In this document: positions 1 through 64,000 of the stretch, one piece after another
Numbering within the stretch: the stretch's first letter is position 1
Layout: every line of letters begins with the position of its first letter
DNA from: Rhodocyclaceae bacterium
GTDB taxonomy: Bacteria; Pseudomonadota; Gammaproteobacteria; Burkholderiales; Rhodocyclaceae
Direction: 5' to 3'
Length of the DNA: 64,000 nucleotides
Assembly: GCA_020445785.1 (NCBI GenBank)
Contig: JAGRFZ010000028.1
Coordinates: 17,546 to 81,545, forward strand
Made by a program: the position numbers and the translations under genes
The notes under the pieces: generated by a model
Told to the model about the DNA's origin: nothing
Seen by the model: the letters and a program-made list of their open reading frames with translations, nothing else
The model's database searches: none

Positions 1-57
1 CAGCGCCAGGGCAGCGAGCAGGCGGCGGGCGAAGAGGCGAAGTGGCTTGCGCGGCAT
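1..57 (-). CDS. 5' end of a gene cut by the window edge; signal-peptide-like N-terminus
   Basis: Reading leftwards from an ATG at 57, nineteen codons remain before the window ends. They encode a basic start (MPRKPLRLFARR) followed by a leucine/alanine-rich stretch (LLAALAL), which looks like the beginning of a signal peptide. The frame lies 61 bp beyond the stop of the pyrophosphatase-like gene on the same strand, so it may be the third gene of that operon. No clear Shine-Dalgarno sequence is visible. The product cannot be named. Confidence 0.45.
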   Translation of the reverse strand, partial: MPRKPLRLFARRLLAALAL

Positions 58-118
58 GATCGGTGGAGGGATGGTCGTGGCAGGTACGGCGGCACGCGGC
101 TGGCGGCTGGCGATATCG

Positions 119-595
119 TCAGAATTCTACCCGCGGACCCTGCCAATGGTCGTCGCGCGGGGTCGCACTGTCCACCGCGAAGTGGGCACTGCACCAGCCG
201 TCGCAGGCGTTGCGCCCGCGCTGCCCGCGGCAAAGATTGAGGGCTGCCTTGCAGGCGGCGTAGAAGTGGAAGAAGCGCAGTACGAATCGCATCTGGGCGT
301 CGCTCGGACGCCGGTCGCTGCATACCAGCTTATGATCGACGAGGCCCCGGTCGGTGAGCACGATCGCGCCCCAGCTGGGCACCGCGAGGCGATGGCCGGC
401 CGGCAGCCTGGGACCGAGCACCAGCGCGTCGAGCAGATCGCCTTCGAGCCCGATATGGCTGGGGACGGCACCGTAATTGAAGGGGCAGGGCAAGGGCGAG
501 ACGAAGTCCACGTGACCGTTCGAACCGCGTTTGAGGAAGCTGCCGCGGGGGACTTCGACGACCACCTCGAGGGTCGGGCCGCGGCAAGCGATCAT
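119..595 (-). CDS. divergent inorganic pyrophosphatase-family protein
   Basis: A 158-residue protein resembling family I soluble inorganic pyrophosphatases, which hydrolyse PPi to two phosphates with Mg2+. Visible family positions are VEVPRGSFLKRG near the N-terminus (K22), FNYG with Y41, the signature EGDLLDALV at 51-59, and TDRGLVDHK at 81-89 (D82, D87, K89). The classic signature is DGDPxDxxV; here the first Asp is Glu and the Pro is Leu. The C-terminal 45 residues are Cys/Arg-rich and unlike the family. The ATG overlaps the stop of the upstream thioredoxin-like lipoprotein gene in an ATGA, so the two are probably translationally coupled. It may be a specialised or weak enzyme rather than the main cellular PPase. 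Confidence 0.7.
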   Translation of the reverse strand: MIACRGPTLEVVVEVPRGSFLKRGSNGHVDFVSPLPCPFNYGAVPSHIGLEGDLLDALVLGPRLPAGHRLAVPSWGAIVLTDRGLVDHKLVCSDRRPSDAQMRFVLRFFHFYAACKAALNLCRGQRGRNACDGWCSAHFAVDSATPRDDHWQGPRVEF

Positions 596-1155
596 CGGCT
601 GAAGTCCGGTGGCTGGCGGGAGCCGCTCTGGAAGGCATCGAGGGTTGCGAGCATTGCGTCGGTGTCGAGTTCGCCGACGTGACGCCACCAGGTGTGGCCG
701 TCCGGCCCGATCAGCGCGTGCTGCGGCAGCATGCGCTGGGTGGCGCCTTCCGAGACCACGTGTCGCCGGTCGAGGGCGAGGCGTTCGGCCCGCCCGTCGA
801 GTTCCGCTGCGGTGGCCGGCCGATGGGGATCGCGACCGCCGCCGACGACGACGACGAAGACGGTGTTTTCGGGGCCCCGGCGGCCTGCCGCGCCGCTGGC
901 GCCGGCCTGCCGTGCGCAATTGCCGCACCACAAGGCGTCGTACGTGACCCAGACGAAGCGCCCCGGAAACATGCACGGACCGAGCGCGGTTCCGCCCAGC
1001 GAAACGCCCCAGGGTTGCGTCTCGCCGCTGCTGCAGCCGCCGGCCCGGTCCCAGTCCGTATAGGTCTCACCGACGGCCGGATTCGACGTGCAGCCGATTG
1101 CCATCAGGGTTGCCAGCAGGGGCCCCAGCGCCCATGCCAGCCGCGACCGGGGCAC
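592..1155 (-). CDS. thioredoxin-fold lipoprotein with WCGNC motif
   Basis: A predicted lipoprotein of about 187 residues if the GTG at 1155 is the start. This start puts a basic [11 protein letters not shown] signal directly before a lipobox (MAIGC, Cys22). The same frame is open back to 1338, so a longer version is possible. The mature part has a TlpA/redoxin-like pattern: [13 protein letters not shown] (Cys77, Cys80), a beta strand FVVVVGG, and a late [12 protein letters not shown] segment that resembles the cis-Pro and strand region of periplasmic thioredoxin-like proteins. It probably acts in the periplasm, tethered to a membrane, in thiol redox chemistry. The partner is unknown. It overlaps the downstream pyrophosphatase-like gene by 4 bp. 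Confidence 0.6.
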
Positions 1156-1480
1156 TTTGCGGGTCGCGCCGGGCCGCTCGCCGGAGGCCGACCCGTCATC
1201 GATGCACGAGAACGGATGCGTCGCCGGTTCCTTCGAGACAGCCGGCCCGGCCCACGCGCGGACCTGCCCAACTGCGGTTTCCACGGTCATGGCGCCCATC
1301 TTGCGCGCTCGATTCGCAAGGTCAAGCCATCGTGTCACGACAAGGGCCGATTGTCGCGGAGGCCGACGGACCTCGAATCGGGATCCTCGACCAATTGTTG
1401 CTTGTGGCGCGGCCTGCCGCAGACTAGATTGTGGTTCCGGCAGCGTGCGTCTGCGCGCCCGTGACGAAGAGGCGTTCTCG

Positions 1481-2668
1481 ATGACCCGATCCCGACCGAG
1501 CTTCGACTGGCTCGACCCACTGATGCTCGATCAGCAACTGACCGAAGAAGAGCGAATGGTACGCGACACCGCCCGGGCCTATGCCCAGGAACGGCTCGGT
1601 CCGCGGGTGTTGGAGGCCTTCCGCGAGGAGCGCACCGACCGCCGCATCTTCGACGAAATGGGCGAGTTGGGCCTGCTCGGCTCGACCATCCCCGAGGCCT
1701 ACGGCGGTGCCGGTTTGGGATACGTCAGCTACGGCCTGATCGCGCGCGAGGTCGAGCGGGTCGACTCCGGCTTCCGCTCGATGATGAGCGTGCAGTCTTC
1801 GCTGGTGATGGTGCCCATCAACGAGTTCGGCAGCGACGAGCAGAAGCGGAAATACCTGCCGAAGCTGGCGAGCGGCGAGTGGATCGGCTGCTTCGGTCTC
1901 ACCGAGCCGGACCACGGCTCCGACCCGGGCAGCATGTCCTGCCGCGCTCGGCGCACCGACGGGGGCTTTCTGCTCTCCGGCAGCAAGATGTGGATCACCA
2001 ACAGCCCGATCGCCGATGTCTTCGTGGTGTGGGCCAAGGACGACGCCGGCGATATCCGTGGCTTCGTGCTGGAGAAAGGCTGGGCCGGACTGTCGGCGCC
2101 GGCGATCCACGGCAAGGTCGGCCTGCGCTCGTCGATCACCGGCGAGATCGTGATGGACGGGGTGTTCGTGCCGGAGGAGAACGTCTTTCCCGAGGTGCGC
2201 GGGCTCAAGGGCCCGTTCACCTGCCTCAACTCGGCCCGCTTCGGCATTGCCTGGGGGGCGCTGGGTGCGGCCGAGTTCTGCTACCAGACGGCCCGCAGCT
2301 ATGTGCTCGAGCGCAAGCAGTTCGGCCGTCCGCTGGCGGCCAATCAGTTGGTCCAGAAGAAGCTCGCCGACATGCTGTCGGAGATCACGCTGGGGCTGCA
2401 GGGCTGCCTGCGGCTCGGCCGACTCAAGGAGACCGACCAGGCGCCGGTCGAACTGACCTCGATCATGAAGCGCAATTCCTGCGGCAAGGCCCTCGAGATC
2501 GCCCGCACGGCGCGCGACATGCTGGGGGGCAACGGCATCTCGGACGAATTCGGGGTGATCCGCCATGTCGTCAATCTGGAGGTGGTCAACACCTACGAAG
2601 GAACCCACGACATTCACGCCCTGATCCTCGGACGCGGCATCACCGGGCTGCAGGCCTTCGCCAACTGA
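1481..2668 (+). CDS. gcdH: glutaryl-CoA dehydrogenase
   Basis: A 395-residue acyl-CoA dehydrogenase, the size of bacterial and mitochondrial glutaryl-CoA dehydrogenases. These use FAD to oxidise and decarboxylate glutaryl-CoA to crotonyl-CoA in lysine, tryptophan and aromatic breakdown. Visible are the acyl-CoA dehydrogenase signatures [16 protein letters not shown] (136-151) and WITNSPIAD (171-179), the ARFGIAWG segment, the helix RKQFGRPLA, and the C-terminal [11 protein letters not shown] with the expected catalytic base E373. The ATG at 1481 was chosen because the family N-terminus [17 protein letters not shown] follows directly. The frame is open upstream but has no homology there. The stop overlaps the next ATG by one base, coupling it to a CoA-transferase that could supply glutaryl-CoA. 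Confidence 0.93.
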
Positions 2669-3888
2669 TGGGGGCGCTCTCCGGCATTCGCGTACTCGAT
2701 CTGTCGCGCATCCTCGCGGGGCCCTGGGCCGCCCAGATTCTTGGCGACCTGGGTGCCGAAGTGCTCAAGGTCGAACGTCCGGGCAGCGGGGACGACACCC
2801 GCCATTGGGGACCTCCGTGGCTGCAGGACGACAGCGGTCATGACACCGAGACCGCAGCCTATTTCCTGTGTGCCAATCGCAACAAGCGCTCGGTGACGAT
2901 CGACATCACGCGGGCCGAGGGACAGGCGCTGGTGCGCGAATTGGCGGCCGCCAGCGACGTGCTGATCGAGAACTACAAGCTCGGCTCGCTGGCGCGCTAT
3001 GGCCTCGACTACGATTCGCTGAAGGCGATCAATCCTCGCCTCGTGTACTGCTCGATCACCGGCTTCGGGCAGAGCGGCCCTTACGCCGCGCGGGCCGGGT
3101 ACGATTTCCTGATCCAGGGGCTGGGCGGCCTCATGAGCATCACCGGCCGCAGGGACGACGAGCCCGGCGGCGGGCCGATCAAGGCCGGCGTCGCGCTGAC
3201 CGATATTCTCACCGGCCTGTATGCGGCCAATGCGATCCAGGCCGCGCTGCTCTGGCGTCGGGACAGTGGGCTCGGCCAGCATATCGACATGGCGTTGCTC
3301 GATGTGCAGGTCGCCTGCCTCGCCAATCAGGCGATGAACTTCCTGACCACGGGCCAACCGCCGAATCGCCTCGGCAACGCCCATCCCAACATCGTGCCGT
3401 ATCAGGACTTTCCGACCGCCGACGGCCACATGATCCTGGCCATCGGCAACGACGGCCAGTTCACACGCTTCTGCCAAGAGGCCGGCGCGCCGGAACTGGC
3501 GCTGGATTCGCGCTTTGCGCGCAATCGAGGGCGGGTGGCGAACCGGGTGGCGTTGATTCCGCTGCTCGAGTCGCTGACCGTGCAACGTTCGACCGCCCAA
3601 TGGATTGCTGCCCTCGAGGCGGTCGGCGTACCCTGCGGGCCGATCAACGACCTGGCTGCCGTGTTTGCCGATGCCCAGGTTGCCGCCCGGGGGCTGCGGG
3701 TGGAACAACGGGGAGCGGGTGGGACGCGGATTCCGCAGGTGGCGAGCCCGATGCGCCTGTCGGCGACACCGGTGGCGTATGACGCGCCGCCGCCGCAGCT
3801 GGGCGGCGATACCGAGACGGTGCTGGGCAAGGTGCTGGGCCGTTCGCCCGAGGAATTGGTGCGGCTACGCCGGGATGGCGTGATCTGA
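2668..3888 (+). CDS. CaiB/BaiF-type (family III) CoA-transferase, probably glutarate-specific
   Basis: A 406-residue family III CoA-transferase. Typical family segments are VLDLSRILAGPWAAQILGDLGAEVLKVE at the N-terminus, NKRSVTIDI, DVLIENYKLGSLARYGLDY, LVYCSITGFGQSGPY and the GxPCGPIND segment in the C-terminal part. These enzymes move CoA between carboxylic acids through an aspartyl-CoA intermediate. The ATG overlaps the gcdH stop (TGATG), and close relatives paired with gcdH are succinyl-CoA:glutarate CoA-transferases. By context it most likely activates glutarate for GcdH. The substrate is an inference; the family assignment is firm. Confidence 0.9.
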   Translation: MGALSGIRVLDLSRILAGPWAAQILGDLGAEVLKVERPGSGDDTRHWGPPWLQDDSGHDTETAAYFLCANRNKRSVTIDITRAEGQALVRELAAASDVLIENYKLGSLARYGLDYDSLKAINPRLVYCSITGFGQSGPYAARAGYDFLIQGLGGLMSITGRRDDEPGGGPIKAGVALTDILTGLYAANAIQAALLWRRDSGLGQHIDMALLDVQVACLANQAMNFLTTGQPPNRLGNAHPNIVPYQDFPTADGHMILAIGNDGQFTRFCQEAGAPELALDSRFARNRGRVANRVALIPLLESLTVQRSTAQWIAALEAVGVPCGPINDLAAVFADAQVAARGLRVEQRGAGGTRIPQVASPMRLSATPVAYDAPPPQLGGDTETVLGKVLGRSPEELVRLRRDGVI

Positions 3889-3912
3889 GCCGGCCGGTGG
3901 CCGGCGCTCGGT

Positions 3913-4275
3913 TCAGGCGACCTGCAGTCGGGCCCGGCGCAGGCGCTCGGCCATCACCTTCATCAGATCCACGGCGAACTGGGGATGGCGGGCGACGATT
4001 TCCTCGAAGCGCTCGCTGTCGATGCGGGCGAGTCGGCATTCGGTCACGGCGCGCACGCTCATGGGCCGGGGCTGGTCCGGTTCGATCAGCGCCAGCTCGC
4101 CGAGGAATGCGCCGGGTTGCGCGACCTCGATCGTCTGGCCCTGGACCAGCAGCTCGGCGCGGCCGTCCACCAACAGGTAGGTGACGTCTGCGGCTTCGCC
4201 CTCGCTGAACAGGATCTCGCGTTCGGGCAGGCGAAGTAGTCCAGTCGCGGCGGTAATCAGGTCTGCTAGCTCCAT
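3913..4275 (-). CDS. stand-alone cyclic nucleotide-binding domain protein
   Basis: A 120-residue protein consisting of one cNMP-binding (Crp-type effector) beta-barrel with no DNA-binding or output domain. Visible are ILFSEGEAADVTYLLVDGRAELL, the glycine-rich GAFLGELALIE of the phosphate-binding cassette, then RPMSVRAVTECRLARID and a C-terminal helix. The canonical cassette has an Arg soon after the GE; here the stretch is GELALIEPDQPRPMS, so nucleotide binding is plausible but unproved. It converges on the CoA-transferase gene with a gap of 24 bp. It could be a small cAMP/cGMP sensor or an adaptor. Confidence 0.8.
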   Translation of the reverse strand: MELADLITAATGLLRLPEREILFSEGEAADVTYLLVDGRAELLVQGQTIEVAQPGAFLGELALIEPDQPRPMSVRAVTECRLARIDSERFEEIVARHPQFAVDLMKVMAERLRRARLQVA

Positions 4276-4440
4276 CGTCCGGGCGCTCCGTCGGAAGTTG
4301 GGGAGGATGCCCCTACTACGGGTGCCGGTGGACGCGGCTGAAGGGTTAGATGAACTGCAATGATGGCCGCCCGTGACGGCCTTGACGGGCAAGCCGGGAT
4401 CGGCCGCCGGCGCGACGCGGTGCCTTCTCAAACCACCCCC

Positions 4441-4980
4441 TCATTCCCGCGTGAGCGCGTGTGCGTCCGCCGGCTCAGCGGGCGGTGGCGCGTCGATCGG
4501 CTTCTCCAGGAAGTGCGCCACACCGGCCTCCGGGTCGAGCTGGTAGTCGCGAAAGCCGAAGTGGCGATAGCTCGCCAAGGCGCGGTGGTTGTTGGACAGC
4601 ACCTCCAGCGTGAGCTTGCAGCATCCCCGCTGCCGGGCCGCCGCCTCCATCGCCCGCAGCAGGCGCCGGCCGATGCCCCGGCCGCGGTGGCTGTCGCGCA
4701 CGACGATATCGTGCAGATTCAGCAGGGGCCGCGCGGCAAAGGTCGAGAATCCTTCGAAGCCATTGGCCAGGCCGAGCCCCTGATTGCCGGCCCAGGCCAT
4801 CACGCCGACGAAGTCTCGCCGCGTTCGCAGGCGAGCGACGAGGTGCTCGCGTGCCTCGCGCGAGAGCGGTCGGCCGCCGCCCATCGGATCGCGGGCATAG
4901 TGGTCGAGCAGCGCCAACCAAGCGGCGGCTTCGGCCGGATCGGACAGGTCGGTGGGTCGGATTTCGATGTTCGGGGTCAT
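4441..4980 (-). CDS. GNAT-family N-acetyltransferase
   Basis: A 179-residue protein of the GNAT superfamily, which transfers an acetyl group from acetyl-CoA to an amine. The acetyl-CoA pyrophosphate loop is visible as RGRGIGRRLL. It is preceded by the strand LHDIVVRDSHR and followed by RQRGCCKLTLEVLSNNHRALASYRHFGFRDY, the usual motif A to motif B arrangement. The substrate is unknown. It is divergent from the enoyl-CoA hydratase gene, about 100 bp away. Confidence 0.85.
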   Translation of the reverse strand: MTPNIEIRPTDLSDPAEAAAWLALLDHYARDPMGGGRPLSREAREHLVARLRTRRDFVGVMAWAGNQGLGLANGFEGFSTFAARPLLNLHDIVVRDSHRGRGIGRRLLRAMEAAARQRGCCKLTLEVLSNNHRALASYRHFGFRDYQLDPEAGVAHFLEKPIDAPPPAEPADAHALTRE

Positions 4981-5081
4981 GGACGGGTCTTTGCGAACGC
5001 GTTTCGCTGGACCGGATGGCAGCGGCGGCGAGGCTCAGGTGCTATCGTTGCGGGGTTCGATTCTCGTGCCGGAGTATCGCC

Positions 5082-5882
5082 ATGGCCCAGACCGTACTGC
5101 TCGACGTCGCTGCCGGCGTCGCCACGCTCAAGCTCAATCGGCCCGAGGTGCTCAACGCGCTCTCGGTCGAGATGATGGATGATCTCGCTCGCTGTCTCAA
5201 GCAACTGCGCGGTCGCAGCGACTTTGCGGTGTTGGTGATCGAAGGGGCCGGCGAGCATTTCATGGCCGGCGGCGACATCCGCGAGTTTGCGACCCATCTC
5301 AAGGTTTCGCCGGAGTCACGGCTGGTGGCCTTCCGGGCAATGATCGAGCAGTACATCAATCCGACCATCATGATCCTGCAGGAGATGCACCAACCGGCGA
5401 TCGCCAAGGTCCGGGGCGCATGTGCCGGCTTCGGTCTGTCGTTGATGCTGGGGTGCGACCTCGCGGTCTGTGCGGACGACGCGAAATTCACGTCGGCCTA
5501 CGCCTCGATCGCGCTGTCGGCCGATGGCGGCATGTCGTATTTTCTGCCGCGCCAGATCGGCATCCGCAAGGCGATGGAGATGCTGCTGCTGGCCGAGCGC
5601 ATCGATGCTGCCGAAGCGTTGCGTCTGGGCCTGGTCAACCGGGTCGTGGCCGAGGCCGAACTCGACGGCGAAATTGCGGCGCTGGCCCGCCGCCTTGCGC
5701 AAGGCCCGCGTCACGCCTACGGCGAGATCAAGCGTCTGCTTCACGGTGCCCACGACCGGCAGCTCGCGGCGCAGCTCGAAAGCGAGGCCGAGGCCTTCGC
5801 ACGCTGTTCGGCGACGGCGGACTTCGCCGAGGGTGTCAGCGCCTTTCTCGAAAAGCGCAAGCCGGGATTCGAGGGGCGCTGA
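5082..5882 (+). CDS. enoyl-CoA hydratase/isomerase family protein
   Basis: A 266-residue crotonase-fold protein. The oxyanion-hole elements are visible as HFMAGGDIREF near residues 59-69 and KVRGACAGFGLSLMLGCDLAVCADDAKF. Further on is a segment SADGGMSYFLPRQIGIRKAMEMLLLAERIDAAEALRLGLVN, which is typical of 2-(1,2-epoxy)-phenylacetyl-CoA isomerase or enoyl-CoA hydratase branches. The catalytic Glu pair of true hydratases is not obvious; position SADGG holds Asp, so the exact reaction is open. The ATG is preceded by GGAG at 5071. A role in acyl-CoA breakdown alongside GcdH is likely. Confidence 0.88.
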   Translation: MAQTVLLDVAAGVATLKLNRPEVLNALSVEMMDDLARCLKQLRGRSDFAVLVIEGAGEHFMAGGDIREFATHLKVSPESRLVAFRAMIEQYINPTIMILQEMHQPAIAKVRGACAGFGLSLMLGCDLAVCADDAKFTSAYASIALSADGGMSYFLPRQIGIRKAMEMLLLAERIDAAEALRLGLVNRVVAEAELDGEIAALARRLAQGPRHAYGEIKRLLHGAHDRQLAAQLESEAEAFARCSATADFAEGVSAFLEKRKPGFEGR

Positions 5883-5979
5883 GGGCCTTCGATCGCCGCT
5901 GAATCGATTAACGGCGGCCCATCGTACGTCGGCCGATGGCATGCTTTTCGGGTATCCAACGAAACGGGGCCGGGTCGTG

Positions 5980-6651
5980 ATGGTGGGCGAGGGACGAACG
6001 GGATGGGCGCTGGTGATGATGCCGGCGCCGCTGGCGGCGACCGCACAGGTGCTCGAGACGACGGGTAGCTGGGCCGGACTCGATGTGACGATGCGCTCGC
6101 CGGCCGACAAGATCACCTTCGGCACGCCCTTCGACGTGGGCTTCATCGTGGACAGCGCCGCACTGCCGGACAGCAGTGACTTCGCCGCCTTCAAGAGCAC
6201 CGTTCACTTCAGCAATACGGTGGACCTCTCGGCGGCCCAGTGGTCCTATCGCCTGTTCAGCGACGACCCCGCTTTCAATGCCAGCTTTTCCGGCCTGGTC
6301 GGCGACGCGATCGCGCCGGTCAGCGGCAGCTTCGCGCTCGATCTGGTGGACCCGTTCTACCTCGGTCGGACTTTCGGCGGCTTCGGATTCAGCCAACTCG
6401 ACGGGGAGTTCAACGACCGCATCGAGTGGTCGATCACCAATATCATCATCGCCGGCAACACCGATTTCGGATTGACCCTCGACGACGGCGGCATCGTCGG
6501 CGTCGCCGATTTCGGCGCCAGCGTATTGGTGATCGACCCTCCGCCGGTGCCGGAGCCGTCGATCCTGGCATTGGCGCTGGTGGGCGTCGGCGCGATCGGC
6601 TGGCGTGCCCGCCGCGCGCATCATCCGCGCAGTCGGTCCCGCAGCGCGTAG
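5980..6651 (+). CDS. PEP-CTERM sorting-domain protein
   Basis: A secreted protein of about 223 residues of unknown function. The chosen ATG gives MVGEGRTGWALVMMPAPLAATA, a plausible signal peptide; an in-frame ATG at 5941 would add 13 residues. The body is beta-rich and has no catalytic motif I recognise. The C-terminus has VPEPSILALALVGVGAIGW followed by RARRAHH: a PEP motif, a transmembrane stretch and a basic tail. This is the sorting signal cut by exosortases, consistent with the XrtB gene at 29.75 kb. Its last 31 bp overlap the convergent YdcF-like gene. Confidence 0.8.
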   Translation: MVGEGRTGWALVMMPAPLAATAQVLETTGSWAGLDVTMRSPADKITFGTPFDVGFIVDSAALPDSSDFAAFKSTVHFSNTVDLSAAQWSYRLFSDDPAFNASFSGLVGDAIAPVSGSFALDLVDPFYLGRTFGGFGFSQLDGEFNDRIEWSITNIIIAGNTDFGLTLDDGGIVGVADFGASVLVIDPPPVPEPSILALALVGVGAIGWRARRAHHPRSRSRSA

Positions 6652-7397
6652 GCCAGCCGCCCCAGCCATTCATGGGCGGCGTACCAGCCGGCGAATGCGG
6701 CGCGCGGCGTCGGCAGCAGATCGCGCGCACCGATGTTTCCGTCGGGGTCGCCCAGCCACGCGGTGGGGGCCGGCACTACGCTCAGCCCGCTGGCTTCGAA
6801 GCGTGCCTGCGCCCGCGCCATATGGGCGGCGTGGGTGACGAGGACGACGCGCCGGATGCCGGCAGGGGACAGCAGGGCCGCGCTGTTGCGGGCGTTTTCC
6901 GCGGTGTCGCGCGATTCGGTCTCGCGCCAGCGCACCGCCAGGCCGAAGTCTGCGGCCATCGACTCCGCCATCAGATCCGCTTCCGGCCGGCGGTCGTTCC
7001 TGACCCGGCCGCCGCTCACCAACACCGGCAGGCCGGTCCGTCTCGCCAGCCGGGCGCCGTAGCGCAGGCGCTCGAGGCTGAGGGCATTGACCGTCGCGCC
7101 GCCGAACTCCGGCGCGTGGCGTCGCTGGCCGCCGGCCAGGATCACGATCGCCTGGGCTCCGGAGAGCTGGTCCATGGTTGGCGAGGGGGTTCGCTCGAGG
7201 GCGTCGAGCATCCAGCCGACGGTGGCGGGCGCGCTGAAGAACCAGGCACTGGCGAGCCCCAGCCATGCCAATCGTCGGCCACGCCCCCGGCGCAGCAGGC
7301 CGAGCATGATCAGGAGGAGGGGGCCGAGGGGTGGCAGCACGAGCAGTGCCGCCGCCTTCTTGGCCCAGAACAAGAGCAGGTCGGGATCCAATGGCAT
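6621..7397 (-). CDS. YdcF/DUF218-family membrane protein
   Basis: A 258-residue protein with two N-terminal hydrophobic stretches (about 15-35 and 42-60) followed by a DUF218 (YdcF/ElyC/SanA) domain. Family marks are AIVILAGGQRRHAPE, RLRYGARLARRTGLPVLVSGG, the acidic ESRDTAENARN segment and VVLVTHAAHMARAQARFEASG. ElyC-type members influence envelope and undecaprenyl-phosphate metabolism, but the biochemical activity is not established. The 3' end overlaps the PEP-CTERM gene convergently. The 5' end is divergent from metY. Confidence 0.88.
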   Translation of the reverse strand: MPLDPDLLLFWAKKAAALLVLPPLGPLLLIMLGLLRRGRGRRLAWLGLASAWFFSAPATVGWMLDALERTPSPTMDQLSGAQAIVILAGGQRRHAPEFGGATVNALSLERLRYGARLARRTGLPVLVSGGRVRNDRRPEADLMAESMAADFGLAVRWRETESRDTAENARNSAALLSPAGIRRVVLVTHAAHMARAQARFEASGLSVVPAPTAWLGDPDGNIGARDLLPTPRAAFAGWYAAHEWLGRLAYALRDRLRG

Positions 7398-7402
7398 ATG
7401 CG

Positions 7403-7431
7403 TTGTGGGGAAGCCCGGGGGCCTTTATTAT
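7403..7431 (+). promoter_or_regulatory. candidate sigma-70 promoter for metY
   Basis: TTGTGG at 7403-7408 and TATTAT at 7426-7431 are separated by 17 bp in the gap between the divergent YdcF-like and metY genes. The start of transcription would fall near 7438, giving metY a very short leader. Confidence 0.4.
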
Positions 7432-7461
7432 CCCCGAGTCTCCTGACTGGCCGAATCACCC

Positions 7462-8751
7462 ATGCCCGATCACCGCTACGGCTTCGAAAGCCTGTGCCTG
7501 CACGCCGGGCAACAACCCGATGCCGTGACCGGCGCGCGTGCGGTCCCGATCTACCAGAGCACCTCCTTCGTCTTCGATTCGCCGGAGCAGGCCGCCGCGC
7601 TGTTCAACCTGCAGACCTTCGGCAACGTCTATTCGCGGATCTCGAATCCGACCGTGGCGGTGTTCGAGGAGCGCATGGCGGCCCTCGAAGGGGGGCGTGC
7701 GGCGCTCGCCACCGCTTCCGGCCTGTCGGCCCAGATGACGGCCCTGCTGACCTTGTGCCAGCAGGGCGATCGCATCGTCGCGGCGCGCAATCTGTACGGC
7801 GGCAGCTATTCCCAGCTCGACGTCAGCTTGCGCAAGCTGGGCATCGAGACGGTCTTCGTCGATCCCCGCGACCCCGAGAACTTCCGTGCCGCGATCGACG
7901 ACCGGACCAAGGTCGTATATGGCGAGATCATCGGCAATCCGGGCCTGGACGTGCTCGACATCGCGGCAGTCGCGGCGATCGCCCGGGCGCAGGGCGTGCC
8001 TTTGCTGATCGACAACACCCTGGCGTCGCCATGGCTGTGTCGGCCACTCGAGCATGGTGCCGACATCGTCGTCCATTCCGCCACCAAATACATCGGTGGG
8101 CACGGCACGACGATGGGGGGCGTGATCGTCGAATCGGGCAAGTTCCCGTGGGACAACGGCCGTTTTCCGCAGATGACCGAGCCCTCGCCGGGCTACCACG
8201 GAGTGATCTTCTTCGAGACCTTCGGCGATTTCGGCTTCGTGACCAAGGCGCGGATGGAAACGCTGCGCACCTTCGGTCCGGCGCTCTCCCCGTTTTCCGC
8301 CTTCATGCTGCTGCAGGGCCTCGAGACGCTGCCGGTACGGATGGACCGGCACGTGGCGAATGCGCGGGCGGTCGCCGAATTTCTCGATGCCCATGCTGCG
8401 GTCGAGTGGGTCAACTACCCCGGCATGGCGGGGCGGGCCGACGTTGGGCTGGTCGAGCGCTACCTGCCAAGGGGTGCGGGGGGCATCCTGTCGTTCGGCA
8501 TCCGCGGTGGGCAGGCCGCGGGCGAACGCTTCATCGATGCCCTCGAAATGTTCAGCCACCTTGCCAATGTGGGCGACGCACGGTCGCTGGTAATCCATCC
8601 GGCATCGACCACGCACCGGCAGTTGTCCGAACAGGAGCAGATCGCAGCCGGCGTGCCGCCGGACATGGTGCGTCTTTCGATCGGCCTGGAATCCCTCGAC
8701 GACATCTTGTGGGACCTCGATCAGGCGCTGTCCCGCTGCGGAGCGGCCTGA
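7462..8751 (+). CDS. metY: O-acetylhomoserine aminocarboxypropyltransferase (sulfhydrylase)
   Basis: A 429-residue PLP enzyme of the Cys/Met-metabolism family. These enzymes make homocysteine (or methionine from methanethiol) from O-acetylhomoserine and sulfide. The length and the start GFESLCLHAGQQPD match the MetY branch rather than the shorter MetB/MetZ enzymes. Also visible are YSRISNPT, ALATASGLSAQ, the strand LLIDNTLASP and the PLP lysine K209 in SATKYIGGHGTTMGG. Substrate preference (acetyl versus succinyl homoserine) is inferred from the length class. The stop overlaps the next ATG by one base. Confidence 0.92.
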   Translation: MPDHRYGFESLCLHAGQQPDAVTGARAVPIYQSTSFVFDSPEQAAALFNLQTFGNVYSRISNPTVAVFEERMAALEGGRAALATASGLSAQMTALLTLCQQGDRIVAARNLYGGSYSQLDVSLRKLGIETVFVDPRDPENFRAAIDDRTKVVYGEIIGNPGLDVLDIAAVAAIARAQGVPLLIDNTLASPWLCRPLEHGADIVVHSATKYIGGHGTTMGGVIVESGKFPWDNGRFPQMTEPSPGYHGVIFFETFGDFGFVTKARMETLRTFGPALSPFSAFMLLQGLETLPVRMDRHVANARAVAEFLDAHAAVEWVNYPGMAGRADVGLVERYLPRGAGGILSFGIRGGQAAGERFIDALEMFSHLANVGDARSLVIHPASTTHRQLSEQEQIAAGVPPDMVRLSIGLESLDDILWDLDQALSRCGAA

Positions 8752-9272
8752 TGGGTGTGCGCACCCTGATCTGGACCCTGATCGGCCTGCTCGCGATCTA
8801 TGTGGCGATCCAGTTGCTGAAGGTCGGCCGCCGCCCGCCACCGGCCCCGGAGGCCGCTGGCGGTGATCCGCCGGAGCGGATCGCGCCGCCGGACGATGCC
8901 GGTGATGCGGTCGCTGTGGCGCCTGCCACCGCGGTCGCGAACGGCGAGGCGGGGGGCGATCGATCCGAACGGGTCGCGCTGGAAATGCAGCAATTGCGCC
9001 GTGACATCGGCCAGCTGCGCAGTGAGCAAGAGGAGCAACGCAAGGAAACCGCTCGCCTGCGGGAGCAGGTGGTCCGGCTCGAACAGGCCCTGGCCGGCGT
9101 GCATGCGGCGCAACAAGTGTCGCCCCAGTATCGGGAGGCCGTGATGCTGGTGCGGCAGGGGCTCGAGGCGGAGGCGATCGCCGAGCGCTGCGGGATCTCG
9201 GTGGCCGAGGCGGCGCTGGTCAAGTCGCTGGCGCAGCGCGGCGAAGCCGAAGGAGAGCGCGATGAAGCCTGA
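8751..9272 (+). CDS. DUF2802-type protein with membrane anchor and coiled coil
   Basis: A 173-residue protein. Residues about 4-25 are a transmembrane helix (LIWTLIGLLAIYVAIQLL), followed by a Pro/Ala-rich linker. Residues about 73-118 are heptad-rich (LEMQQLRRDIGQLRSEQEEQ...) and should form a coiled coil. The C-terminal 45 residues (YREAVMLVRQGLEAEAIAERCGISVAEAALVKSLA) look like a small helical, HTH-like DUF2802 domain. It is coupled by one base to metY and overlaps the following SPOR gene by 11 bp. The function is unknown; an envelope-associated role is suggested by its partner. Confidence 0.7.
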   Translation: MGVRTLIWTLIGLLAIYVAIQLLKVGRRPPPAPEAAGGDPPERIAPPDDAGDAVAVAPATAVANGEAGGDRSERVALEMQQLRRDIGQLRSEQEEQRKETARLREQVVRLEQALAGVHAAQQVSPQYREAVMLVRQGLEAEAIAERCGISVAEAALVKSLAQRGEAEGERDEA

Positions 9273-9975
9273 TGCGCCGCCGCTCGCCGGGGGCAAGGAC
9301 GAACCACGGCAGGCGTGGATCCGGGTCGGTGCCGGGGCCAGCCTGATCCTGATTCTGCTGGGGGTGCTCGCCGTGCTCGAGCCATCGCCGCCGATGCCGC
9401 CCGGCGAGGCAGCGCCGGCCGAGCCTGGGGCAGCCGGCGGCGACGCCGGTGGGGCGGAGGGCGCCGCCACGGTCGTGAGCACGCCTCGGGAACCGCTGAT
9501 CGGTACTGCCATTGCGGTGCCGGGCGACGTGCCGGAAATCGCCGCTGCGGCCGTCATCGACGAGGCGACGGTGCCGCCGGAGGAGAGCTCGGCGCCCGAA
9601 AAGATCGCCTCCGAGGATCGCGGGTCCGGCGCGATGCCCGAAGCGCCCCACGATGCGGCGGCAACCGCCGGGTCGGGTCGGGGTGATGGCTCTGCCGCCG
9701 CGGACGGCGGACGCGACGTGGCGGCGGCTGCCGCACCAGTGCCGGTAGCCGCCCCTGCGGCGCAAGGCGGCCGCCTGCTGCTGCAGCTCGGCGTCTTCCG
9801 CATCGAAGGCAATGCAGAGGCGTTGCTCGCGCAAGTGCGCAAACTGGGTGTACCGGCGCGGCTCGAGGCCCGCGTCGTGGCCGGCCCCTTCGCCGACCGG
9901 GATGCCCTCGACGCGGCTCATCGGCAATTGCGGCAGGCGGGCTTGGGCGAAGGCATCGTGGTCCGCGCGCGTTGA
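9262..9975 (+). CDS. SPOR-domain membrane protein
   Basis: A 237-residue protein with a cytoplasmic N-terminus, one transmembrane helix (SLILILLGVLAVL, about 31-43), a long low-complexity Ala/Pro/Glu linker, and a C-terminal SPOR-like domain from about 169. The domain is recognisable from GRLLLQLGVFRIEGNAEALLAQVRKLGVPARLE, VVAGPFADRDALDAAHRQLRQAGL and a final V-rich strand. SPOR domains bind denuded peptidoglycan, often at division sites. It starts inside the end of the DUF2802-like gene, so the two are probably made together. Confidence 0.82.
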   Translation: MKPDAPPLAGGKDEPRQAWIRVGAGASLILILLGVLAVLEPSPPMPPGEAAPAEPGAAGGDAGGAEGAATVVSTPREPLIGTAIAVPGDVPEIAAAAVIDEATVPPEESSAPEKIASEDRGSGAMPEAPHDAAATAGSGRGDGSAAADGGRDVAAAAAPVPVAAPAAQGGRLLLQLGVFRIEGNAEALLAQVRKLGVPARLEARVVAGPFADRDALDAAHRQLRQAGLGEGIVVRAR

Positions 9976-9987
9976 GCGGCCAACGCG

Positions 9988-10015
9988 GAATAGGCCGTGG
10001 AATCATGGCCTATTC
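9988..10015. repeat. 9-bp perfect inverted repeat after the SPOR gene
   Basis: GAATAGGCC at 9988-9996 pairs with GGCCTATTC at 10007-10015 across a 10-nt loop. It follows the SPOR stop by 12 bp and precedes fliW. No T-run follows, so it may be a Rho-independent-like end without a U tract, or a processing hairpin. Confidence 0.4.
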
Positions 10016-10086
10016 GGCCCAAGAGGGGTGATGTCGATGCGTTAGAGTCGGAATCTGGAACAGTTGCGTAACAGGGGAGCGTCCAG

Positions 10087-10524
10087 ATGAAGATCGAAAG
10101 TCCCGTTTTCGGCGCGCTGGAAATCAGTGCCGACAAGATCATCGAGTTCCCGGGCGGCCTGCCCGGATTCGAAGAGTGCACCAAGTTCACGCTGGTGCAT
10201 GAGGAAGGGGCGACCAAGATTCTGCTGCTGCAAAGCGTGGACGACCCGCAGGTCGTCTTCTCGGTCGCCGGCGCCGACACTCTCGGCGTGAATTACGAGT
10301 TTCCGATCAGTGACGACGAAGCCGCCCGGATCGAACTGAATGCGCCGGAGGATGCTGCGGTGGCGGTCATCGTCCATCGCGCGGAGCGGCAGGATTCGCC
10401 TGCAACGGCGGGCATGCAGGCCAATTTCATGGCACCGCTGGTGTTCAACACCCGGTCGCGCAAGGGCATGCAGAAGATCATCAACCGGCTCGGTTGCGAC
10501 GTCACGCTGCGCGCGCGCGAATAG
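10087..10524 (+). CDS. fliW: flagellar assembly factor FliW
   Basis: A 145-residue FliW-family protein. The family N-terminus is clear: FGALEISADKIIEFPGGLPGFEE. It is followed by FTLVHEE, LLLQSVDDPQVVF and the C-terminal ANFMAPLVFNTRSRKGMQ. FliW binds the translational regulator CsrA and flagellin, linking flagellin synthesis to filament assembly. No flagellar gene or csrA lies nearby, so it is isolated here. The ATG has AGGGGAGC just upstream. Confidence 0.92.
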   Translation: MKIESPVFGALEISADKIIEFPGGLPGFEECTKFTLVHEEGATKILLLQSVDDPQVVFSVAGADTLGVNYEFPISDDEAARIELNAPEDAAVAVIVHRAERQDSPATAGMQANFMAPLVFNTRSRKGMQKIINRLGCDVTLRARE

Positions 10525-10568
10525 GCAGGTGCTCCCGGCGTGGTGGCGTCGCTGGTTGCCCCGGGCGC

Positions 10569-10898
10569 TCAGCCGCCGCCGGGCCGACGGGCGAGTCGCC
10601 GGGCGAATACCGTCATTTCCTTCGCGGCCTGCAGATCGCCGCGACGGTTCGCCACCGCAATGCCTTCCTGATAGGCGGCCAGGGCGTCATCCACCTGCCC
10701 GGCCTCGGCCAGCGCGCGGCCCAGATTTTTCCAGGCGGCCGAATAGGCGGCGTCGAACGCGACTGCCTGCCGGAAGGCATCGATCGCCGCCTGCGTCCGC
10801 CCGCCGCGCAGGTACTCGATGCCCAGCGAATGGCGGAGCAGGGCCCCGTCCCGGGGGCCGCCGAGGAGTGCTTCGAGTTTCGTGATCTGGTCGCTCAT
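10569..10898 (-). CDS. TPR-repeat protein
   Basis: A 109-residue all-helical protein with about two tetratricopeptide repeats: HSLGIEYLRGGRTQAAIDAFRQAVAFD, then YSAAWKNLGRALAEAGQVDDALAAYQEGIAVA. It probably works as a protein-binding adaptor; the partner is unknown. The ATG at 10898 is preceded by a good AGGAGAGG ribosome-binding site, which decided the start over the longer open frame. It is divergent from ridA. Confidence 0.8.
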   Translation of the reverse strand: MSDQITKLEALLGGPRDGALLRHSLGIEYLRGGRTQAAIDAFRQAVAFDAAYSAAWKNLGRALAEAGQVDDALAAYQEGIAVANRRGDLQAAKEMTVFARRLARRPGGG

Positions 10899-11013
10899 GG
10901 CAGCCTCTCCTGGTCCTTGCTCGTCCCGTGTCGGGCGGGCGTCTGCGCGCTGAAGGTACAATCGGCGGCTGCAGCGGCGAGCCCGCCGCCGATTTCGCGA
11001 GGAGCATGCCCCC

Positions 11014-11394
11014 ATGAGCCGCACCATCATTTCGACCGACCGGGCGCCTGCCGCCATCGGTACGTATTCGCAGGCGGTACGCGTCGGCGACACCGTCTAC
11101 CTCTCGGGCCAGATCGGCCTCGATCCGCACAGCATGACCCTGGTCGACGGCTTCGAGGCCCAGACCGCGCAGGTCTTCGTCAATCTTTCGGCAGTCGCCG
11201 AAGCCGCCGGCGGCAGCCTCGGCGATGCCGTCAAGCTGACCATCTATCTGACGGATCTCGCCAATTTTGCCCAGGTCAACGAGATCATGGGCAAGCATTT
11301 TGCCGAGCCTTATCCGGCGCGCGCTGCGGTCGGCGTCAAGGAGCTGCCCAAGGGCGCGCTGGTCGAGGCCGACGCCATCCTGGTGCTCGCCTGA
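11014..11394 (+). CDS. ridA: RidA family enamine/imine deaminase
   Basis: A 126-residue YjgF/YER057c/UK114 protein, the full family length. Signature features are [12 protein letters not shown] at the N-terminus, [11 protein letters not shown], and the C-terminal [24 protein letters not shown]. The latter contains the conserved Arg (PARAAV) that binds the carboxylate of 2-aminoacrylate-type intermediates. RidA clears reactive enamines made by PLP enzymes. It sits 12 bp before recG and is probably co-transcribed with it. Confidence 0.94.
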
Positions 11395-11406
11395 CCGCGG
11401 GCGCGG

Positions 11407-13464
11407 ATGCCTGACGCGGCCCGCGGCGCCCGAGGCTGGGGTGGCATCGGCCCCCAGTTGGCGGCGCGGCTGGCCAAGCTCGACATCCGTGGGCCGCTCG
11501 ATCTGCTGCTGCACCTGCCGCTGCGCTACGAGGACGAGACGCGGCTGACGCCGGTTGCGCAGACGCACGATGGCGAAAGCACGCAGTGCGAATTGACGGT
11601 GCGGTCGAGCGAGATCGTCGCCAGGCCACGGCGGCAACTGGTGGCACGCGCGGCGGACGATTCCGGCGAACTGGTGCTGCGCTTCCTGAACTTCTATCCG
11701 CAGCTTCAGAAACAGTTGTTGCCGGGTACCCGCGTGCGGGTTTTCGGCGAGCCCCGTCGTGGCTTCTTCGGCACCGAGATGGTCCATCCCCGCTTGCGGG
11801 TGGTTTCGGCCGACGAGCCCTTGCCACAGGCGCTGACCCCGGTCTATCCGACCACCGCGGGCCTGGCCCAGTCGGCCCTGCGCAAGCTCGTCGATGCCGA
11901 ACTTCGGCGCCGTCCGCTGCAGGATCCTCTGCCGGCGCAGCTACGCCAGCGGCTCGGGCTGATGGACCTGGCAGAGGCGATCGATATTCTTCACCACCCG
12001 CCACCCGGTGTCGCGCCGGAGTCGCTGGAGGCGCGTGACCACCCGGCCTGGCGGCGGGTCAAGTTCGACGAATTGCTGGCTCAGCAGGTGTCCCTGCGAC
12101 GTGCCTACGCGGCGCGCCGGTCGCGGCGGTCGCACCGCTTGGAACCCGACGCCAGCCTGACCGATCGCCTGCTCGGGGTGCTCGGCTTTTCTCTGACCGG
12201 CGCCCAGCGCAGGGCCTGGCGCGAGATTGCCGACGACATGGCGGGCGCGCACCCGATGCAGCGCCTGCTGCAGGGCGACGTCGGCAGCGGCAAGACCGTG
12301 GTCGCGGCACTGGCCATGCTGCAGGCCGCCGAGGCCGGCTTCCAGTCGGCCCTGATGGCGCCGACGGAGATCCTCGCCGAGCAGCACCATCGCAAGATCG
12401 CCCAGTGGCTGGCCGCGCTCGGGCTCGAAGTGGTGTGGCTGTCCGGTGGCCAGAAGAAGCGCCAGCGCACGCAGATGCTGGCGAGGCTGGCGGCGGGCGA
12501 GGCGAGTTTCGCGGTCGGTACGCACGCGCTGATCGAGGAGATGGTGGCCTTTCCTCGGCTTGGACTGGCCGTGGTGGACGAGCAGCACCGCTTCGGCGTG
12601 CGCCAGCGCCTGTCGCTGCGCGAGAAGGGGGAGGCGGGCACCAGCCCCCATATGCTGATGATGTCGGCGACGCCGATTCCGCGCACCTTGGCGATGAGCT
12701 TCTACGCCGATCTCGACGTCTCGGTGCTCGACGAACTGCCGCCGGGGCGCACGCCGGTGGTGACCAAGCTGGTGGCCGACACGCGCCGGAACGAGGTCGT
12801 CGGCCGGGTGCGTGACGCGTGCCTGCAGGGGCGCCAGGCCTATTGGGTGTGTCCGCTGATCGAGGAGTCGGAGGCGCTAGAACTGCAGACCGCGGTCGAT
12901 ACCCACCAACACTTGTGCGAGGCCTTGCCGGAACTCTCGGTGGGGCTGCTGCACGGGCGCATGCGGGGAGATGAAAAGGCCGAGACGATGACGGCCTTCG
13001 CCTGCGGCGAGATCGACCTGCTGGTGGCGACGACGGTGATCGAGGTCGGTGTCGACGTGGCCAATGCCAGCCTGATGGTGATCGAACACGCCGAGCGCTT
13101 CGGCCTGGCCCAATTGCACCAGTTGCGAGGCCGGGTCGGTCGCGGCAGCGACGACTCGGTCTGTATCCTGATGTACGCGCGACCGTTGTCGGCCAACGGT
13201 CGGGCGCGATTGAAGGTGATCTTCGAGAACCGGGACGGCTTCGCGATCGCGCGTGAGGACCTGCGCCTGCGGGGGCCCGGCGAGTTCGTCGGTGCGCGCC
13301 AGAGCGGCCTGCCGCTATTGCGCTTTGCCGATCTCGAGCGCGATGTCGAACTGATCGAATTGGCGCGGGACGAGGCGCGTCGGCTGATCGCCGACAGCCC
13401 GGCGGCGGCCGACGCCCTGTTGGCGACCTGGTTCTCCGGGCGGGAAGGTCTGCTCGGCGCCTGA
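11407..13464 (+). CDS. recG: ATP-dependent DNA helicase RecG
   Basis: A 685-residue superfamily 2 helicase, which regresses stalled forks and branch-migrates junctions. The N-terminal wedge (OB-fold) region includes DLLLHLPLRYED. The motor domains show Walker A GDVGSGKT (about 290), DEQHRFGVRQR (about 391), the SATPIPRTLAM motif III, and the C-terminal motifs ATTVIEVGVDV and QLRGRVGRG. The C-terminal ARQSGLPLLRFADLERD is the usual RecG tail. The start is taken at the first ATG after ridA. Confidence 0.96.
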   Translation: MPDAARGARGWGGIGPQLAARLAKLDIRGPLDLLLHLPLRYEDETRLTPVAQTHDGESTQCELTVRSSEIVARPRRQLVARAADDSGELVLRFLNFYPQLQKQLLPGTRVRVFGEPRRGFFGTEMVHPRLRVVSADEPLPQALTPVYPTTAGLAQSALRKLVDAELRRRPLQDPLPAQLRQRLGLMDLAEAIDILHHPPPGVAPESLEARDHPAWRRVKFDELLAQQVSLRRAYAARRSRRSHRLEPDASLTDRLLGVLGFSLTGAQRRAWREIADDMAGAHPMQRLLQGDVGSGKTVVAALAMLQAAEAGFQSALMAPTEILAEQHHRKIAQWLAALGLEVVWLSGGQKKRQRTQMLARLAAGEASFAVGTHALIEEMVAFPRLGLAVVDEQHRFGVRQRLSLREKGEAGTSPHMLMMSATPIPRTLAMSFYADLDVSVLDELPPGRTPVVTKLVADTRRNEVVGRVRDACLQGRQAYWVCPLIEESEALELQTAVDTHQHLCEALPELSVGLLHGRMRGDEKAETMTAFACGEIDLLVATTVIEVGVDVANASLMVIEHAERFGLAQLHQLRGRVGRGSDDSVCILMYARPLSANGRARLKVIFENRDGFAIAREDLRLRGPGEFVGARQSGLPLLRFADLERDVELIELARDEARRLIADSPAAADALLATWFSGREGLLGA

Positions 13465-13503
13465 GCCCCGACCGTCGCCGGCCACGGGCCGTTCGGCGCA
13501 GAG

Positions 13504-13524
13504 CGTGGCGGCGTCGCCACGTTT
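13504..13524 (+). terminator. short hairpin with weak T tract after recG
   Basis: CGTGGCG (13504-13510) pairs with CGCCACG (13515-13521) across a GCGT loop and is followed by TTT. It lies 40 bp after the recG stop and could terminate the ridA-recG transcript. The T tract is short. Confidence 0.4.
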
Positions 13525-13608
13525 GCGGTCGCGGTAACAATTCGTGGCGTGGCTTCGTGGTAGCTTTTGCGGCCGAGGCCTCATCCATCTGGAATCGATT
13601 CCAAAGTC

Positions 13609-15090
13609 ATGCTGTTTTGCATCAGACGGCTCCGACCGGTTGGCCCCCGCCGGTCGCTGACGGGCCTGTTGGGAGGGCTGGTGTGCCTGCTTGCGCTGCC
13701 CTCGCTGGCCGCCGTTCCGGCGCCGGTGTCCGATGAGTTGTCCAAGGTCGGCATCGCCGAGGATGCGGTGGCGATCTGGGTGGGCAAGGTCGGCGAACGT
13801 GTCCCCGAAATCGCCCACAATGCCGACGCGGCGATGAATCCGGCCTCGGTGATGAAGCTGGTGACCACCTTCGCTGCCTTCGACGTGCTCGGTCCGACCC
13901 ATACCTGGAAGACCCGGGTGTTTGCCGATCAGGCGCCCAAGGACGGCATTCTCGACGGCAATCTCTATCTCGTCGGCGAGGGGGATCCCGCGCTGACCCT
14001 CGAGCGCCTGTGGCGTCTGCTGCGAGGGCTGCGGCAGAAGGGCGTGACCGAGATCCAGGGCAATGTCGTGATGGATCGCAGCGCCTGGCGCCTGCCGCCG
14101 TTCGATGCCTGGGCCTTCGACGGCAAGGGGAACCGCCCGTACAACATCGGGCCGGATCCGCTGATGATCAATTTTGCCGCGCTGCGCCTACGCTTCGTGC
14201 CGACGCCGGCGGGCGGGCCACCGCGGCTGACGATCGACCCGCCGCTCGACGGGGTGGCCGTGGTGTCGGCGCTCGAAGCGTCGCCAGGCGGCTGCGGCGA
14301 GTGGGACGAGCGCCTCGATGTCGAATTGATCGCACCGGGCAATCGCTCCGTGATCCGGGTCGGCGGCGAATGGCGTGACGCCTGCGGTGAGCGCGAGTGG
14401 TACGTGGCACCGATGCCACCGGACGAGTATTCACGGCTTGCCGTGGCCGGGATGTGGAAGGAACTGGGCGGGCGCCTGACCGGCCGCGTCTTCGACGGGG
14501 TGACGCCGGCCGAGGCGGTACCGCTGGCGATGGACCGCTCGCCGACCCTGGCGGAGATCGCGCGGGACATGAACAAGTGGTCCAACAACGTACAGGCGCG
14601 CCACCTGATGGCGACCCTGGGCGCCGGCGCCGGGGGCGTACCGGACAGCGTTCGCGCTGGCGCCCGGGTGCTGGCCGAGCGCTTGGCGCTGGCCGGTGTC
14701 GACACCGGGGCACTGGTGGTCGAGAACGGCGCCGGGCTGTCGCGCGTCGAGTCGATCAGTGCTCGCGCCCTCGGGCAGATGCTGGACGTGGCCTTCTCCC
14801 GCCCGTGGATGCCGGAATTCGTCGCCTCGCTGGCCCTGGTCGGCTTCGACGGCACTGCGCGAAACCGTCTCGGCGACAGCCCGGCGCGCGGCTACGCCCA
14901 CGTCAAGACGGGCTCCATCAACGGCGCCAAGGCGATCGCCGGCTACGTGCTCGACCGCCATGGCGTGCGCCACGTGGTCGCGATGCTGGTCAACGACCCC
15001 TCGTCCTGGGCCAGCCGCGCCGCCCAGGACGCCTTGCTCGAGTGGGTCTGGTACGGGGCGGTCGACGCGCCGGCGGTCGGGGGACTCTGA
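13609..15090 (+). CDS. dacB: D-alanyl-D-alanine carboxypeptidase/endopeptidase (PBP4 type)
   Basis: A 493-residue periplasmic penicillin-binding protein of the S13 family, which trims D-Ala from, or cleaves cross-links in, peptidoglycan. The active-site motifs are SVMK (S80-K83), SNN (S325-N327) and KTG (K433-G435), with the wide insertion between the first and second motifs that defines PBP4. An N-terminal signal peptide is visible (RSLTGLLGGLVCLLALPSLAA). The ATG at 13609 is preferred to an upstream TTG, though neither has a strong ribosome-binding site. Confidence 0.93.
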   Translation: MLFCIRRLRPVGPRRSLTGLLGGLVCLLALPSLAAVPAPVSDELSKVGIAEDAVAIWVGKVGERVPEIAHNADAAMNPASVMKLVTTFAAFDVLGPTHTWKTRVFADQAPKDGILDGNLYLVGEGDPALTLERLWRLLRGLRQKGVTEIQGNVVMDRSAWRLPPFDAWAFDGKGNRPYNIGPDPLMINFAALRLRFVPTPAGGPPRLTIDPPLDGVAVVSALEASPGGCGEWDERLDVELIAPGNRSVIRVGGEWRDACGEREWYVAPMPPDEYSRLAVAGMWKELGGRLTGRVFDGVTPAEAVPLAMDRSPTLAEIARDMNKWSNNVQARHLMATLGAGAGGVPDSVRAGARVLAERLALAGVDTGALVVENGAGLSRVESISARALGQMLDVAFSRPWMPEFVASLALVGFDGTARNRLGDSPARGYAHVKTGSINGAKAIAGYVLDRHGVRHVVAMLVNDPSSWASRAAQDALLEWVWYGAVDAPAVGGL

Positions 15091-15128
15091 GCGGGTATCA
15101 TGCGCGGCGAACCGCCCCGCAGGATTCC

Positions 15129-15674
15129 ATGAAGACCCGCCTCGAACGAGAAACCTGGCTTCGCCGCCCACCGCGCAGCGCCACCGTTGCCGGACTGCGG
15201 CCATGGCTGCTCGACCAGGGTTCGCTGACCGCGCGCATCCGCAGCCGGTGTCGCGAACTGCGGGTGGCGGTCTTGGCCCAGCGTCTGGCCCCGCCGCACC
15301 GCGACGAGGCCCGCCTGCTCGGCTTGCGGCGGGGTGAGTTGGCCTGGTTGCGGGAAGTGCTGCTGGTCGCGGACGGCCGTGCCGTGGTCTATGCACGATC
15401 GGTCTTGCCGCGCCACAACCTACGCGGCGGCTGGCGTCTGTTCGCCGATATCGGCAGCCGGCCATTGGGGGCTGCATTGTTCGCGGATCCGAGGATTCGG
15501 CGCGCGCCGCTGCGGGTGCGGAAGCTCGACCGACGCGATGCGCGGCTGACCAGGGCCACGCTTGCCGGTGTTCCGATCGGAAACGCGCTTTGGGCGCGTC
15601 GATCGGTGTTTCGGCGAAGGGGGCGGGCGCTGCTGGTGTGCGAGGTGTTCCTGCCGACGATTCTGAGCCTGTAA
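15129..15674 (+). CDS. ubiC: chorismate lyase
   Basis: A 181-residue UbiC-family protein, which splits chorismate into 4-hydroxybenzoate and pyruvate, the first committed step of ubiquinone synthesis. Family marks are the N-terminal [49 protein letters not shown] and the C-terminal [20 protein letters not shown]. It is followed after 59 bp by ubiA, which uses its product, so they are probably one unit. Confidence 0.92.
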
Positions 15675-15733
15675 GATGGCACCGCGATCCCCGGTCTGCC
15701 CGAAGGCCACGGCAGCCATCCCGACGGTCACGC

Positions 15734-16612
15734 ATGACGACGATATCCGAACGACTCTCTCTCTACGAAAGGCTGATGCGGCTGGACAAGCCGATCGGCA
15801 TCCTGCTGTTGCTGTGGCCGACCCTGTGGGGTCTGTGGGTGGCCGGTATGGGCCGGCCGTCGGCCTTCGTGGTGTGGATATTCGTACTGGGCACGGTGTT
15901 GATGCGCTCGGCCGGCTGCGTCATCAACGACTATGCGGACCGCGAATTCGACGGCCATGTCGAACGTACCCGCAACCGCCCGCTGGCCACCGGTGAGGTC
16001 GGCACCCAGGAGGCCCTGATTCTCGCCGCGGGCCTTGCGCTGGCGGCCTTCGTGCTGATCCTGCCACTCGACCGGATGGTGATCTGGCTGTCGCTGCCGG
16101 CCTTGTTCCTGGCGGCCAGCTATCCGTTCACGAAGCGCTTTCTGGCGATTCCGCAGGCCTACCTCGGCATCGCCTTCGGCTTCGGCATCCCGATGGCATT
16201 TGCCGCCCTGCAGCAGCAACTGCCGCCGATCGCCTGGGTGATGGTGCTGGCCAATGTGTTCTGGGCCGTGGCCTACGATACCGAGTATGCGATGGTGGAC
16301 CGCCCCGACGACCTCAAGATCGGCATCCGGACCTCGGCGATCACCTTCGGCCGTTTCGACGTGGCGGCGGTCATGACCTGCTACCTGACCGCGCTCGGGC
16401 TGATGGCCTGGGTCGGCGTCGTCGCCGGGCGCGGCTGGATCTACCAGCTCGGACTGGCGGTTGCGCTGGGGATCGCGATCCACCACTACACCTTGATCCG
16501 CGACCGCGACCGGGCGCGCTGCTTCAAGGCCTTCCTCCACAACAACTGGCTCGGTGGCGCGATTTTCGTCGGGCTGGCGCTGGACTATCTGTTCCATCCG
16601 GTCGGCGCCTGA
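15734..16612 (+). CDS. ubiA: 4-hydroxybenzoate polyprenyltransferase
   Basis: A 292-residue integral membrane prenyltransferase with eight or nine hydrophobic helices. It attaches a polyprenyl tail to 4-hydroxybenzoate. The first Asp-rich motif is [12 protein letters not shown], followed by [10 protein letters not shown]. The second is [13 protein letters not shown], preceding the conserved [10 protein letters not shown]. The N-terminal [19 protein letters not shown] is typical of UbiA. It directly follows ubiC. Confidence 0.95.
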
Positions 16613-16656
16613 CGCACGGCCGCCATCGACCGGAACCCGCCGAGGAGCGAGTGCTC

Positions 16657-17472
16657 ATGCGCTTCACCGATGCCATTCATGCGCGCTGGACGCGTAACGA
16701 CACCCTGCTGTGTGTCGGTCTCGACCCCGATCCGGCCCGGCTGCCCGCTGCCATCCGCGATCAACCGGACGCGATCCTGCACTTCTGCCGTGAAATCGTC
16801 GATGCCACCGCCGACCTGGCATGCGCATTCAAGCCCCAGATCGCCTACTTCGCTGCGCACCGGGCGGAAGAACAGCTCGAGGCCTTGATCGCCCACATCC
16901 ATCGGCGCCATCCCGGAGTCCCGGTGATCCTCGATGCCAAACGCGGCGATATCGGCAGCACCGCCGAGCAGTACGCGATCGAGGCCTTTCAGCGGTTCGG
17001 CGCCGATGCCCTGACCGTCAACCCATACATGGGGCACGATTCCGTCGAGCCGTATCTGGCTTGGCCCGACAAAGGCGTGATCCTGCTGTGCCGGACGTCG
17101 AATCCGGGCGGCAGCGACCTGCAGTTCCTCGAATCCGGTGGCGAGCGGGTGTTCGAACGGGTGGCTCGGCTGGCGCTCGAGTGGAACCGCAATGGGCAAC
17201 TGGCGCTGGTGGTCGGCGCGACCTTTCCCGAAGAGATCGCGCGGGTACGCCGCATCGTCGGCGACATGCCGCTGTTGGTGCCGGGTGTGGGTGCCCAGGG
17301 TGGGGACGTAAAAGCGACCGTGACCGCGGGGTGCACGGCGGCGGGGGGCGGGCTGATGATCAATTCGTCCCGCGCCATCCTCTATGCCGGCAGTGGCGCC
17401 GACTTTGCGAGTGCGGCCCGCGCAGCGGCACAGGCCACCCGCGACGAGATCAACCGCTGGCGTCGTGCCTGA
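16657..17472 (+). CDS. pyrF: orotidine 5'-phosphate decarboxylase
   Basis: A 271-residue enzyme of the longer PyrF class, making UMP from OMP in pyrimidine synthesis. The N-terminal [10 protein letters not shown], the catalytic [18 protein letters not shown] (Asp-Lys-Asp array), LTVNPYMG and the C-terminal [12 protein letters not shown] and [13 protein letters not shown] are all present. The ATG at 16657 lies 9 bp after GAGGAG; a GTG at 16651 is too close to that site. Its last 23 bp overlap the convergent metalloprotease gene. Confidence 0.94.
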
Positions 17473-18394
17473 GCGCCCGCGGCGCACGGCGTCTGGCGGT
17501 CGCGCCGATCACTCCGAGCCCGGCCAACAGCATCGCGACGCTGCTGCTTTCGGGTACCGCGCTCGCCGGCGCGATTTCCCAGCCGACATCCGACAAGGCG
17601 GCCCAGTCGAGGTCGGTGTACGCCTTTCGGCTGCCTGCCTGAATGCTGGGGTCGAGCGCGGCTTCGACCAGCGCCCCGTCGGCAAACGACAGCGTGCCTT
17701 CCGCCCAGTGGCCTGCGCCGGGCGCCAGGGGGACGCCGGCCTGGGGGCTGCCCAGGGCATCCGCGTAGGCGCCCAGCGAGGCACTGCCCTCGAAACCGGC
17801 GGGACCCACCTGGGCGAACCACGATCCGGACGTGCCGACGCCGAGCACATGGCCGAGTTCGTGCACCGCAATCGAATAGAAGTCGATGCCGGAAAAGGGT
17901 TCGAGGCTCGACGGATCGTCGTCCACGTACCAGGAGGTCGTGGAATCGAACGCAATGCTGCCCCCCCAGGGCGCGAAGTCGGTCGTGCCGACGCCGGACT
18001 CGCCGCGGTCGAGCACGCTGCCGGCCGCTCCGCCCGGGCCGCTGATGCCGAGCGTGCTGGTGCCGAATCCATCCAACTCCGAGGCGCCGACGTAGATCCT
18101 GAGACTATCGGCAGCGATATTCTGGTCGGTCTGGGTCACGCCGGGCAGATTGGCGCCGCTCGAGCCGGCGCCCGGATCGAAGAAGCTGATGCTGCTGTAG
18201 AACGCGGCGTCCAGCGAATCACCGATGCGCTGGCCGAACTCGTTGGCGACGTAGTCGAGAATCGCGCGCTGACCGCTATTCAGGCGGACGGCCCCATCGT
18301 CGAAGCTGTAGTCGAATTCGATCGTGATGGCGTGGGCCGAAGCGCTCGCCAACGCGAAGACCAAGCCGGCGGCACCGCACTTGCATTTGATCAT
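17450..18394 (-). CDS. secreted metalloprotease-like protein with PEP-CTERM-like anchor
   Basis: A 314-residue protein with a signal peptide ([13 protein letters not shown]). The central zinc motif HELGH is at 178-182 (catalytic Glu179). In matrixin-type proteases a third His follows six residues later (HExxHxxGxxH); here the run is [15 protein letters not shown], so that His is absent. A later His229 in GAGHWAEG could be the third ligand. The C-terminus [25 protein letters not shown] has the hydrophobic-plus-basic form of an exosortase signal, but with PES instead of PEP. It has GGAGG close upstream of the ATG and is divergent from ubiD. Its substrate is unknown. Confidence 0.8.
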
Positions 18395-18593
18395 GCATCC
18401 TCCGTGGGTTCGATCGGCCACTGCGCCAACGGTGACAGCGGCCATGCGTTCAGGATATCGATTGAACCGCAAGTGGGGCACGGGAGGAACCCATCGACAG
18501 GATTGCTTACGCTTTCGTCACGACCTCGGCGATCGCGACGAATGCGGCATTCCGGGCTAGGATTACGGCTGCCTGGCAATTGGCGGAGCAGCC

Positions 18594-20081
18594 GTGCAAT
18601 ACAGCGATCTGAGGGATTTCATCGGCCAACTCGAGGCCCTCGGCGAACTCAAGCGCATCGTCGAGCCGGTCGATACGCATCTCGAAATGACGGAGATCGC
18701 CGATCGGGTGCTGCGCGCCGGCGGTCCGGCCTTGCTGTTCGAGCGGCCGACATCGCGTGGTCGCCCGGCCCGCATGCCGGTGCTGGCCAACTTGTTCGGT
18801 ACCCCCGAACGGGTGGCGATGGGGATGGGCGCGGATCCGGCCGGTGGCTGGCAGGCGCCACTGCGCGAGATCGGCCGGGTGCTGTCTCAGCTCAAGGAGC
18901 CCGAGCCGCCCCAGGGCCTGCGCGATGCCTGGGAAAAGTTGCCGATGCTGCGCCAGGTCATGCACATGAACCCCAAGACGGTCACTCGCGCGCCATGCCA
19001 GCAGGTCGTGCACGAAGGCGACGAGGTCGATCTCGACGGCCTGCCGATCCAGCACTGCTGGCCGGGGGATGTGGCCCCGCTGATCACCTGGGGTCTGGTG
19101 GTCACTCGGGGACCCGGCCGCAAGCGGCAGAACCTGGGCATCTATCGCCAACAGGTGATCGGACGCAATCGCCTGATCATGCGTTGGCTTGCCCACCGGG
19201 GCGGTGCCCTCGATTTCCGCGAGCATTGCCGTGCGCGACCGGACGAGCCGTTTGCGGTCGCGGTCGTGCTGGGCTGCGATCCGGCGACCATCCTCGGTGC
19301 CGTGACGCCGGTGCCCGACAGCCTGTCCGAGTATCAGTTCGCCGGGCTGCTGCGCGGCGGCAGGACCGAACTGGTGGGGTGTCTCGGTTCCGATCTGCAG
19401 GTGCCGGCGCGCGCAGAGATCGTACTCGAAGGCGTGATCGTGCCGGGCGACGATGCCCTCGAAGGACCCTATGGAGACCACACCGGCTACTACAACGAAC
19501 AGGCGCGCTTCCCGGTGTTCACGGTGCAGCGTGTGACGATGCGCGAGTCACCCGTCTACCACAGCACCTACACGGGCAAGCCGCCGGACGAACCCGCCGT
19601 GCTCGGGGTCGCCCTCAACGAGGTCTTCGTCCCCCTGCTACAGCGGCAGTTTCCCGAGATCGTCGATTTCTACCTGCCGCCGGAGGGCTGTTCCTACCGC
19701 ATGGCCGTGGTGTCGATGAAGAAGCAGTATCCCGGGCATGCCAAGCGGGTGATGTTCGGCATCTGGTCGTTCCTGCGTCAGTTCATGTATACGAAGTTCA
19801 TCATCGTCGTCGACGACGACGTGGACGTGCGCGACTGGAAGGAGGTGATATGGGCGATCACGACCCGCGTCGATGCGGCGCGCGACACCACGATCGTGGA
19901 CAACACGCCGATCGACTACCTGGATTTTGCGAGTCCGGTGGCGGGGCTGGGTGCGAAGATGGGGCTGGACGCCACCAACAAGTGGCCGGGCGAGAGCCAC
20001 CGCGAATGGGGGCGGCCGATCGTCATGGACGCGGCGGTCAAGAGCCGCGTCGACGAGATCTGGAGCCGGCTCGGGCTCTAA
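18594..20081 (+). CDS. ubiD: 4-hydroxy-3-polyprenylbenzoate decarboxylase
   Basis: A 495-residue UbiD-family decarboxylase, dependent on prenylated FMN, acting in ubiquinone biosynthesis. Family marks are [21 protein letters not shown] at the N-terminus, [30 protein letters not shown] with the conserved acidic residue, [20 protein letters not shown] and the C-terminal [11 protein letters not shown]. The start is GTG, supported by the exact family N-terminus and a CGGAG upstream. It completes a split ubi group with ubiC-ubiA; no ubiX (flavin prenyltransferase) is in the window. Confidence 0.95.
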
Positions 20082-20151
20082 GGGGCATGCGCGACGTCCG
20101 CCCACAGCCAGCCAGGGCGATGCCGGTCCGTTCGGCGTCACACCGCCCCGG

Positions 20152-21228
20152 ATGGATCGGACAGTGAGCGCATCCGCGGGCGACCTGGCGTTCCAATTCG
20201 CCAGCGACAACACTGCCGGTGCCTGCCCGGAGGCCCTCTCTGCGCTGATCGACGTGAACGCCGGTTGGCTGCCGTCCTACGGCGCCGATGAGCTAACCCA
20301 TCGGGTCTGCGATCGCCTGCGCGAGGTATTCGAGCGCGACTGCGACGTCTATTTCGTGTTCAACGGAACCGCCGCCAATGCCCTGTCGTTGGCCGCCCTG
20401 TGCCGCTCCTACCACAGCGTGATCTGTGCCGACTGCGCGCATGTGGAAACCGACGAGTGCGGTGCGCCGGAGTTCTTTTCCAACGGCACCAAGCTGCTGC
20501 GCGCAGCGACCACCCAGGGCAAGCTTTCGCCGGCCGAAGTCGGACGCTTGGTGACCCTGCGTTCGGACATCCACTATCCACGTCCAAGGGTGGTGTCGGT
20601 CACCCAGGCCAGCGAACTCGGCACCGTCTACTCGGCGGACGAATTGACGGCGATCTCCCGGGCTGCGCATGCGGCCGGCCTCCACCTGCACATGGACGGG
20701 GCGCGCTTCGCCAACGCGGTGGCGGCCGGCGGCTGGCGCCCGGCGGACCTGAGCTGGCGTGCCGGTGTCGATGTGCTGTGCCTCGGCGGCACCAAGATGG
20801 GTCTGCCACTGGGCGAGGCCGTGGTCTTCTTCGATCGCGAACTGTCCCGCGAATTCGCGTGGCGCTGCAAGCAGGCCGGCCAGCTTGCCTCGAAGATGCG
20901 ATTCCTGGCCGCTCCCTGGCTCGGCATGCTCGAGGACGATGTCTGGCTGACGCGGGCCGACCATGCCAATCGGATGGCCCGCCGTTTGGCCGCCGGCCTC
21001 ACCGGACTACCCGGCGTGACCCTCCATGTGCCGTGCGAGGCCAACGGCGTATTTGTAAATTTGCCGACAGGGGTCGCGAACCATTTGCGTGCCGCGGGCG
21101 TCCATTTCTATACCTTCATCGGCGGTGCCGCGCGCTTCATGTGTTCGTGGGCTACCGAGAAAGATGCGGTCGACCGGCTCGTGGCGCTGGCGGCCGGTGC
21201 GTTCGAACCCGAGAGGAAATTGAGATGA
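20152..21228 (+). CDS. ltaE: threonine aldolase-like PLP enzyme (beta-eliminating lyase family)
   Basis: A 358-residue fold-type I PLP enzyme like low-specificity L-threonine aldolases, which cleave threonine to glycine and acetaldehyde. Visible are FASDNTAGACPEAL, YGADELTHRVCDRL, FVFNGTAANALSL, the HVETDECGAPEFFSNGTKL active-site segment, LHMDGARFANA and the PLP lysine K215 in LGGTKMGLP. The ATG at 20152 was taken; a GTG at 20164 is possible. Its stop overlaps the next start in an ATGA. The exact amino-acid substrate is inferred. Confidence 0.88.
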   Translation: MDRTVSASAGDLAFQFASDNTAGACPEALSALIDVNAGWLPSYGADELTHRVCDRLREVFERDCDVYFVFNGTAANALSLAALCRSYHSVICADCAHVETDECGAPEFFSNGTKLLRAATTQGKLSPAEVGRLVTLRSDIHYPRPRVVSVTQASELGTVYSADELTAISRAAHAAGLHLHMDGARFANAVAAGGWRPADLSWRAGVDVLCLGGTKMGLPLGEAVVFFDRELSREFAWRCKQAGQLASKMRFLAAPWLGMLEDDVWLTRADHANRMARRLAAGLTGLPGVTLHVPCEANGVFVNLPTGVANHLRAAGVHFYTFIGGAARFMCSWATEKDAVDRLVALAAGAFEPERKLR

Positions 21229-21647
21229 GTGAGCCCGAAGTCATGCCAGCCCGCGAACTGGCCGCAACCACGGCACCGGACGGCATGGTGACCCTGACCC
21301 ACATCATCTACGGCCTTCATGCGGTGGCCGTGGTGGTCGGCGTGACCAGTGGCGCGGCGACCGTGCTCGGCAGCTTCGTCGGCGGCTTGCCGTCGATCGT
21401 CGCCGTGATCCTGAACTACGTGAAGCGTTCGGACGTGCGCGGCACTTGGCTGGACAGCCACTTCAGCTGGCAGATCCGCACCTTCTGGTACGCCGCCGCA
21501 TGGATTGTCGCCTTCTACGTGTTGTTCTTCACCTTCGTCGGCATTCCGCTGGCCCTCGTGGTGGGCATCGCGGCGACCTTGTGGGTGATCTATCGGGTTG
21601 CCCGCGGCTGGATCGCCCTGAACAATCGGCGCACGTTGCCGTACTGA
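21225..21647 (+). CDS. small membrane protein, DUF4870/Tic20-like
   Basis: A 140-residue protein with three to four hydrophobic helices (about 24-45, 48-64, 87-108 and 111-128). The pattern THIIYGLHAVAVVVG, LPSIVAVILNYVKRSDVRGTWLDSHFSWQIRTFWY and the tail WIALNNRRTLPY is common in small bacterial inner-membrane proteins of the DUF4870 type. The ATGA overlap with the threonine aldolase-like gene suggests co-translation. Its function is unknown. Confidence 0.75.
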   Translation: MSEPEVMPARELAATTAPDGMVTLTHIIYGLHAVAVVVGVTSGAATVLGSFVGGLPSIVAVILNYVKRSDVRGTWLDSHFSWQIRTFWYAAAWIVAFYVLFFTFVGIPLALVVGIAATLWVIYRVARGWIALNNRRTLPY

Positions 21648-21684
21648 AGCCACGCCGGTCGCAGCGCGGATTTCCTTCCCGCGA

Positions 21685-21712
21685 GGCGGTGGGTGGCTCG
21701 CCGCCCACCGCC
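21685..21712. terminator. GC-rich hairpin in a convergent gap
   Basis: GGCGGTGGG (21685-21693) pairs perfectly with CCCACCGCC (21704-21712). It lies between the convergent membrane-protein gene and the sugar-phosphate transferase gene, where a bidirectional terminator is expected. There is no T tract on either side, so this is a structural guess. Confidence 0.35.
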
Positions 21713-21768
21713 CGGACGAAGTTCCCCGGTGCCGACAGGCCTCGGCGGTTGTGCCGCAGCCCGTGGTC

Positions 21769-23163
21769 TCAGTAGGCGTGACGATCGCGGAACACGATCC
21801 AGACGGTCTTGAAGACGATCCAAAGGTCGAGCGTGAGCGACCAGTTGCGCAGATATTCGAGGTCGAACTCGATCCTTCGCGTCATGTGGTCGAGGTCGTC
21901 GCCGCCACGAAAGCCATTGACCTGAGCCCAGCCGGTGATCCCGGGCTTGACCTTGTGGCGCACCATATATCCCGGAATCAGCTTTCGATAGGCTTCATTG
22001 ACTGCGACGGCGTGCGGGCGCGGGCCGACGATGCTCATGCGCCCCTGCAGGACGTTGATGAACTGGGGCAGCTCGTCGAGTGAAGTGCGGCGGATGAAGG
22101 CGCCGAACGGCGTCACCCGGGCGTCGTTGCGAGTGACCTGGGTGTAGCTCTTGTCGCCATCTTCGGTGACGGTCATCGAGCGGAACTTGTAGACGACGAT
22201 CTCCTTCCCGTCGAGGCCGTAGCGGCGTTGGCGGAAGATCACGGGCCCGGGCGAACTGAGCTTGACGCCGAGCGCGGTGGCCAGCAGCACCGGCGAGACC
22301 AGCAACAGGATCAGCAATGACAGCAGCACGTCCGAGGCGCGCTTGACGAGGCCGTTGACGCCGCTGAACGGCGTGTCGCAGACGGCCACGACCGGCATCC
22401 CGCTGACGTAGTCGAGGCGCCCCTGGATGAGGTCGGTGACGAAGATGTCCGGCACGAAGTAGATCGATGCGGTGGTGTCCTTGAGGTCGTCGAGCACACT
22501 CAGGATGCGCGGCTGCGTCGCCATCGGCAACGCCAGGTAGATGGCGTCGACGTCATTGCGCTTGACGTAGTCCGCGAGCTGCGAGAGTCGGCCGAGCAGT
22601 GGCATTTCGGTGATCTCGGGCAGGCGCTCGCGCGCACGGTCGTCGAAGAATCCGACGAACTTGGTGCCGAGAAAGGGTTGCTGCTGGAACTCCGATGCGA
22701 TGCGTACGCCGATTTCGTTGACCCCGGCCACCACCGCCCGCCGCTCCGCATGGCTGATCGCGATCACCCGCGGCAGTGTCAGCCGGACGAGTGCGTGGGT
22801 CGCCAGCAGCGCGAGCGGCGTCGCCAGCCCCCAAGCGATCAGTACGTTCTGCGGAAAGTACAGGTGGTAGCCGCTGGCCAGCCCGAAGCCGCCCAGGATC
22901 AGCACGAACAGGCACCAGTTGGCGCATATCTTTCGCACCGCCTTGCCACGGCCATCGCCGAGGCGGACGTTGCCGGGGAACGAGAGCGAGAACGCCATCA
23001 GGGCGAGGATCACGTAGGGCGCGGAGAAGCGCTCGCCGAAAGCCGACGCGCACAACAACAAGGTCGCCGCGACCACGATGGGGTCGACGAACGCCTCGAT
23101 CATGCGGGTCAGCGTGAAGCTGGAGCGGAGGAAGCCTGGGTTGCGGTCGAGAACTGCGAACAT
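21769..23163 (-). CDS. undecaprenyl-phosphate sugar phosphotransferase (WcaJ/EpsB type)
   Basis: A 464-residue initiating enzyme for exopolysaccharide synthesis. It should load the first sugar-1-phosphate, usually glucose, onto undecaprenyl phosphate. Several N-terminal transmembrane helices and a CoA-binding-like Rossmann region (RRAVVAGVNEIGVRIASEF) lead to a bacterial sugar transferase domain. That domain shows KRASDVLLSLLILLLVSPVLL, GPVIFRQRRYGLDGKEI, YKFRSM, RRTSLDELPQFINVLQGRMSIVGPRPH and GITGWAQVNGFRG. It is transcribed away from epsL and heads the exopolysaccharide region. ATG 23163 is used because homology begins there; the ribosome-binding site is weak. Confidence 0.92.
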   Translation of the reverse strand: MFAVLDRNPGFLRSSFTLTRMIEAFVDPIVVAATLLLCASAFGERFSAPYVILALMAFSLSFPGNVRLGDGRGKAVRKICANWCLFVLILGGFGLASGYHLYFPQNVLIAWGLATPLALLATHALVRLTLPRVIAISHAERRAVVAGVNEIGVRIASEFQQQPFLGTKFVGFFDDRARERLPEITEMPLLGRLSQLADYVKRNDVDAIYLALPMATQPRILSVLDDLKDTTASIYFVPDIFVTDLIQGRLDYVSGMPVVAVCDTPFSGVNGLVKRASDVLLSLLILLLVSPVLLATALGVKLSSPGPVIFRQRRYGLDGKEIVVYKFRSMTVTEDGDKSYTQVTRNDARVTPFGAFIRRTSLDELPQFINVLQGRMSIVGPRPHAVAVNEAYRKLIPGYMVRHKVKPGITGWAQVNGFRGGDDLDHMTRRIEFDLEYLRNWSLTLDLWIVFKTVWIVFRDRHAY

Positions 23164-23320
23164 GCCACTAGTGTAAGGAGATTGTGTCAGCCGAGATCGG
23201 CATATTCTGTAACCTGTTGCGAATCGGGCAACGGGCGGACTCTGGCATGCTGTGGCACCTGAGGGTCCGCCGACCGTCACCGGTACGCGGACATTGTGCA
23301 ATATTTGATGGGTCGGTTTT

Positions 23321-24517
23321 GTGAACATGCGAGCTTGGCAGTATCTGGCGGCTGCGGTCGCAAGCACGGTCTGGGGAACGGCGTCGGCGCAGCCCGAAGC
23401 GGAGCGCGGGCTGATGTTCGACGCCTCCCAACACCTCCTCTTCGAGAGCAATCTGTATCGGTTGCCGGACGGCAGCGATCCGGATCGCGGGGCGCGTAGC
23501 GATCTGGTGTCGCTGACCAGGCTGGGCGCGAGCTACAGCCGGCTGATCGGGCTGCAGGACGTTTCGGCAGCGGTCGGCGTGGCGGCGACCCGCTACCGCG
23601 AGAGCGACCACCTCGATTACGAAGGACTGGACGCCGATGCGCGCTGGAATTGGGTCGTCGGGCGCACTTGGCGGGGCCACCTGGCGGCCCGCCAGTCCCA
23701 GAGCCTCAGTGGCTTCGACGACTTCACGGGCGACGAGCGCAGCGTCAATACGTATCGCCGCCTCGAATTCACGGGCGATCGGGCAATCGGGCCGAAGTGG
23801 TTCCTAGGCGCGGGCGCGAGCCGCACCACCAGCGAATATTCGGACGATACCCGGCCGAACGCCGACTACCGTGCCCGCGGCCTGATGCTGAGGGGGGGCT
23901 ATCTGCGGCGCGGCGGTGAGCGCATCGTGTTTTCGCTCGGCCGCACCGACGGCGAGTATCCGAACCGCAACGCGACCCGCTTCAGCGACCGCGAGTACCG
24001 GCAGACCGACTATCGCGTAAGCGGCAACTGGTCGCCGACCGGCATTACCACCTTCAGCGGCTATCTGGGCTACGTCACCCGCAGCTACGATTTTGCGGAC
24101 AATCGCGACTATCAAGGGGCCATCGGGCGGATCGAAATGGCTTGGCAGGCCAGCGGCAAACTGAGGATCACCGGCCACGCCCGGCGCGAGCTGGGGGCGC
24201 AGGAAGACCTCGTGGACAATTACGTCGTCACCGAGGCGATCGCGGTGCGACCGGCCTGGCAAGTCAGCGACAAGGTGGAAGTGGCCACCATGCTCGAGTA
24301 TCGGCGTCGCGATTTTGGCGGCGACCCGGGGTTCCTGAGCGAAGACGAGGCCGATCGGACCGAGAATCAGGCCCGTCTCGGTTTGTCTGCAGACTATCGC
24401 TACTCGCGGGCCGTCGGCTTTGGTGCATCCCTCCGATGGGAGAGCCGGAATGCCGATTCCGATGCTCGCGACTACGACGCGACAACCGCTTCGGTTCGCG
24501 CGAATCTTCGCTTCTGA
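23321..24517 (+). CDS. epsL: EpsL-type outer-membrane beta-barrel of XrtB exopolysaccharide loci
   Basis: A protein of 398 residues from the GTG at 23321, or 396 from the ATG at 23327. A signal peptide (WQYLAAAVASTVWGTASA) is followed by a mature part of alternating strands rich in Tyr/Arg/Asp and ending in Phe (ASVRANLRF), as expected for an outer-membrane barrel. Repeated motifs such as YSRLIGLQDVSAAVGV, GHLAARQSQSLSGFDDF and DYRARGLMLRGGYLRR match EpsL proteins found with exosortase B. It probably exports or anchors the polysaccharide at the outer membrane. It is divergent from the initiating transferase. Confidence 0.8.
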   Translation: MNMRAWQYLAAAVASTVWGTASAQPEAERGLMFDASQHLLFESNLYRLPDGSDPDRGARSDLVSLTRLGASYSRLIGLQDVSAAVGVAATRYRESDHLDYEGLDADARWNWVVGRTWRGHLAARQSQSLSGFDDFTGDERSVNTYRRLEFTGDRAIGPKWFLGAGASRTTSEYSDDTRPNADYRARGLMLRGGYLRRGGERIVFSLGRTDGEYPNRNATRFSDREYRQTDYRVSGNWSPTGITTFSGYLGYVTRSYDFADNRDYQGAIGRIEMAWQASGKLRITGHARRELGAQEDLVDNYVVTEAIAVRPAWQVSDKVEVATMLEYRRRDFGGDPGFLSEDEADRTENQARLGLSADYRYSRAVGFGASLRWESRNADSDARDYDATTASVRANLRF

Positions 24518-24525
24518 CGCGGATA

Positions 24526-24553
24526 TTGGGGCAAATGGCCCCTATGCCATAAT
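24526..24553 (+). promoter_or_regulatory. weak sigma-70 promoter candidate upstream of the PEP-CTERM gene
   Basis: TTGGGG at 24526-24531 and CATAAT at 24548-24553 are 16 bp apart. If used, the transcript would begin near 24560 and carry a leader of about 230 nt containing the hairpin at 24601-24652. No GG-N10-GC sigma-54 match was found in this 275-bp gap. Confidence 0.3.
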
Positions 24554-24600
24554 GTTTTTCAATGTGTAAGTCCCGCTTGCGTGGTGTTGTGCACGGAGTA

Positions 24601-24652
24601 TCGTGAATGACAGCGGGAAGCGGCGAGTAGCCTCGCATCTGTCATTTCACGA
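24601..24652 (+). repeat. long hairpin in the leader of a PEP-CTERM gene
   Basis: TCGTGAATGACAG (24601-24613) pairs with CTGTCATTTCACGA (24639-24652), with one bulged base. Inside is a second short stem, GCGAG (24623-24627) with CTCGC (24632-24636) across a TAGC loop. No T tract follows. It lies about 140 bp before the start codon at 24793 and may act as an RNA structure or a protein-binding site. Confidence 0.55.
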
Positions 24653-24792
24653 GGTGAGTGGCAGCAGAAAGTCGGGCCGCAGAGACGGTGCCGCCGAATC
24701 CCGGGTTCAATGCTCTATCGGCGTGGGTCGTCGATTCCGGCGGGTGACGCGGAGTCACGACTCACCGAATGGATAGAAATGGAGGTTTGCTT

Positions 24793-25479
24793 ATGAAGTT
24801 TTCGCGCAAGTTGCTGGCGATGTGCATCGTTTCGCTCGGCGTGGGCGGGGCGCACGCGGCGACCCAGACGCTCAGCACCACGGCGTTCGACATCACCTAC
24901 GACGATGGCGTCATCGGTCTGTTCGGCACGCCCACGCTGCTCGGCAACAGCCTGTACTTCGCACCGGGTGGGTCGCCCGGATTCTCGGCCCAGACCGATG
25001 CCGGCATTCGGGTCGCCAACTCGACGTTCTCGTTCACGATCACCGCCAACCCCGGGTTCACGCTCGACACCTTCACGCTGACCGAGGAAGGCGACTATTT
25101 CTACTTCGGCAACTCTGCCGGCGTCGCGGCCAGTGGTCAGCTGCGCGTCAAGCCGCTCGAGCCGAGGAGTTCCACCCATGTGGATCGGATCTCGGCCGGC
25201 AGTTTCGTCGAAAATGCGATGCTCGACTTCACGACCAACAACTGGAGCGGCGTCGCGGCAATCGACACCGGGCCGATTTCGGTCGGGCAGGTCAGCATCC
25301 AGAACATCCTCGCCGCCCATGGGGGTGGGGACATGGCTTATGCTTTCATCGAGAAGAAGAATGTGGAACTGGCGATCGGCGTCACGGCCGTGCCGGAACC
25401 GCAGGCCTACGCGTTGATGCTGGCCGGCATCGGCATGGTCGGATTTGCCGCGAGGCGTCGTCTCCAGCGAGGAGATTGA
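24793..25479 (+). CDS. PEP-CTERM protein inside the exopolysaccharide locus
   Basis: A 228-residue secreted protein: signal peptide KLLAMCIVSLGVGGAHA, then a beta-rich body with FDITYDDGV, FSFTITANPGFTLDTFTLTEEGDYFYFG and TAMT-like repeats of Thr/Ser/Gly. The C-terminal AVPEPQAYALMLAGIGMVGFAARRRLQ is a canonical PEP motif, helix and basic cluster. A strong GGAGGT precedes the ATG. It lies between epsL and epsD, so it is the likely main substrate or structural partner of the XrtB system. It has no enzymatic motif. A clear terminator follows. Confidence 0.85.
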   Translation: MKFSRKLLAMCIVSLGVGGAHAATQTLSTTAFDITYDDGVIGLFGTPTLLGNSLYFAPGGSPGFSAQTDAGIRVANSTFSFTITANPGFTLDTFTLTEEGDYFYFGNSAGVAASGQLRVKPLEPRSSTHVDRISAGSFVENAMLDFTTNNWSGVAAIDTGPISVGQVSIQNILAAHGGGDMAYAFIEKKNVELAIGVTAVPEPQAYALMLAGIGMVGFAARRRLQRGD

Positions 25480-25522
25480 GCGCGAAGCGGTATCGCCGAA
25501 CGGTTCGGCGAGCAGGTTGCGA

Positions 25523-25553
25523 CGGGGCGGTCTTACCGCCCCGCCGCATTTTG
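25523..25553 (+). terminator. intrinsic terminator between the PEP-CTERM gene and epsD
   Basis: CGGGGCGGT (25523-25531) and ACCGCCCCG (25535-25543) form a perfect 9-bp stem with a CTT loop, followed after four bases by ATTTTGTTG. It could let the PEP-CTERM gene be made more abundantly than, or separately from, the epsD-I genes. Confidence 0.65.
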
Positions 25554-25627
25554 TTGTGTGTGTGCAGTGCTCGTGCGACGTGCCGTCTGCTGCCGTCCGG
25601 GGCAATGCTGTTCGAGTCGGGTTGGAA

Positions 25628-26578
25628 ATGCAAAATTGCTGGTTCGGGATGACAGGCGCCGTTGTCGTCGCAGTGGGACTGTCCGCGTGCGGTCAATCGG
25701 GCAGTGCCGCCTCGTCGACGCAGGTGGCAGCCAAGGTCAATGCGGACGAGATCACCGTCCATCAGATCAATACCGCCTTGTCGCAGACGCGCAACGTGAA
25801 CGCTGCGGACCCGCGTGCCGCGGGTGCGCAGGTACTGGAAAAGCTGATCGACCAGCAGTTGCTGGTCCAGCAGGCCGAAGCTTCGCATCTCGATCGCGAC
25901 CCGCGTGTTCTGCAGGTGATCGATGCCTCGCGGCGCGAGATCCTGGCACGTGCCTACCTCGAGCAGAAAGCCGGTGCCGCTGCCGCGCCGACGGACGAGG
26001 CGGTCGACGCCTACTACCGGGACAATCCCGCCCTGTTCGCCGAGCGGCGGATCTACAACTTGCAGGAGCTCAGCATCCGCGTCGATCCGGCCCGCCATGA
26101 CGAGGTCAAGGCCCAGGTCGAAACGGCCAGCAGCATGCAGGACATCGTTGCCTGGCTGAAGGCACAGGGGATCCAGTATTCGGCCGGCGCCAGCGCGAAG
26201 CCGGCGGAACAACTGCCGATGGAATTGCTACCACGCTTCGCGGCGATGAAGGACGGCCAGATCGCCCTGGTGCGCCAGCCCCAGGGGATCACGATCGTGC
26301 ATCTTGCCAGCGCCGTCGCCCAGCCCATCGATCGTGAATCGGCGCGTCCGTTGATTGAAAAATTTCTTGTGAACCGGGAGCGGGCGGAACTGGCGCGTGG
26401 TGAAATCAAACGTCTGCGCGAGCACTCGGAGATCGCCTACATGGGGGCGTTTGCCCGGACCGAGGCGTCGGCGGCGGCCAGCGTTCAGGCCGCGCCGACA
26501 GCGCCTGCGGCGGCTGAATCGCCCGCAGCAGACGCGGCGACCGGGGCGATGGAGCGCGGTGTCGCCGGCTTGAAGTAG
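25628..26578 (+). CDS. epsD: EpsD-family peptidyl-prolyl isomerase-like lipoprotein
   Basis: A 316-residue SurA/parvulin-type protein with a lipoprotein signal (VVVAVGLSAC, Cys21). The N-terminal region NADEITVHQINTALSQ...VLEKLIDQQLLVQQAEASHLDRDPRVLQVIDASRREILARAYLEQ matches the SurA-N type helical domain. Then come DAYYRDNPALFAERRIYNLQEL and a degenerate PPIase-like core with PMELLPRFAAMKDGQ. The catalytic PPIase residues are not evident, so a chaperone role for export is more likely. It begins the epsD-E-F-G-xrtB-epsI run. Confidence 0.88.
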   Translation: MQNCWFGMTGAVVVAVGLSACGQSGSAASSTQVAAKVNADEITVHQINTALSQTRNVNAADPRAAGAQVLEKLIDQQLLVQQAEASHLDRDPRVLQVIDASRREILARAYLEQKAGAAAAPTDEAVDAYYRDNPALFAERRIYNLQELSIRVDPARHDEVKAQVETASSMQDIVAWLKAQGIQYSAGASAKPAEQLPMELLPRFAAMKDGQIALVRQPQGITIVHLASAVAQPIDRESARPLIEKFLVNRERAELARGEIKRLREHSEIAYMGAFARTEASAAASVQAAPTAPAAAESPAADAATGAMERGVAGLK

Positions 26579-26631
26579 GCTTTTCAGAACAAGGGCGCGA
26601 ACAGCGCCGTAACCGCGACCTCGGAATTCAG

Positions 26632-27447
26632 ATGCGACCACCATTCGCCAGCCGTACCTGGCTCACCTTCTTCGTGTCGATGCTCGCTCTCGCGCTGGCG
26701 CGGCCGCTGTGGGCCGCCGAGACCGACTATGTGCTCGGTGCCGGCGACGTGATTCGGATCAGCGTCTTCCAGAATCCGGATCTGACGACCGAGGCGCGGG
26801 TCGCCGAGAGCGGGAGCATCAGCTTTCCGCTGATCGGTTCGGTCGCCGTCGGCGGGGCGACGATTCAGCAGGCGGAGAACCGGATCGCCAGCCGTCTCAA
26901 GAAAGGTGGCTTCGTGATCCGTCCGCAGGTCAATATTCTGCCGCTCGCACTCAAGAGCGCCCAAGTGGCCGTGCTCGGCCGGGTCAATCGGGCCGGCAGG
27001 TTTCCGCTCGAAACCGCCAGCACCCGCCTCAGTGAAATGCTGGCCGCGGCCGGAGGCGTCGCCGAAGACGGTTCCGACGTGGTGGTGGTGCTGGGCAGTC
27101 GCGACGGCCAGCCGTTTCGGCGTGAGGTCGATCTGCCCGAGCTGTTTCGCGGCGGAGACCTGACGACCGATCTGACCTTGCAGGGGGGCGACGTCATATT
27201 CGTCGGTCGTGCCGAAACCTTCTATATCTACGGTGAGGTGCAACGGCCGGGCGCATTTCGGCTGGGGCGCGAGATGACCGTGATGCAGGCCTTGGCCACC
27301 GGCGGCGGAACCACTGCACGGGGAACGACCAAAGGCCTGCAGATCCACCGGCGGGACGAGATCGGGCGAATCAGTGTGGTCGAACCCCGGCTGAGCGATC
27401 ATCTGCAGCCCAACGATGTCATTTTCGTTCGCGAGAGCCTGTTCTGA
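26632..27447 (+). CDS. epsE: EpsE polysaccharide export protein (Wza family)
   Basis: A 271-residue periplasmic/outer-membrane export protein. A signal peptide (LTFFVSMLALALARPLWA) precedes the polysaccharide export domain: DYVLGAGDVIRISVFQNPDLTTEARVAESGSISFPLIG. Two soluble ligand-binding beta-grasp domains follow (VAVLGRVNRAGRFPLE and FYIYGEVQRPGAFRLGREMTVMQALATGGG). There is no lipobox Cys, unlike E. coli Wza. It should form part of the channel through which the polysaccharide leaves, together with EpsF and EpsL. Confidence 0.92.
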   Translation: MRPPFASRTWLTFFVSMLALALARPLWAAETDYVLGAGDVIRISVFQNPDLTTEARVAESGSISFPLIGSVAVGGATIQQAENRIASRLKKGGFVIRPQVNILPLALKSAQVAVLGRVNRAGRFPLETASTRLSEMLAAAGGVAEDGSDVVVVLGSRDGQPFRREVDLPELFRGGDLTTDLTLQGGDVIFVGRAETFYIYGEVQRPGAFRLGREMTVMQALATGGGTTARGTTKGLQIHRRDEIGRISVVEPRLSDHLQPNDVIFVRESLF

Positions 27448-27463
27448 ATCCGGGGGCCGAGCC

Positions 27464-28831
27464 ATGACCTTCCAACAATTCCTCCTGATCCTGCGCGCCC
27501 GCGCCTGGCTGGTCGCATTGGTGACGATCGCTGCGGCCGCGCTGGCGCTGGGCATCAGCCTGATCCTCGAGAAGCAATACACTGCCGAGGCGTCGGTACT
27601 GGTCGACGTCAAGAGCGGCGAGCTGCTGCCGGGCTCCGGCGTGCCTGCCCAGTTCCTGCCCGGCTACATGGCGACCCAGGTCGACATCATCAATTCGGAT
27701 CGCGTCGCACGCCGTGTCGTCGAACGCCTGAAGCTCGACCAGTCGCCGGTGGCCCGCGAGCAGTGGTTGGCGGATACCGAAGGCCTCGGTGACATCCGGA
27801 TCTGGCTTGCCGAATTGCTCAAGCGCAAGCTCGAAGTCCGGCCTTCGCGCGAAAGCTCCGTCGTCCACATCGGATTCACCGGCAGCGATCCGGCCTTTGC
27901 CGCGGTGGTCGCGAACGCCTTTGCCGAAAGCTACATCGATACCAATCTGGAATTGAAGGTCGAGCCCGCCCGCCAGTACGCCTTGTGGTTCGATGATCGC
28001 ACCGCTTCGCTGCGCGAAAAGCTGGAGGCCGCCCAGGGCAGGCTGTCGGCCTTTCAACAGGAGAAAGGGATCGTCGCCACCGACGAGCGACTGGACGTCG
28101 AGAACGCGCGTCTGGCGGAGCTGTCGAGCCAATTGAGCGCGGTACAGGCGCAGCGGGTCGAAAGCCGTTCGCGACAGGCGCAGACCGGCTCGGCCGAAAC
28201 CTTGCCGGAGGTGATGCAGAACAGCCTGATCCAGAGCCTCAAGGCCGACTTGGCCCGCCAGGAGGCGACGCGCCAGCAACTGGCCGGCCGTCTCGGCCGC
28301 AACCATCCGGAGCTGGCGCGTGCCAATGCCGAGATCGCCAGTCTGCGCGATCGCCTCGCCGCCGAGGTGCGTCGGATCGCCAGCTCGCTCGGCACCACGA
28401 CACGGGTCAACGACCAGCGCGAGAGCGAGATCCGTGCGGCGCTCGATGCACAGAAGCAACGCGTCCTGGAGCTCAAGGGGCAGCGCGACCAGATCGATGT
28501 GCTCAAACGCGACGTCGACAATGCCCAGCGAGCCTACGACATGGTGACCCAGCGGCTTGCCCAGACCAGTCTGGAAAGCGAGAACCAGCAGACCAATGTG
28601 GTCGTGCTGACGCCCGCCGTCGCGCCGATCGAGCATTCCAAACCGACCCTGGTGCTGAACGTCGCCGTCGCGACCTTCCTGGGACTGCTGCTCGGTGTCT
28701 GCAGCGCGCTGCTGCGCGAACTGTCCGATCAGCGCGTGCGCGGCGTGGCCGACCTCGGCGATTCCCTCGACATGCCGGTTCTCGGCGTGATTCCCGGCCG
28801 CGCGGGCCGCAATGCCCGCCTGGCGGCCTGA
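27464..28831 (+). CDS. epsF: EpsF chain-length determinant protein (Wzz/PCP family)
   Basis: A 455-residue polysaccharide co-polymerase. Transmembrane helix 1 (WLVALVTIAAAALALGISLI) and helix 2 (VAVATFLGLLLGVCSALL) flank a large periplasmic coiled coil rich in Leu/Ala/Gln/Arg. The Pro-rich stretch before TM2 reads PAVAPIEHSKPTLVLN, as in Wzz proteins. The N-terminal QFLLILRARAWL is typical of EpsF in XrtB loci. It sets chain length together with the cytoplasmic ATPase EpsG, encoded 14 bp downstream. Confidence 0.92.
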   Translation: MTFQQFLLILRARAWLVALVTIAAAALALGISLILEKQYTAEASVLVDVKSGELLPGSGVPAQFLPGYMATQVDIINSDRVARRVVERLKLDQSPVAREQWLADTEGLGDIRIWLAELLKRKLEVRPSRESSVVHIGFTGSDPAFAAVVANAFAESYIDTNLELKVEPARQYALWFDDRTASLREKLEAAQGRLSAFQQEKGIVATDERLDVENARLAELSSQLSAVQAQRVESRSRQAQTGSAETLPEVMQNSLIQSLKADLARQEATRQQLAGRLGRNHPELARANAEIASLRDRLAAEVRRIASSLGTTTRVNDQRESEIRAALDAQKQRVLELKGQRDQIDVLKRDVDNAQRAYDMVTQRLAQTSLESENQQTNVVVLTPAVAPIEHSKPTLVLNVAVATFLGLLLGVCSALLRELSDQRVRGVADLGDSLDMPVLGVIPGRAGRNARLAA

Positions 28832-28845
28832 CGGGAGGTGCCGAC

Positions 28846-29733
28846 ATGAACACCATCAACAACGTCGTCGAACAGGCTTCCCTGAAGGCGATCGCGCCCC
28901 GCGACAGCTCGATCGGGGCGATCCTCGTGGCCGAAGGGCGGCTCAGCGCGAACGATGCGCTGCGGGTCCTCAAGGTTCAGCATGACGAGGGCTTGCGATT
29001 CGGCGAGGCGGCCAAGCGGCTTGGCCTGCTGACCGACGCGGACATCGATTTCGCGCTCGCACGCCAGTTCGACTACCCCTACCTCGCCGCGGATTCGAGC
29101 AAAGTGTCGCGCGAGGTGGTCGCCGCCTACAATCCGTTCGCGCACCAGGTCGAAGCCTTGCGCGCGGTGCGCAGCCAACTGTTGCTGAGATGGTTTCAAC
29201 GCGGCGCAGGCCATCGTTCCCTGGCGATACTGAGCGCAGGCGAAAAGGAAGGCCGGTCGTGGCTGGCGGCGAACCTCGCCGTGGTCTTCTCGCAGCTGGG
29301 CGCGCGCACGCTGCTGATCGACGCCGATCTGCGTCACCCCCGGCAACACACCTTGTTCGGCGTCGACAACCGGGCGGGCCTGTCGGCGCTGCTGACCGAT
29401 CGCGCCGGCCTCGATGCGGCCCAGCGGGTGCCGGCGTTGCGCGCGCTGTCGCTCCTGCCTGCCGGTGCGTTGCCGCCCAATCCGCAGGAGATTCTTGCCC
29501 GGCCGAGCTTCGCCAGAACGCTCGAAGCCCTCGAGAAGCACTATGAGGTGGTGTTGATCGACACCCCTCCGGGCAGTCGATTCGCCGACGGTCAGACGGT
29601 CGCGGTGCGGGCCGGTGGCGCCTTGATGGTGACCCGGCGCAACCTCAGTCGGGTCGGCCTGGTGCGGGCTTATGCCGACATGGTCACCCAGGCAGGCGCG
29701 GCGATGGTCGGTGCCGTCCTGAACGAGCGATAG
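28846..29733 (+). CDS. epsG: EpsG chain-length ATPase (BY-kinase-like) with an MshEN-like N-terminus
   Basis: A 295-residue cytoplasmic ATPase paired with EpsF. Residues about 20-75 ([24 protein letters not shown]...[29 protein letters not shown]) look like an MshEN/GspE-N type domain. The kinase core shows Walker A' [13 protein letters not shown] and Walker B-like VVLIDTPPG. The P-loop reads GEKEGRS (132-138): an Arg occupies the usual Lys position before Ser. The C-terminus lacks the tyrosine cluster of Wzc-type kinases, so autophosphorylation is doubtful. Confidence 0.88.
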
Positions 29734-29749
29734 GAACGGGACGGGGGCC

Positions 29750-30637
29750 GTGGAGGCGAGTGTAGCGAACCGGCCGAGGCCCCCGGCACTCCCCTGGGTC
29801 GTGATGTTCGCCGCATTGCTGGTGGCCTATGTGCCCAGCTTCGTCGACCTGTTTCGAACGCTGTGGGCCACCGACCAGAATGCCCATGGGCCGATCGTGC
29901 TGGCGGTGTCGCTGTGGTTCTTGTGGTTTCGTGCGAAGCAGGTGCGCGAGGAGGGGCTGCCGAGCCGGCCTGCACCGCTGCTCGGCTGGGCGGTGATCTT
30001 GCTCGGCGTCGCGACCTTCGTGATCGGTCGCTCTCAAAGCGTCTACCTGCTCGAGGTGGGTTCCCTGGTGCCCGTGCTGGTCGGCATGACCCTGCTGTTC
30101 TTCGGCCTTCGAATTCTGAAACGCATGTGGTTCGCATTCTTCTTCATGTGCTTCATGGTGCCGCTGCCGGGCTCGGTCGTCGATGTCCTGACCCAGCCGA
30201 TGAAGATTGCCGTTTCCTGGGGGGCGCAGCATCTGCTGGACGCGCTCGGCTACCCGGCAGGGCGAAGCGGTGTCGTGCTGACCGTCGGGCAGTACCAGTT
30301 GCTGGTGGCGGATGCGTGTGCCGGTCTCAACTCGCTGTTTACCCTGGAAGCCCTGGGCTTGCTCTACATGAACGTGATGCGCCACGAGTCCGCCGCCCGC
30401 AATGCGGTGCTGGCGTTGCTGATCGTACCTATCAGTTTCTGTGCCAATCTGTTGCGGGTGGTGGTGCTGGCGCTGATCACCTACCACCTGGGCGATGCCG
30501 CGGGACAGGGCTTTCTGCACGGCTTTTCGGGAATGGTGCTGTTCGTCACCGCGCTTCTGCTGATCATGAGCGTAGACGGCGTACTCAGCCGAATGCCGGG
30601 TCTGGGTCGCACGGCGCGTATCGCGGAGGCCTCGTGA
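29750..30637 (+). CDS. xrtB: exosortase B
   Basis: A 295-residue integral membrane cysteine transpeptidase with about eight hydrophobic helices. The catalytic triad positions are visible: Cys190 in [20 protein letters not shown], Arg236 in [19 protein letters not shown], and His257 in [10 protein letters not shown]. It should cut PEP-CTERM signals such as those on the proteins at 6.0, 24.8 and 47.6 kb. The start is GTG at 29750, 17 bp after epsG. The TM-rich N-terminus [31 protein letters not shown] fits the B-type branch found in eps operons. Confidence 0.93.
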
Positions 30638-31368
30638 TGGACGTCGGTCGTTTCCTTCCGCGCCTGCCGGCGCTGCCGCTCGGCAGCGCACTGCTGGTCG
30701 CCCTGGCGCTGGTGTTCGGCGCTGCCGCGGCTCGCCTGTTGACGCCCCATCTGAGCGAGGTACGGGAGGTCGCCGACCTCGAATCGGCGCTGCCGAGGCA
30801 ATTCGGTGAATGGCGCGAACTGCCGAGCCCGTTGATCCAGGTGAATGTCGCGGTCGATGGCGAACCTTCGCTCGACCAGCCCTACGATCAAGTGGTGATG
30901 CGCGCCTATCGGCACGCCGACGGTGCCGTCGTCTATCTGGCCGTTGCCTGGGGGCGCCGGCAGCGCCAGGAAGTCAAGGTGCATCGACCCGACCTGTGCT
31001 ACACGGCCCAGGGCTATCGGGTCGCGAGCCTCGACAGCAAGCGCTTCGATGGCATCGAAACGACCGCCGGTGCGGTTGCCGGCAAGCGCATGTTGGCGCT
31101 CGGAAGACGTGGCGGTGAAGCGGTGAGCTACTGGATGCGAATCGGCGATCTGTTCAGCGAGGATGCCTGGGATACCCGGATGCACATCCTGCAGCAGGGC
31201 CTCGAGGGGCATATTCCCGACGGCGTGCTGGTGCGGGCGTCGGTGCGGGTCCGTGACTCCCGCGAAGCCGAGCAGGCGTGGCCGGTCGCGGAGGCGTTTC
31301 TGTCGGACCTGACCCGGGCGGTGGAACCGTCGGCGAGGCGGATGTTGCTGGGCTGGGAGGCGTCGTGA
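30637..31368 (+). CDS. epsI: EpsI-family exosortase-associated protein
   Basis: A 243-residue protein with one N-terminal membrane segment (LGSALLVALALVFGAAAARLL) and a periplasmic EpsI domain. The conserved core VYLAVAWGRRQRQEVKVHRPDLCYTAQGYRV contains the HxPxxCY motif, and the later YWMRIGDLFSEDAWDTR is also characteristic. EpsI accompanies or is fused to exosortases; its biochemical job is not settled. The ATG at 30637 overlaps the last base of xrtB; a GTG one codon earlier is possible. Confidence 0.9.
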   Translation: MDVGRFLPRLPALPLGSALLVALALVFGAAAARLLTPHLSEVREVADLESALPRQFGEWRELPSPLIQVNVAVDGEPSLDQPYDQVVMRAYRHADGAVVYLAVAWGRRQRQEVKVHRPDLCYTAQGYRVASLDSKRFDGIETTAGAVAGKRMLALGRRGGEAVSYWMRIGDLFSEDAWDTRMHILQQGLEGHIPDGVLVRASVRVRDSREAEQAWPVAEAFLSDLTRAVEPSARRMLLGWEAS

Positions 31369-31477
31369 AACCTCCGCACCCTACCGCTGCGCGGCTGCTG
31401 GCGCGTGATGCATCGCAGCTTGCCGTCGCCGGCGTGCCGTTCGCGCGCCGGCCGGCGCCGCGCCGTGCCGAGGACGC

Positions 31478-32632
31478 ATGAAGATTCTGTTCCTCAGCCA
31501 CACCGCCACTGGCGGTGATTTCGTCGTCGGTTCCCACCATCTGTCGCGTGCAATGGTTCGAATGGGGCACCGGGTGGCCCATCTGAGCCCACCGGTGACG
31601 CCGGCCCATCTGCTGCGGCTGGGGGCGCCCTTCGAGCGCCAGCGCATCGCGCGTTGGTTCGCGGGGGGCGCGTGCGTCCATGGCGTCATCGACCTGGTGC
31701 CGTTCAGTCCATTGCCGTGGGCCCTGTGCCGGCGCCTGTCGCGACGGCCCCACAAGCTCTTCGGCGCCTTGACAAATGCATCGGCGATGCGCGGACTGGC
31801 GGGCCAATCGTTCGCCACGCCCGATCTCGTATGCATCGACGAACCGAGGCTCGCGGCTATCGCCGATGCGTTTCCGCGCGCCCGGCTGGTGTATCGGCCC
31901 ACCGATCTCTATGCGCAGATCCGCGATGACCGTTCGGTGCTGGCGGCCGAGCGCGAGTTGGTCGATCGTGCCCATGCGTTCGTTGCAACTTCGGAACCCG
32001 TCGCCGACCATCTGCGCAATCTCGGGGCGGAGGATGTGCTGGTGATCGAGAATGGTGTAGACGTGGAGAACTTCCTCGACGCCCCGATTGCCAGCGCCCC
32101 TCCCGAACTCGCCGATCTGGCGCCGATCGCGATCTATGCCGGCGCATTCGACCAACGCTTCGGCGTTGATCTGCTGCATGCGGTGGCACAGAACCTGCCC
32201 GACGTGACATTCGCCATGATCGGCCCGGCGGACACCCATATCAGGGCGCGCTTTGCCGCGCTCGCCAACGTCCGCTTTCTCGGCCCGGTGCGCTTTGAAG
32301 ACCTGCCACGCTATCTGCGCCATGCCTCGGTGGGCTTGCTGCCCTTGTCCTCCCATCCGTCGAACGCCGGCCGGAGCCCGATGAAGCTCTACGAATACGC
32401 AGCGAGCGGGCTCCCGGTGGTGGCTTCGTGGACGCCGGAGCTGGCGCGGCGCGCGCTCCCGTTCGTGCAGCTAGCCGATGCGGCACAGAATTTCGCCGAC
32501 TGCCTGCGACGCGCCCTGGTCGGCGACGGTCGCGCTGCCGACGGCGTGGACATCGCGCGGGGACAGAGCTGGGCGGTGAAGAGCCAGCAACTGCTCGATT
32601 TCGTGTGCGGCATGGGGGCCGTCGCGCGGTGA
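31478..32632 (+). CDS. GT-B glycosyltransferase, possibly GumK-like
   Basis: A 384-residue cytoplasmic glycosyltransferase. The N-terminus MKILFLSHTATGGDFVVGSHHLSRAM is an acceptor-side Rossmann start. Mid-protein LVYRPTDLYAQIRDD and VIENGVDVENF, and the donor domain with IAIYAGAFDQRFGVDLLHAVA, FLGPVRFEDLPRYLRHASVGLLPLSS and SPMKLYEYAASGLPVVAS, follow the GT-B plan. The VYRxxD segment recalls the glucuronosyltransferase GumK, so a uronic-acid donor is possible; this is only a suggestion. Its end overlaps the polymerase gene start. Confidence 0.8.
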   Translation: MKILFLSHTATGGDFVVGSHHLSRAMVRMGHRVAHLSPPVTPAHLLRLGAPFERQRIARWFAGGACVHGVIDLVPFSPLPWALCRRLSRRPHKLFGALTNASAMRGLAGQSFATPDLVCIDEPRLAAIADAFPRARLVYRPTDLYAQIRDDRSVLAAERELVDRAHAFVATSEPVADHLRNLGAEDVLVIENGVDVENFLDAPIASAPPELADLAPIAIYAGAFDQRFGVDLLHAVAQNLPDVTFAMIGPADTHIRARFAALANVRFLGPVRFEDLPRYLRHASVGLLPLSSHPSNAGRSPMKLYEYAASGLPVVASWTPELARRALPFVQLADAAQNFADCLRRALVGDGRAADGVDIARGQSWAVKSQQLLDFVCGMGAVAR

Positions 32633-33918
32633 CGGCTGTTGCCGCATCACCCGCGGCGGTTATCGCCGCGGCACCCTCGTCGGCTTTGCACGAGCGTGGC
32701 TGCGCCGCGCTCTGGCTGAAGACGACGCTGGTCTGGTTGCCGGTTACGTCGTTTCTGGCGATACCACAGGTTCAAGGAACCACGCCTGCCAATCTGCTGA
32801 TCCTGATGCTGCTGCTGCCGCTGACCGGCCCGCTGTTGCTGGGCCTGCGGGGTTACGCCGACCTGATCGCGCGATTGATGCCCTTCCTGCTCGGCCTCGG
32901 CATCCTGTTCTTGGCTTCGCGCTTCGCCCTGCTCTCGGCATCCGACGGCCTCGCCGGGCTGAGCCTGATCAACCCGCGATTCGCCCTCCCGCTGACCATG
33001 ACGGCGAACGTCACCCAGTCGATATACCTGGTGGTCGGCCTGACCCTGTTCCTGCTGGTACGACGGCACTACGACCGGAGCTGGGACGGTGCCATCTTTT
33101 CCGGCGCCTGGTTCCTTCTGGCCTACGGATTCGTCGACTGGTTCGCCCAGACCTTTCTCGGCTTCAATGCCGACTTCATGGCCAACCGGACCTTCGATGT
33201 CGGACGCTTCGAAATGCCGGGTTCGCTGCGCCAGAATATCCTGTTCGCAGGATTTCCGATGCTCCGGTTCAAGAGCTTCACCGGCGAGCCTTCGATGTTC
33301 GCCCTGACGGCCCTGTGCTACCTGGCACTGGCGGTGGTGCGTGGGCGCACCTGGCTGACCGCTGCCCTGGTACTCGCTTTGCTGCTCTCCTTCTCGGCGA
33401 CCGCCTACGCCGGCCTGCTGGTGTTTGCCCTGGTGTTCTCCGGGCGCCTGCGATTCGGCCAAGTGGCGCCAGCGCTCGGCCTCCTCGCCGCGGTCGCCTC
33501 GATCGCCGTATGGTGGGATTGGGAGACGATCTGGCGCACGGTCGACCATCTATTCATCGCCAAGCTGACGGCCGAATCGCACTCGGGCGCGGCGCGCATG
33601 GGCTCCTTTGTGCGACACCTGCAGGCCTGGTGGCACGCGCCGTTTCCGCTGCTGGTGGGCTACGGTTTCGGTACCGCGCGATCGACCGATCTGTTGTCCT
33701 CCCTGCTGGTCAATCTCGGTCTCATCGGGACGGTTTGTGTGTTCCTGCTGCTCGGACAGGTGCTGCGCGTAGCGCAGCGGGAACGCAGGACCATCGAGAT
33801 GGTCGGCATGGCGACGGTGTTCGGTTTGATGCTGGTCGCCGTCCCGGAGTTCGCGTATCTGCCGCCGTGGCTGCTGGCGGGGATCGCCATGCGCCCCCCC
33901 GAGGGGGAGGCCAGGTGA
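32629..33918 (+). CDS. Wzy-like polysaccharide polymerase
   Basis: A 429-residue protein with 10 to 12 hydrophobic helices and a large, less hydrophobic loop around 170-230 (AQTFLGFNADFMANRTFDVGRFEMPGSLRQNILF...SFTGEPSMFALTALCYL). This is the layout of O-antigen ligase/polymerase-type proteins, and FTGEPSMFA is like motifs seen in EPS polymerases. It would join repeat units on the periplasmic face. The GTG start overlaps the stop of the preceding glycosyltransferase gene by 4 bp, which decides the start. The assignment rests on topology and context. Confidence 0.75.
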   Translation: MTAVAASPAAVIAAAPSSALHERGCAALWLKTTLVWLPVTSFLAIPQVQGTTPANLLILMLLLPLTGPLLLGLRGYADLIARLMPFLLGLGILFLASRFALLSASDGLAGLSLINPRFALPLTMTANVTQSIYLVVGLTLFLLVRRHYDRSWDGAIFSGAWFLLAYGFVDWFAQTFLGFNADFMANRTFDVGRFEMPGSLRQNILFAGFPMLRFKSFTGEPSMFALTALCYLALAVVRGRTWLTAALVLALLLSFSATAYAGLLVFALVFSGRLRFGQVAPALGLLAAVASIAVWWDWETIWRTVDHLFIAKLTAESHSGAARMGSFVRHLQAWWHAPFPLLVGYGFGTARSTDLLSSLLVNLGLIGTVCVFLLLGQVLRVAQRERRTIEMVGMATVFGLMLVAVPEFAYLPPWLLAGIAMRPPEGEAR

Positions 33919-35213
33919 AGGCGGTTGACCTGTTCGCGGCGATGGTGCTGCTGGGTTCGGCAGTGGAGGCGGCCGCCGCCGGATTTGTGCTGGGCGTGGG
34001 CACCCACGCCGGCATCGGCCGCGACCAGGCCGCCGCGATCGAAAGCCGTCTCGCCGAGGCGCCCGCCGATGCAATCCGCGACGACTTGCTGTGGAGCCGC
34101 GTCGAGCGCCGGCCGGGTCGCTTCGAGCGGAGTGCGGAAGTGCGGGAGCTCGACGCGCTGATCGATTCTTCGCGGCGGCAGGGCCGCGAGGTGGTGCTGA
34201 TCCTCGCCTACGGCAACCGCGCGGTCGGCGTCCACGGCCTGCCGCGCAGTGCGGACGAACGGGCAGCCTTTCTTCGCTACGTCCGCTGGGCGGTCGAACA
34301 GTACAAGGATCGCGTCCGCTACTTCGAGGTGTGGAACGAATGGAACACCGGCATGGGGGCCGGCGCCGGCAAATCGCATGGCAGCGCGGCCGCCTACCTG
34401 GCGCTGCTGAAGGAGGTCTATCCGGCGATCAAGGCGCTCGCACCGGAGGCGGTGGTGCTCGGCGGTGCGGTCTCGGGAACCGACACCGATTGGGTGCAGG
34501 CATTTCTCGACGCCGGCGGGCCGGACCATCTCGATGCGCTGTCGCTGCACCCCTATGTCCATGCCAAGGGGCGGGCCGGTCTGCCGGAGCGTGTCATCGG
34601 CTGGCTGGACCAGGTGCGCGCGCAGCTAGCCTCCCGACCGGCGTGGCGCGACAAGCCGATCTTCATCACCGAAATCGGCTGGCCCAGCAGCGTGTCGCCG
34701 CAGGGGGTAAGCGCCTCGCGGGTGGCCGACTTCGTGGTCCGTTTCCTGTCCCTGGCCCGGGCGCGGGCGGACTGGATTCATGGGGTCTGGTGGTATGAAT
34801 TGATCGACGGTGGTCGCCGGCCGGAAAAGAATGGGCACAACTTCGGGCTGTTCGATCGGGCCGGCGGCAGCAAGCCTGCCCTTGCGGCGATCGCGAAAAT
34901 GCGCGCGCTGATCACGCGCTTCGACGATTGGCACGAGCTGGACGTGGGCCCCGACGCACGCCTGGTGATTGCCTCGAACCCGTCTCCTCCGGCGAGCTGC
35001 GCAGTGCTGTGGTCCGTTCACGGCGCGCACCCTGCCTTTCTGCTGTTCGCGGCCGGTGGCGACATCCAGTGGCAGCCGGCCACGGCCACGGACGCCGGGC
35101 CGGTGGACGGCAAGTGGCAGGTGGCCGCCCGCGAGACGCCGCAGATCTGGTGCGCCGAACGCGGCCTCATCGAGGCCGTGCCAGTCCGGCCGATCGGGCG
35201 CCCGGACGCATGA
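33915..35213 (+). CDS. secreted clan-A glycoside hydrolase-like protein
   Basis: A 432-residue protein with a signal peptide (FAAMVLLGSAVEAAAAG) and a TIM-barrel glycosidase domain. The proposed acid/base is E142 in FEVWNEWN and the nucleophile E253 in IFITEIGWPSS. The spacing and motifs are those of clan A families such as GH39/GH5-type beta-glycosidases. ALSLHPYVHAKGR and GVWWYELIDGG are additional barrel motifs. A beta-sandwich-like tail follows. The GTG start overlaps the polymerase stop (GTGA). It probably edits or depolymerises the polysaccharide in the periplasm; the substrate is unknown. Confidence 0.82.
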   Translation: MKAVDLFAAMVLLGSAVEAAAAGFVLGVGTHAGIGRDQAAAIESRLAEAPADAIRDDLLWSRVERRPGRFERSAEVRELDALIDSSRRQGREVVLILAYGNRAVGVHGLPRSADERAAFLRYVRWAVEQYKDRVRYFEVWNEWNTGMGAGAGKSHGSAAAYLALLKEVYPAIKALAPEAVVLGGAVSGTDTDWVQAFLDAGGPDHLDALSLHPYVHAKGRAGLPERVIGWLDQVRAQLASRPAWRDKPIFITEIGWPSSVSPQGVSASRVADFVVRFLSLARARADWIHGVWWYELIDGGRRPEKNGHNFGLFDRAGGSKPALAAIAKMRALITRFDDWHELDVGPDARLVIASNPSPPASCAVLWSVHGAHPAFLLFAAGGDIQWQPATATDAGPVDGKWQVAARETPQIWCAERGLIEAVPVRPIGRPDA

Positions 35214-35259
35214 GCGGGCTGCTACGCGGCGCCGGGGCGGGCGCGGAAGGGATTTGCCG

Positions 35260-36336
35260 ATGAAGCCGCTGGCCATCAACTGCCGCTTCCTCAACCGCAG
35301 CATGACCGGCGTCGACCGCTTTGCCGGTGAGCTTCTCCGGGCCCTCGACCGCCTGCAGGCGAACGGTGATCCGCTGCTCGAGGGGCTGCGCGTGCGGGCA
35401 CTGGCGCCACCGGGCACGGCGCGCCCGCCGTGGCTGGAAGGCATTCCCCTGCGCACTTGTGGCCGCCTGCGGGGACAGGCCTGGGAGCAACTTGAGCTGC
35501 CTCGTGCCGCCGGCGACGACTTGCTGCTCAACCTGTGCAATACCGGCCCCCTGCTGCGCCGACGGCAACTGGTCGTGATTCACGACGTGGCGACCTTCCG
35601 GGTGCCCCAGTCCTACAGTGCGACGTTCCGCCGCTGGTACGGGCTGATGACGCCTCGCTTGTACCGGGCGGCTGCTCAGGTGGCGACGGTGTCGGAGTTC
35701 TCGCGTCGCGAGATGGCCGGCTTGTTCGGGAAGCGCGACGATGTCGTGGTGCTGCCCGAGGGGGCGGACCATATCGGTCGTGGGACCGAGGACACCGCGA
35801 TCCTCGATCGGTACGCGCTGCGGGCGCGGCCGTTCGCGTTGGCGGTCAGCAGTCAGGCGCCGCACAAGAACTTCTCGGTCGTCGCCGAAGCCGTTGCGCA
35901 GATCCGTGGCGCGGATTTCGATCTGGTGGTCGCCGGTGGCCAGAATCCGAAGGTTTTCGGCGGCGGGCGGCCGCTGCCGGGCTTCGTCAAGCATGTCGGT
36001 TACGTGACGGATGCCGAACTCCTGGCGCTCTACCGGAATGCTGCCTGTTTCGTATTTCCGTCGCGCTACGAAGGCTTCGGACTGCCTGCGGTCGAGGCGA
36101 TGGCCTGCGGCTGTCCCGTGCTTGCCGCAAACGCGGCGTCGATTCCGGAGGTATGCGGCGAGGCCGCGCTGTATTTCGATCCGCAAGACGCGCCAACGCT
36201 GGCCCGCGTGCTGTCCGGGCTGATGGCCGACGAGGCCCAGCGACGGCGGCGCTCCGCCGCGGGTCGAGCACATGTGGAAGGACTGAAATGGGAAAATGCG
36301 GCGAAATGCCTGTTGGAGATGATCGCGCCGACCTGA
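35260..36336 (+). CDS. GT4-family glycosyltransferase
   Basis: A 358-residue GT-B glycosyltransferase. The N-terminal INCRFLNRSMTGVDRFAGELLRAL and VVIHDVATFRVPQSYS are typical of mannosyl/rhamnosyltransferases of family 4. The donor-binding half has FALAVSSQAPHKNF, FVKHVGYVTDAELLALYRNAACFVFPSRYEGFGLPAVEAMACGCPVLA with the conserved E-x7-E arrangement. It is followed closely by another transferase gene, overlapping by 49 bp if the latter starts at 36288. The sugar is unknown. Confidence 0.88.
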   Translation: MKPLAINCRFLNRSMTGVDRFAGELLRALDRLQANGDPLLEGLRVRALAPPGTARPPWLEGIPLRTCGRLRGQAWEQLELPRAAGDDLLLNLCNTGPLLRRRQLVVIHDVATFRVPQSYSATFRRWYGLMTPRLYRAAAQVATVSEFSRREMAGLFGKRDDVVVLPEGADHIGRGTEDTAILDRYALRARPFALAVSSQAPHKNFSVVAEAVAQIRGADFDLVVAGGQNPKVFGGGRPLPGFVKHVGYVTDAELLALYRNAACFVFPSRYEGFGLPAVEAMACGCPVLAANAASIPEVCGEAALYFDPQDAPTLARVLSGLMADEAQRRRRSAAGRAHVEGLKWENAAKCLLEMIAPT

Positions 36337-37505
36337 CGCCCATGGCGGAAGGCGGGCGACGGCTGCCGAAGGTGGCCGTGGTGCACGATTGGCTCACCAC
36401 CTATGCGGGTGGCGAGCGCGTGCTGGCACAGATTCTCCGCATCTGGCCGACGGCAGACCTGTTCGCCGTGGTGGACTTCCTGCCCGAAGCGGACCGCAAG
36501 CAACTGCTCGACAAGCGTGCGACGACCAGCTTTGTTCAGCGGCTACCGTGGGCAGCGACGAAGTACCGTGCCTATTTGCCGTTGATGCCCTTGGCCGTCG
36601 AGCAACTGGATGTGAGTGGCTACGACATCGTGATATCGAGCAGTCACGCGGTGGCCAAAGGCGTGATCACCGGCCCCGATCAAGTGCATGTGAGCTACGT
36701 TCATTCTCCGATTCGCTACGCTTGGGACCTGCAGCACCAGTATCTGGCGGAGGCCGGAATGGCGCGCGGGCTGAAGAGCATGATCGCCCGAATCGTCCTG
36801 CATTACATGCGGATATGGGACGTACGCACGGCGAACGGGGTCGACCGATTCGTCGCCAATTCCAATTTCATCGCGCGTCGCATTCGCAAAGCCTACGGCC
36901 GCAGTGCCGAGGTCGTCTACCCGCCGGTGGACATCGATCGATTCACGATGAGGGCGGAGAAAGAGGACTTCTACCTGGCGGCGTCCCGCATGGTGCCCTA
37001 CAAGAAGATGCCGCTGATCGTCGAGGCGTTCTCGCAGATGCCAGAAAAGCGCTTGGTGGTGATCGGGGACGGTCCCGAACTCGCCCGTGCCGAGGCGGTG
37101 GCGGGAGCCAACGTCCGTCTGCTCGGTTACCAGGGAGACCAGGTGCTGGTGGACCACATGCAGCGGGCCAAGGCCTTCGTGTTCGCGGCGGAGGAAGACT
37201 TCGGCATCACACCTGTCGAGGCGCAGGCCTGCGGAACCGCCGTCATCGCCTACGGCAAGGGCGGGGCTCTGGAGACGGTCAGGGAGGAAGGGGACGAAAG
37301 AACGGGTCTGTTCTTCGACGATCAAAACGTGCCAGCGATCATCGCCGCAGTGCAGCGTTTCGAGAATTTGGCGTCACCGATCGAGCCGAGTCACTGCCGC
37401 AGGAACGCAGAAAGATTTTCGCAGCAAGCCTTTTGCGAGCGATTGCAGCGCCTGGTACGTGATGCGTGGCGGGCCCACGCGGGCAATGGCACCGAGGCGC
37501 GATAG
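36288..37505 (+). CDS. GT4-family glycosyltransferase (WbaZ-like)
   Basis: A protein of 405 residues if the ATG at 36288 is used; this start has GGAAGGA 6 bp upstream. An ATG at 36342, just after the preceding stop, is the alternative and would lose 18 residues of no homology. The N-terminal KVAVVHDWLTTYAGGERVLAQIL, the HVSYVHSPIRYAWDLQHQYL segment, VANSNFIARRIRKAYGR, YLAASRMVPYKKMPLIVEAF and FAAEEDFGITPVEAQACGTAVIAYGKGGALETV are those of WbaZ-type mannosyltransferases. It ends the plus-strand exopolysaccharide run; the sulfotransferase gene converges from the other side. Confidence 0.9.
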   Translation: MGKCGEMPVGDDRADLTPMAEGGRRLPKVAVVHDWLTTYAGGERVLAQILRIWPTADLFAVVDFLPEADRKQLLDKRATTSFVQRLPWAATKYRAYLPLMPLAVEQLDVSGYDIVISSSHAVAKGVITGPDQVHVSYVHSPIRYAWDLQHQYLAEAGMARGLKSMIARIVLHYMRIWDVRTANGVDRFVANSNFIARRIRKAYGRSAEVVYPPVDIDRFTMRAEKEDFYLAASRMVPYKKMPLIVEAFSQMPEKRLVVIGDGPELARAEAVAGANVRLLGYQGDQVLVDHMQRAKAFVFAAEEDFGITPVEAQACGTAVIAYGKGGALETVREEGDERTGLFFDDQNVPAIIAAVQRFENLASPIEPSHCRRNAERFSQQAFCERLQRLVRDAWRAHAGNGTEAR

Positions 37506-37606
37506 GTCGCAAAGCGCGACTGCCGCGGCGGCCGGTCGGTCTTGTAGCGGTGAGCGCGCTGCCGCTGGCTCTTCACCAGCACCCGCCGTTGGCAAGGTTC
37601 GCCGCG

Positions 37607-39040
37607 TCAGGCCGGTTCGCCCGACCCGCCGTACCAGCGGCGCATGGGTTCGGCGCACCATTGCTCGAAGGCCGCCCGCTCGCCCTCGCTCCAACCCGAA
37701 CGCGCGACCTTTTCGTGCCGCGCCTGGTTTTCCACCGTCACTTCCAACGCTTCCACTGGGAGGCCGAGGAAGCGCTGGACCTCGGTGATTTGGTCGGCAA
37801 AAGCCTCGATTTCGACCCGCATCCAGCGGCGAGGGTCGATCGAGCCGAGGGTACGCTCGATGTTCTCGTTCCAGTAGCGCCAATACCAGCAATTGCGCTC
37901 GAAGGGGCTCATCTGCCGCCACTGGGCTTCGCTCAGGTCATCGTCGGTGAGCGAACCGTTGGCACGGTAGCTGCTCCATTTTTCCTCGGAGAATATGGCG
38001 CGGCCCGGCTGCGTGGCGTAGCCGAACTCCGAATCGTCGAACCAACCGCGCCCCACGCTCGACGCAACCACATCCTCGGCCCGGCGCACGACCCAGAGAA
38101 ACTTGGCTTCCGGCATCAACTCCGCCAGGATGGATGCAAGGTTGCCGTACTTGTGATCCGATTCGCCGACGATTGTCTCAGGATCGAATGTGCTACAGCC
38201 GACAAAGGAGGCTGCCAGCTCGGCCTGCGCCGCCTCCCGCGAGATCTTGCCGTGGAGGTAGTCGGAAGACAGGCGAATCATCGCGTGGCGTGGCTCGTGC
38301 GTACATCGGCAGTGGGAATTCCGGTCGAGTACTTCGGCAATCGTGGCACTGCCGCTGCGTCCGGTGGACAGTACGAAGAACAGATTCCTGCCCATCTCCC
38401 TGCCGTTTACGGTGCGTTGGCCGAGTGCGACGGGCCCGCCGGAGGCGCCTCCATAGGCGCGCTCGTGTTCGAGCCGAGCATAGTGATCGCTGTCGCGGGC
38501 GCCGATGCACCGGGTCTTCTGGCCGGCGACGACCGCGAATGGAGCGACCTCTCCACTGACGACCGCACCGAGGCCGACGACCGCGCCTTCACCGATCGTG
38601 GTGCCGGGCGCGATCGACGCGCCCATGCCGATCCAAACGTTGCGACCGATCGTCACCGGCTTGCGCACGAGTGCTTCATCGTAGGGAAGGCGCTTGCCGT
38701 GGATGTCGTGGTTGCAAGTGTAGATGGTCACGTTTCGACTGATGTGCGTGTTGTCGCCGATGGTCAGTCCGCCTTCGGTCTTGAAGAAGCAGTGCTCGCC
38801 GACGAAGACGTTCGATCCCACGGTCAGGCTGCGGAAATCCGAAATCGTCATCGGGCCCCGGAAGCAGCAGCCGGTGCCGACTGCCTTGCACTTGTGGTTG
38901 AGCGCCGAGGTGTAGGCCTTGTGGCGCACCGTCGAAAGCAGCGGGCGAAGCTCGCCGAGGTAATAGGCGAACGCTCGGCCGAAACGGGGGCTGGAAATGA
39001 ACCGATTGACGGTTTGGGCCAGGCGGCCCGAAAGATTCAT
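37607..39040 (-). CDS. fused O-acyltransferase (left-handed beta-helix) and PAPS sulfotransferase
   Basis: One 477-residue open frame with two enzyme domains and no stop between them. Residues 1-215 are a hexapeptide-repeat acyltransferase (WbbJ/NodL type): ISDFRSLTVGSNVFVGEHCFF, ISRNVTIYTCNHDIHGKRLP, VTIGRNVWIGMGASIAPGTTIGEGAVVGLGAVV. Residues 216-477 are a sulfotransferase with the PAPS 5'-phosphosulfate loop STGRSGSAT (225-233) and a 3'-phosphate motif RRAEDVVASS (319-328). An internal ATG at 38395 has GGGAG abutting it with no spacer, so independent translation looks poor. The ATG overlaps the flippase stop (ATGA); a second ATG at 39046 is possible. It could acylate and sulfate the same glycan. 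Confidence 0.85.
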   Translation of the reverse strand: MNLSGRLAQTVNRFISSPRFGRAFAYYLGELRPLLSTVRHKAYTSALNHKCKAVGTGCCFRGPMTISDFRSLTVGSNVFVGEHCFFKTEGGLTIGDNTHISRNVTIYTCNHDIHGKRLPYDEALVRKPVTIGRNVWIGMGASIAPGTTIGEGAVVGLGAVVSGEVAPFAVVAGQKTRCIGARDSDHYARLEHERAYGGASGGPVALGQRTVNGREMGRNLFFVLSTGRSGSATIAEVLDRNSHCRCTHEPRHAMIRLSSDYLHGKISREAAQAELAASFVGCSTFDPETIVGESDHKYGNLASILAELMPEAKFLWVVRRAEDVVASSVGRGWFDDSEFGYATQPGRAIFSEEKWSSYRANGSLTDDDLSEAQWRQMSPFERNCWYWRYWNENIERTLGSIDPRRWMRVEIEAFADQITEVQRFLGLPVEALEVTVENQARHEKVARSGWSEGERAAFEQWCAEPMRRWYGGSGEPA

Positions 39041-40299
39041 CGACATCTTCTCTGGGCGACTCCATAGAGTATGACGGTGGCTACGCCGGTGACGGCGATC
39101 TCGGCCAACAGGATGGCCGCCGCGGCGCCGGTGGATTGCCAGTTGGCGACGGCGGGAACGAAAGCCACGAGGAAGACGGCGCAGGCGACCAACTGCAGGC
39201 GCATCTGGGCGCGGTCTTCGTTCAGCGGAATCAGTCCGAGGGTGGTGGCGGCGGAGCGTAGAAAGGTCACGGCCGGCACCAGGATCAGGATGGAAAGCAC
39301 GGCGAGGCTCTGTGGTTCGGCGCGCCCCAGGTAGATGCGCAACACCGTCTCGCCGTTGAAGTGCACGAGCAGTCCGATGGCGGCCAGGCCGGCGGCTACG
39401 ACGGCGGAAATCTGGCCCAGCCGTTTCAGCGCATGGTGTGGCGATTCGCCGAATCTGCGCGAGAAATACGGAAACAATGCCTTGTTCAGCGGCAAGTACG
39501 AAAAGCGAAGCATGTAGCAGAGCTTGTCGATGGCGGCGAAGGGCGCAAGCTGTGCCGAGGAAACGAGGTAGCCCAGCAGAATCACGGGTCCGTGGACGAG
39601 CACGGTGCCGCAAAGATTGGATACGAATAGGTAGCGGCCGGCGGCGAGATTGGACCGCAGTTGGTGCCAGGTCGGCCGGCTCTGCCGAGCGCCGACCGCC
39701 CGGCTCGCGCGATGGTGCAGCAGCCATGCCGGGATCATCGTGCCGAATGTCAGAATGGAGATTGCCAGCGCGCCGTCGTCGGCATTGCGAACGAGAAGCA
39801 GCAGGCAGGCCAGCGCGGCGAGCCGGCCGCCGATGAGGATTGTGACCGGCAGCGCGAGTCGTTCCCGCGCCTGGTGGAACCACAGCGGAAGCAGGGCGTT
39901 CGCCACCAGCAAGGGCGCTCCGGCGAGGGCAAACCCGATGCCGAGGTCGCCACGTAGTCCGCAGGCCAGCAGATAGGCGAGCAGGGCCGGCCCGAGGATC
40001 AGGAATTTCGAATGCTGGGTGAGGTAGAAGATCCGGTTGGTCCGCGTGGCGTCGTCGCGAACGCGCGCCAGTTCCCGCACCGCCGTGAAGTTGAAGCCAT
40101 ATTCGACGATCATCGAAAAAGCGATTGCGGTCGAATAGACGAAGGCGACGTTGCCGAACGATTCGTCGCCGAGGGTCCGGATCAGGTAGGGATAGATCAG
40201 CAGCGGCGTCGCGACGCCGGACAATTGGAACAGCAGCATCCAACTGGCATTGGCTAGGATCGTGCGGCGAACGCCCGGCTTGGCTGCGCTTGGATGCAT
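39037..40299 (-). CDS. Wzx-type polysaccharide flippase
   Basis: A 420-residue membrane protein of the MATE/MOP-like flippase family with about 12 to 14 helices. It should flip lipid-linked repeat units across the inner membrane. Family marks are TILANASWMLLFQLSGVATPLLIYPYLIRTLGDESFGNVAFVYSTA, VEYGFNFTAVRELARVRDD and FAAIDKLCYMLRFSYLPLNKALFPYFSRR. It is the first gene of a two-gene unit and overlaps the acyltransferase-sulfotransferase gene by 4 bp, linking the modification enzyme to the export path. Confidence 0.9.
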   Translation of the reverse strand: MHPSAAKPGVRRTILANASWMLLFQLSGVATPLLIYPYLIRTLGDESFGNVAFVYSTAIAFSMIVEYGFNFTAVRELARVRDDATRTNRIFYLTQHSKFLILGPALLAYLLACGLRGDLGIGFALAGAPLLVANALLPLWFHQARERLALPVTILIGGRLAALACLLLLVRNADDGALAISILTFGTMIPAWLLHHRASRAVGARQSRPTWHQLRSNLAAGRYLFVSNLCGTVLVHGPVILLGYLVSSAQLAPFAAIDKLCYMLRFSYLPLNKALFPYFSRRFGESPHHALKRLGQISAVVAAGLAAIGLLVHFNGETVLRIYLGRAEPQSLAVLSILILVPAVTFLRSAATTLGLIPLNEDRAQMRLQLVACAVFLVAFVPAVANWQSTGAAAAILLAEIAVTGVATVILYGVAQRRCR

Positions 40300-40646
40300 G
40301 GACTGGGTTCGAACGGTCGATACGCGGCGAAGGGAGTGGTGCCAGCGGGCGTTCGGCTCGGCGGAAAGCCGGTCTTGCGCCGACGATCCGATGATCGTCG
40401 GCTCACGGGCCGCCCGGCAGCCGATCCGATACTGTGGCGGGCGCGCCCGAGAGCGCGGCGGGCCGAACGCACTGGGTGCCTAAAGGCTAACCAAGGGTTC
40501 TCGATGACGCAATGCAATAGATGCATCTGTATTTTTCACCGGGAGGGGCAACCCGCGTCGGCGGCGAAGCGGCGCGCGCGCCACGCGGCCTTGCCGGACG
40601 CCGCTCCGGCGGCCGCTGCGCGACACCCCGTCGGCGAAGGGCGGGA
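40300..40646. other. 347-bp intergenic region between flippase and cysNC
   Basis: No gene was found in this stretch. It must hold the 3' end of the cysNC transcript and the promoter of the flippase unit, both reading leftwards. It contains a perfect 10-bp hairpin at 40379-40402, a 10-bp palindrome AGATGCATCT at 40514-40523 in an AT-richer patch, and a GC-rich stem GCCGC/GCGGC around 40600-40613. No convincing promoter pair was found. Confidence 0.5.
40379..40402. repeat. perfect 10-bp inverted repeat upstream of the flippase gene
   Basis: GCCGACGATC (40379-40388) pairs with GATCGTCGGC (40393-40402) across a CGAT loop. It lies 80 bp upstream of the flippase start and 245 bp after the cysNC stop. 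No T tract follows on either strand, so an operator or processing site is as likely as a terminator. Confidence 0.5.
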
Positions 40647-42560
40647 CTACTTCTCCGAAAACAGGATGCCGTGGGTGCGCAGTGCTTCGATGACCCGGTC
40701 GGCCGCCTCGTCCGGCGTGCACAGCGAAGTGTCGATGCGCAGCTCCGGATCTTCCGGCTCCTCGTAGGGCGAATCGATGCCGGTGAAGTTCTTCAGCTCA
40801 CCACGCCGGGCCTTCTTGTAGAGGCCCTTCGGGTCGCGTTCCTCGGCCACCGCCAGCGGCGTGGCGACGTGCACTTCGACGAACTCGTCGGCTTCGACCA
40901 GCCCCCGCGCCATGCGTCGCTCCGAGCGGAACGGCGAGATGAAGGCGGTCAGCACGACGAGGCCGGCATCGAGCATCAGCTTGGCGACCTCGCCGACCCG
41001 GCGGATGTTCTCGACGCGGTCGGCATCGGTGAAGCCGAGGTCCTTCGACAGGCCGTGGCGGACGTTGTCGCCGTCCAGCAGATAGGTGTGGTGGCCCATG
41101 GCGTGGAGTTTCTGCTCGACCAGGTTGGCGATCGTCGACTTGCCTGCACCCGACAGGCCGGTGAGCCAGACGACGCAGGGCTTCTGGTGCTTGAGTCGAC
41201 CCCGGGCGGCCTTGTCCACATCCACATGCTGCATGTGGATGTTGTCGGCGCGGCGCAACGCGAAATGGATCATGCCGGCGCCGACCGTATTGTTGCTGAG
41301 CCGATCGACCAGGATGAAACCCCCGGTGTCGCGGTTGTCCTCGTAGGGATCGAAGGCGATCTGGCGGTCGAGGCCGAGGTTGCAGATGCCGATGGCATTC
41401 AACTCGAGCTGCTTGGCGGCGACATGCTCCATGGTGTTCACGTTCACTTGGTGCTTGATCTCGGTGATCGTCGCGGTGACGGTCTTGGCGCCGATCTTCA
41501 ACAGATAGTTGCGGCCGGGCAGCATCGGTTCGTCGTGCATCCACACCAGCGCGACTTCGAACTGGTCGGAGGTGCCGGCCGGCGCATCGGCGGTGGAGAT
41601 CACATCGCCGCGCGAGATGTCGACCTCGTCGGCCATGGTCAGGGTCACCGATTGGCCGGCGACGGCCTTGTCGAGGTCGCCATCGCGGGTCACGATGCGC
41701 GCCACCGAGCTGCTCTTCCCGGAGGGTTGGACGCGGATCGCGTCGCCGACCTGGACGGTGCCGCCGGCGATCGTTCCGGCGAAACCGCGGAAATCGAGGT
41801 TGGGGCGGTTGACCCACTGCACCGGCAGTCGGAACGGGCTGCGCTGCAGGCGCTCCTCGTCGATCTCGACCGTCTCGAGGTAGCCCATCAGGGTCGTGCC
41901 GTGGTACCAGGGCATGGCCTCCGACGGCGTCACGATATTGTCGCCGCGGAATGCCGACATCGGGATGAAGGTGACATCGTCGATGCCGATCTGGGCAGCG
42001 AACGCGCGATAGTCGTCGACGATGCGGCGGAAGGTCGACTCCGAATAGCCGACCAGATCCATCTTGTTGATCGCGACGACCACGTGGCGAATGCCGATCA
42101 TGCGCACCAGATAGCTGTGGCGCCGAGTCTGGGTCAGGATGCCTTTGCGGGCATCGACCATCAGCACCGCAGCGTCGGCGGTCGAGGCGCCGGTGACCAT
42201 GTTGCGGGTGTACTGTTCGTGCCCCGGCGTATCGGCAACGATGAACTTGCGGCGATCAGTGGAGAAGAAGCGATAGGCGACGTCGATCGTGATGCCCTGC
42301 TCTCGCTCGGCGGCGAGGCCGTCGACCAGCAGGGCGAAGTCAATCTCCTCGCCCTGGGTGCCGTACTTGCGGGAATCGGCCTCCATCGCTGCCAGTTGGT
42401 CCTCGAACAGCATCTTGGATTCATAAAGCAGGCGGCCGATGAGGGTGCTCTTGCCGTCGTCCACGCTGCCGCAGGTGATGAACCGCAGCAGGCTCTTGTT
42501 CTCGTGGCTCTTGAGGTATTGCTCGATGTCGGTGGCGATGAGGTCGGATACGTGGGCCAT
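40647..42560 (-). CDS. cysNC: bifunctional sulfate adenylyltransferase large subunit / APS kinase
   Basis: A 637-residue fusion. The N-terminal GTPase (CysN) part has [31 protein letters not shown] and INKMDLVG, and drives APS formation with CysD. The C-terminal third is an APS kinase (CysC) with its P-loop GLSGAGKST near residue 470, then [13 protein letters not shown] and [15 protein letters not shown]. The product is PAPS, the sulfonate donor used by sulfotransferases or by assimilatory reduction. It follows cysD after 57 bp and is the second gene of the unit. Confidence 0.96.
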
Positions 42561-42617
42561 CTTCAGGGATTCCGTTTCGGGTTTCGGGGCGTCGCGGGGC
42601 GGTGGGGCGGGAGCGCC

Positions 42618-43517
42618 TCAGAAATAGCCTTCCTGCTTCTTCTTCTCCATCGATCCTGCCGAATCGTGGTCGATGACCCGTCCCTGGCGTTCGGAGGTCT
42701 TGGTCAGCAACATCTCCTGGATGATCTGGGGCAGCGTATCCGCCTCGGACTCGACCGCGCCGGTCAGCGGATAGCAGCCGAGGGTGCGGAAGCGCACCTT
42801 GCGCATCATCGGTACCTCGCCGGGCTTGAGCGGCATGCGCTCGTCGTCGACCATGATCAGCGTGCCGTCGCGCATCACCACCGGGCGCTCTGCCGAATAG
42901 TAGAGCGGTACGATCGGGATGCTCTCGAGGTAGATGTACTGCCAGATGTCGAGCTCGGTCCAGTTCGACAGCGGGAACACCCGCATGGATTCGCCCTTGT
43001 GCTTGCGGGCGTTGTAGAGCCTCCACAGTTCCGGGCGCTGGTTCTTGGGGTCCCAGCGGTGCTGTGCGGTTCGGAACGAGAAGATGCGCTCCTTGGCACG
43101 CGATTTCTCTTCGTCACGACGGGCGCCGCCGAATGCGGCATCGAAACCGTACTTGTCGAGGGCCTGTTTCAGGGCCTCGGTCTTCATGATGTCGGTGTGG
43201 ATCGCCGAGCCGTGGGTGAATGGGTTGATGCCCTTGGCCACGCCTTCCTCATTGACGTGCACCAGCAACTCGAGACCCAGCTCGCGGGCCATGCGGTCAC
43301 GGAACCGGTACATGTCCTGGAATTTCCAGGTGGTGTCCACGTGCAGTAGCGGGAACGGAGGCTTGGCGGGATGGAATGCCTTCATCGCCAGATGAAGCAT
43401 CACCGCGCTGTCCTTGCCGATCGAGTACAGCATCACCGGATTTTCGGCTTCGGCGACCACTTCGCGCATGATGTGGATGCTTTCGGCTTCCAGCCGCTGC
43501 AGGTGAGTGAGTGTCAT
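42618..43517 (-). CDS. cysD: sulfate adenylyltransferase small subunit
   Basis: A 299-residue ATP sulfurylase subunit, which with CysN makes APS from sulfate and ATP. The family start [17 protein letters not shown] follows the ATG at 43517, and a GGAGAGGA lies 5 bp before it. The PP-loop is [16 protein letters not shown], and [23 protein letters not shown] and the C-terminal [10 protein letters not shown] are typical. The same frame stays open upstream for 285 more codons into the IS630-like domain, so a 584-residue fusion could also be made. The good ribosome-binding site and normal length favour separate initiation. Confidence 0.94.
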
Positions 43518-44372
43518 TGAAGTCCTCTCCGTTCTAGCGCGCGGGCCCCGCTTGGGGCCCGCAGAAGTGTTCGTTCGAGCCGCCGGCGGCGATTCGTCGC
43601 GAGGCGGCTGCACCAATTGCACCCGGGCCGCCTCGCGCGTCAGCCAGGCCTGCAGTTCACCGACGCGGCGGATGTCGGCGCCGCGATGGACTGCGACGAT
43701 CGGGCGGCCCGCGTCGCGGTGCAGGCGCGACAGGAAGTCGATCAGCCCCCCGGCGGCCAGCGGGCTGTCAACGACCAGCCAGCGCAGTCGTCCGCGGGCA
43801 TCGTGGGCGAACAGCTGGTGCCTGCCGCCGGCCAGCGCCCGCTCGCCGGACCAGAACACGCGCTTGCCCGCGCGGCGCGCATTATCGGCGATCGATGCGT
43901 ACTCCGCATCCATCCAGCGCTGCAGCGCACGCGACCGACTGAGTCGGGCCAGGGCCTGGAGGTCCGGCGCAGCCAGCCCCCATTCCGCGAGATAGCCGGC
44001 AATGGTGCGCTCGGCGACCTCGATGCCGAATGCCGAGCCGATGTGTGCGCGTACGACTGCGTTGTTCCACAGTGTGACCTGGGCGCCGGCGGCTTCCGGC
44101 GCCTGCTCGCACAGGGCCGCGCGGATGCGCGCCGCGGTGTCGCCCTGCAGAACGCGTCCGCCACCCGGTCTGCGCCCGCGCGGGCGGACGTCGACGGCGT
44201 CCCAGCCGCCGGCTTCGAAGGCCTTGCAGGCGCTGATGATGGTCGGTGCCGACAGGCCGGTATGCTCGCTCACGTGGGCCAGCGTCAGCCCCTGCCGACG
44301 CAGTTCGACAGCCCGCCGGCGTCGTGCATTCAGTTGCCGGGTGGTCAGTCGTTTCCCGTTCAAGTTCGTCAC
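43518..44372 (-). CDS. IS630-transposase-like HTH protein, in frame with cysD
   Basis: 285 codons from a GTG at 44372, running into the cysD ATG with no stop. The N-terminus [46 protein letters not shown] is an IS630-type helix-turn-helix. It is followed by [11 protein letters not shown] and a winged second HTH ([27 protein letters not shown]). The DDE region survives in outline ([48 protein letters not shown]), but the expected catalytic Asp positions read Gly and His, and the PYSPELNPIE end is missing. It therefore looks like a domesticated, catalytically dead transposase, perhaps a regulator of the cys genes. No inverted terminal repeats of a mobile element were identified. Confidence 0.65.
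43541..43562 (-). repeat. 9-bp GC hairpin just before cysD
   Basis: GCGGGCCCC (43541-43549) and GGGGCCCGC (43554-43562) pair perfectly across a 4-nt loop, 24 bp before the cysD start. It lies inside the open frame joining the HTH protein to cysD. No T tract follows in the transcribed direction; it may act on processing, pausing or translation. Confidence 0.5.
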
Positions 44373-44393
44373 GCAAGTTGGCCTGCCCGGATA

Positions 44394-44425
44394 TTAAACA
44401 ATTTCAAGGCTGGATACTTGTTTAA
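44394..44425. promoter_or_regulatory. AT-rich inverted repeat between the HTH-cysD unit and cysQ
   Basis: TTAAACAA (44394-44401) is the exact reverse complement of TTGTTTAA (44418-44425), with a 16-bp spacer. The pair lies in the AT-richest part of an otherwise GC-rich divergent gap. The right arm sits in the palindrome GTTTAAAC, and a TACAAT at 44435-44440 could be a -10 element for cysQ. This has the form of an operator for a dimeric regulator. Confidence 0.45.
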
Positions 44426-44489
44426 ACATATAACTACAATGCATTTCGCCGGCTTGCGGTAGATTTCGAACCCTTTCGAGGAAGGTGCG

Positions 44490-45257
44490 ATGAAGGACAT
44501 GTTGGCCTTGTTGGACGAATTGATTCCGGTGGTCCGTGCGGCCGGCGACGTGGTCATGGCCGTGTACGGCACCGATTTCGCCGTGCGCGGCAAGGACGAT
44601 GCCTCGCCGGTGACCGAGGCCGACGAGCGGGCGGAGGCACTGATCGTGCCGGCCCTCGAGCAGCTTCTGCCGGGCGTGCCGGTGGTGGCCGAGGAGGCGG
44701 TGGCGGCAGGCCGGGTGCCTCAGGTGGGCGAGCGATTCTGGCTGGTGGATCCGCTCGATGGGACCAAGGAGTTCATCAACCGCAACGGCGAGTTCACCGT
44801 CAACGTGGCACTGATCGAAGCCGGCCAACCGATCCTCGGGGTCGTCCTCGCGCCTGCGCTCGGCCAACTCTACGCGGGCGCTCGCGGTGCCGGCGCCTTC
44901 GTCGAGGACGCCAACGGCCGCCGCCCGATCCAGGTGCGGGCGGAGCCGGAGGAGGGACTTACCGTGGTTGCCAGTCGTTCCCACGGAGACGCCGACGCGC
45001 TCGCGCGCTTCCTCGAAGGGCGCCACGTGGCAGAAACGCGCAGCGCCGGCTCGTCATTGAAGATCTGCCTGGTGGCGTGCGGTGAGGCCGACGTCTATCC
45101 GCGCCTGGGAAGAACCATGGAATGGGATATCGCGGCGGGTCACGCGGTGCTGGCCGCCGCCGGCGGACGTCTGGTCGGGGTGGACGGTGCCCCGCTCGGC
45201 TATGGCAAGCCGGGCTTCGACAATCCCCACTTCGCGGCCTGGGGCGCGGGAGCCTGA
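44490..45257 (+). CDS. cysQ: 3'(2'),5'-bisphosphate nucleotidase CysQ
   Basis: A 255-residue inositol-monophosphatase-fold enzyme that removes the 3' phosphate of PAP (and PAPS), a by-product of sulfonate transfer. Metal-binding motifs are visible: VVAEEAV, WLVDPLDGTKEFINRNGEFTVNVALIE and the C-terminal TMEWDIAAGHAVLAAAGG. It is divergent from the HTH-cysD-cysNC unit. A GAGGAAGG precedes the ATG. Confidence 0.95.
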   Translation: MKDMLALLDELIPVVRAAGDVVMAVYGTDFAVRGKDDASPVTEADERAEALIVPALEQLLPGVPVVAEEAVAAGRVPQVGERFWLVDPLDGTKEFINRNGEFTVNVALIEAGQPILGVVLAPALGQLYAGARGAGAFVEDANGRRPIQVRAEPEEGLTVVASRSHGDADALARFLEGRHVAETRSAGSSLKICLVACGEADVYPRLGRTMEWDIAAGHAVLAAAGGRLVGVDGAPLGYGKPGFDNPHFAAWGAGA

Positions 45258-45331
45258 TCGATGTTGAGGAGGACGGCGGCGGCCGGGCTGCGGCGGGTAG
45301 GGTCCGCCTCTCCCGATTGCGGGCGGCGGCC

Positions 45332-47059
45332 ATGATGGCATGGTGGGTCGTGCTTGCGGTGGTCGCGCTGGTCTTCGTACTGGTCAGTGGTCGGCTTGCG
45401 CCAGTGGTCGCGTTTCCGCTGTGGGCCGCAGGTTTCTACTTGTCCGGTGTGATCGACGAACAGCGCTTCCTCGGCAACTACGCCAATCCCGCGCTGGCGA
45501 CCCTGGTGTTGCTGATGCTGGTGTCCCTGGCGCTGGAGCGGGCACCGCTGATCGAGCGCTTCACGTCCCGGCTGCTGGCCGGTAGTGAGCGCTTCGCCCT
45601 GGTCAAGCTGTCGGCGGCGACCGCCTTGTGCTCGGCCTTTCTCAACAATACGGCCGTCGTCGGCGCGCTGCTCGGCGCGGTACGCAACCAGCAGCGGCAT
45701 GCCCCGGCACGCCTTCTTATGCCATTGTCCTACGCGGCAATCCTTGGCGGCGTCGTGACCCTGGTCGGCACCTCGACCAATCTGGTGGTCAATTCCTTCG
45801 TCGTCGCTGCCGGTCTGCCAGCCTTGAAGATGTTCGACTTCATCTGGGTCGGAGTTCCGGTCGCCCTGATCGGCGTTGCGGTGCTGGCGCTCACCGCCTT
45901 GCGTCTGCCCGCGGCGTCCTCGGAAGCGCGCGGTCCAGGTCAACGCTATTTTCTCGAGGCCAAGGTGCTTGCCGGTTCGCCGTTGGTGGGGCGGAGCATC
46001 GAGGACAACCGAATGCGCAATCTCGAGGGCTTGTTTCTGGTCGAGATCCTGCGGGACGGGCGCCTGCTGTCTCCGGTGGGACCGGGCGAGGTGCTGGATG
46101 GGGGCGATCTGCTGATCTTTGCCGGCGAAGTCGGGCGGGTGCAGGTGCTCGAGCAGTTTCCCGGCCTCGAGGTATTCGGCAACCAGGCGGATGCGTTGCT
46201 GCGCGCCAATCTGGTCGAGGCGGTGATCGCCAGCGGCTCGGAACTCGCCAATCGTACGTTGCGGGAAGTCGACTTCCGGACCATGTTCGATGCCGGCGTG
46301 GTGGCGATCCGGCGCGGCGATCGGCCGCTGACCGGACAGCTCGGCCGCATTCCATTGCGCGTCGGCGACGCGCTGTTGCTGGCTACCGGTTCGGATTTTC
46401 GTCAGCACCGCAACATCGACCGGAACTTCCACGTGCTCGGCGCGACGCCCTTGCGTCCGCGCCTGAGCACGTCCGAAACCCGCCTTGCACTGGGCCTCTT
46501 CGTCGGCGTGATCGCGCTGGCCGCATTCGGCGTGTTGCCGCTGCTGGCCGGCTTGTTGGTGCTGCTCGCGACCCTCCTGGGGCGTCGCGTACTGACGCTC
46601 GGCGAACTCCGCCGCCGATTCCCGTTCGAATTGATCCTCGTGATCGGTTCCGCGCTGACGGTCGCCGCCGGTCTCGAGCGCTCCGGTGCGGCGGCATTGC
46701 TCGCCGACGGGGTGCTCACGGTGATTGGCAGCGATAGTGCCAGGGCCACCCTGATCGGCATCTACCTGCTGACCGCCGTATTGACCGAACTGGTGTCGAA
46801 CGCCGCTGCGGCGGCGCTGGTGTTTCCGTTGGCGATGTCGGCCGCCCACGCACTCGGAGTCGATCCAATGCCAATGGTGATGACCGTCGCCTATGGCGCA
46901 AGTGCTTGCTTTCTCATGCCATTCGGCTATCAGACCCACATGATGGTCTATTCGGTCGGACGATACTCGGTGCGCGACTACCTGCGCGTGGGCTGGCCGC
47001 TGGCGCTTGCCTACGGCGTCGGCGTGGTCGTGCTGGTGCCCATCGCCTTTCCTTTCTGA
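45332..47059 (+). CDS. SLC13-family permease with two RCK-C domains
   Basis: A 575-residue membrane carrier of the divalent anion/sodium symporter type. N- and C-terminal blocks of helices flank two TrkA-C (RCK-C) regulatory domains at about 205-290 and 295-380; the first includes YFLEAKVLAGSPLVGRSI and DLLIFAGEV. Carrier signatures are CSAFLNNTAVVGALLGAV, GGVVTLVGTSTNLVVNSFV and, in the second half, TELVSNAAAAALVFPLAMSAA. Next to cysQ and opposite cysDNC, sulfate is the likely substrate, but this is inferred from context. Confidence 0.88.
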   Translation: MMAWWVVLAVVALVFVLVSGRLAPVVAFPLWAAGFYLSGVIDEQRFLGNYANPALATLVLLMLVSLALERAPLIERFTSRLLAGSERFALVKLSAATALCSAFLNNTAVVGALLGAVRNQQRHAPARLLMPLSYAAILGGVVTLVGTSTNLVVNSFVVAAGLPALKMFDFIWVGVPVALIGVAVLALTALRLPAASSEARGPGQRYFLEAKVLAGSPLVGRSIEDNRMRNLEGLFLVEILRDGRLLSPVGPGEVLDGGDLLIFAGEVGRVQVLEQFPGLEVFGNQADALLRANLVEAVIASGSELANRTLREVDFRTMFDAGVVAIRRGDRPLTGQLGRIPLRVGDALLLATGSDFRQHRNIDRNFHVLGATPLRPRLSTSETRLALGLFVGVIALAAFGVLPLLAGLLVLLATLLGRRVLTLGELRRRFPFELILVIGSALTVAAGLERSGAAALLADGVLTVIGSDSARATLIGIYLLTAVLTELVSNAAAAALVFPLAMSAAHALGVDPMPMVMTVAYGASACFLMPFGYQTHMMVYSVGRYSVRDYLRVGWPLALAYGVGVVVLVPIAFPF

Positions 47060-47161
47060 ATCAAGCCGACCGTACCGCTTGGCGCACCATGACGAGCCGG
47101 CGACGAGACATCTTCTGGTGCGTGCAGCTTCTTGCAGAAAACCCACAGGAGCAAAACCGAC

Positions 47162-47503
47162 ATGGCTGGATTCGAACCGTACGACCGTGATGCGGAGGCG
47201 ATCGAACGGGAGATCGCCTGCCGTGGCATGTTGCTCGGCATCGATTGGGACGACACCGCGCAGCTGCGGCTGCTGGCCACGGAGATGCTCGACGGTGGCG
47301 CCGAGCTCGTGCAGCGGCTGGCGCGCTCGAGTGATGCGCGGGAGCGTGCCAGGGGCGAATTGTTCGCGCTGGCGATCCTGATGCAGCAAACCATGGCCGA
47401 GAGTGCCGGGCGCGACATCCACACCCATGGTGGCCGGGTGTGGAAGGCCTTGGGACGGGCGCTGTTCGACGCCGCGGCGAGCCGGAGAATGACGAATCAG
47501 TGA
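47162..47503 (+). CDS. small conserved-looking protein of unknown function
   Basis: A 113-residue acidic, mostly helical protein. No domain was recognised. The ATG has AGGAG 12 bp upstream. Visible pattern: FEPYDRDAEAIEREIACRGMLLGIDWDDTAQLRLLATEMLDGG, then ARGELFALAILMQQTMAESAGRDIHTHGGRVWKALGRALF. It lies between the permease and a PEP-CTERM gene on the same strand, and is not obviously linked to either. Confidence 0.7.
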   Translation: MAGFEPYDRDAEAIEREIACRGMLLGIDWDDTAQLRLLATEMLDGGAELVQRLARSSDARERARGELFALAILMQQTMAESAGRDIHTHGGRVWKALGRALFDAAASRRMTNQ

Positions 47504-47608
47504 TCTCTATGTCATTTTTCGTAATTCCTTGCATGGATGCAGATGGAATACTCTAATGTCTCCTCCAGAGCCGCTTTTCGGCTCGAATCTTCAAGCAAGG
47601 AGGTCTGC

Positions 47609-48340
47609 ATGCAGAGAATCACCGTTGCCGTCGTTGCCGCGCTCGGCACTTCCGCCGCACTCGCGGTGGACGCCGGACAGCTCGCATTCACCAGCTTCAA
47701 TGCCGACGAGGATGGCTGGAGTGTCGTTGCCCTGACCGATCTGGCGGCCGGCACGACGATCTACTTCAGCGAGCGCACCTGGGACGCCGCAGCCGGAACA
47801 TTCGCCGGCGGGGAAGCGACGTATCGCTGGGAGCTGGACGATGGCGCCGTGGCGGCGGGCTCGGTGGTGCGCTTCGCGTCGGTCAACAATGCAGGGAGGA
47901 GCGCGAGCGCCGGTAGCATTTCGGCCTCCGGCGTGGCCAATCTCAGTGCCACCGGCGAGACCTTGTTCGCGTTTCTCGGTGCCACGCCCGATGTGCCGGA
48001 CAGCTTCGTGGCAGCGCTGTCGACAGAGGGCTTCTCGGGTGGACAGTTGGATGCCACCGGCCTCGGCGTAGGTGCCGGCGCACTTTCCCTGCCCGCCGGC
48101 GCCGACTACGGCGAGTATGCCGGTCCGCGCGACGGCCTGGCGTCCTTCGGCGACTATGCGGCGCTGGTCAACGATGCGAGTAACTGGGACGTCGCGATCA
48201 GCGGAGATCTGTCTGCCCGTCAGCCCGATCTGGCGGCCTTCAGCGTCGCCGCGCCGGTGCCGGAGCCCAGCGCCTACGCCATGCTGCTCACCGGTCTCGG
48301 TCTGGCCGCCTTGTCGGTACGTCGACGCACGTCGGTTTGA
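47609..48340 (+). CDS. PEP-CTERM protein
   Basis: A 243-residue secreted protein: signal peptide RITVAVVAALGTSAALA, then a body with GQLAFTSFNADEDGWSVVALTDLAAGTTIYFSERTWDAA, typical of lamin-tail-like or extracellular beta-sandwich proteins found with PEP-CTERM tails. The C-terminal APVPEPSAYAMLLTGLGLAALSVRRRTSV is a canonical exosortase signal. AAGGAGGT precedes the ATG at 47609. No catalytic residues were recognised. Confidence 0.85.
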   Translation: MQRITVAVVAALGTSAALAVDAGQLAFTSFNADEDGWSVVALTDLAAGTTIYFSERTWDAAAGTFAGGEATYRWELDDGAVAAGSVVRFASVNNAGRSASAGSISASGVANLSATGETLFAFLGATPDVPDSFVAALSTEGFSGGQLDATGLGVGAGALSLPAGADYGEYAGPRDGLASFGDYAALVNDASNWDVAISGDLSARQPDLAAFSVAAPVPEPSAYAMLLTGLGLAALSVRRRTSV

Positions 48341-48359
48341 GGCGGGGCATCGCGGCTGC

Positions 48360-49622
48360 TCAGTCCGGTGGCAGCGGCCGTTCGCCGCGCATCAGATCGG
48401 CGACCGATTCCCGTTGGCGGGCGAGAAACGAATCCCGGCCCCGCACCAGCACCTCGGCTGCGCGGGGGCGGGAGTTGTAGTTGGAACTCATGGCCATGCC
48501 ATAGGCGCCGGCAGAGAGCACGGCGAGCAGGTCGCCCGCTGCGATTGCCAGGTCGCGGTCACGCGCGAGGAAATCTCCGCTCTCACAGATCGGGCCGACG
48601 ACGTCGTATCGCCTCGGCTCGCCGTCGCCGGCCACGACCGGCTCGATCCGGTGGTAGGCGTCGTAGAGGGCCGGGCGTGACAGATCGTTCATCGCCGCGT
48701 CCACCACCGCGAAGTTCTTTTCCTCCCCCTGCTTCAGCAGCGCGACGCGAGTCAGCAGCAGCCCGGCGTTGCCCACCAGCGACCGGCCGGGTTCCAGGAA
48801 GAGGGTTTCGCTCCGACCACGCATGCGCGCGATCAGTGGTGCCAGGAAGTCGCCGATCGTCGGCGGATCCTCGTCCCGGTAGCGGATGCCGATGCCGCCA
48901 CCGAGATCGACATGGTCGAGGACGATGTCGGCATCGGCGAGGCGGTCCACCAAGGACAGCACCCGGTCCGCCGCTTCCGCCACCGGTGCCGGATCGAGCA
49001 ACTGCGAGCCGATATGACAGGCGATGCCGCTGACCCGCAGTGCCGGCAAGTCCTTGGCCCGGCGATAGAGATCGAAGGCATCGTCGATCGCGACGCCGAA
49101 CTTGTTGCTGCGCAGCCCGGTCGAGATGTACGGGTGGGTCTTGGGGTCCACGTCGGGGTTGACGCGAAATGCGACGGCAGCGGTGTGCCCCATCGCGGAG
49201 GCGATGTCCGATATGGTTTCGAGTTCCGCGGCCGATTCGATGTTGAAGCAACGGATGCCCGCGTCGAGCGCCTGCCGGATCTCTTCAGGCTGCTTGCCGA
49301 CCCCCGAGAAGACGACCCGGTCGGCGGCGCCGCCGGCCGCCAGCACCCGACTCAGCTCGCCCCCTGAGACGATGTCGAAGCCGGCGCCGAGCCGGGCGAA
49401 AAGGCTCAGCACGGCAAGATTGGCATTCGCCTTGACCGCATAGCAGAGGACGGCATCGATTTCCGACAGGGCTTCCGAATAGGCGAGGTAGCTCGAGGTC
49501 ATCGCCTCGGCGGAATAGACGTAGGTGGGGGTGCCGAAGCGCTCGGCGACGTCGGCGAGCGAGAGGTCTTCGAGCATCAGTCGGCCATGCGCTCGGCGCA
49601 GGGTGGGCATCGGAAAGTTCAT
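48360..49622 (-). CDS. lysA: diaminopimelate decarboxylase
   Basis: A 420-residue fold-type III PLP enzyme, converting meso-diaminopimelate to lysine. The PLP lysine is K64 in CYAVKANANLAVL. HIGSQLLDP, VDLGGGIGIRY, LEPGRSLVGNAGLLLTRV and the C-terminal GPICESGDFLARDRDL (with the substrate-binding CESxD) are all present. It overlaps the upstream lptM gene in an ATGA, a common arrangement in betaproteobacteria. Confidence 0.96.
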   Translation of the reverse strand: MNFPMPTLRRAHGRLMLEDLSLADVAERFGTPTYVYSAEAMTSSYLAYSEALSEIDAVLCYAVKANANLAVLSLFARLGAGFDIVSGGELSRVLAAGGAADRVVFSGVGKQPEEIRQALDAGIRCFNIESAAELETISDIASAMGHTAAVAFRVNPDVDPKTHPYISTGLRSNKFGVAIDDAFDLYRRAKDLPALRVSGIACHIGSQLLDPAPVAEAADRVLSLVDRLADADIVLDHVDLGGGIGIRYRDEDPPTIGDFLAPLIARMRGRSETLFLEPGRSLVGNAGLLLTRVALLKQGEEKNFAVVDAAMNDLSRPALYDAYHRIEPVVAGDGEPRRYDVVGPICESGDFLARDRDLAIAAGDLLAVLSAGAYGMAMSSNYNSRPRAAEVLVRGRDSFLARQRESVADLMRGERPLPPD

Positions 49623-49768
49623 TGCGGGTCTGCGGCGGGCGCTTTGCTATGATCCGCCTGCCCGCCCGATTGCTCCGCGCCGGGCGCGGGCAGATACAGC
49701 GGGCCCTTGATACCGCAGCCGGCGACGAACGTGGCCAGCAGGCAGGCAAGCAGGGGGCGGATGGGCAT
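49619..49768 (-). CDS. lptM: LptM-type small lipoprotein
   Basis: A 49-residue lipoprotein of the YifL/LptM family, which assists disulfide maturation and assembly of the LPS translocon LptD/E. The lipobox is LLATFVAGCGIKGPLYLP; the CGxKGPLYLP core after the lipid Cys18 is the family hallmark. It lies upstream of, and overlaps, lysA, and is divergent from cyaY. Confidence 0.88.
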   Translation of the reverse strand: MPIRPLLACLLATFVAGCGIKGPLYLPAPGAEQSGGQADHSKAPAADPQ

Positions 49769-49814
49769 CGGATCGGCTCGAAAAAGAGCGATCGTAACAG
49801 AAGGGAGATGGCAG

Positions 49815-50138
49815 ATGGACGAGGGCGAATTCGGTCGCCTGGCCGATGCGGAAATGGCGCGGATCGAGGCCGCGCTCGAGGCCTGTGGCGGCGACTTCGA
49901 TGTGGACCTACAGCCTGGCGGCGTGATCGAGATCGAATTCGAGGACGCCAGCAAGGTGGTCATCAACCGCCATTCGGCGGCCCGGGAAATCTGGCTCGCT
50001 GCCCGCTCGGGCGGCTACCACTTCGCGCCACGCGACGGACGCTGGATCGCGGCCCGCGACGGCGCCGAACTCTACACGGTGCTGGCTCGCGTGGTCGGGG
50101 AGCAGTCCGGTGTGCCGGTGACCCTTTCCCGCGGCTGA
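49815..50138 (+). CDS. cyaY: iron donor protein CyaY (frataxin)
   Basis: A 107-residue frataxin homologue that delivers or regulates iron for Fe-S cluster assembly. The acidic N-terminal helix MDEGEFGRLADAEMARIEAALE and the strand series DVDLQPGGVIEIEFEDASKVVINRHSAAREIWLAARSGGYHFAPRDGRWIA are characteristic. The ATG at 49815 follows GGGAG by 7 bp. It is divergent from lptM-lysA and converges on the PBP1A gene. Confidence 0.93.
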   Translation: MDEGEFGRLADAEMARIEAALEACGGDFDVDLQPGGVIEIEFEDASKVVINRHSAAREIWLAARSGGYHFAPRDGRWIAARDGAELYTVLARVVGEQSGVPVTLSRG

Positions 50139-50165
50139 AGGGGCGCGGCCGCGGCGCCTCCGCCG

Positions 50166-52529
50166 TCAGGGCAGGATTCGGATCGGGGCCTCCTCCACCG
50201 GTGCAGGCGGCTGCCGCAGCTGGTTGCGCCGGAACTCGAAGAACATGCTGCCGTCGAGCTGCATGGTGTCCTCGAAGATGTCCTCGGGCGGTGGCGGCGG
50301 CAGGTTTTCCTTGTAGATGAGCTCGTCCCGGTCCGATCCGAACGGGCGGATCGCGACCAGTCCGTCGGGCATCTCCAGCCGGGTCGCCGGAACGTCGGTC
50401 AGGGCTTCGCGCATGTAGTCGATCCAGATCGGCAGCGCCGCGGCGCCACCGGTTTCGCCCCGACCCAGCTTCTGGGGCTTGTCGAAGCCGAGCCAGGTCA
50501 CTGCGACGAGCTTGGGGGCGTAGCCGCAGAACCAGGCGTCGATGTAGTCGTTGGTGGTGCCGGTCTTGCCGGCCAGGTCGCTGCGCCGTAACACGCGGGC
50601 CCGGGTCGCAGTGCCGTTGGTCACGACCTCCCGCAACATCGAATCCATCAGGTAGGCATTGCGCGGGTCGAGTACGCGGGCGGCGGTCTTCCTCGCCAGG
50701 GGGGGATCGACTTCGGCGAGTATCCGGCCTTCGCTGTCACGGATCTCCTTCACGATGTAGGGCTCGACGCGGTAACCGCCGTTGGCGAATACCGCGTAGG
50801 CGGCAGCCATTTCCCACACCGACGCCGAGCCCGAACCGAGAGCCATCGTCAGATACGGTGGATGCTGGTCGCGTTCGAAGCCGAAGCGGGAAGCGAAGTC
50901 CTGGGCGTAGGCCGGGTCGATCGACTCCAACAGGCGGATCGCGACCATGTTCTTGGAGCGCGCCAGGGCCTCCCGCAGCGTCATCGGGCCGTCGTACTTG
51001 TTGTCGTAGTTCCTGGGCTCCCAGTCTTTGCTGCCGGTTACCCCCGCGGTATAGCTGAGGGGTTCGTCGTCGAGCACGCTCGACGGACTGTAGCCCTTCT
51101 CGAGTGCCGCACTGAAGATGAAGGGCTTGAAGCTCGAACCGGGCTGACGGCGCCCCTGGGTGACGTGGTTGAACTTCGATAGCTCGAAATCGAAGCCGCC
51201 CACCAGCGCCTTGACCGCACCGCTGTCGGGGGCTACCGAGACCAGTGCGGCCTCGACTTCAGGCAACTGGAGCAGTTCCCAGCTCTTGCCGCTGCGGCGG
51301 ATGCGGACGATGGCGCCGGGCTTGACGCGCTTGGCCGACGGCGCCCGCTTGGACAGCATCGGTGCGGCGAATCGAAGTCCCTTGCCGCTGATCTCGATCG
51401 TCTCGCCGTGACGATACACGGTCACCCGCTTGCTTTCCGCCTCGATCACGATGGCCGTCAGCAAGTCGTCGAAGTCTCGATGTTCGGCCAGCAATTCGTC
51501 CAGCCGCTCTTCGTCCGCGGAGGCCATCTCGGAGGCGTCGATGAAGGCTTCCGGGCCGCGATACCCGTGTCGCCGGTCGTAGGCGAGCACCCCCTTGCGC
51601 AGCGCGGCATAGGCGGCACGTTGGTCTTCCGCGGAAATCGTCGTGACGATGCGGATGCCGAGATCATAGGCGCGCTCGCCGAACTGCTCGACCGCGATGC
51701 GGCGAGCCATCTCGGCCACGTAGGCGCCCGGCACATCGCTGGTCTCGAGTGCGGATCCCGAGCCGTTGGCGGCCTCCGCCAGCACCACGGGTGCATCGGT
51801 CGCCTTCGCGAACTCGTCCTCGGTGATGAAGCCGAGCTCACGCATTCGCCGCAGGACGTAGGTCTGTCGGAGCTTCGCACGCTTGGGGTTGACGACCGGG
51901 TTATATGCCGATGGCGCCTTGGGCAGCCCGGCCAGCATGGCCGCCTCGGAAATGCTCAAGTCCTGTAAAGACTTGCCGAAATAGGTCTTGGCCGCGGTCG
52001 CGAAGCCATACGAACGCTGCCCGAGGTATATCTGGTTCAGATATACCTCGAGGATTTGATCCTTGGACAGCTTGTTTTCGATCTTGAGCGAGAGAAGGAC
52101 TTCGTAGAACTTGCGGCTCAGTGTCTTCTCGCGCGAAAGGAAGAAGGTCCTGGCGACCTGCATCGTGATCGTCGACGCCCCCTGGGCTCGGCCACCGGAG
52201 GCCAGGTTGGCCACTGCGGCGCGGGCGATGCCCTTGAGGTCGACGCCGGGGTGTTCGAAGAAGCGCTCGTCCTCGGCGGCCAGAATGGCCTGCTTGAGGG
52301 TCTCGGGAACGCTGGCGATGGGGACGAAGCTGCGGCGCTCCTGGCCGTACTCGGCAAGCAGTTGGCCGTCGGCAGTGAAAATTTGCAGAGGGAGTTTCGG
52401 CTTGTATTCGGAGAGCAACTCGATCGATGGCAGCTTTGGCCAGGCGATGATCGCGAAAACCGCGACACCGGCCAGCGCAATGGTGCTCGTTCCGATCAGG
52501 GCTGCAAAGGCGAGCGCGACCCAGCGCAT
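50166..52529 (-). CDS. mrcA: penicillin-binding protein 1A
   Basis: A 787-residue bifunctional class A PBP: a short cytoplasmic tail, one TM helix (ALIGTSTIALAGVAVFAIIAW), a GT51 glycosyltransferase domain with AAEDERFFEHPGVDLKGIARA and GASTITMQVARTFFL, an OB-like linker, and a transpeptidase domain with GSSFKPFIFSAALEKG (active Ser), ARSKNMVAIRLL and KTGTTNDYIDAWFCGY. It builds and cross-links peptidoglycan. It is divergent from pilM, as in many proteobacteria. Confidence 0.96.
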   Translation of the reverse strand: MRWVALAFAALIGTSTIALAGVAVFAIIAWPKLPSIELLSEYKPKLPLQIFTADGQLLAEYGQERRSFVPIASVPETLKQAILAAEDERFFEHPGVDLKGIARAAVANLASGGRAQGASTITMQVARTFFLSREKTLSRKFYEVLLSLKIENKLSKDQILEVYLNQIYLGQRSYGFATAAKTYFGKSLQDLSISEAAMLAGLPKAPSAYNPVVNPKRAKLRQTYVLRRMRELGFITEDEFAKATDAPVVLAEAANGSGSALETSDVPGAYVAEMARRIAVEQFGERAYDLGIRIVTTISAEDQRAAYAALRKGVLAYDRRHGYRGPEAFIDASEMASADEERLDELLAEHRDFDDLLTAIVIEAESKRVTVYRHGETIEISGKGLRFAAPMLSKRAPSAKRVKPGAIVRIRRSGKSWELLQLPEVEAALVSVAPDSGAVKALVGGFDFELSKFNHVTQGRRQPGSSFKPFIFSAALEKGYSPSSVLDDEPLSYTAGVTGSKDWEPRNYDNKYDGPMTLREALARSKNMVAIRLLESIDPAYAQDFASRFGFERDQHPPYLTMALGSGSASVWEMAAAYAVFANGGYRVEPYIVKEIRDSEGRILAEVDPPLARKTAARVLDPRNAYLMDSMLREVVTNGTATRARVLRRSDLAGKTGTTNDYIDAWFCGYAPKLVAVTWLGFDKPQKLGRGETGGAAALPIWIDYMREALTDVPATRLEMPDGLVAIRPFGSDRDELIYKENLPPPPPEDIFEDTMQLDGSMFFEFRRNQLRQPPAPVEEAPIRILP

Positions 52530-52558
52530 GGGGAATCCGGGACGAATGAAGGACGACG

Positions 52559-52564
52559 ATTATA
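52559..52564 (-). promoter_or_regulatory. candidate -10 element for the PBP1A gene
   Basis: On the minus strand TATAAT occupies 52564-52559, about 30 bp before the start codon at 52529. The -35 position 18 bp upstream reads TGGAGC, which is a poor match, so the promoter may need an activator or use an alternative sigma factor. Confidence 0.35.
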
Positions 52565-52612
52565 GGGGCCAGCCCGTCCCGCGCTCCAGTCGCCACCGTT
52601 TCGAAATCTTCC

Positions 52613-52641
52613 TTTACAGTACATGTGGTAGTTGCTAGGAT
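52613..52641 (+). promoter_or_regulatory. candidate sigma-70 promoter for the pil operon
   Basis: TTTACA (52613-52618) and TAGGAT (52636-52641) are exactly 17 bp apart in the AT-richer gap between PBP1A and pilM. The start would be near 52648, about 50 bp before the pilM GTG. Confidence 0.5.
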
Positions 52642-52696
52642 TTCATGTTAATTGTGGGTAGTGCGCGCAAAATTTTGATTTATAAGGAAATTTCTG

Positions 52697-53770
52697 GTGC
52701 CTGAACTTCCTTTCCTGCCTCGGAAGGTGCGCCCCCTGATCGGAGTCGACATTTCCTCGTCATCGGTAAAAATGGTGGAACTGTCGGGTGATGCCAAGCC
52801 TGGATACCAGGTCGAGCGCTACGCCATCGAACCCCTTCCCAGAGACGCCGTCGCGGACGGCAACATCGCCAACCTGGAAGCCGTTTCCGAATCCCTGCGC
52901 CGCTGTCTCCGGCGCATGGCCAGCAGCACCAAGCTGGTGGCCATGGCGCTCCCTGCCTCCTCGGTGATCACCAAGCGAATCGTGCTGCCCGGTGGCCTGC
53001 GCGAGCAGGAAATGGAGTTGCAGGTCGAGTCGGAAGCCAACCAGTACATCCCGTTTGCGCTGGAGGAAGTGAACCTGGACTTCCAGGTGCTCGGCGAAAT
53101 CGGCGACAGCGACGACGTCGATGTGTTGATCGCGGCCTCCCGCAAGGAAAAGGTCGAGGATCGGGTCGCCGCCGCCGAGGCGGCGGGGCTGAAAGCCCAC
53201 GTGGTCGATGTCGAGTCGTTTGCCGCCCTGGCGGCGTTCGATCTGGTCGCCCAGGCCATACCCGGTGGCGCGGCCGGCAAGATCGTGGCACTGGTCGATG
53301 TCGGCGCCCACGCCATGGACATCACGGTGCTGCGCGACGGCAACCAGGTGTATGCCCGCGAGCAGAGCTTCGGCGGCAACCAACTCACCCAGGACATCGC
53401 TCGCCAATATGGCATGAGCTTCGACGAAGCCGAGTCCGGCAAGCGATCCGGCAGTCTTCCGGAAAACTACGAGAGTGAGTTGCTGCGGCCCTTCATGGAC
53501 GCGCTGGCGCTGGAGATTTCCCGGGCGCTGCAGTTCTTCTTCACCTCGACCCAGTTCAACCAGGTAGACCAGATCGTCCTCGCTGGCGGTTGCGCAGCGA
53601 TCCCCGGGATGGCCGACGTGGTGACCGGCCGCACCCAGGTGCCGACCATGGTCGCCAATCCGTTCTCGGCGATGACGCTGTCCAACAAGGTGCGGGCCAA
53701 GGGCCTGATGGCCGATGCCCCGGCGTTGATGGTGGCCTGTGGCCTGGGACTGCGGAGGTTCGACTCATGA
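52697..53770 (+). CDS. pilM: type IV pilus inner-membrane platform protein PilM
   Basis: A 357-residue actin-like (FtsA/MreB fold) cytoplasmic protein, which joins PilN to the pilus motor. IGVDISSSSVKMVELSG at the N-terminus, VALVDVGAHAMDITVL and VLAGGCAAIPGM are the nucleotide-fold motifs. The start is GTG with AAGGAAA upstream. It overlaps pilN by 4 bp and heads the pilMNOPQ run. Confidence 0.95.
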   Translation: MPELPFLPRKVRPLIGVDISSSSVKMVELSGDAKPGYQVERYAIEPLPRDAVADGNIANLEAVSESLRRCLRRMASSTKLVAMALPASSVITKRIVLPGGLREQEMELQVESEANQYIPFALEEVNLDFQVLGEIGDSDDVDVLIAASRKEKVEDRVAAAEAAGLKAHVVDVESFAALAAFDLVAQAIPGGAAGKIVALVDVGAHAMDITVLRDGNQVYAREQSFGGNQLTQDIARQYGMSFDEAESGKRSGSLPENYESELLRPFMDALALEISRALQFFFTSTQFNQVDQIVLAGGCAAIPGMADVVTGRTQVPTMVANPFSAMTLSNKVRAKGLMADAPALMVACGLGLRRFDS

Positions 53771-54339
53771 TCCGCATCAACCTGCTGCCCCATCGCGAGC
53801 AGAAGCGCAAGGAGCGCCGCCAGCAATTCTTCGCGCTGGTGGGGCTGATGGCACTGGCCGGCGTCCTCGTCGGCGTCGTCGTCCATACCTTCATCAGCAG
53901 CGAGATCGAGCGTCAGAACGCGCGCAACGCATTCATCGAGCGCGAGAACGCGGCCCTCGACAAGCAGATCGCCGAAATCCGGCGTCTGCGCGACCAGATC
54001 GACGCGCTGCTTGCGCGCAAACAGGTGATCGAATCGCTGCAGACCCATCGCAGCGGCGTGGTCCGTCTGTTCAACGAGATTGCCGGGCAGATGCCCGAGG
54101 GCGTCTACCTGACGACGGTGCAGCAGACCGGCGAGAAGATCATGCTTGCCGGCTATGCCCAATCCAATGCACGGGTCTCGACCTTGATGCGTAACCTCGA
54201 CGGCTCGCCCTATCTGGCGAACCCCCAGTTGATCGAGACCAAGGCCGCGATCGAAGGCAAGCGCCGCGTCAGCCAGTACCAGATGAGCGTCTCGCTCGAG
54301 CGGCCCGCGACCGAGAACGGCGAGGAGGCAGCGAAATAA
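53767..54339 (+). CDS. pilN: type IV pilus assembly protein PilN
   Basis: A 190-residue bitopic inner-membrane protein. The conserved cytoplasmic tail MIRINLLPHRE binds PilM. One TM helix (FALVGLMALAGVLVGVVVHTF) is followed by a coiled coil and a PilN periplasmic domain (PEGVYLTTVQQTGEKIMLAGYAQSNARVSTLMRNLD). The ATG overlaps the pilM stop. Confidence 0.95.
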   Translation: MIRINLLPHREQKRKERRQQFFALVGLMALAGVLVGVVVHTFISSEIERQNARNAFIERENAALDKQIAEIRRLRDQIDALLARKQVIESLQTHRSGVVRLFNEIAGQMPEGVYLTTVQQTGEKIMLAGYAQSNARVSTLMRNLDGSPYLANPQLIETKAAIEGKRRVSQYQMSVSLERPATENGEEAAK

Positions 54340-55013
54340 TGGCCAAGACCTCTTTGCGCGACCGCATGAATTCGATCGACCTGAACCGCATGGTTCAGGA
54401 CTTCCAGGGCCTCGATCCCAACAATCCCGGCATGTGGCCGTTGCTGCCCCGGGTCGTCACCATGATCGCGGTGCTTGCGGCGACGATTGCCGCGGCATGG
54501 TGGTTCGACTGGAAGCCGTTGAGCGAGAGCCTCGAAGCGAGCCGCAAGGCCGAACTGGAGCTTCGCAACAAGTGGCGCGCCAAGAAGGCCCAGGCGGTCA
54601 ACCTCGAATCCCACAAGCAGCAGCTCGCGGACATCGATCGGGAGTTCGGCGCGCTGCTCCGCCAGTTGCCGAACAAGGCGGAGATGGACTCCCTGCTCGC
54701 CGACATCAACCAGGCAGGCCTCGGCCGTGGGCTCCTGTTCGAGTTGTTCAAGCCGGGCAACGATGTGATTCACGATTTTTACGCCGAAATGCCGATCCAG
54801 GTGCAGGTCGCAGGCAGCTACCACGATCTCGGTGCCTTCGCCGAAGACGTGGCCCACATGCCTCGCATCGTGTCCTTGCAGGACATCGGGCTGACGATGA
54901 ATGACGACGGCACGATGGTCCTCAAAGGCAAGGCGGTCACCTACCGCTACCTCGACGACGAGGAGATGGCAGCGCAGCGCAGCGCCAAGAATGCGGCAGC
55001 GAAGGGACGTTGA
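54339..55013 (+). CDS. pilO: type IV pilus assembly protein PilO
   Basis: A 224-residue bitopic membrane protein that pairs with PilN. TM helix at about 47-65 (VVTMIAVLAATIAAAWWF), then a coiled coil, then a ferredoxin-like periplasmic domain (MPIQVQVAGSYHDLGAFAEDVAHMPRIVSLQDIGL). The ATG overlaps the pilN stop (TAATG). It aligns the inner-membrane complex with PilP. Confidence 0.95.
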   Translation: MAKTSLRDRMNSIDLNRMVQDFQGLDPNNPGMWPLLPRVVTMIAVLAATIAAAWWFDWKPLSESLEASRKAELELRNKWRAKKAQAVNLESHKQQLADIDREFGALLRQLPNKAEMDSLLADINQAGLGRGLLFELFKPGNDVIHDFYAEMPIQVQVAGSYHDLGAFAEDVAHMPRIVSLQDIGLTMNDDGTMVLKGKAVTYRYLDDEEMAAQRSAKNAAAKGR

Positions 55014-55014
55014 T

Positions 55015-55617
55015 ATGCGACAGCCAATCAAGGGCATGCCTTTCCCGCCGGGCTCGTGGCCGAAGCGGGCAGCAGTTTCGCTGATCTTCCTGCTGATGGC
55101 GGCTTGTTCGAGCCCGCAGGAAGACATCCAGGTGTGGATGGACGAGCAGTCCAGGAACATGGCGGGAGAGGTCGAGCCGCTGCCCGAGATCAAGCCGGCG
55201 GAGCAGGTTTCGTACGTCGGCTACGACTACCCCGACCCGTTCCGCCCGGCGGCCACGGCGATCGATCTGGACATGCCGAGCGAGTTCCGGCCGGACCTGA
55301 CGCGTCGACGCGAACCGCTGGAGGCGTACGCGCTGGAAACGCTGGCCTTCGTCGGCACGCTGGAGATGAACGCCGAAAAGATCGCGTTGATCATGTTCCA
55401 GGCGCCGACCAAGAGCGCCAAGAAGGAGCAGGGCGACGGAACGCTCTATCAGATCCGCAAGGGCAATTACATGGGTCAGGATTTCGGCCTGGTGGCCGAG
55501 ATCAATGACACCGAACTGACACTGAAGGAACTCGTCGAGGATCTGAACGGCGAATGGGGAGAGCGGGTGACGACCATGGAATTGAAGGATCCGCTGGCCG
55601 AGGAGGCACCGAAGTGA
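55015..55617 (+). CDS. pilP: type IV pilus lipoprotein PilP
   Basis: A 200-residue inner-membrane lipoprotein (lipobox LLMAAC) that links PilN/PilO to the secretin. The PilP beta-domain is visible: DPFRPAATAID, LEAYALETLAFVGTLEMNAEKIALIMF, YQIRKGNYMGQDFGLVAEINDTELTLKELVEDLNGEWGER. The stop overlaps the pilQ start region. Confidence 0.94.
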   Translation: MRQPIKGMPFPPGSWPKRAAVSLIFLLMAACSSPQEDIQVWMDEQSRNMAGEVEPLPEIKPAEQVSYVGYDYPDPFRPAATAIDLDMPSEFRPDLTRRREPLEAYALETLAFVGTLEMNAEKIALIMFQAPTKSAKKEQGDGTLYQIRKGNYMGQDFGLVAEINDTELTLKELVEDLNGEWGERVTTMELKDPLAEEAPK

Positions 55618-57767
55618 TGAACAAGAGCTTGCGCAAGTCCCTGCTGGCACTGGCCACGGGTTTGGCGGTCAGCGTCGGCGCGGTGAATTTCGCCGCCGTT
55701 CCGGCCCACGCGGCGGATGCGGCGGTGGTCCAGGGCAATCGCATCGAGGCGATCGACGTCAATAACCAGGGCGGCCAGGTGATCTTGCGCCTGACCATGG
55801 CCGAACCGGTCAGCGCGCCGCCTCCGAGCTTCAGCGTGATGACGCCACCCAGAATCGCATTCGATTTTCACAGCACCAGCAACGGCCTCGGCGCCTCGGT
55901 GCAGCGCTTCGAAGCGGGTGATCTGCGCAGCGCGAACATCGTCCAGGTCGGCGATCGCACGCGCCTGGTGTTGAATCTGGATCGGGCGGTTCCCTACGAT
56001 ACGCGTACCGACGGACGCTTCGTCTTCATCACGCTGGCCCGAGCCAGCGCCGATGTCGGTACCGCCGAACCGGATGTCTACTCGTCCTTCGCTGCCCCTG
56101 CCGACGGCCGGGCGGTGGCCACGGACCGGGCGATCCGCGACATCGCATTTCGTCGCGGCATCGATGGCGAGGGCCGCATCGTGGTCGAGCTGGCAACGCC
56201 GGAGACGGCCATCGACATCCGTCGCATGGGCTCCAACCTGGTCGTCGATTTCCTCAAGACGACCTTGCCGGAGCCGCTGCGCCGTCGCCTGGACGTGGCC
56301 GACTTCGGCACGCCGGTGACCGAGATTTCGACCCAAGAACAGGGCGATACCGTGCGCATGACGATCAGCCCGCAGGGGTTGTGGGAGCACAACGCCTACC
56401 AGAGCGACAACCAGTTCGTGCTGGAGGTCAAGAAGGTCGTCGAAGATCCGCGCAAGCTGGTTCAGGGCCAGGGGCCCGGCTACCACGGCGAAAAGCTGTC
56501 GTTGAACTTTCAGAACATCGACGTTCGTTCGGTGCTGCAGGTGATCGCGGACTTCACCAACTTCAACATCATCACCAGCGATTCGGTCGATGGGCGCCTG
56601 ACGCTGCGGCTCAAGGATGTGCCCTGGGATCAGGCCCTGGACATCATTCTGCAGGCCCGAGGCCTCGACAAGCGCAAGAACGGCAACGTGATCTGGATCG
56701 CGCCGCGCGACGAACTCGCCGCCCGCGAAAAGCTGGAACTCGAGGCCAAGGCCCAGATCGGCGAACTCGAGCCGCTGGTGACCGAAACCTTCCGCATCAA
56801 CTACCACCAGGCCCGCGCCATCGCCAATTTCCTGTCGTCGGGCGAGCAGAGCATTCTCTCCAAGCGCGGCAGCGTGGTGGTGGACGAGCGCAGCAACAAG
56901 ATCTTCGTGCAGGACGTGCCGAGCAAGCTCGACGAGCTTCGCGGCCTGATTGCCGAAATCGACCTGCCCTCGCGCCAGGTACTGATCGAGGCCCGCATCG
57001 TCGAGGCCAGCGACACCTTCTCGCGCGATCTCGGCGCGCGCCTGGGTTTCGGCCTGTTCGCGCCGAAGACCGCCGACAACGGCGCACCGCGCTATTCCGT
57101 GGGCGGTGGGCTCGAGCAAAGCGCCTTCTTCGGTGGTCTGCTGGAGGACCAGCCGATCTACCAGGACACCCGTGCCATCAATCTCGCGGCGTCGCCGGAC
57201 AGCGGGACCCAGCCGGGCCTGTTGTCGCTGGTGTTGTGGAATTCGCGGGCCACGCGTTTTCTCGACCTGGAGATCTCGGCGCTCGAGGCCGACGGCCGCG
57301 GCAAGATCGTGTCGCGCCCGAAGGTCATGACGGCCGACCAGATCGAGGCGGTGATCGAGCAGGGGGTCGAGATCCCCTACCAGCAGGCCACCAGTTCCGG
57401 CGCCACCAGCGTGTCGTTCCGCAAGGCCAACCTGGCGCTGCGGGTCAAGCCGCAGATCACCCCGGACGGTCGCGTGATGCTGAGCCTGGAAGTGAACAAG
57501 GATTCGCGCGGCGAAGACACCGTCTCCGGCCCGGCGATCGACACCAAGCACGTCAAGACCGAGGTGTTGGTCGAGAACGGTGGCACCGTCGTGATCGGTG
57601 GTATCTACGTTCAGGATACGGCCTTCGCCACCAACAAGGTGCCCCTCTTGGGCGACATTCCGGTGCTTGGTCACCTGTTCAAGCAAAATACCAAGCGGGA
57701 CAACAAGACCGAACTCATCGTTTTCATCACGCCGAAGATCGTCGAGGATCATCTGGTCTCGCGCTGA
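55617..57767 (+). CDS. pilQ: type IV pilus secretin PilQ
   Basis: A 716-residue outer-membrane secretin. A signal peptide (KSLLALATGLAVSVGAVNFAAVPAHA) is followed by two AMIN domains (about 40-120 and 160-245), N0/N1 domains (KLSLNFQNIDVRSVLQVIADFTNFNIITSD), a secretin core (PRYSVGGGLEQSAFFGG ... GKIVSRPKVMTADQIEAVIEQGVEIPYQQ) and the C-terminal VPLLGDIPVLGHLFKQNTKRDNKTELIVFITPKIV. AGGAGG lies before the overlapping starts GTG 55614/ATG 55617; the ATG is used. Confidence 0.96.
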   Translation: MNKSLRKSLLALATGLAVSVGAVNFAAVPAHAADAAVVQGNRIEAIDVNNQGGQVILRLTMAEPVSAPPPSFSVMTPPRIAFDFHSTSNGLGASVQRFEAGDLRSANIVQVGDRTRLVLNLDRAVPYDTRTDGRFVFITLARASADVGTAEPDVYSSFAAPADGRAVATDRAIRDIAFRRGIDGEGRIVVELATPETAIDIRRMGSNLVVDFLKTTLPEPLRRRLDVADFGTPVTEISTQEQGDTVRMTISPQGLWEHNAYQSDNQFVLEVKKVVEDPRKLVQGQGPGYHGEKLSLNFQNIDVRSVLQVIADFTNFNIITSDSVDGRLTLRLKDVPWDQALDIILQARGLDKRKNGNVIWIAPRDELAAREKLELEAKAQIGELEPLVTETFRINYHQARAIANFLSSGEQSILSKRGSVVVDERSNKIFVQDVPSKLDELRGLIAEIDLPSRQVLIEARIVEASDTFSRDLGARLGFGLFAPKTADNGAPRYSVGGGLEQSAFFGGLLEDQPIYQDTRAINLAASPDSGTQPGLLSLVLWNSRATRFLDLEISALEADGRGKIVSRPKVMTADQIEAVIEQGVEIPYQQATSSGATSVSFRKANLALRVKPQITPDGRVMLSLEVNKDSRGEDTVSGPAIDTKHVKTEVLVENGGTVVIGGIYVQDTAFATNKVPLLGDIPVLGHLFKQNTKRDNKTELIVFITPKIVEDHLVSR

Positions 57768-57795
57768 GCACGACGACTGGCAATCGGGAGCATTC

Positions 57796-59694
57796 ATGTT
57801 CAAAGCAATTTTTTCGCGCCTGGCGGTAACCTTGCTCGCAACCGGCCTCGTGGCCTGCGGCGGCGGGGGCGGCGGGGATACCTGCATCGGCTGTCCGGTG
57901 GACGACGGCGCGCCGACCGCCACCGGCAGTTCGATGACGCTGATCGTCAGTTCGCCGACGCTCGCGACGGACGGTGCGGATCGGGTGACCGTGCGCGCCA
58001 CCGTCAAGGATGCGAACAACGCCGCGGTCCCCGAGCAGGAGGTTCGATTCAGTGCGGACAGCGGTACGCTGTCCGCGCCGTCTGCGATCACCGATGCCCA
58101 GGGGGTTGCCGTCGTCGAGTTCAATACCGACGACAACAAGGCCAACCGGCCGGCACGGATCCAGGCGTTCCACGGTTCGCTCGATGCCTCCGCCGAAATC
58201 GTCATTTCGGGTACGACACTGTCCTTCGGTGGCGATCTGGCCGGCGTCATCGGCCAGCCGGTGAATATGGTGGTGTCGCTGGCGGACGCCGCGGGAACCG
58301 TGATTGCCAACCGGGCGATCACGCTCGCTTCCCAACTCGGAAACCCGGTGCCCGCCTCGGTGACCACCAATGCCCAGGGCCAGGCGACGTTTTCCTTCGT
58401 GCCGACGGCCGGTGGTGGTCAGCCGGACGTCATTACGGCGACTTCATTGGGGGCCAGCTCCTCGCAGTCGGTGTCGATCTCGTCGGTCAATTTCCGCTTC
58501 GAGACACCGTCGTCGGGCAGCACGATTCCGGTGACGAGTGCCGGGGGCTGCCAACTGGTGGTGCTCAGCCTTTCCGGCTTCGGTGCCACCGAGGTCACCC
58601 TGACCAATCCGCGCGGAACGGTGCACGAAGACAGCGCCTGCAGCATCGGGACTTCCTCGTCGCTGGTCGTTCCGCTGGTGGGCGGTACCGCATCGGCCTA
58701 TGTCAAGGCGCCGAGCGCGGGCGACGCGAGCCTGCTGGCGACGGCGAGTGACGGCGGCACGAGCGCCTCGACGACCACATCCGTGAGTTTCATCGCGGTG
58801 ACGCCGGCTTCGGTGTCGCTGCAGGGCTCGCCGACGACGGTGGCACCGAGCGGTTCGAGCAATCTGACGGCGCTGGTCAAGGACGCCGAAGGCAACCCGG
58901 TGGCGGGCAAGACCGTGACCTTCTCCGCGCCCAATGGCGGTGGCTCGCCCTCTCCGGCGCAGGCCATCACCGACGAGGCCGGGCGGGCGCTGACCGTGTT
59001 CAACGCCGACCCGACGATCAGCGGCAAGGACTCCGTCATTCTGACGGCTTCGGTCGCGGGCACCGCAGTGTCCGGACAGACGTCGCTGACCGTGGCAGGG
59101 AATGCGGTCAATATCGTGATCGGTACCGACAACCTGATCAATCTGATCGAGCCGGTCAGCTACCGTAAGCGCTTCGTCGCCCTGGTGGGCGATACGGCCG
59201 GCAACCCGGTGCAGAATCAGGCGGTCACCGTTTCGATCAACTTCACCGCGTACCGGAAGGGGCGCTACGTCCTGGTCGATGGCGGGGAGCCGCCCTGGCA
59301 GCAGGCGGTCTCGGCGACCTGCGGTCCCGAAGAGCCGAACAACAACGGCATCGTCGACGACGCCGAGATCGGCGATGTGGATGGCGATGGGGTCTTCGAA
59401 CCGAACGGTTCTGCGGTTATCCGGCCGCCGGAGGGGGCTTCCGACGGTTCGACCGTCACCGTGGTCACCGACGAGGCCGGCGCCACCGAATTCTGGGTCG
59501 ATTACCCGCGCAACTTCGCCTCGTGGGCAAGGATCCGAGTGATCGCCACGGCCGTGGTTGCCGGCAACAACAGCGTCGCCAGCAGCGAGTTCTACCTGCC
59601 CGCGTTGGCCGAGGAAGTCGCCGACGAACTGGTGGCGCCGTCGTTCGAGGTCTCGCCGTACGGTACCTCCGACAGTTGTACGGACCCCTCGTGA
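57796..59694 (+). CDS. large Ig-like (Big-type) repeat lipoprotein downstream of pilQ
   Basis: A 632-residue lipoprotein ([17 protein letters not shown], lipid Cys21 followed by a Gly run), with two more Cys in GDTCIGCP. The rest is repeated bacterial Ig-like modules of about 95 residues: [51 protein letters not shown] is one, and [50 protein letters not shown] another. A more divergent C-terminal part contains a calcium-like loop [19 protein letters not shown]. It may decorate the cell surface or the pilus secretin. It lies 28 bp after pilQ. Confidence 0.82.
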
Positions 59695-59742
59695 CCCGAT
59701 CCGACCTGCGCTGGCTCGGCTGAGCGTTTCCCGGAAAATCGA

Positions 59743-59782
59743 CGCCCCTTCGTATATCCTGCGAAGGGGCGTTTCTTCTTTC
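59743..59782 (+). terminator. Rho-independent terminator at the end of the pil unit
   Basis: CGCCCCTTCG (59743-59752) and CGAAGGGGCG (59762-59771) form a perfect 10-bp stem with a 9-nt loop, followed directly by TTTCTTCTTTC. It separates the pil/Ig-lipoprotein unit from aroK; the aroK ATG lies 5 bp past the T-rich tract, so aroK may be expressed by read-through or from an internal promoter. Confidence 0.85.
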
Positions 59783-59786
59783 GGGC

Positions 59787-60311
59787 ATGGGCACTGCGAA
59801 CATCTTCCTGGTCGGCATGATGGGGGCCGGCAAGACCACGGTCGGTCGCGAGTTGGCGAAGCGCCTCGGACGGCGCTTCGTGGATTGCGACCACGAAATC
59901 GAGGCGCGGACCGGGGTCCGCATTCCGGTGATCTTCGAGATCGAAGGCGAGGAGGGCTTCCGGCGGCGGGAGAGCCAGGAACTCGACGAACTCAGCCGAC
60001 AGCCGGATCTGGTGGTGGCTACCGGCGGCGGCATCGTCCTCGCCGAGGAAAACCGCAGGATGCTGAAGGGTCGCGGCTTCGTGATCTACCTCGACGTGGC
60101 CCCCGACGTGTTGTTCGAGCGCACCCGTCACGACCGCAACCGACCGCTGCTGCAGGTGGCCGACCCCTGCGGCCGGATCCGCGAACTGTACCGGCAGCGC
60201 GAGCCGCTGTATCGCGAGGTTGCCCATCTGGTGGTCCAGGGGCGCCGCGGATCGCCGGCGGCGATGGCCCGCAGCATCGAGCGTCAATTGGAGAAGACAT
60301 GCGAACGCTGA
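59787..60311 (+). CDS. aroK: shikimate kinase
   Basis: A 174-residue NMP-kinase-like enzyme that phosphorylates shikimate in chorismate synthesis. [39 protein letters not shown] contains the P-loop GMMGAGKT and shikimate-binding Asp, and [10 protein letters not shown] and the lid [11 protein letters not shown] are present. It overlaps the aroB start by 13 bp. The nearest upstream ATG lies directly after the terminator tract; no ribosome-binding site can be separated from it. Confidence 0.95.
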
Positions 60312-61384
60312 ACGTCGCGCTCGGCGAGCGCAGCTATCCCATCCTTATCGGCGCAGGCCTGCGCCAAGAGGCCGGACTGATCCTGCCCCTGCTGAAGACG
60401 CCGCGGGTCGTGATCATCAGCAACGAGACCGTCGCTCCGCTCTACCTCGGTGGCTTGGCCGGCGTGCTGCGTGCGGCCGGCGTGGAGGTCGGCGAGATCG
60501 TCCTGCCGGACGGTGAGTCCTACAAGGACTGGCCGACGCTGAATCGGATATTCGACGAGTTGATGGCCGCCCGTTGCGAACGTTCGACCACCTTGATCGC
60601 CCTCGGTGGCGGCGTCATCGGCGACATGGTCGGCTTCGCCGCGGCGACCTTCCAGCGCGGGGTGCCCTTCATCCAGGTGCCGACCACGCTGCTGGCCCAG
60701 GTCGATTCCTCGGTCGGCGGCAAGACCGCGATCAACCATCCGCTCGGCAAGAACATGATCGGCGCCTTTCACCAGCCACGGCTGGTGCTGGCCGACATCG
60801 AGACACTGTCGACCCTGCCGGCACGGGAACTGGCGGCAGGCCTGGCGGAGGTGATCAAGTACGGACTCATCCGCGACGCCGCCTTCTTCGACTGGCTCGA
60901 GGCCAACATGGGCCGGCTGGTGGCCCGCGACGGCGAGGCACTCGCATATGCGATCGAGCGCTCGTGCGCCAACAAGGCGGAGATCGTGGCTGCCGACGAG
61001 ACCGAGCAGGGCGTGCGTGCGATCCTCAACCTGGGCCATACCTTCGGCCACGCGATCGAGGCCGGCATGGGCTACGGGGAGTGGCTGCACGGCGAGGCGG
61101 TGGCGGCTGGTGCAATGATGGCGGCGGAGCTGTCGCGGATGCGGGGCTGGTTGGATGCCGCCGACGTCGCGCGCATCGAGGCCATCCACCGGGCTGCCGG
61201 ACTGCCGGTGCGTGGGCCGGAGCTGCCGGTGGACCGCTATCTCCAACTGATGGCCCACGACAAGAAGGTCGAGGCGGGTCGGCTGCGACTGGTGCTGCTC
61301 GAAGGCATCGGCAGCGCCGTCATCGACGGCGATTCGCCCCGCGAATCGATCGAGGCCGCGATCCGGGAGCGCCTCGATGGATGA
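60299..61384 (+). CDS. aroB: 3-dehydroquinate synthase
   Basis: A 361-residue NAD- and zinc-dependent enzyme, second in the shikimate pathway. [61 protein letters not shown] is the classical core. The zinc ligands lie in [28 protein letters not shown] and [10 protein letters not shown]. It overlaps aroK and dgt, so the three are one translational unit. Confidence 0.97.
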
Positions 61385-62507
61385 GGGCGGGCGCGCGCCG
61401 TACGCAGTGAGCGAGCACAACTCGCGGGGCCGCCGAGTCGCCGAGGATCCGCCCGCCGGTCGCGGCGAGTTCCAGCGAGATCGCGACCGGATCGTCCATT
61501 CCACCGCGTTTCGCCGGCTCGAGTACAAGACCCAGGTGTTCGTCAATCATGAGGGCGATCTCTTCCGCACGCGACTGACCCACAGCATCGAGGTCGCCCA
61601 GATCACCCGCAGCATTGCGCGCGCCCTCCGACTCAACGAGGATCTGGCCGAAGCCGTGGCGCTGGCCCACGATTTGGGCCACACGCCGTTCGGCCACGCC
61701 GGGCAGGAGGCGCTCAACGAGTGCATGAAACCCTTCGGCGGCTTCGAACATAATCTGCAGTCCTTGCGCACGGTCGATCTGCTCGAGGAGCACTATGCCG
61801 AATTCGACGGACTCAATCTGATGTACGAGACCCGGGAAGGCATCCTCAAGCACTGCTCGCCGGTCCACGCGCGCATGCTCGGCGAGCTGGGGCATCGGTT
61901 CATCGACAAGCGCCGCCCTTCTCTCGAGGGACAACTCGCCAATTTCTGCGACGAGATCGCCTACAACAACCACGACGTGGACGATGGCCTACGATCCGGT
62001 CTGATCACCCTCGAGCAACTCGACGAGGTGGAACTCTTCGCGCGCGAACGCACGCGCGTGTGCGAGCGGCATCCATCGCTGGCGGGGAGACGGTTGATCC
62101 ACGAGACCGTGCGTCGCATGATCAACCGCATGGCGCTCGACCTGATCGAGACGACGTCGGCCAACATTCGCGAGCAGCGCATCGAAACGCTGCAGCAGGT
62201 CGCCGAGGCGCCGGCGCTGGTCGGCCACGGCGAGGGGCTGCGCGAGCCGCTGCAGGCGCTCAAGGGCTTTCTGCGGGAAAACCTCTACCGGCACTACCAG
62301 GTGCTGCGCATGACCGAAAAGGCCCGTCGGATCATCCGCGACCTGTTTGCCGCGTTTCAGTCCGATCCGCGGCTGTTGCCACCCCAGTATCAGGAGAAGG
62401 CGCGGGAAGACGCGCCAAGAGCGATTGCCGACTACATTGCCGGCATGACCGACCGCTACGCGATCCGCGAGCATCGGCGACTGTTTGCGGTCGGAGAGAT
62501 TCACTGA
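61377..62507 (+). CDS. dgt: dGTPase-like HD-domain hydrolase
   Basis: A 376-residue deoxyguanosinetriphosphate triphosphohydrolase-like protein. The HD residues are visible in [13 protein letters not shown] and [19 protein letters not shown], and the later [18 protein letters not shown] supplies the last metal ligand. ATG 61377 overlaps the end of aroB. It hydrolyses dNTPs to nucleoside and triphosphate in this family; substrate choice here is not known. Confidence 0.93.
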
Positions 62508-62565
62508 ACGGCGCGATCCGCCGGTGCGGGAGCGCCGAGCTCCGATGCCGCGCCGCAAAAAAGCC

Positions 62566-62595
62566 TTGAAACCTGTCGCTTCGCTGCGGTAAATT
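62566..62595 (+). promoter_or_regulatory. candidate sigma-70 promoter upstream of gltB
   Basis: TTGAAA (62566-62571) and TAAATT (62590-62595) are 18 bp apart. The start would be near 62602, just ahead of the paired hairpins. Confidence 0.5.
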
Positions 62596-62601
62596 CGGGC
62601 T

Positions 62602-62678
62602 TCCGCCAGTAGAGATCGGAGGGCTCCGCCAGGCGAGCCCGGCAAGCCGGTGAGCTTTTCGCGCCTCCGGCTTTTTTT
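62602..62678 (+). ncRNA. candidate leader or small RNA upstream of gltB
   Basis: A predicted transcript of about 77 nt runs from the promoter's start point to the end of the T run. It would contain a GGGCTC/GAGCCC stem followed by the terminator stem. No known RNA family was recognised. Confidence 0.35.
62644..62678 (+). terminator. intrinsic terminator upstream of gltB
   Basis: AAGCCGG (62644-62650) pairs with CCGGCTT (62667-62673) and is followed by an unbroken run of Ts to 62678. The loop is 16 nt. It lies between dgt and gltB and could end dgt transcription or attenuate gltB. Confidence 0.65.
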
Positions 62679-62759
62679 GACGTCTGCACGAAACCGTGCT
62701 GCCCGCCGCGCCGAATCAGGCTTCATGCAACGGCGCGCAAGTAGTCGAGGAAAGACAGG

Positions 62760-64000
62760 ATGGATTTCCCCCAAAAGCAGGGTCTGTACGACCCGAAGAA
62801 CGAACATGATGCCTGCGGCGTTGGTTTCGTCGCGCACGTCAAGGGCCGCAAGAGTCATGAAATCATCAGCCAGGGGCTCGAGATACTGAAGAATCTCGAC
62901 CATCGTGGCGCGGTCGGCGCGGATCCGCTGCAGGGCGACGGCGCGGGCATCCTGATCCAGGTCCCGGACGCGCTCTACCGCGAAGACATGGCAGCCAGAG
63001 GCGTCGAACTGCCGGCAGCCGGGGAATACGGCGTCGGCATGGTCTTCATGCCGAAGGAGATCGCCTCCCGGCTCGCCTGCGAAGCGGAGATCGAGCGCGC
63101 GATTCGGGCCGAAGGGCAGGTCCTGCTGGGTTGGCGCGACGTGCCGGTCAGCGCCGAGATGCCGATGTCGCCGGCGGTCAAGGCCAAGGAGCCGGTGATC
63201 CGCCAGGTGTTCATCGGCCGTGGCCGCGACGTCATGGTGACCGACGCCCTCGAGCGCAAGCTCTACGTCATCCGCCGCCGCGCCGCCAACGCCATCATGG
63301 CGCTGGAACTCGAGCACGCCAAGGAGTTCTACATGGTCTCCATGTCGGCGCGCACCGTGAACTACAAAGGGCTGCTGCTGGCGACCCAGGTCGGTGAGTA
63401 CTTCGAGGATCTGGTGGACGCGCGCGCGACCTCGGCGCTGGCGCTGGTGCACCAGCGCTTTTCGACCAACACCTTCCCCAAGTGGAGCCTGTCGCACCCC
63501 TTCCGGATGATCGCCCACAACGGCGAGATCAATACCCTGCGCGGCAACTACAATTGGATGCGAGCCCGCGAGAACGGGGTCGCCTCGCCGCTGCTGGGCG
63601 CCGACCTCGACAAGATCTGGCCCGTCATCTATCCGGGCCAGTCCGACTCGGCGGCCTTCGACAACGCCCTCGAGCTGCTGGTCATGAGCGGCTATTCGAT
63701 GGCCCACGCGGTAATGATGATGATTCCCGAGGCTTGGGAGTCCCATACCCTGATGGACGAGCGTCGGCGCGCGTTCTACGAGTACCACGCGGCGATGATG
63801 GAGCCCTGGGACGGACCGGCTGCGGTGGCATTCACCGATGGGCGACAGATCGGTGCCACGCTGGACCGCAACGGCCTGCGGCCGGCCCGTTACCTGGTGA
63901 CCGACGACGACATGGTGGTGATGGCATCCGAATCCGGCGTGCTGCCGATCCCGGAGAGCCGCATCGTCAAGAAATGGCGCCTGCAGCCGGGCAAGATGTT
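62760..64000 (+). CDS. gltB: glutamate synthase large subunit, 5' part only
   Basis: The N-terminal 413 or so codons of the NADPH-GOGAT alpha subunit, cut by the window end. It starts with the short pro-sequence MDFPQKQGLYDPKNEHDA followed by CGVGFVAHVKG, where Cys19 becomes the N-terminal glutaminase nucleophile. The class II amidotransferase domain continues with LDHRGAVGADPLQGDGAGILIQVPD, HQRFSTNTFPKWSLSHPFRMIAHNGEINT and GQSDSAAFDNALELL. It makes glutamate from glutamine and 2-oxoglutarate. AGGA precedes the ATG. Confidence 0.95.
   Translation, partial: MDFPQKQGLYDPKNEHDACGVGFVAHVKGRKSHEIISQGLEILKNLDHRGAVGADPLQGDGAGILIQVPDALYREDMAARGVELPAAGEYGVGMVFMPKEIASRLACEAEIERAIRAEGQVLLGWRDVPVSAEMPMSPAVKAKEPVIRQVFIGRGRDVMVTDALERKLYVIRRRAANAIMALELEHAKEFYMVSMSARTVNYKGLLLATQVGEYFEDLVDARATSALALVHQRFSTNTFPKWSLSHPFRMIAHNGEINTLRGNYNWMRARENGVASPLLGADLDKIWPVIYPGQSDSAAFDNALELLVMSGYSMAHAVMMMIPEAWESHTLMDERRRAFYEYHAAMMEPWDGPAAVAFTDGRQIGATLDRNGLRPARYLVTDDDMVVMASESGVLPIPESRIVKKWRLQPGKM

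Follow-up and report, generated by a model that had tools for sequence, protein, structure and literature searches.

In the 64,000-nucleotide stretch of DNA analysed here (the window), the gene read as cysD joins the small subunit of sulfate adenylyltransferase to a transposase-derived helix-turn-helix (HTH) region, and sequence comparisons indicate that this region is maintained by selection. We think it probable that the fusion is a trigger enzyme, in which the dead transposase HTH regulates its own cysD-cysNC gene through candidate TTTAA sites. We lean only slightly towards a fuller version, in which the domesticated transposase has become a built-in regulator and two translation starts give both a trigger enzyme that senses APS synthesis, acting through TTTAA dyads, and free CysD.

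The fusion gene (42618..44372, minus strand) is one open frame of 584 amino acids that starts at GTG 44372 or TTG 44363. CysD proper makes up only residues 286-584 (42618..43517, minus strand) and possesses a separate internal ATG at 43517; it passes the full-length CysD models TIGR02039 (521.9, cut-off 396.6) and NF009214 (574.2, cut-off 413), and Foldseek matched it to 1zun_A at 72% identity. The original prediction overlooked that this frame is a fusion. Residues 1-262 (43587..44372, minus strand) comprise two HTH units and a truncated RNase H fold. Here the IS630 model NF033545 aligns to residues 17-174 with 56.8 bits, under its cut-off of 100, and PF13518 (HTH_28) scores 25.5 with a cut-off of 25. 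An AlphaFold2 model built from an alignment of 55 fusions contains two helical HTH units and an RNase H fold, and its Foldseek match was the Mos1 transposase (4u7b, E 2e-5), with a low TM-score (0.22 of target); by sequence, the N-terminal profile gave no significant match in the PDB (best E 0.6). The complete D, D, E triad is present in none of 64 fusions (the first D survives in 3 and the second in 2) and in all four aligned IS630 relatives, a count that left out the IS630 copy L260 and the partial L263. Among the IS630 relatives whose ends were compared, the inverted repeats read TATTAACCCGGCAA in three and a near variant in one, are of another type in L260, and are not clear in two. No flanking inverted repeats were identified around the fusions. 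Judged by sequence, residues 1-262 are thus a domesticated IS630/Tc1-mariner transposase remnant that has lost its catalytic triad.

Searching named beta- and gammaproteobacterial genomes with the N-terminal alignment gave 67 loci. In 63 of them, a single frame without stops spans both the HTH and CysD, and the remaining four are truncated by the end of their contig. An assembly artefact of MAGs can be discarded as the source of the fusion, since isolates of several genera carry it (Denitromonas, Azohydromonas, Marinobacterium, Achromobacter and Pseudomonas laurentiana). CysN lies 3' of the fusion in 57 of the 63 loci (3 kb away in L203), and the remaining six reach a contig edge. In 36 of the 63, a divergent match to CysQ or the permease is found no more than 600 bp away, and 22 have none despite at least 1.5 kb of upstream sequence. 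At least 14 of 32 type-A CysD loci do not have the HTH/transposase domain, so CysD works without it, and three CysDs (L120, L121 and L123) have an RNase H remnant and no HTH. Across 17 pairs, omega was 0.00-0.28 for the HTH, 0.09-0.64 for the remnant, 0.16-1.22 for the linker and 0.01-0.14 for CysD, with the HTH under stronger constraint than the remnant in 14 pairs. These values indicate purifying selection on the HTH, which has residues that are invariant across 55 fusions. Among the papers listed by our literature searches, mostly from outside subscription journals, none describes an HTH-CysD or transposase-CysD fusion.

The fusion sits beside an exopolysaccharide (EPS) cluster. On the plus strand, this cluster comprises the exosortase XrtB (29750..30637; TIGR03113, 358.4 with a cut-off of 275), EpsI (30637..31368; PF11984; TIGR02914, 120.7 with a cut-off of 42.8; in the XrtB/B-type EpsI model test, NF045609 scored 195.9, under its cut-off of 220), a glycosyltransferase (31478..32632; PF13692), a putative Wzy polymerase assigned from position and synteny, with no family match (32629..33918), a glycoside hydrolase-like protein (33915..35213; PF11790, 23.9 with a cut-off of 21) and two GT4 glycosyltransferases (35260..36336 and 36342..37505), the second of which served as the genus marker in comparisons. 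The minus strand follows with the sulfotransferase frame, a Wzx-type flippase (39037..40299; PF01943, 87 bits) and CysNC, the ATP sulfurylase GTPase subunit with an APS kinase (40647..42560; NF004035, 1068.9 with a cut-off of 715; PF01583, 235 bits). Divergent from the fusion on the plus strand are a CysQ-like PAP phosphatase of the inositol monophosphatase family (44490..45257; PF00459, E 1e-56) and an SLC13/DASS permease with TrkA_C (45122..47059; PF03600, 161 bits; PF02080), whose start is uncertain, whose frame as listed overlaps cysQ and which scores 92 bits with TIGR00785, under the cut-off of 198.6. The profile matches thus bear out the gene content originally described next to the EPS cluster, namely cysNC with an APS kinase, cysD, and divergent cysQ and permease, as well as a PAPS sulfotransferase frame that is coupled to wzx and adjoins the XrtB, EpsI and glycosyltransferase genes. 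Five of six genus genomes have both the EPS cluster and HTH-CysD/CysNC, and the sixth has neither.

The sulfotransferase frame (37607..39046, minus strand; start ATG 39046 or 39040) encodes a bifunctional protein, its N-terminal part being a fused hexapeptide acyltransferase (PF00132). Its overlap with wzx, at ATGTCGATGA, measures 4 or 10 bp; the 878-amino-acid frame quoted earlier takes in out-of-frame sequence inside wzx. The P-loop reads STGRSGSAT, and the sulfotransferase domain PF13469 matches narrowly (E 4e-6, 27.7 bits with a cut-off of 27, profile positions 2-142 of 216). A low-confidence model (pLDDT 55.8) has fold matches to both families, including PAPS sulfotransferases such as 4gbm (E 9e-7), and PDB sequence matches fall in residues 49-187. 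No full-length relative appeared among the matches listed from 121 family genomes, and, with the sulfotransferase half as the sole query, 3 further genomes out of the 369 of the class gave a match. The best of these (30%, in G175) was rejected as a relative, being joined to TPR repeats, with Pfam reporting TPRs and no sulfotransferase; its flagellar neighbour was named by eye. Because the window's own sulfotransferase escaped listing when PF13469 was run at genome level, the numbers of sulfotransferases counted in this way are minimum values.

What does this sulfate activation serve? It had been proposed that it serves polysaccharide sulfation and that no reductase accompanies it. The absence of a reductase is true of the window only, on whose contig PF01507 matched only CysD, because a search of the genome located cysI-DUF934-cysH on a separate contig (cysI and DUF934 named by eye). 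This CysH passes the APS reductase model TIGR02055 (250.8, cut-off 235.3) and fails the PAPS reductase model TIGR02057 (145, cut-off 254.2); it thus scores as the APS-reductase type, while also exceeding the cut-offs of the broader models named for PAPS reductase, NF002537 (276.4, cut-off 154) and TIGR00434 (168.1, cut-off 165.1). From these scores, the APS kinase of CysNC probably serves PAPS. Moreover, APS kinase and sulfotransferase co-occur among the 121 family genomes (49/16/5/51, Fisher 3e-14), although these genomes are not independent; contig-edge CysD fragments in G087 and G092 were not taken as type A in this count. A second CysD type suspected in G104 was discarded, as the second match is a transposase-like frame at 22%.

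These observations bear on the strongest rival reading, which we consider somewhat less likely than not: cysDNC-cysQ-permease would be a dedicated PAPS supply for EPS sulfation, like NodPQ/RaxPQ, and the N-terminal part of CysD would be incidental. The CysH type and the family co-occurrence are in its favour, as is the location of CysNC at the EPS cluster in all five genus genomes possessing CysNC, two of which have a different sulfotransferase directly 3' of cysNC. However, a single CysD was found in the window's genome (89% complete), and the same holds for each of the four relatives in the genus that possess it; no Sat-type sulfurylase was found in the six genus genomes, and the second sulfate-activation set looked for beside the assimilatory one was not found in the window's genome or those four relatives. 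As the only ATP sulfurylase found, the cysD-cysNC module must also feed cysteine and is therefore not dedicated to EPS sulfation. In addition, the module is retained in G489 and G490, where the junction is occupied by a pyruvyltransferase rather than a sulfotransferase, and many genera carry it without the window's acyltransferase-sulfotransferase. The proposed role in sulfation thus gains from the CysH type and the co-occurrence and loses its exclusivity. Relatives that lack this sulfotransferase often have cysD-cysNC-cysQ, no full-length counterpart being among the matches listed from the 121 family genomes, and this corresponds to part of what the original proposal named as its refutation. 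A dedicated supply also leaves the selection on the HTH unexplained.

The regulatory reading is suggested by the region upstream of the fusions. In the window, the cysD/cysQ spacer of 117 bp holds a two-box element, TATGTTTAAA-N17-AATTGTTTAATAT (44391..44430, minus strand), as a candidate operator. Both boxes are unique within the window, and the element occurs once per genome in five of six genus genomes, always just upstream of the fusion, the pattern having been typed from the very genus sequences in which it was counted. More broadly, the dyad ATTAAA-NN-TTTAAT, first spotted by eye in these same loci, which share ancestry, is found at 10/12 or better in 33 of 50 regions upstream of fusions, with 1.6 expected (L249 and regions with less than 120 bp upstream were left out). 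It ranks best of 28,672 palindromic patterns, and reached 12.9 of 25 held-out regions with 1.0 for comparison. Its density upstream of fusions is 234 times that in the rest of the loci. The spacer in the window itself scores 9/12, a level that shuffles often reach. The dyad is present in 11 of 23 loci with a divergent cysQ or permease and in 16 of 19 without, and thus goes with the fusion rather than with these neighbours. Being at least as frequent without them, it does not have their joint control as its general purpose. Two other candidates were rejected: the operator as a fossil of transposon ends, as the inverted repeats of IS630 relatives do not match the dyad, and long inverted repeats of any kind, whose arms averaged 7.84 in fused regions, 8.29 in unfused regions and 7.32 in shuffles (the largest of 20 shuffle means being 7.76). 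The linker contains a further dyad-like site, which reaches a score of at least 9 in 7 of 70 fusions and is conserved in a group of four only.

The cys genes have regulators that act from upstream, CysB for example. Such a regulator might own the AT-rich dyad, with the fused domain binding elsewhere or not at all, a reading we regard as unlikely. The dyad at 10/12 is found in none of 14 unfused type-A loci, including L108, L114, L115 and L117 of genus g6 (L116, at a contig edge, was in neither set), and the element common to the fused kin L098 and L242 is missing from unfused L108. Dyad absence from unfused loci is weak evidence, since these controls are few and GC-richer (0.63 versus 0.46 in fused loci), a difference that leaves room for another regulator. 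Against it also stands the genus element, as a pathway regulator should have several sites rather than one per genome, upstream of the fusion.

A further alternative, which we hold to be quite improbable, is that the HTH works as a tether or scaffold, giving a DNA-associated enzyme or promoting oligomerisation, and does not regulate its own promoter. It would fit the retention of the linker and of an RNase H fold that is catalytically dead, and the three CysDs with this remnant alone. However, outside CysD, the constraint is mostly strongest on the HTH, and the candidate site upstream is specific and restricted in position.

The junction also carries signals for a second product. A Shine-Dalgarno-like GGAGAGGA (43523..43530, minus strand) precedes the internal CysD ATG, and such an ATG is found at the junction in 67 of 70 fusions, preceded by a Shine-Dalgarno of at least 4 nt in 35 of the 67 and by none in 13. 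These signals probably also yield a short, unfused CysD. That CysD is made only in this way and the N-terminal frame is a decaying, inert transposase relic is very improbable, because, while the lost DDE residues, the internal starts and the type-A loci with no trace of the domain or the RNase H remnant alone would suit it, the low omega of the HTH, its invariant residues, the upstream dyad and a frame unbroken in all 63 loci showing both parts, across two classes, speak against it.

In the regulatory reading that we prefer, the transposase-derived double HTH would bind TTTAA-type sites in its own promoter, and the state of the CysD attached to it would set the level of cysD-cysNC transcription. 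If cysQ or a permease is divergent, as in the window, this site would act on those genes as well. One gene would give a regulator-enzyme and, from the internal ATG, the plain enzyme. CysD-CysNC would then provide APS, which an APS reductase encoded elsewhere would direct to cysteine, as well as the PAPS that sulfotransferases need. In the window, the most likely user of PAPS is the coupled acyltransferase-sulfotransferase, with the polysaccharide of the XrtB cluster as its putative substrate.

Trigger enzymes include BirA and NadR. The closest layout is that of PutA, likewise a metabolic enzyme with a DNA-binding domain in one chain, which binds only the spacer between putA and the substrate transporter gene putP (PMC8249747). 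The window's fusion similarly faces cysQ and a permease, an arrangement that is not general among fusions (36 of 63 loci); it differs in that the DNA-binding part is a transposase remnant, the enzyme is CysD and binding is predicted. The IS630/Tc1-mariner transposases ISY100 and Mos1 share the N-terminal double HTH and RNase H fold, and ISY100 is described as binding its own inverted repeats through that double HTH (PMC2170065); in contrast, the fusions have neither a complete triad nor identified flanking repeats, and are joined to CysD. PAPS reductase A of Tuber melanosporum belongs to sulfate assimilation and has a second role in transcription; it is fungal and activates via a C-terminal peptide and not an HTH fusion (PMC4848566). 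If our reading is correct, this is a bacterial example of a transposase that has come to supply the DNA-binding half of an enzyme of central metabolism, and a sulfate-activation enzyme joins the short list of trigger enzymes. It would also offer a one-gene system for studying how a transposase becomes a regulator, and "CysD" proteins of about 600 amino acids would have to be annotated differently.

On the side of sulfation, NodPQ is a CysD/CysNC-type PAPS synthesis serving the sulfotransferase NodH. RaxPQ and RaxST reportedly resemble it; here, the sulfotransferase is part of an acyltransferase fusion and the only CysD found carries an HTH. The synechan xss cluster of Synechocystis is a Wzx/Wzy EPS cluster with sulfotransferases, and that 2021 paper knew of none in other bacterial EPS clusters (PMC8205485); it is cyanobacterial, whereas the window has an XrtB-type cluster in a Rhodocyclaceae-like MAG with a PAPS module alongside. 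A sulfated capsule with genomic insight was reported in 2025 for Cobetia marina (PMC11766843). The EPS context described here may add a plausible sulfated polysaccharide outside cyanobacteria.

The frame called cysD (42618..44372, minus strand) encodes a 584-aa fusion protein whose anatomy matches that of a trigger enzyme, a metabolic enzyme that also regulates transcription, and we consider it fairly probable that the fusion controls its own gene. The plus strand carries an XrtB-type EPS cluster encoding XrtB, EpsI, glycosyltransferases, a putative Wzy and a glycoside hydrolase-like protein. Wzx, an overlapping 478-aa acyltransferase-sulfotransferase, CysNC and the cysD frame lie on the minus strand, with CysQ and an SLC13/DASS permease divergent from the latter. 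Thus, gene finding in the window agreed with the original prediction, both in placing a sulfotransferase beside Wzx and an EPS/exosortase cluster, and in describing cysNC with cysD and a divergent cysQ and SLC13 permease. Two points had been overlooked: the sulfotransferase and CysD are each a fusion protein. The Wzy-like protein (32629-33918) has no Pfam or NCBIfam match and is kept in the genus genomes G491 (66%) and G104 (52%). In addition, a PEP-CTERM protein encoded just past the permease (47537-48340), with homologues at the same place in G104 and G489, is likely a substrate of the XrtB system.

Residues 1-262 of the CysD fusion match the IS630 transposase model with 56.8 bits, under the cut-off of 100. 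A structure model made from an alignment of 55 fusions (mean pLDDT 77.5) predicts, ahead of CysD, two helical HTH units followed by an RNase H fold and a disordered linker; Foldseek matched the CysD part to 1zun (72% identity) and the front to the mariner transposase Mos1 (4u7b, E 2e-5, with a low TM-score). Among 32 loci from 121 family genomes encoding the same CysD type (type A), 14 have a domain match (L112 for the HTH only), 3 have an RNase H remnant without HTH, 14 have no transposase-domain match, and L116 is cut by its contig. The 3 loci with an N-terminal remnant on CysD (L120 in G031, L121 in G102 and L123 in G076) apparently lost part of the transposase. Scanning named genomes yielded 67 loci from beta- and gammaproteobacteria, 63 with HTH and CysD in a single stop-free frame, while the other 4 reach the contig end first; CysN lies 3' of the fusion in 57 of the 63, and the other 6 stop at a contig edge. 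Judged by the CysD fusion and its tree, the nearest named kin of the window's genome are Rhodocyclaceae MAGs. The fusion requires 8 state changes on the CysD tree (shuffled mean 17.3), which would fit a single or a multiple origin alike. Another genus, g6, has two type-A copies per genome (unfused L114 in G070, L115 in G118 and L117 in G005); in G005 and G070 the two copies differ, only one being fused, which makes them natural pairs for studying the domain's role.

Of the catalytic residues of the transposase, the first Asp is retained in 3 and the second in 2 of 64 fusions, none of which has the complete triad, compared with 4 of 4 aligned IS630 relatives. Across 17 fusion pairs, some sharing a member, omega ranged from 0.00 to 0.28 for the HTH, 0.09 to 0.64 for the remnant, 0.16 to 1.22 for the linker bin and 0.01 to 0.14 for CysD; the HTH value was below that of the linker in all 17 pairs and below that of the remnant in 14. 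Triad loss with HTH constraint is the pattern expected if mainly DNA binding was retained, and suggests a front that is dead as a transposase and alive as a putative DNA-binding domain. Moreover, since the ISY100 transposase binds its inverted repeats via an N-terminal double HTH (PMC2170065), the part kept in the fusion is the one expected to bind DNA.

AT-rich boxes lie upstream of the fusions. Because the dyad ATTAAA-NN-TTTAAT was first spotted by eye, we enumerated 4096 half-sites at seven spacings, and it ranked first. At 10 or more of 12 positions it occurs in 33 of 50 upstream regions, picked from 70 fusions with N-terminal parts less than 75% identical; dinucleotide shuffles give 1.6 (largest 5 in 100 rounds). 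Patterns trained on 25 loci were carried by a mean of 12.9 of the other 25 (1.0 expected), the same dyad being relearned in 12 of 20 training splits, and its density upstream of fusions is 234 times that found elsewhere in these loci. At this score the dyad is found in none of 14 unfused type-A loci, controls that are fewer and GC-richer than the fused loci, which share ancestry. A divergent cysQ or permease accompanies 23 loci, 11 of which carry the dyad, versus 16 of the 19 loci that lack such a neighbour; the dyad thus appears to track the fusion rather than the neighbour genes, and this independence favours autoregulation. The form in the window's genus consists of two boxes, TATGTTTAAA-N17-AATTGTTTAATAT, just upstream of the fusion, one per genome in 5 of 6 genomes, with one box overlapping a promoter-like site for cysQ. 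The best dyad score in the window's own spacer is 9/12, a score frequent in shuffles. In g6, fused L098 and L242 share an element absent from unfused L108, and unfused L114, L115 and L117 score 6/12. Four fusion loci (L105, L106, L111 and L210) carry a second TTTAA dyad within the coding linker, shortly 5' of the CysD start, encoding the peptide IKHL or a variant.

We favour a mechanism in which the fusion would act as a repressor whose effect depends on the catalytic state of CysD. PutA binds solely the intergenic spacer that separates its gene from that of its substrate's transporter (PMC8249747); similarly, in the window a 117-bp cysD/cysQ spacer containing the candidate sites separates the fusion gene from cysQ, which is followed by a putative sulfate permease. 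A divergent CysQ or permease match lies within 600 bp in 36 of the 63 fusion loci, 22 have none and 5 have too little upstream sequence; as the layout is not general, our confidence is slightly reduced. A short CysD could plausibly be made as well, since an internal ATG is frequent, often with a Shine-Dalgarno match: in 67 of 70 fusions one precedes the CysD core motif by 40 codons or fewer (by 8-9 codons in 40 of these), with a match of at least 4 nt in 35 of the 67 and none in 13. A comparable match occurs in 4 of 15 unfused or remnant-only type-A CysDs. In the window, GGAGAGGA lies five bases before this ATG. Trigger enzymes are already known; one built from a transposase would be new, and no HTH- or transposase-CysD fusion is described among the literature matches listed.

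The original prediction saw the cysDNC-cysQ-permease block as a PAPS supply for a sulfated polysaccharide. A dedicated supply is not supported: neither a second CysD nor a Sat was found in the genome (4.58 Mb, 231 contigs, 89% complete, of which the window is 64 kb), so cysteine synthesis must also draw on this module, the only ATP sulfurylase found. The proposed search for cysH and cysI elsewhere located both on another contig with a DUF934 gene (cysI and DUF934 identified by eye); CysH scores above the cut-off of the APS-reductase model, below that of the narrow PAPS-reductase model, and above those of two broader models that carry PAPS reductase in their names.

That PAPS made by the module feeds sulfotransferases is nonetheless very likely, given how module, APS kinase and sulfotransferase genes are distributed in genus and family. 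The HTH-CysD/CysNC module accompanies the EPS cluster in 5 of 6 genus genomes; the sixth, G049, lacks a good EPS marker match as well as any APS kinase or sulfotransferase match, and its CysD is unfused and of a different type. In G489 one contig carries HTH-CysD, CysNC and EPS glycosyltransferases; in G104, G490 and G491, where a contig break falls inside one of the genes cysD and cysN, we infer the adjacency from the position of the CysNC end at the EPS cluster. The junction gene differs, being the acyltransferase-sulfotransferase in the window, a single-domain sulfotransferase directly 3' of cysNC in G104 and G491, and a pyruvyltransferase in G489 and G490. All five module-bearing genomes have at least one PF13469 match, and the window's genome has one more, under the cut-off, beyond the window's own. 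In the 121 family genomes, which are not independent of one another, APS kinase (E < 1e-20) was found in 65; 49 have both it and a sulfotransferase (PF13469 or PF00685), 16 the kinase only, 5 the sulfotransferase only and 51 neither. When type-A CysD, present in 30 genomes, takes the place of the kinase, the counts are 24, 6, 30 and 61 in the same order.

The front of the 478-aa protein is a galactoside/maltose-type hexapeptide acetyltransferase (PDB sequence matches inside residues 49-187), followed from residue 222 by a PAPS-type sulfotransferase with a PF13469 score barely above the cut-off. Foldseek returned PAPS sulfotransferases and maltose acetyltransferases from a poor predicted model (pLDDT 55.8). 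No full-length relative appears among the matches listed in the 121 family genomes, and the sulfotransferase half alone matches in 3 other genomes among 369 of the class. A 30% relative of this half (L149 in G175, 730-2235) is joined to TPR repeats, the only domains Pfam reports there, beside a gene that by eye resembles a flagellin or hook-associated gene. Finally, L125, elsewhere in the window's genome (contig C64, 8718-10125), may be a separate sulfation locus: there, a gene resembling a sulfotransferase (PF00685, 28 bits) sits next to a second APS-kinase-like gene (PF01583, partial, 65.8 bits).
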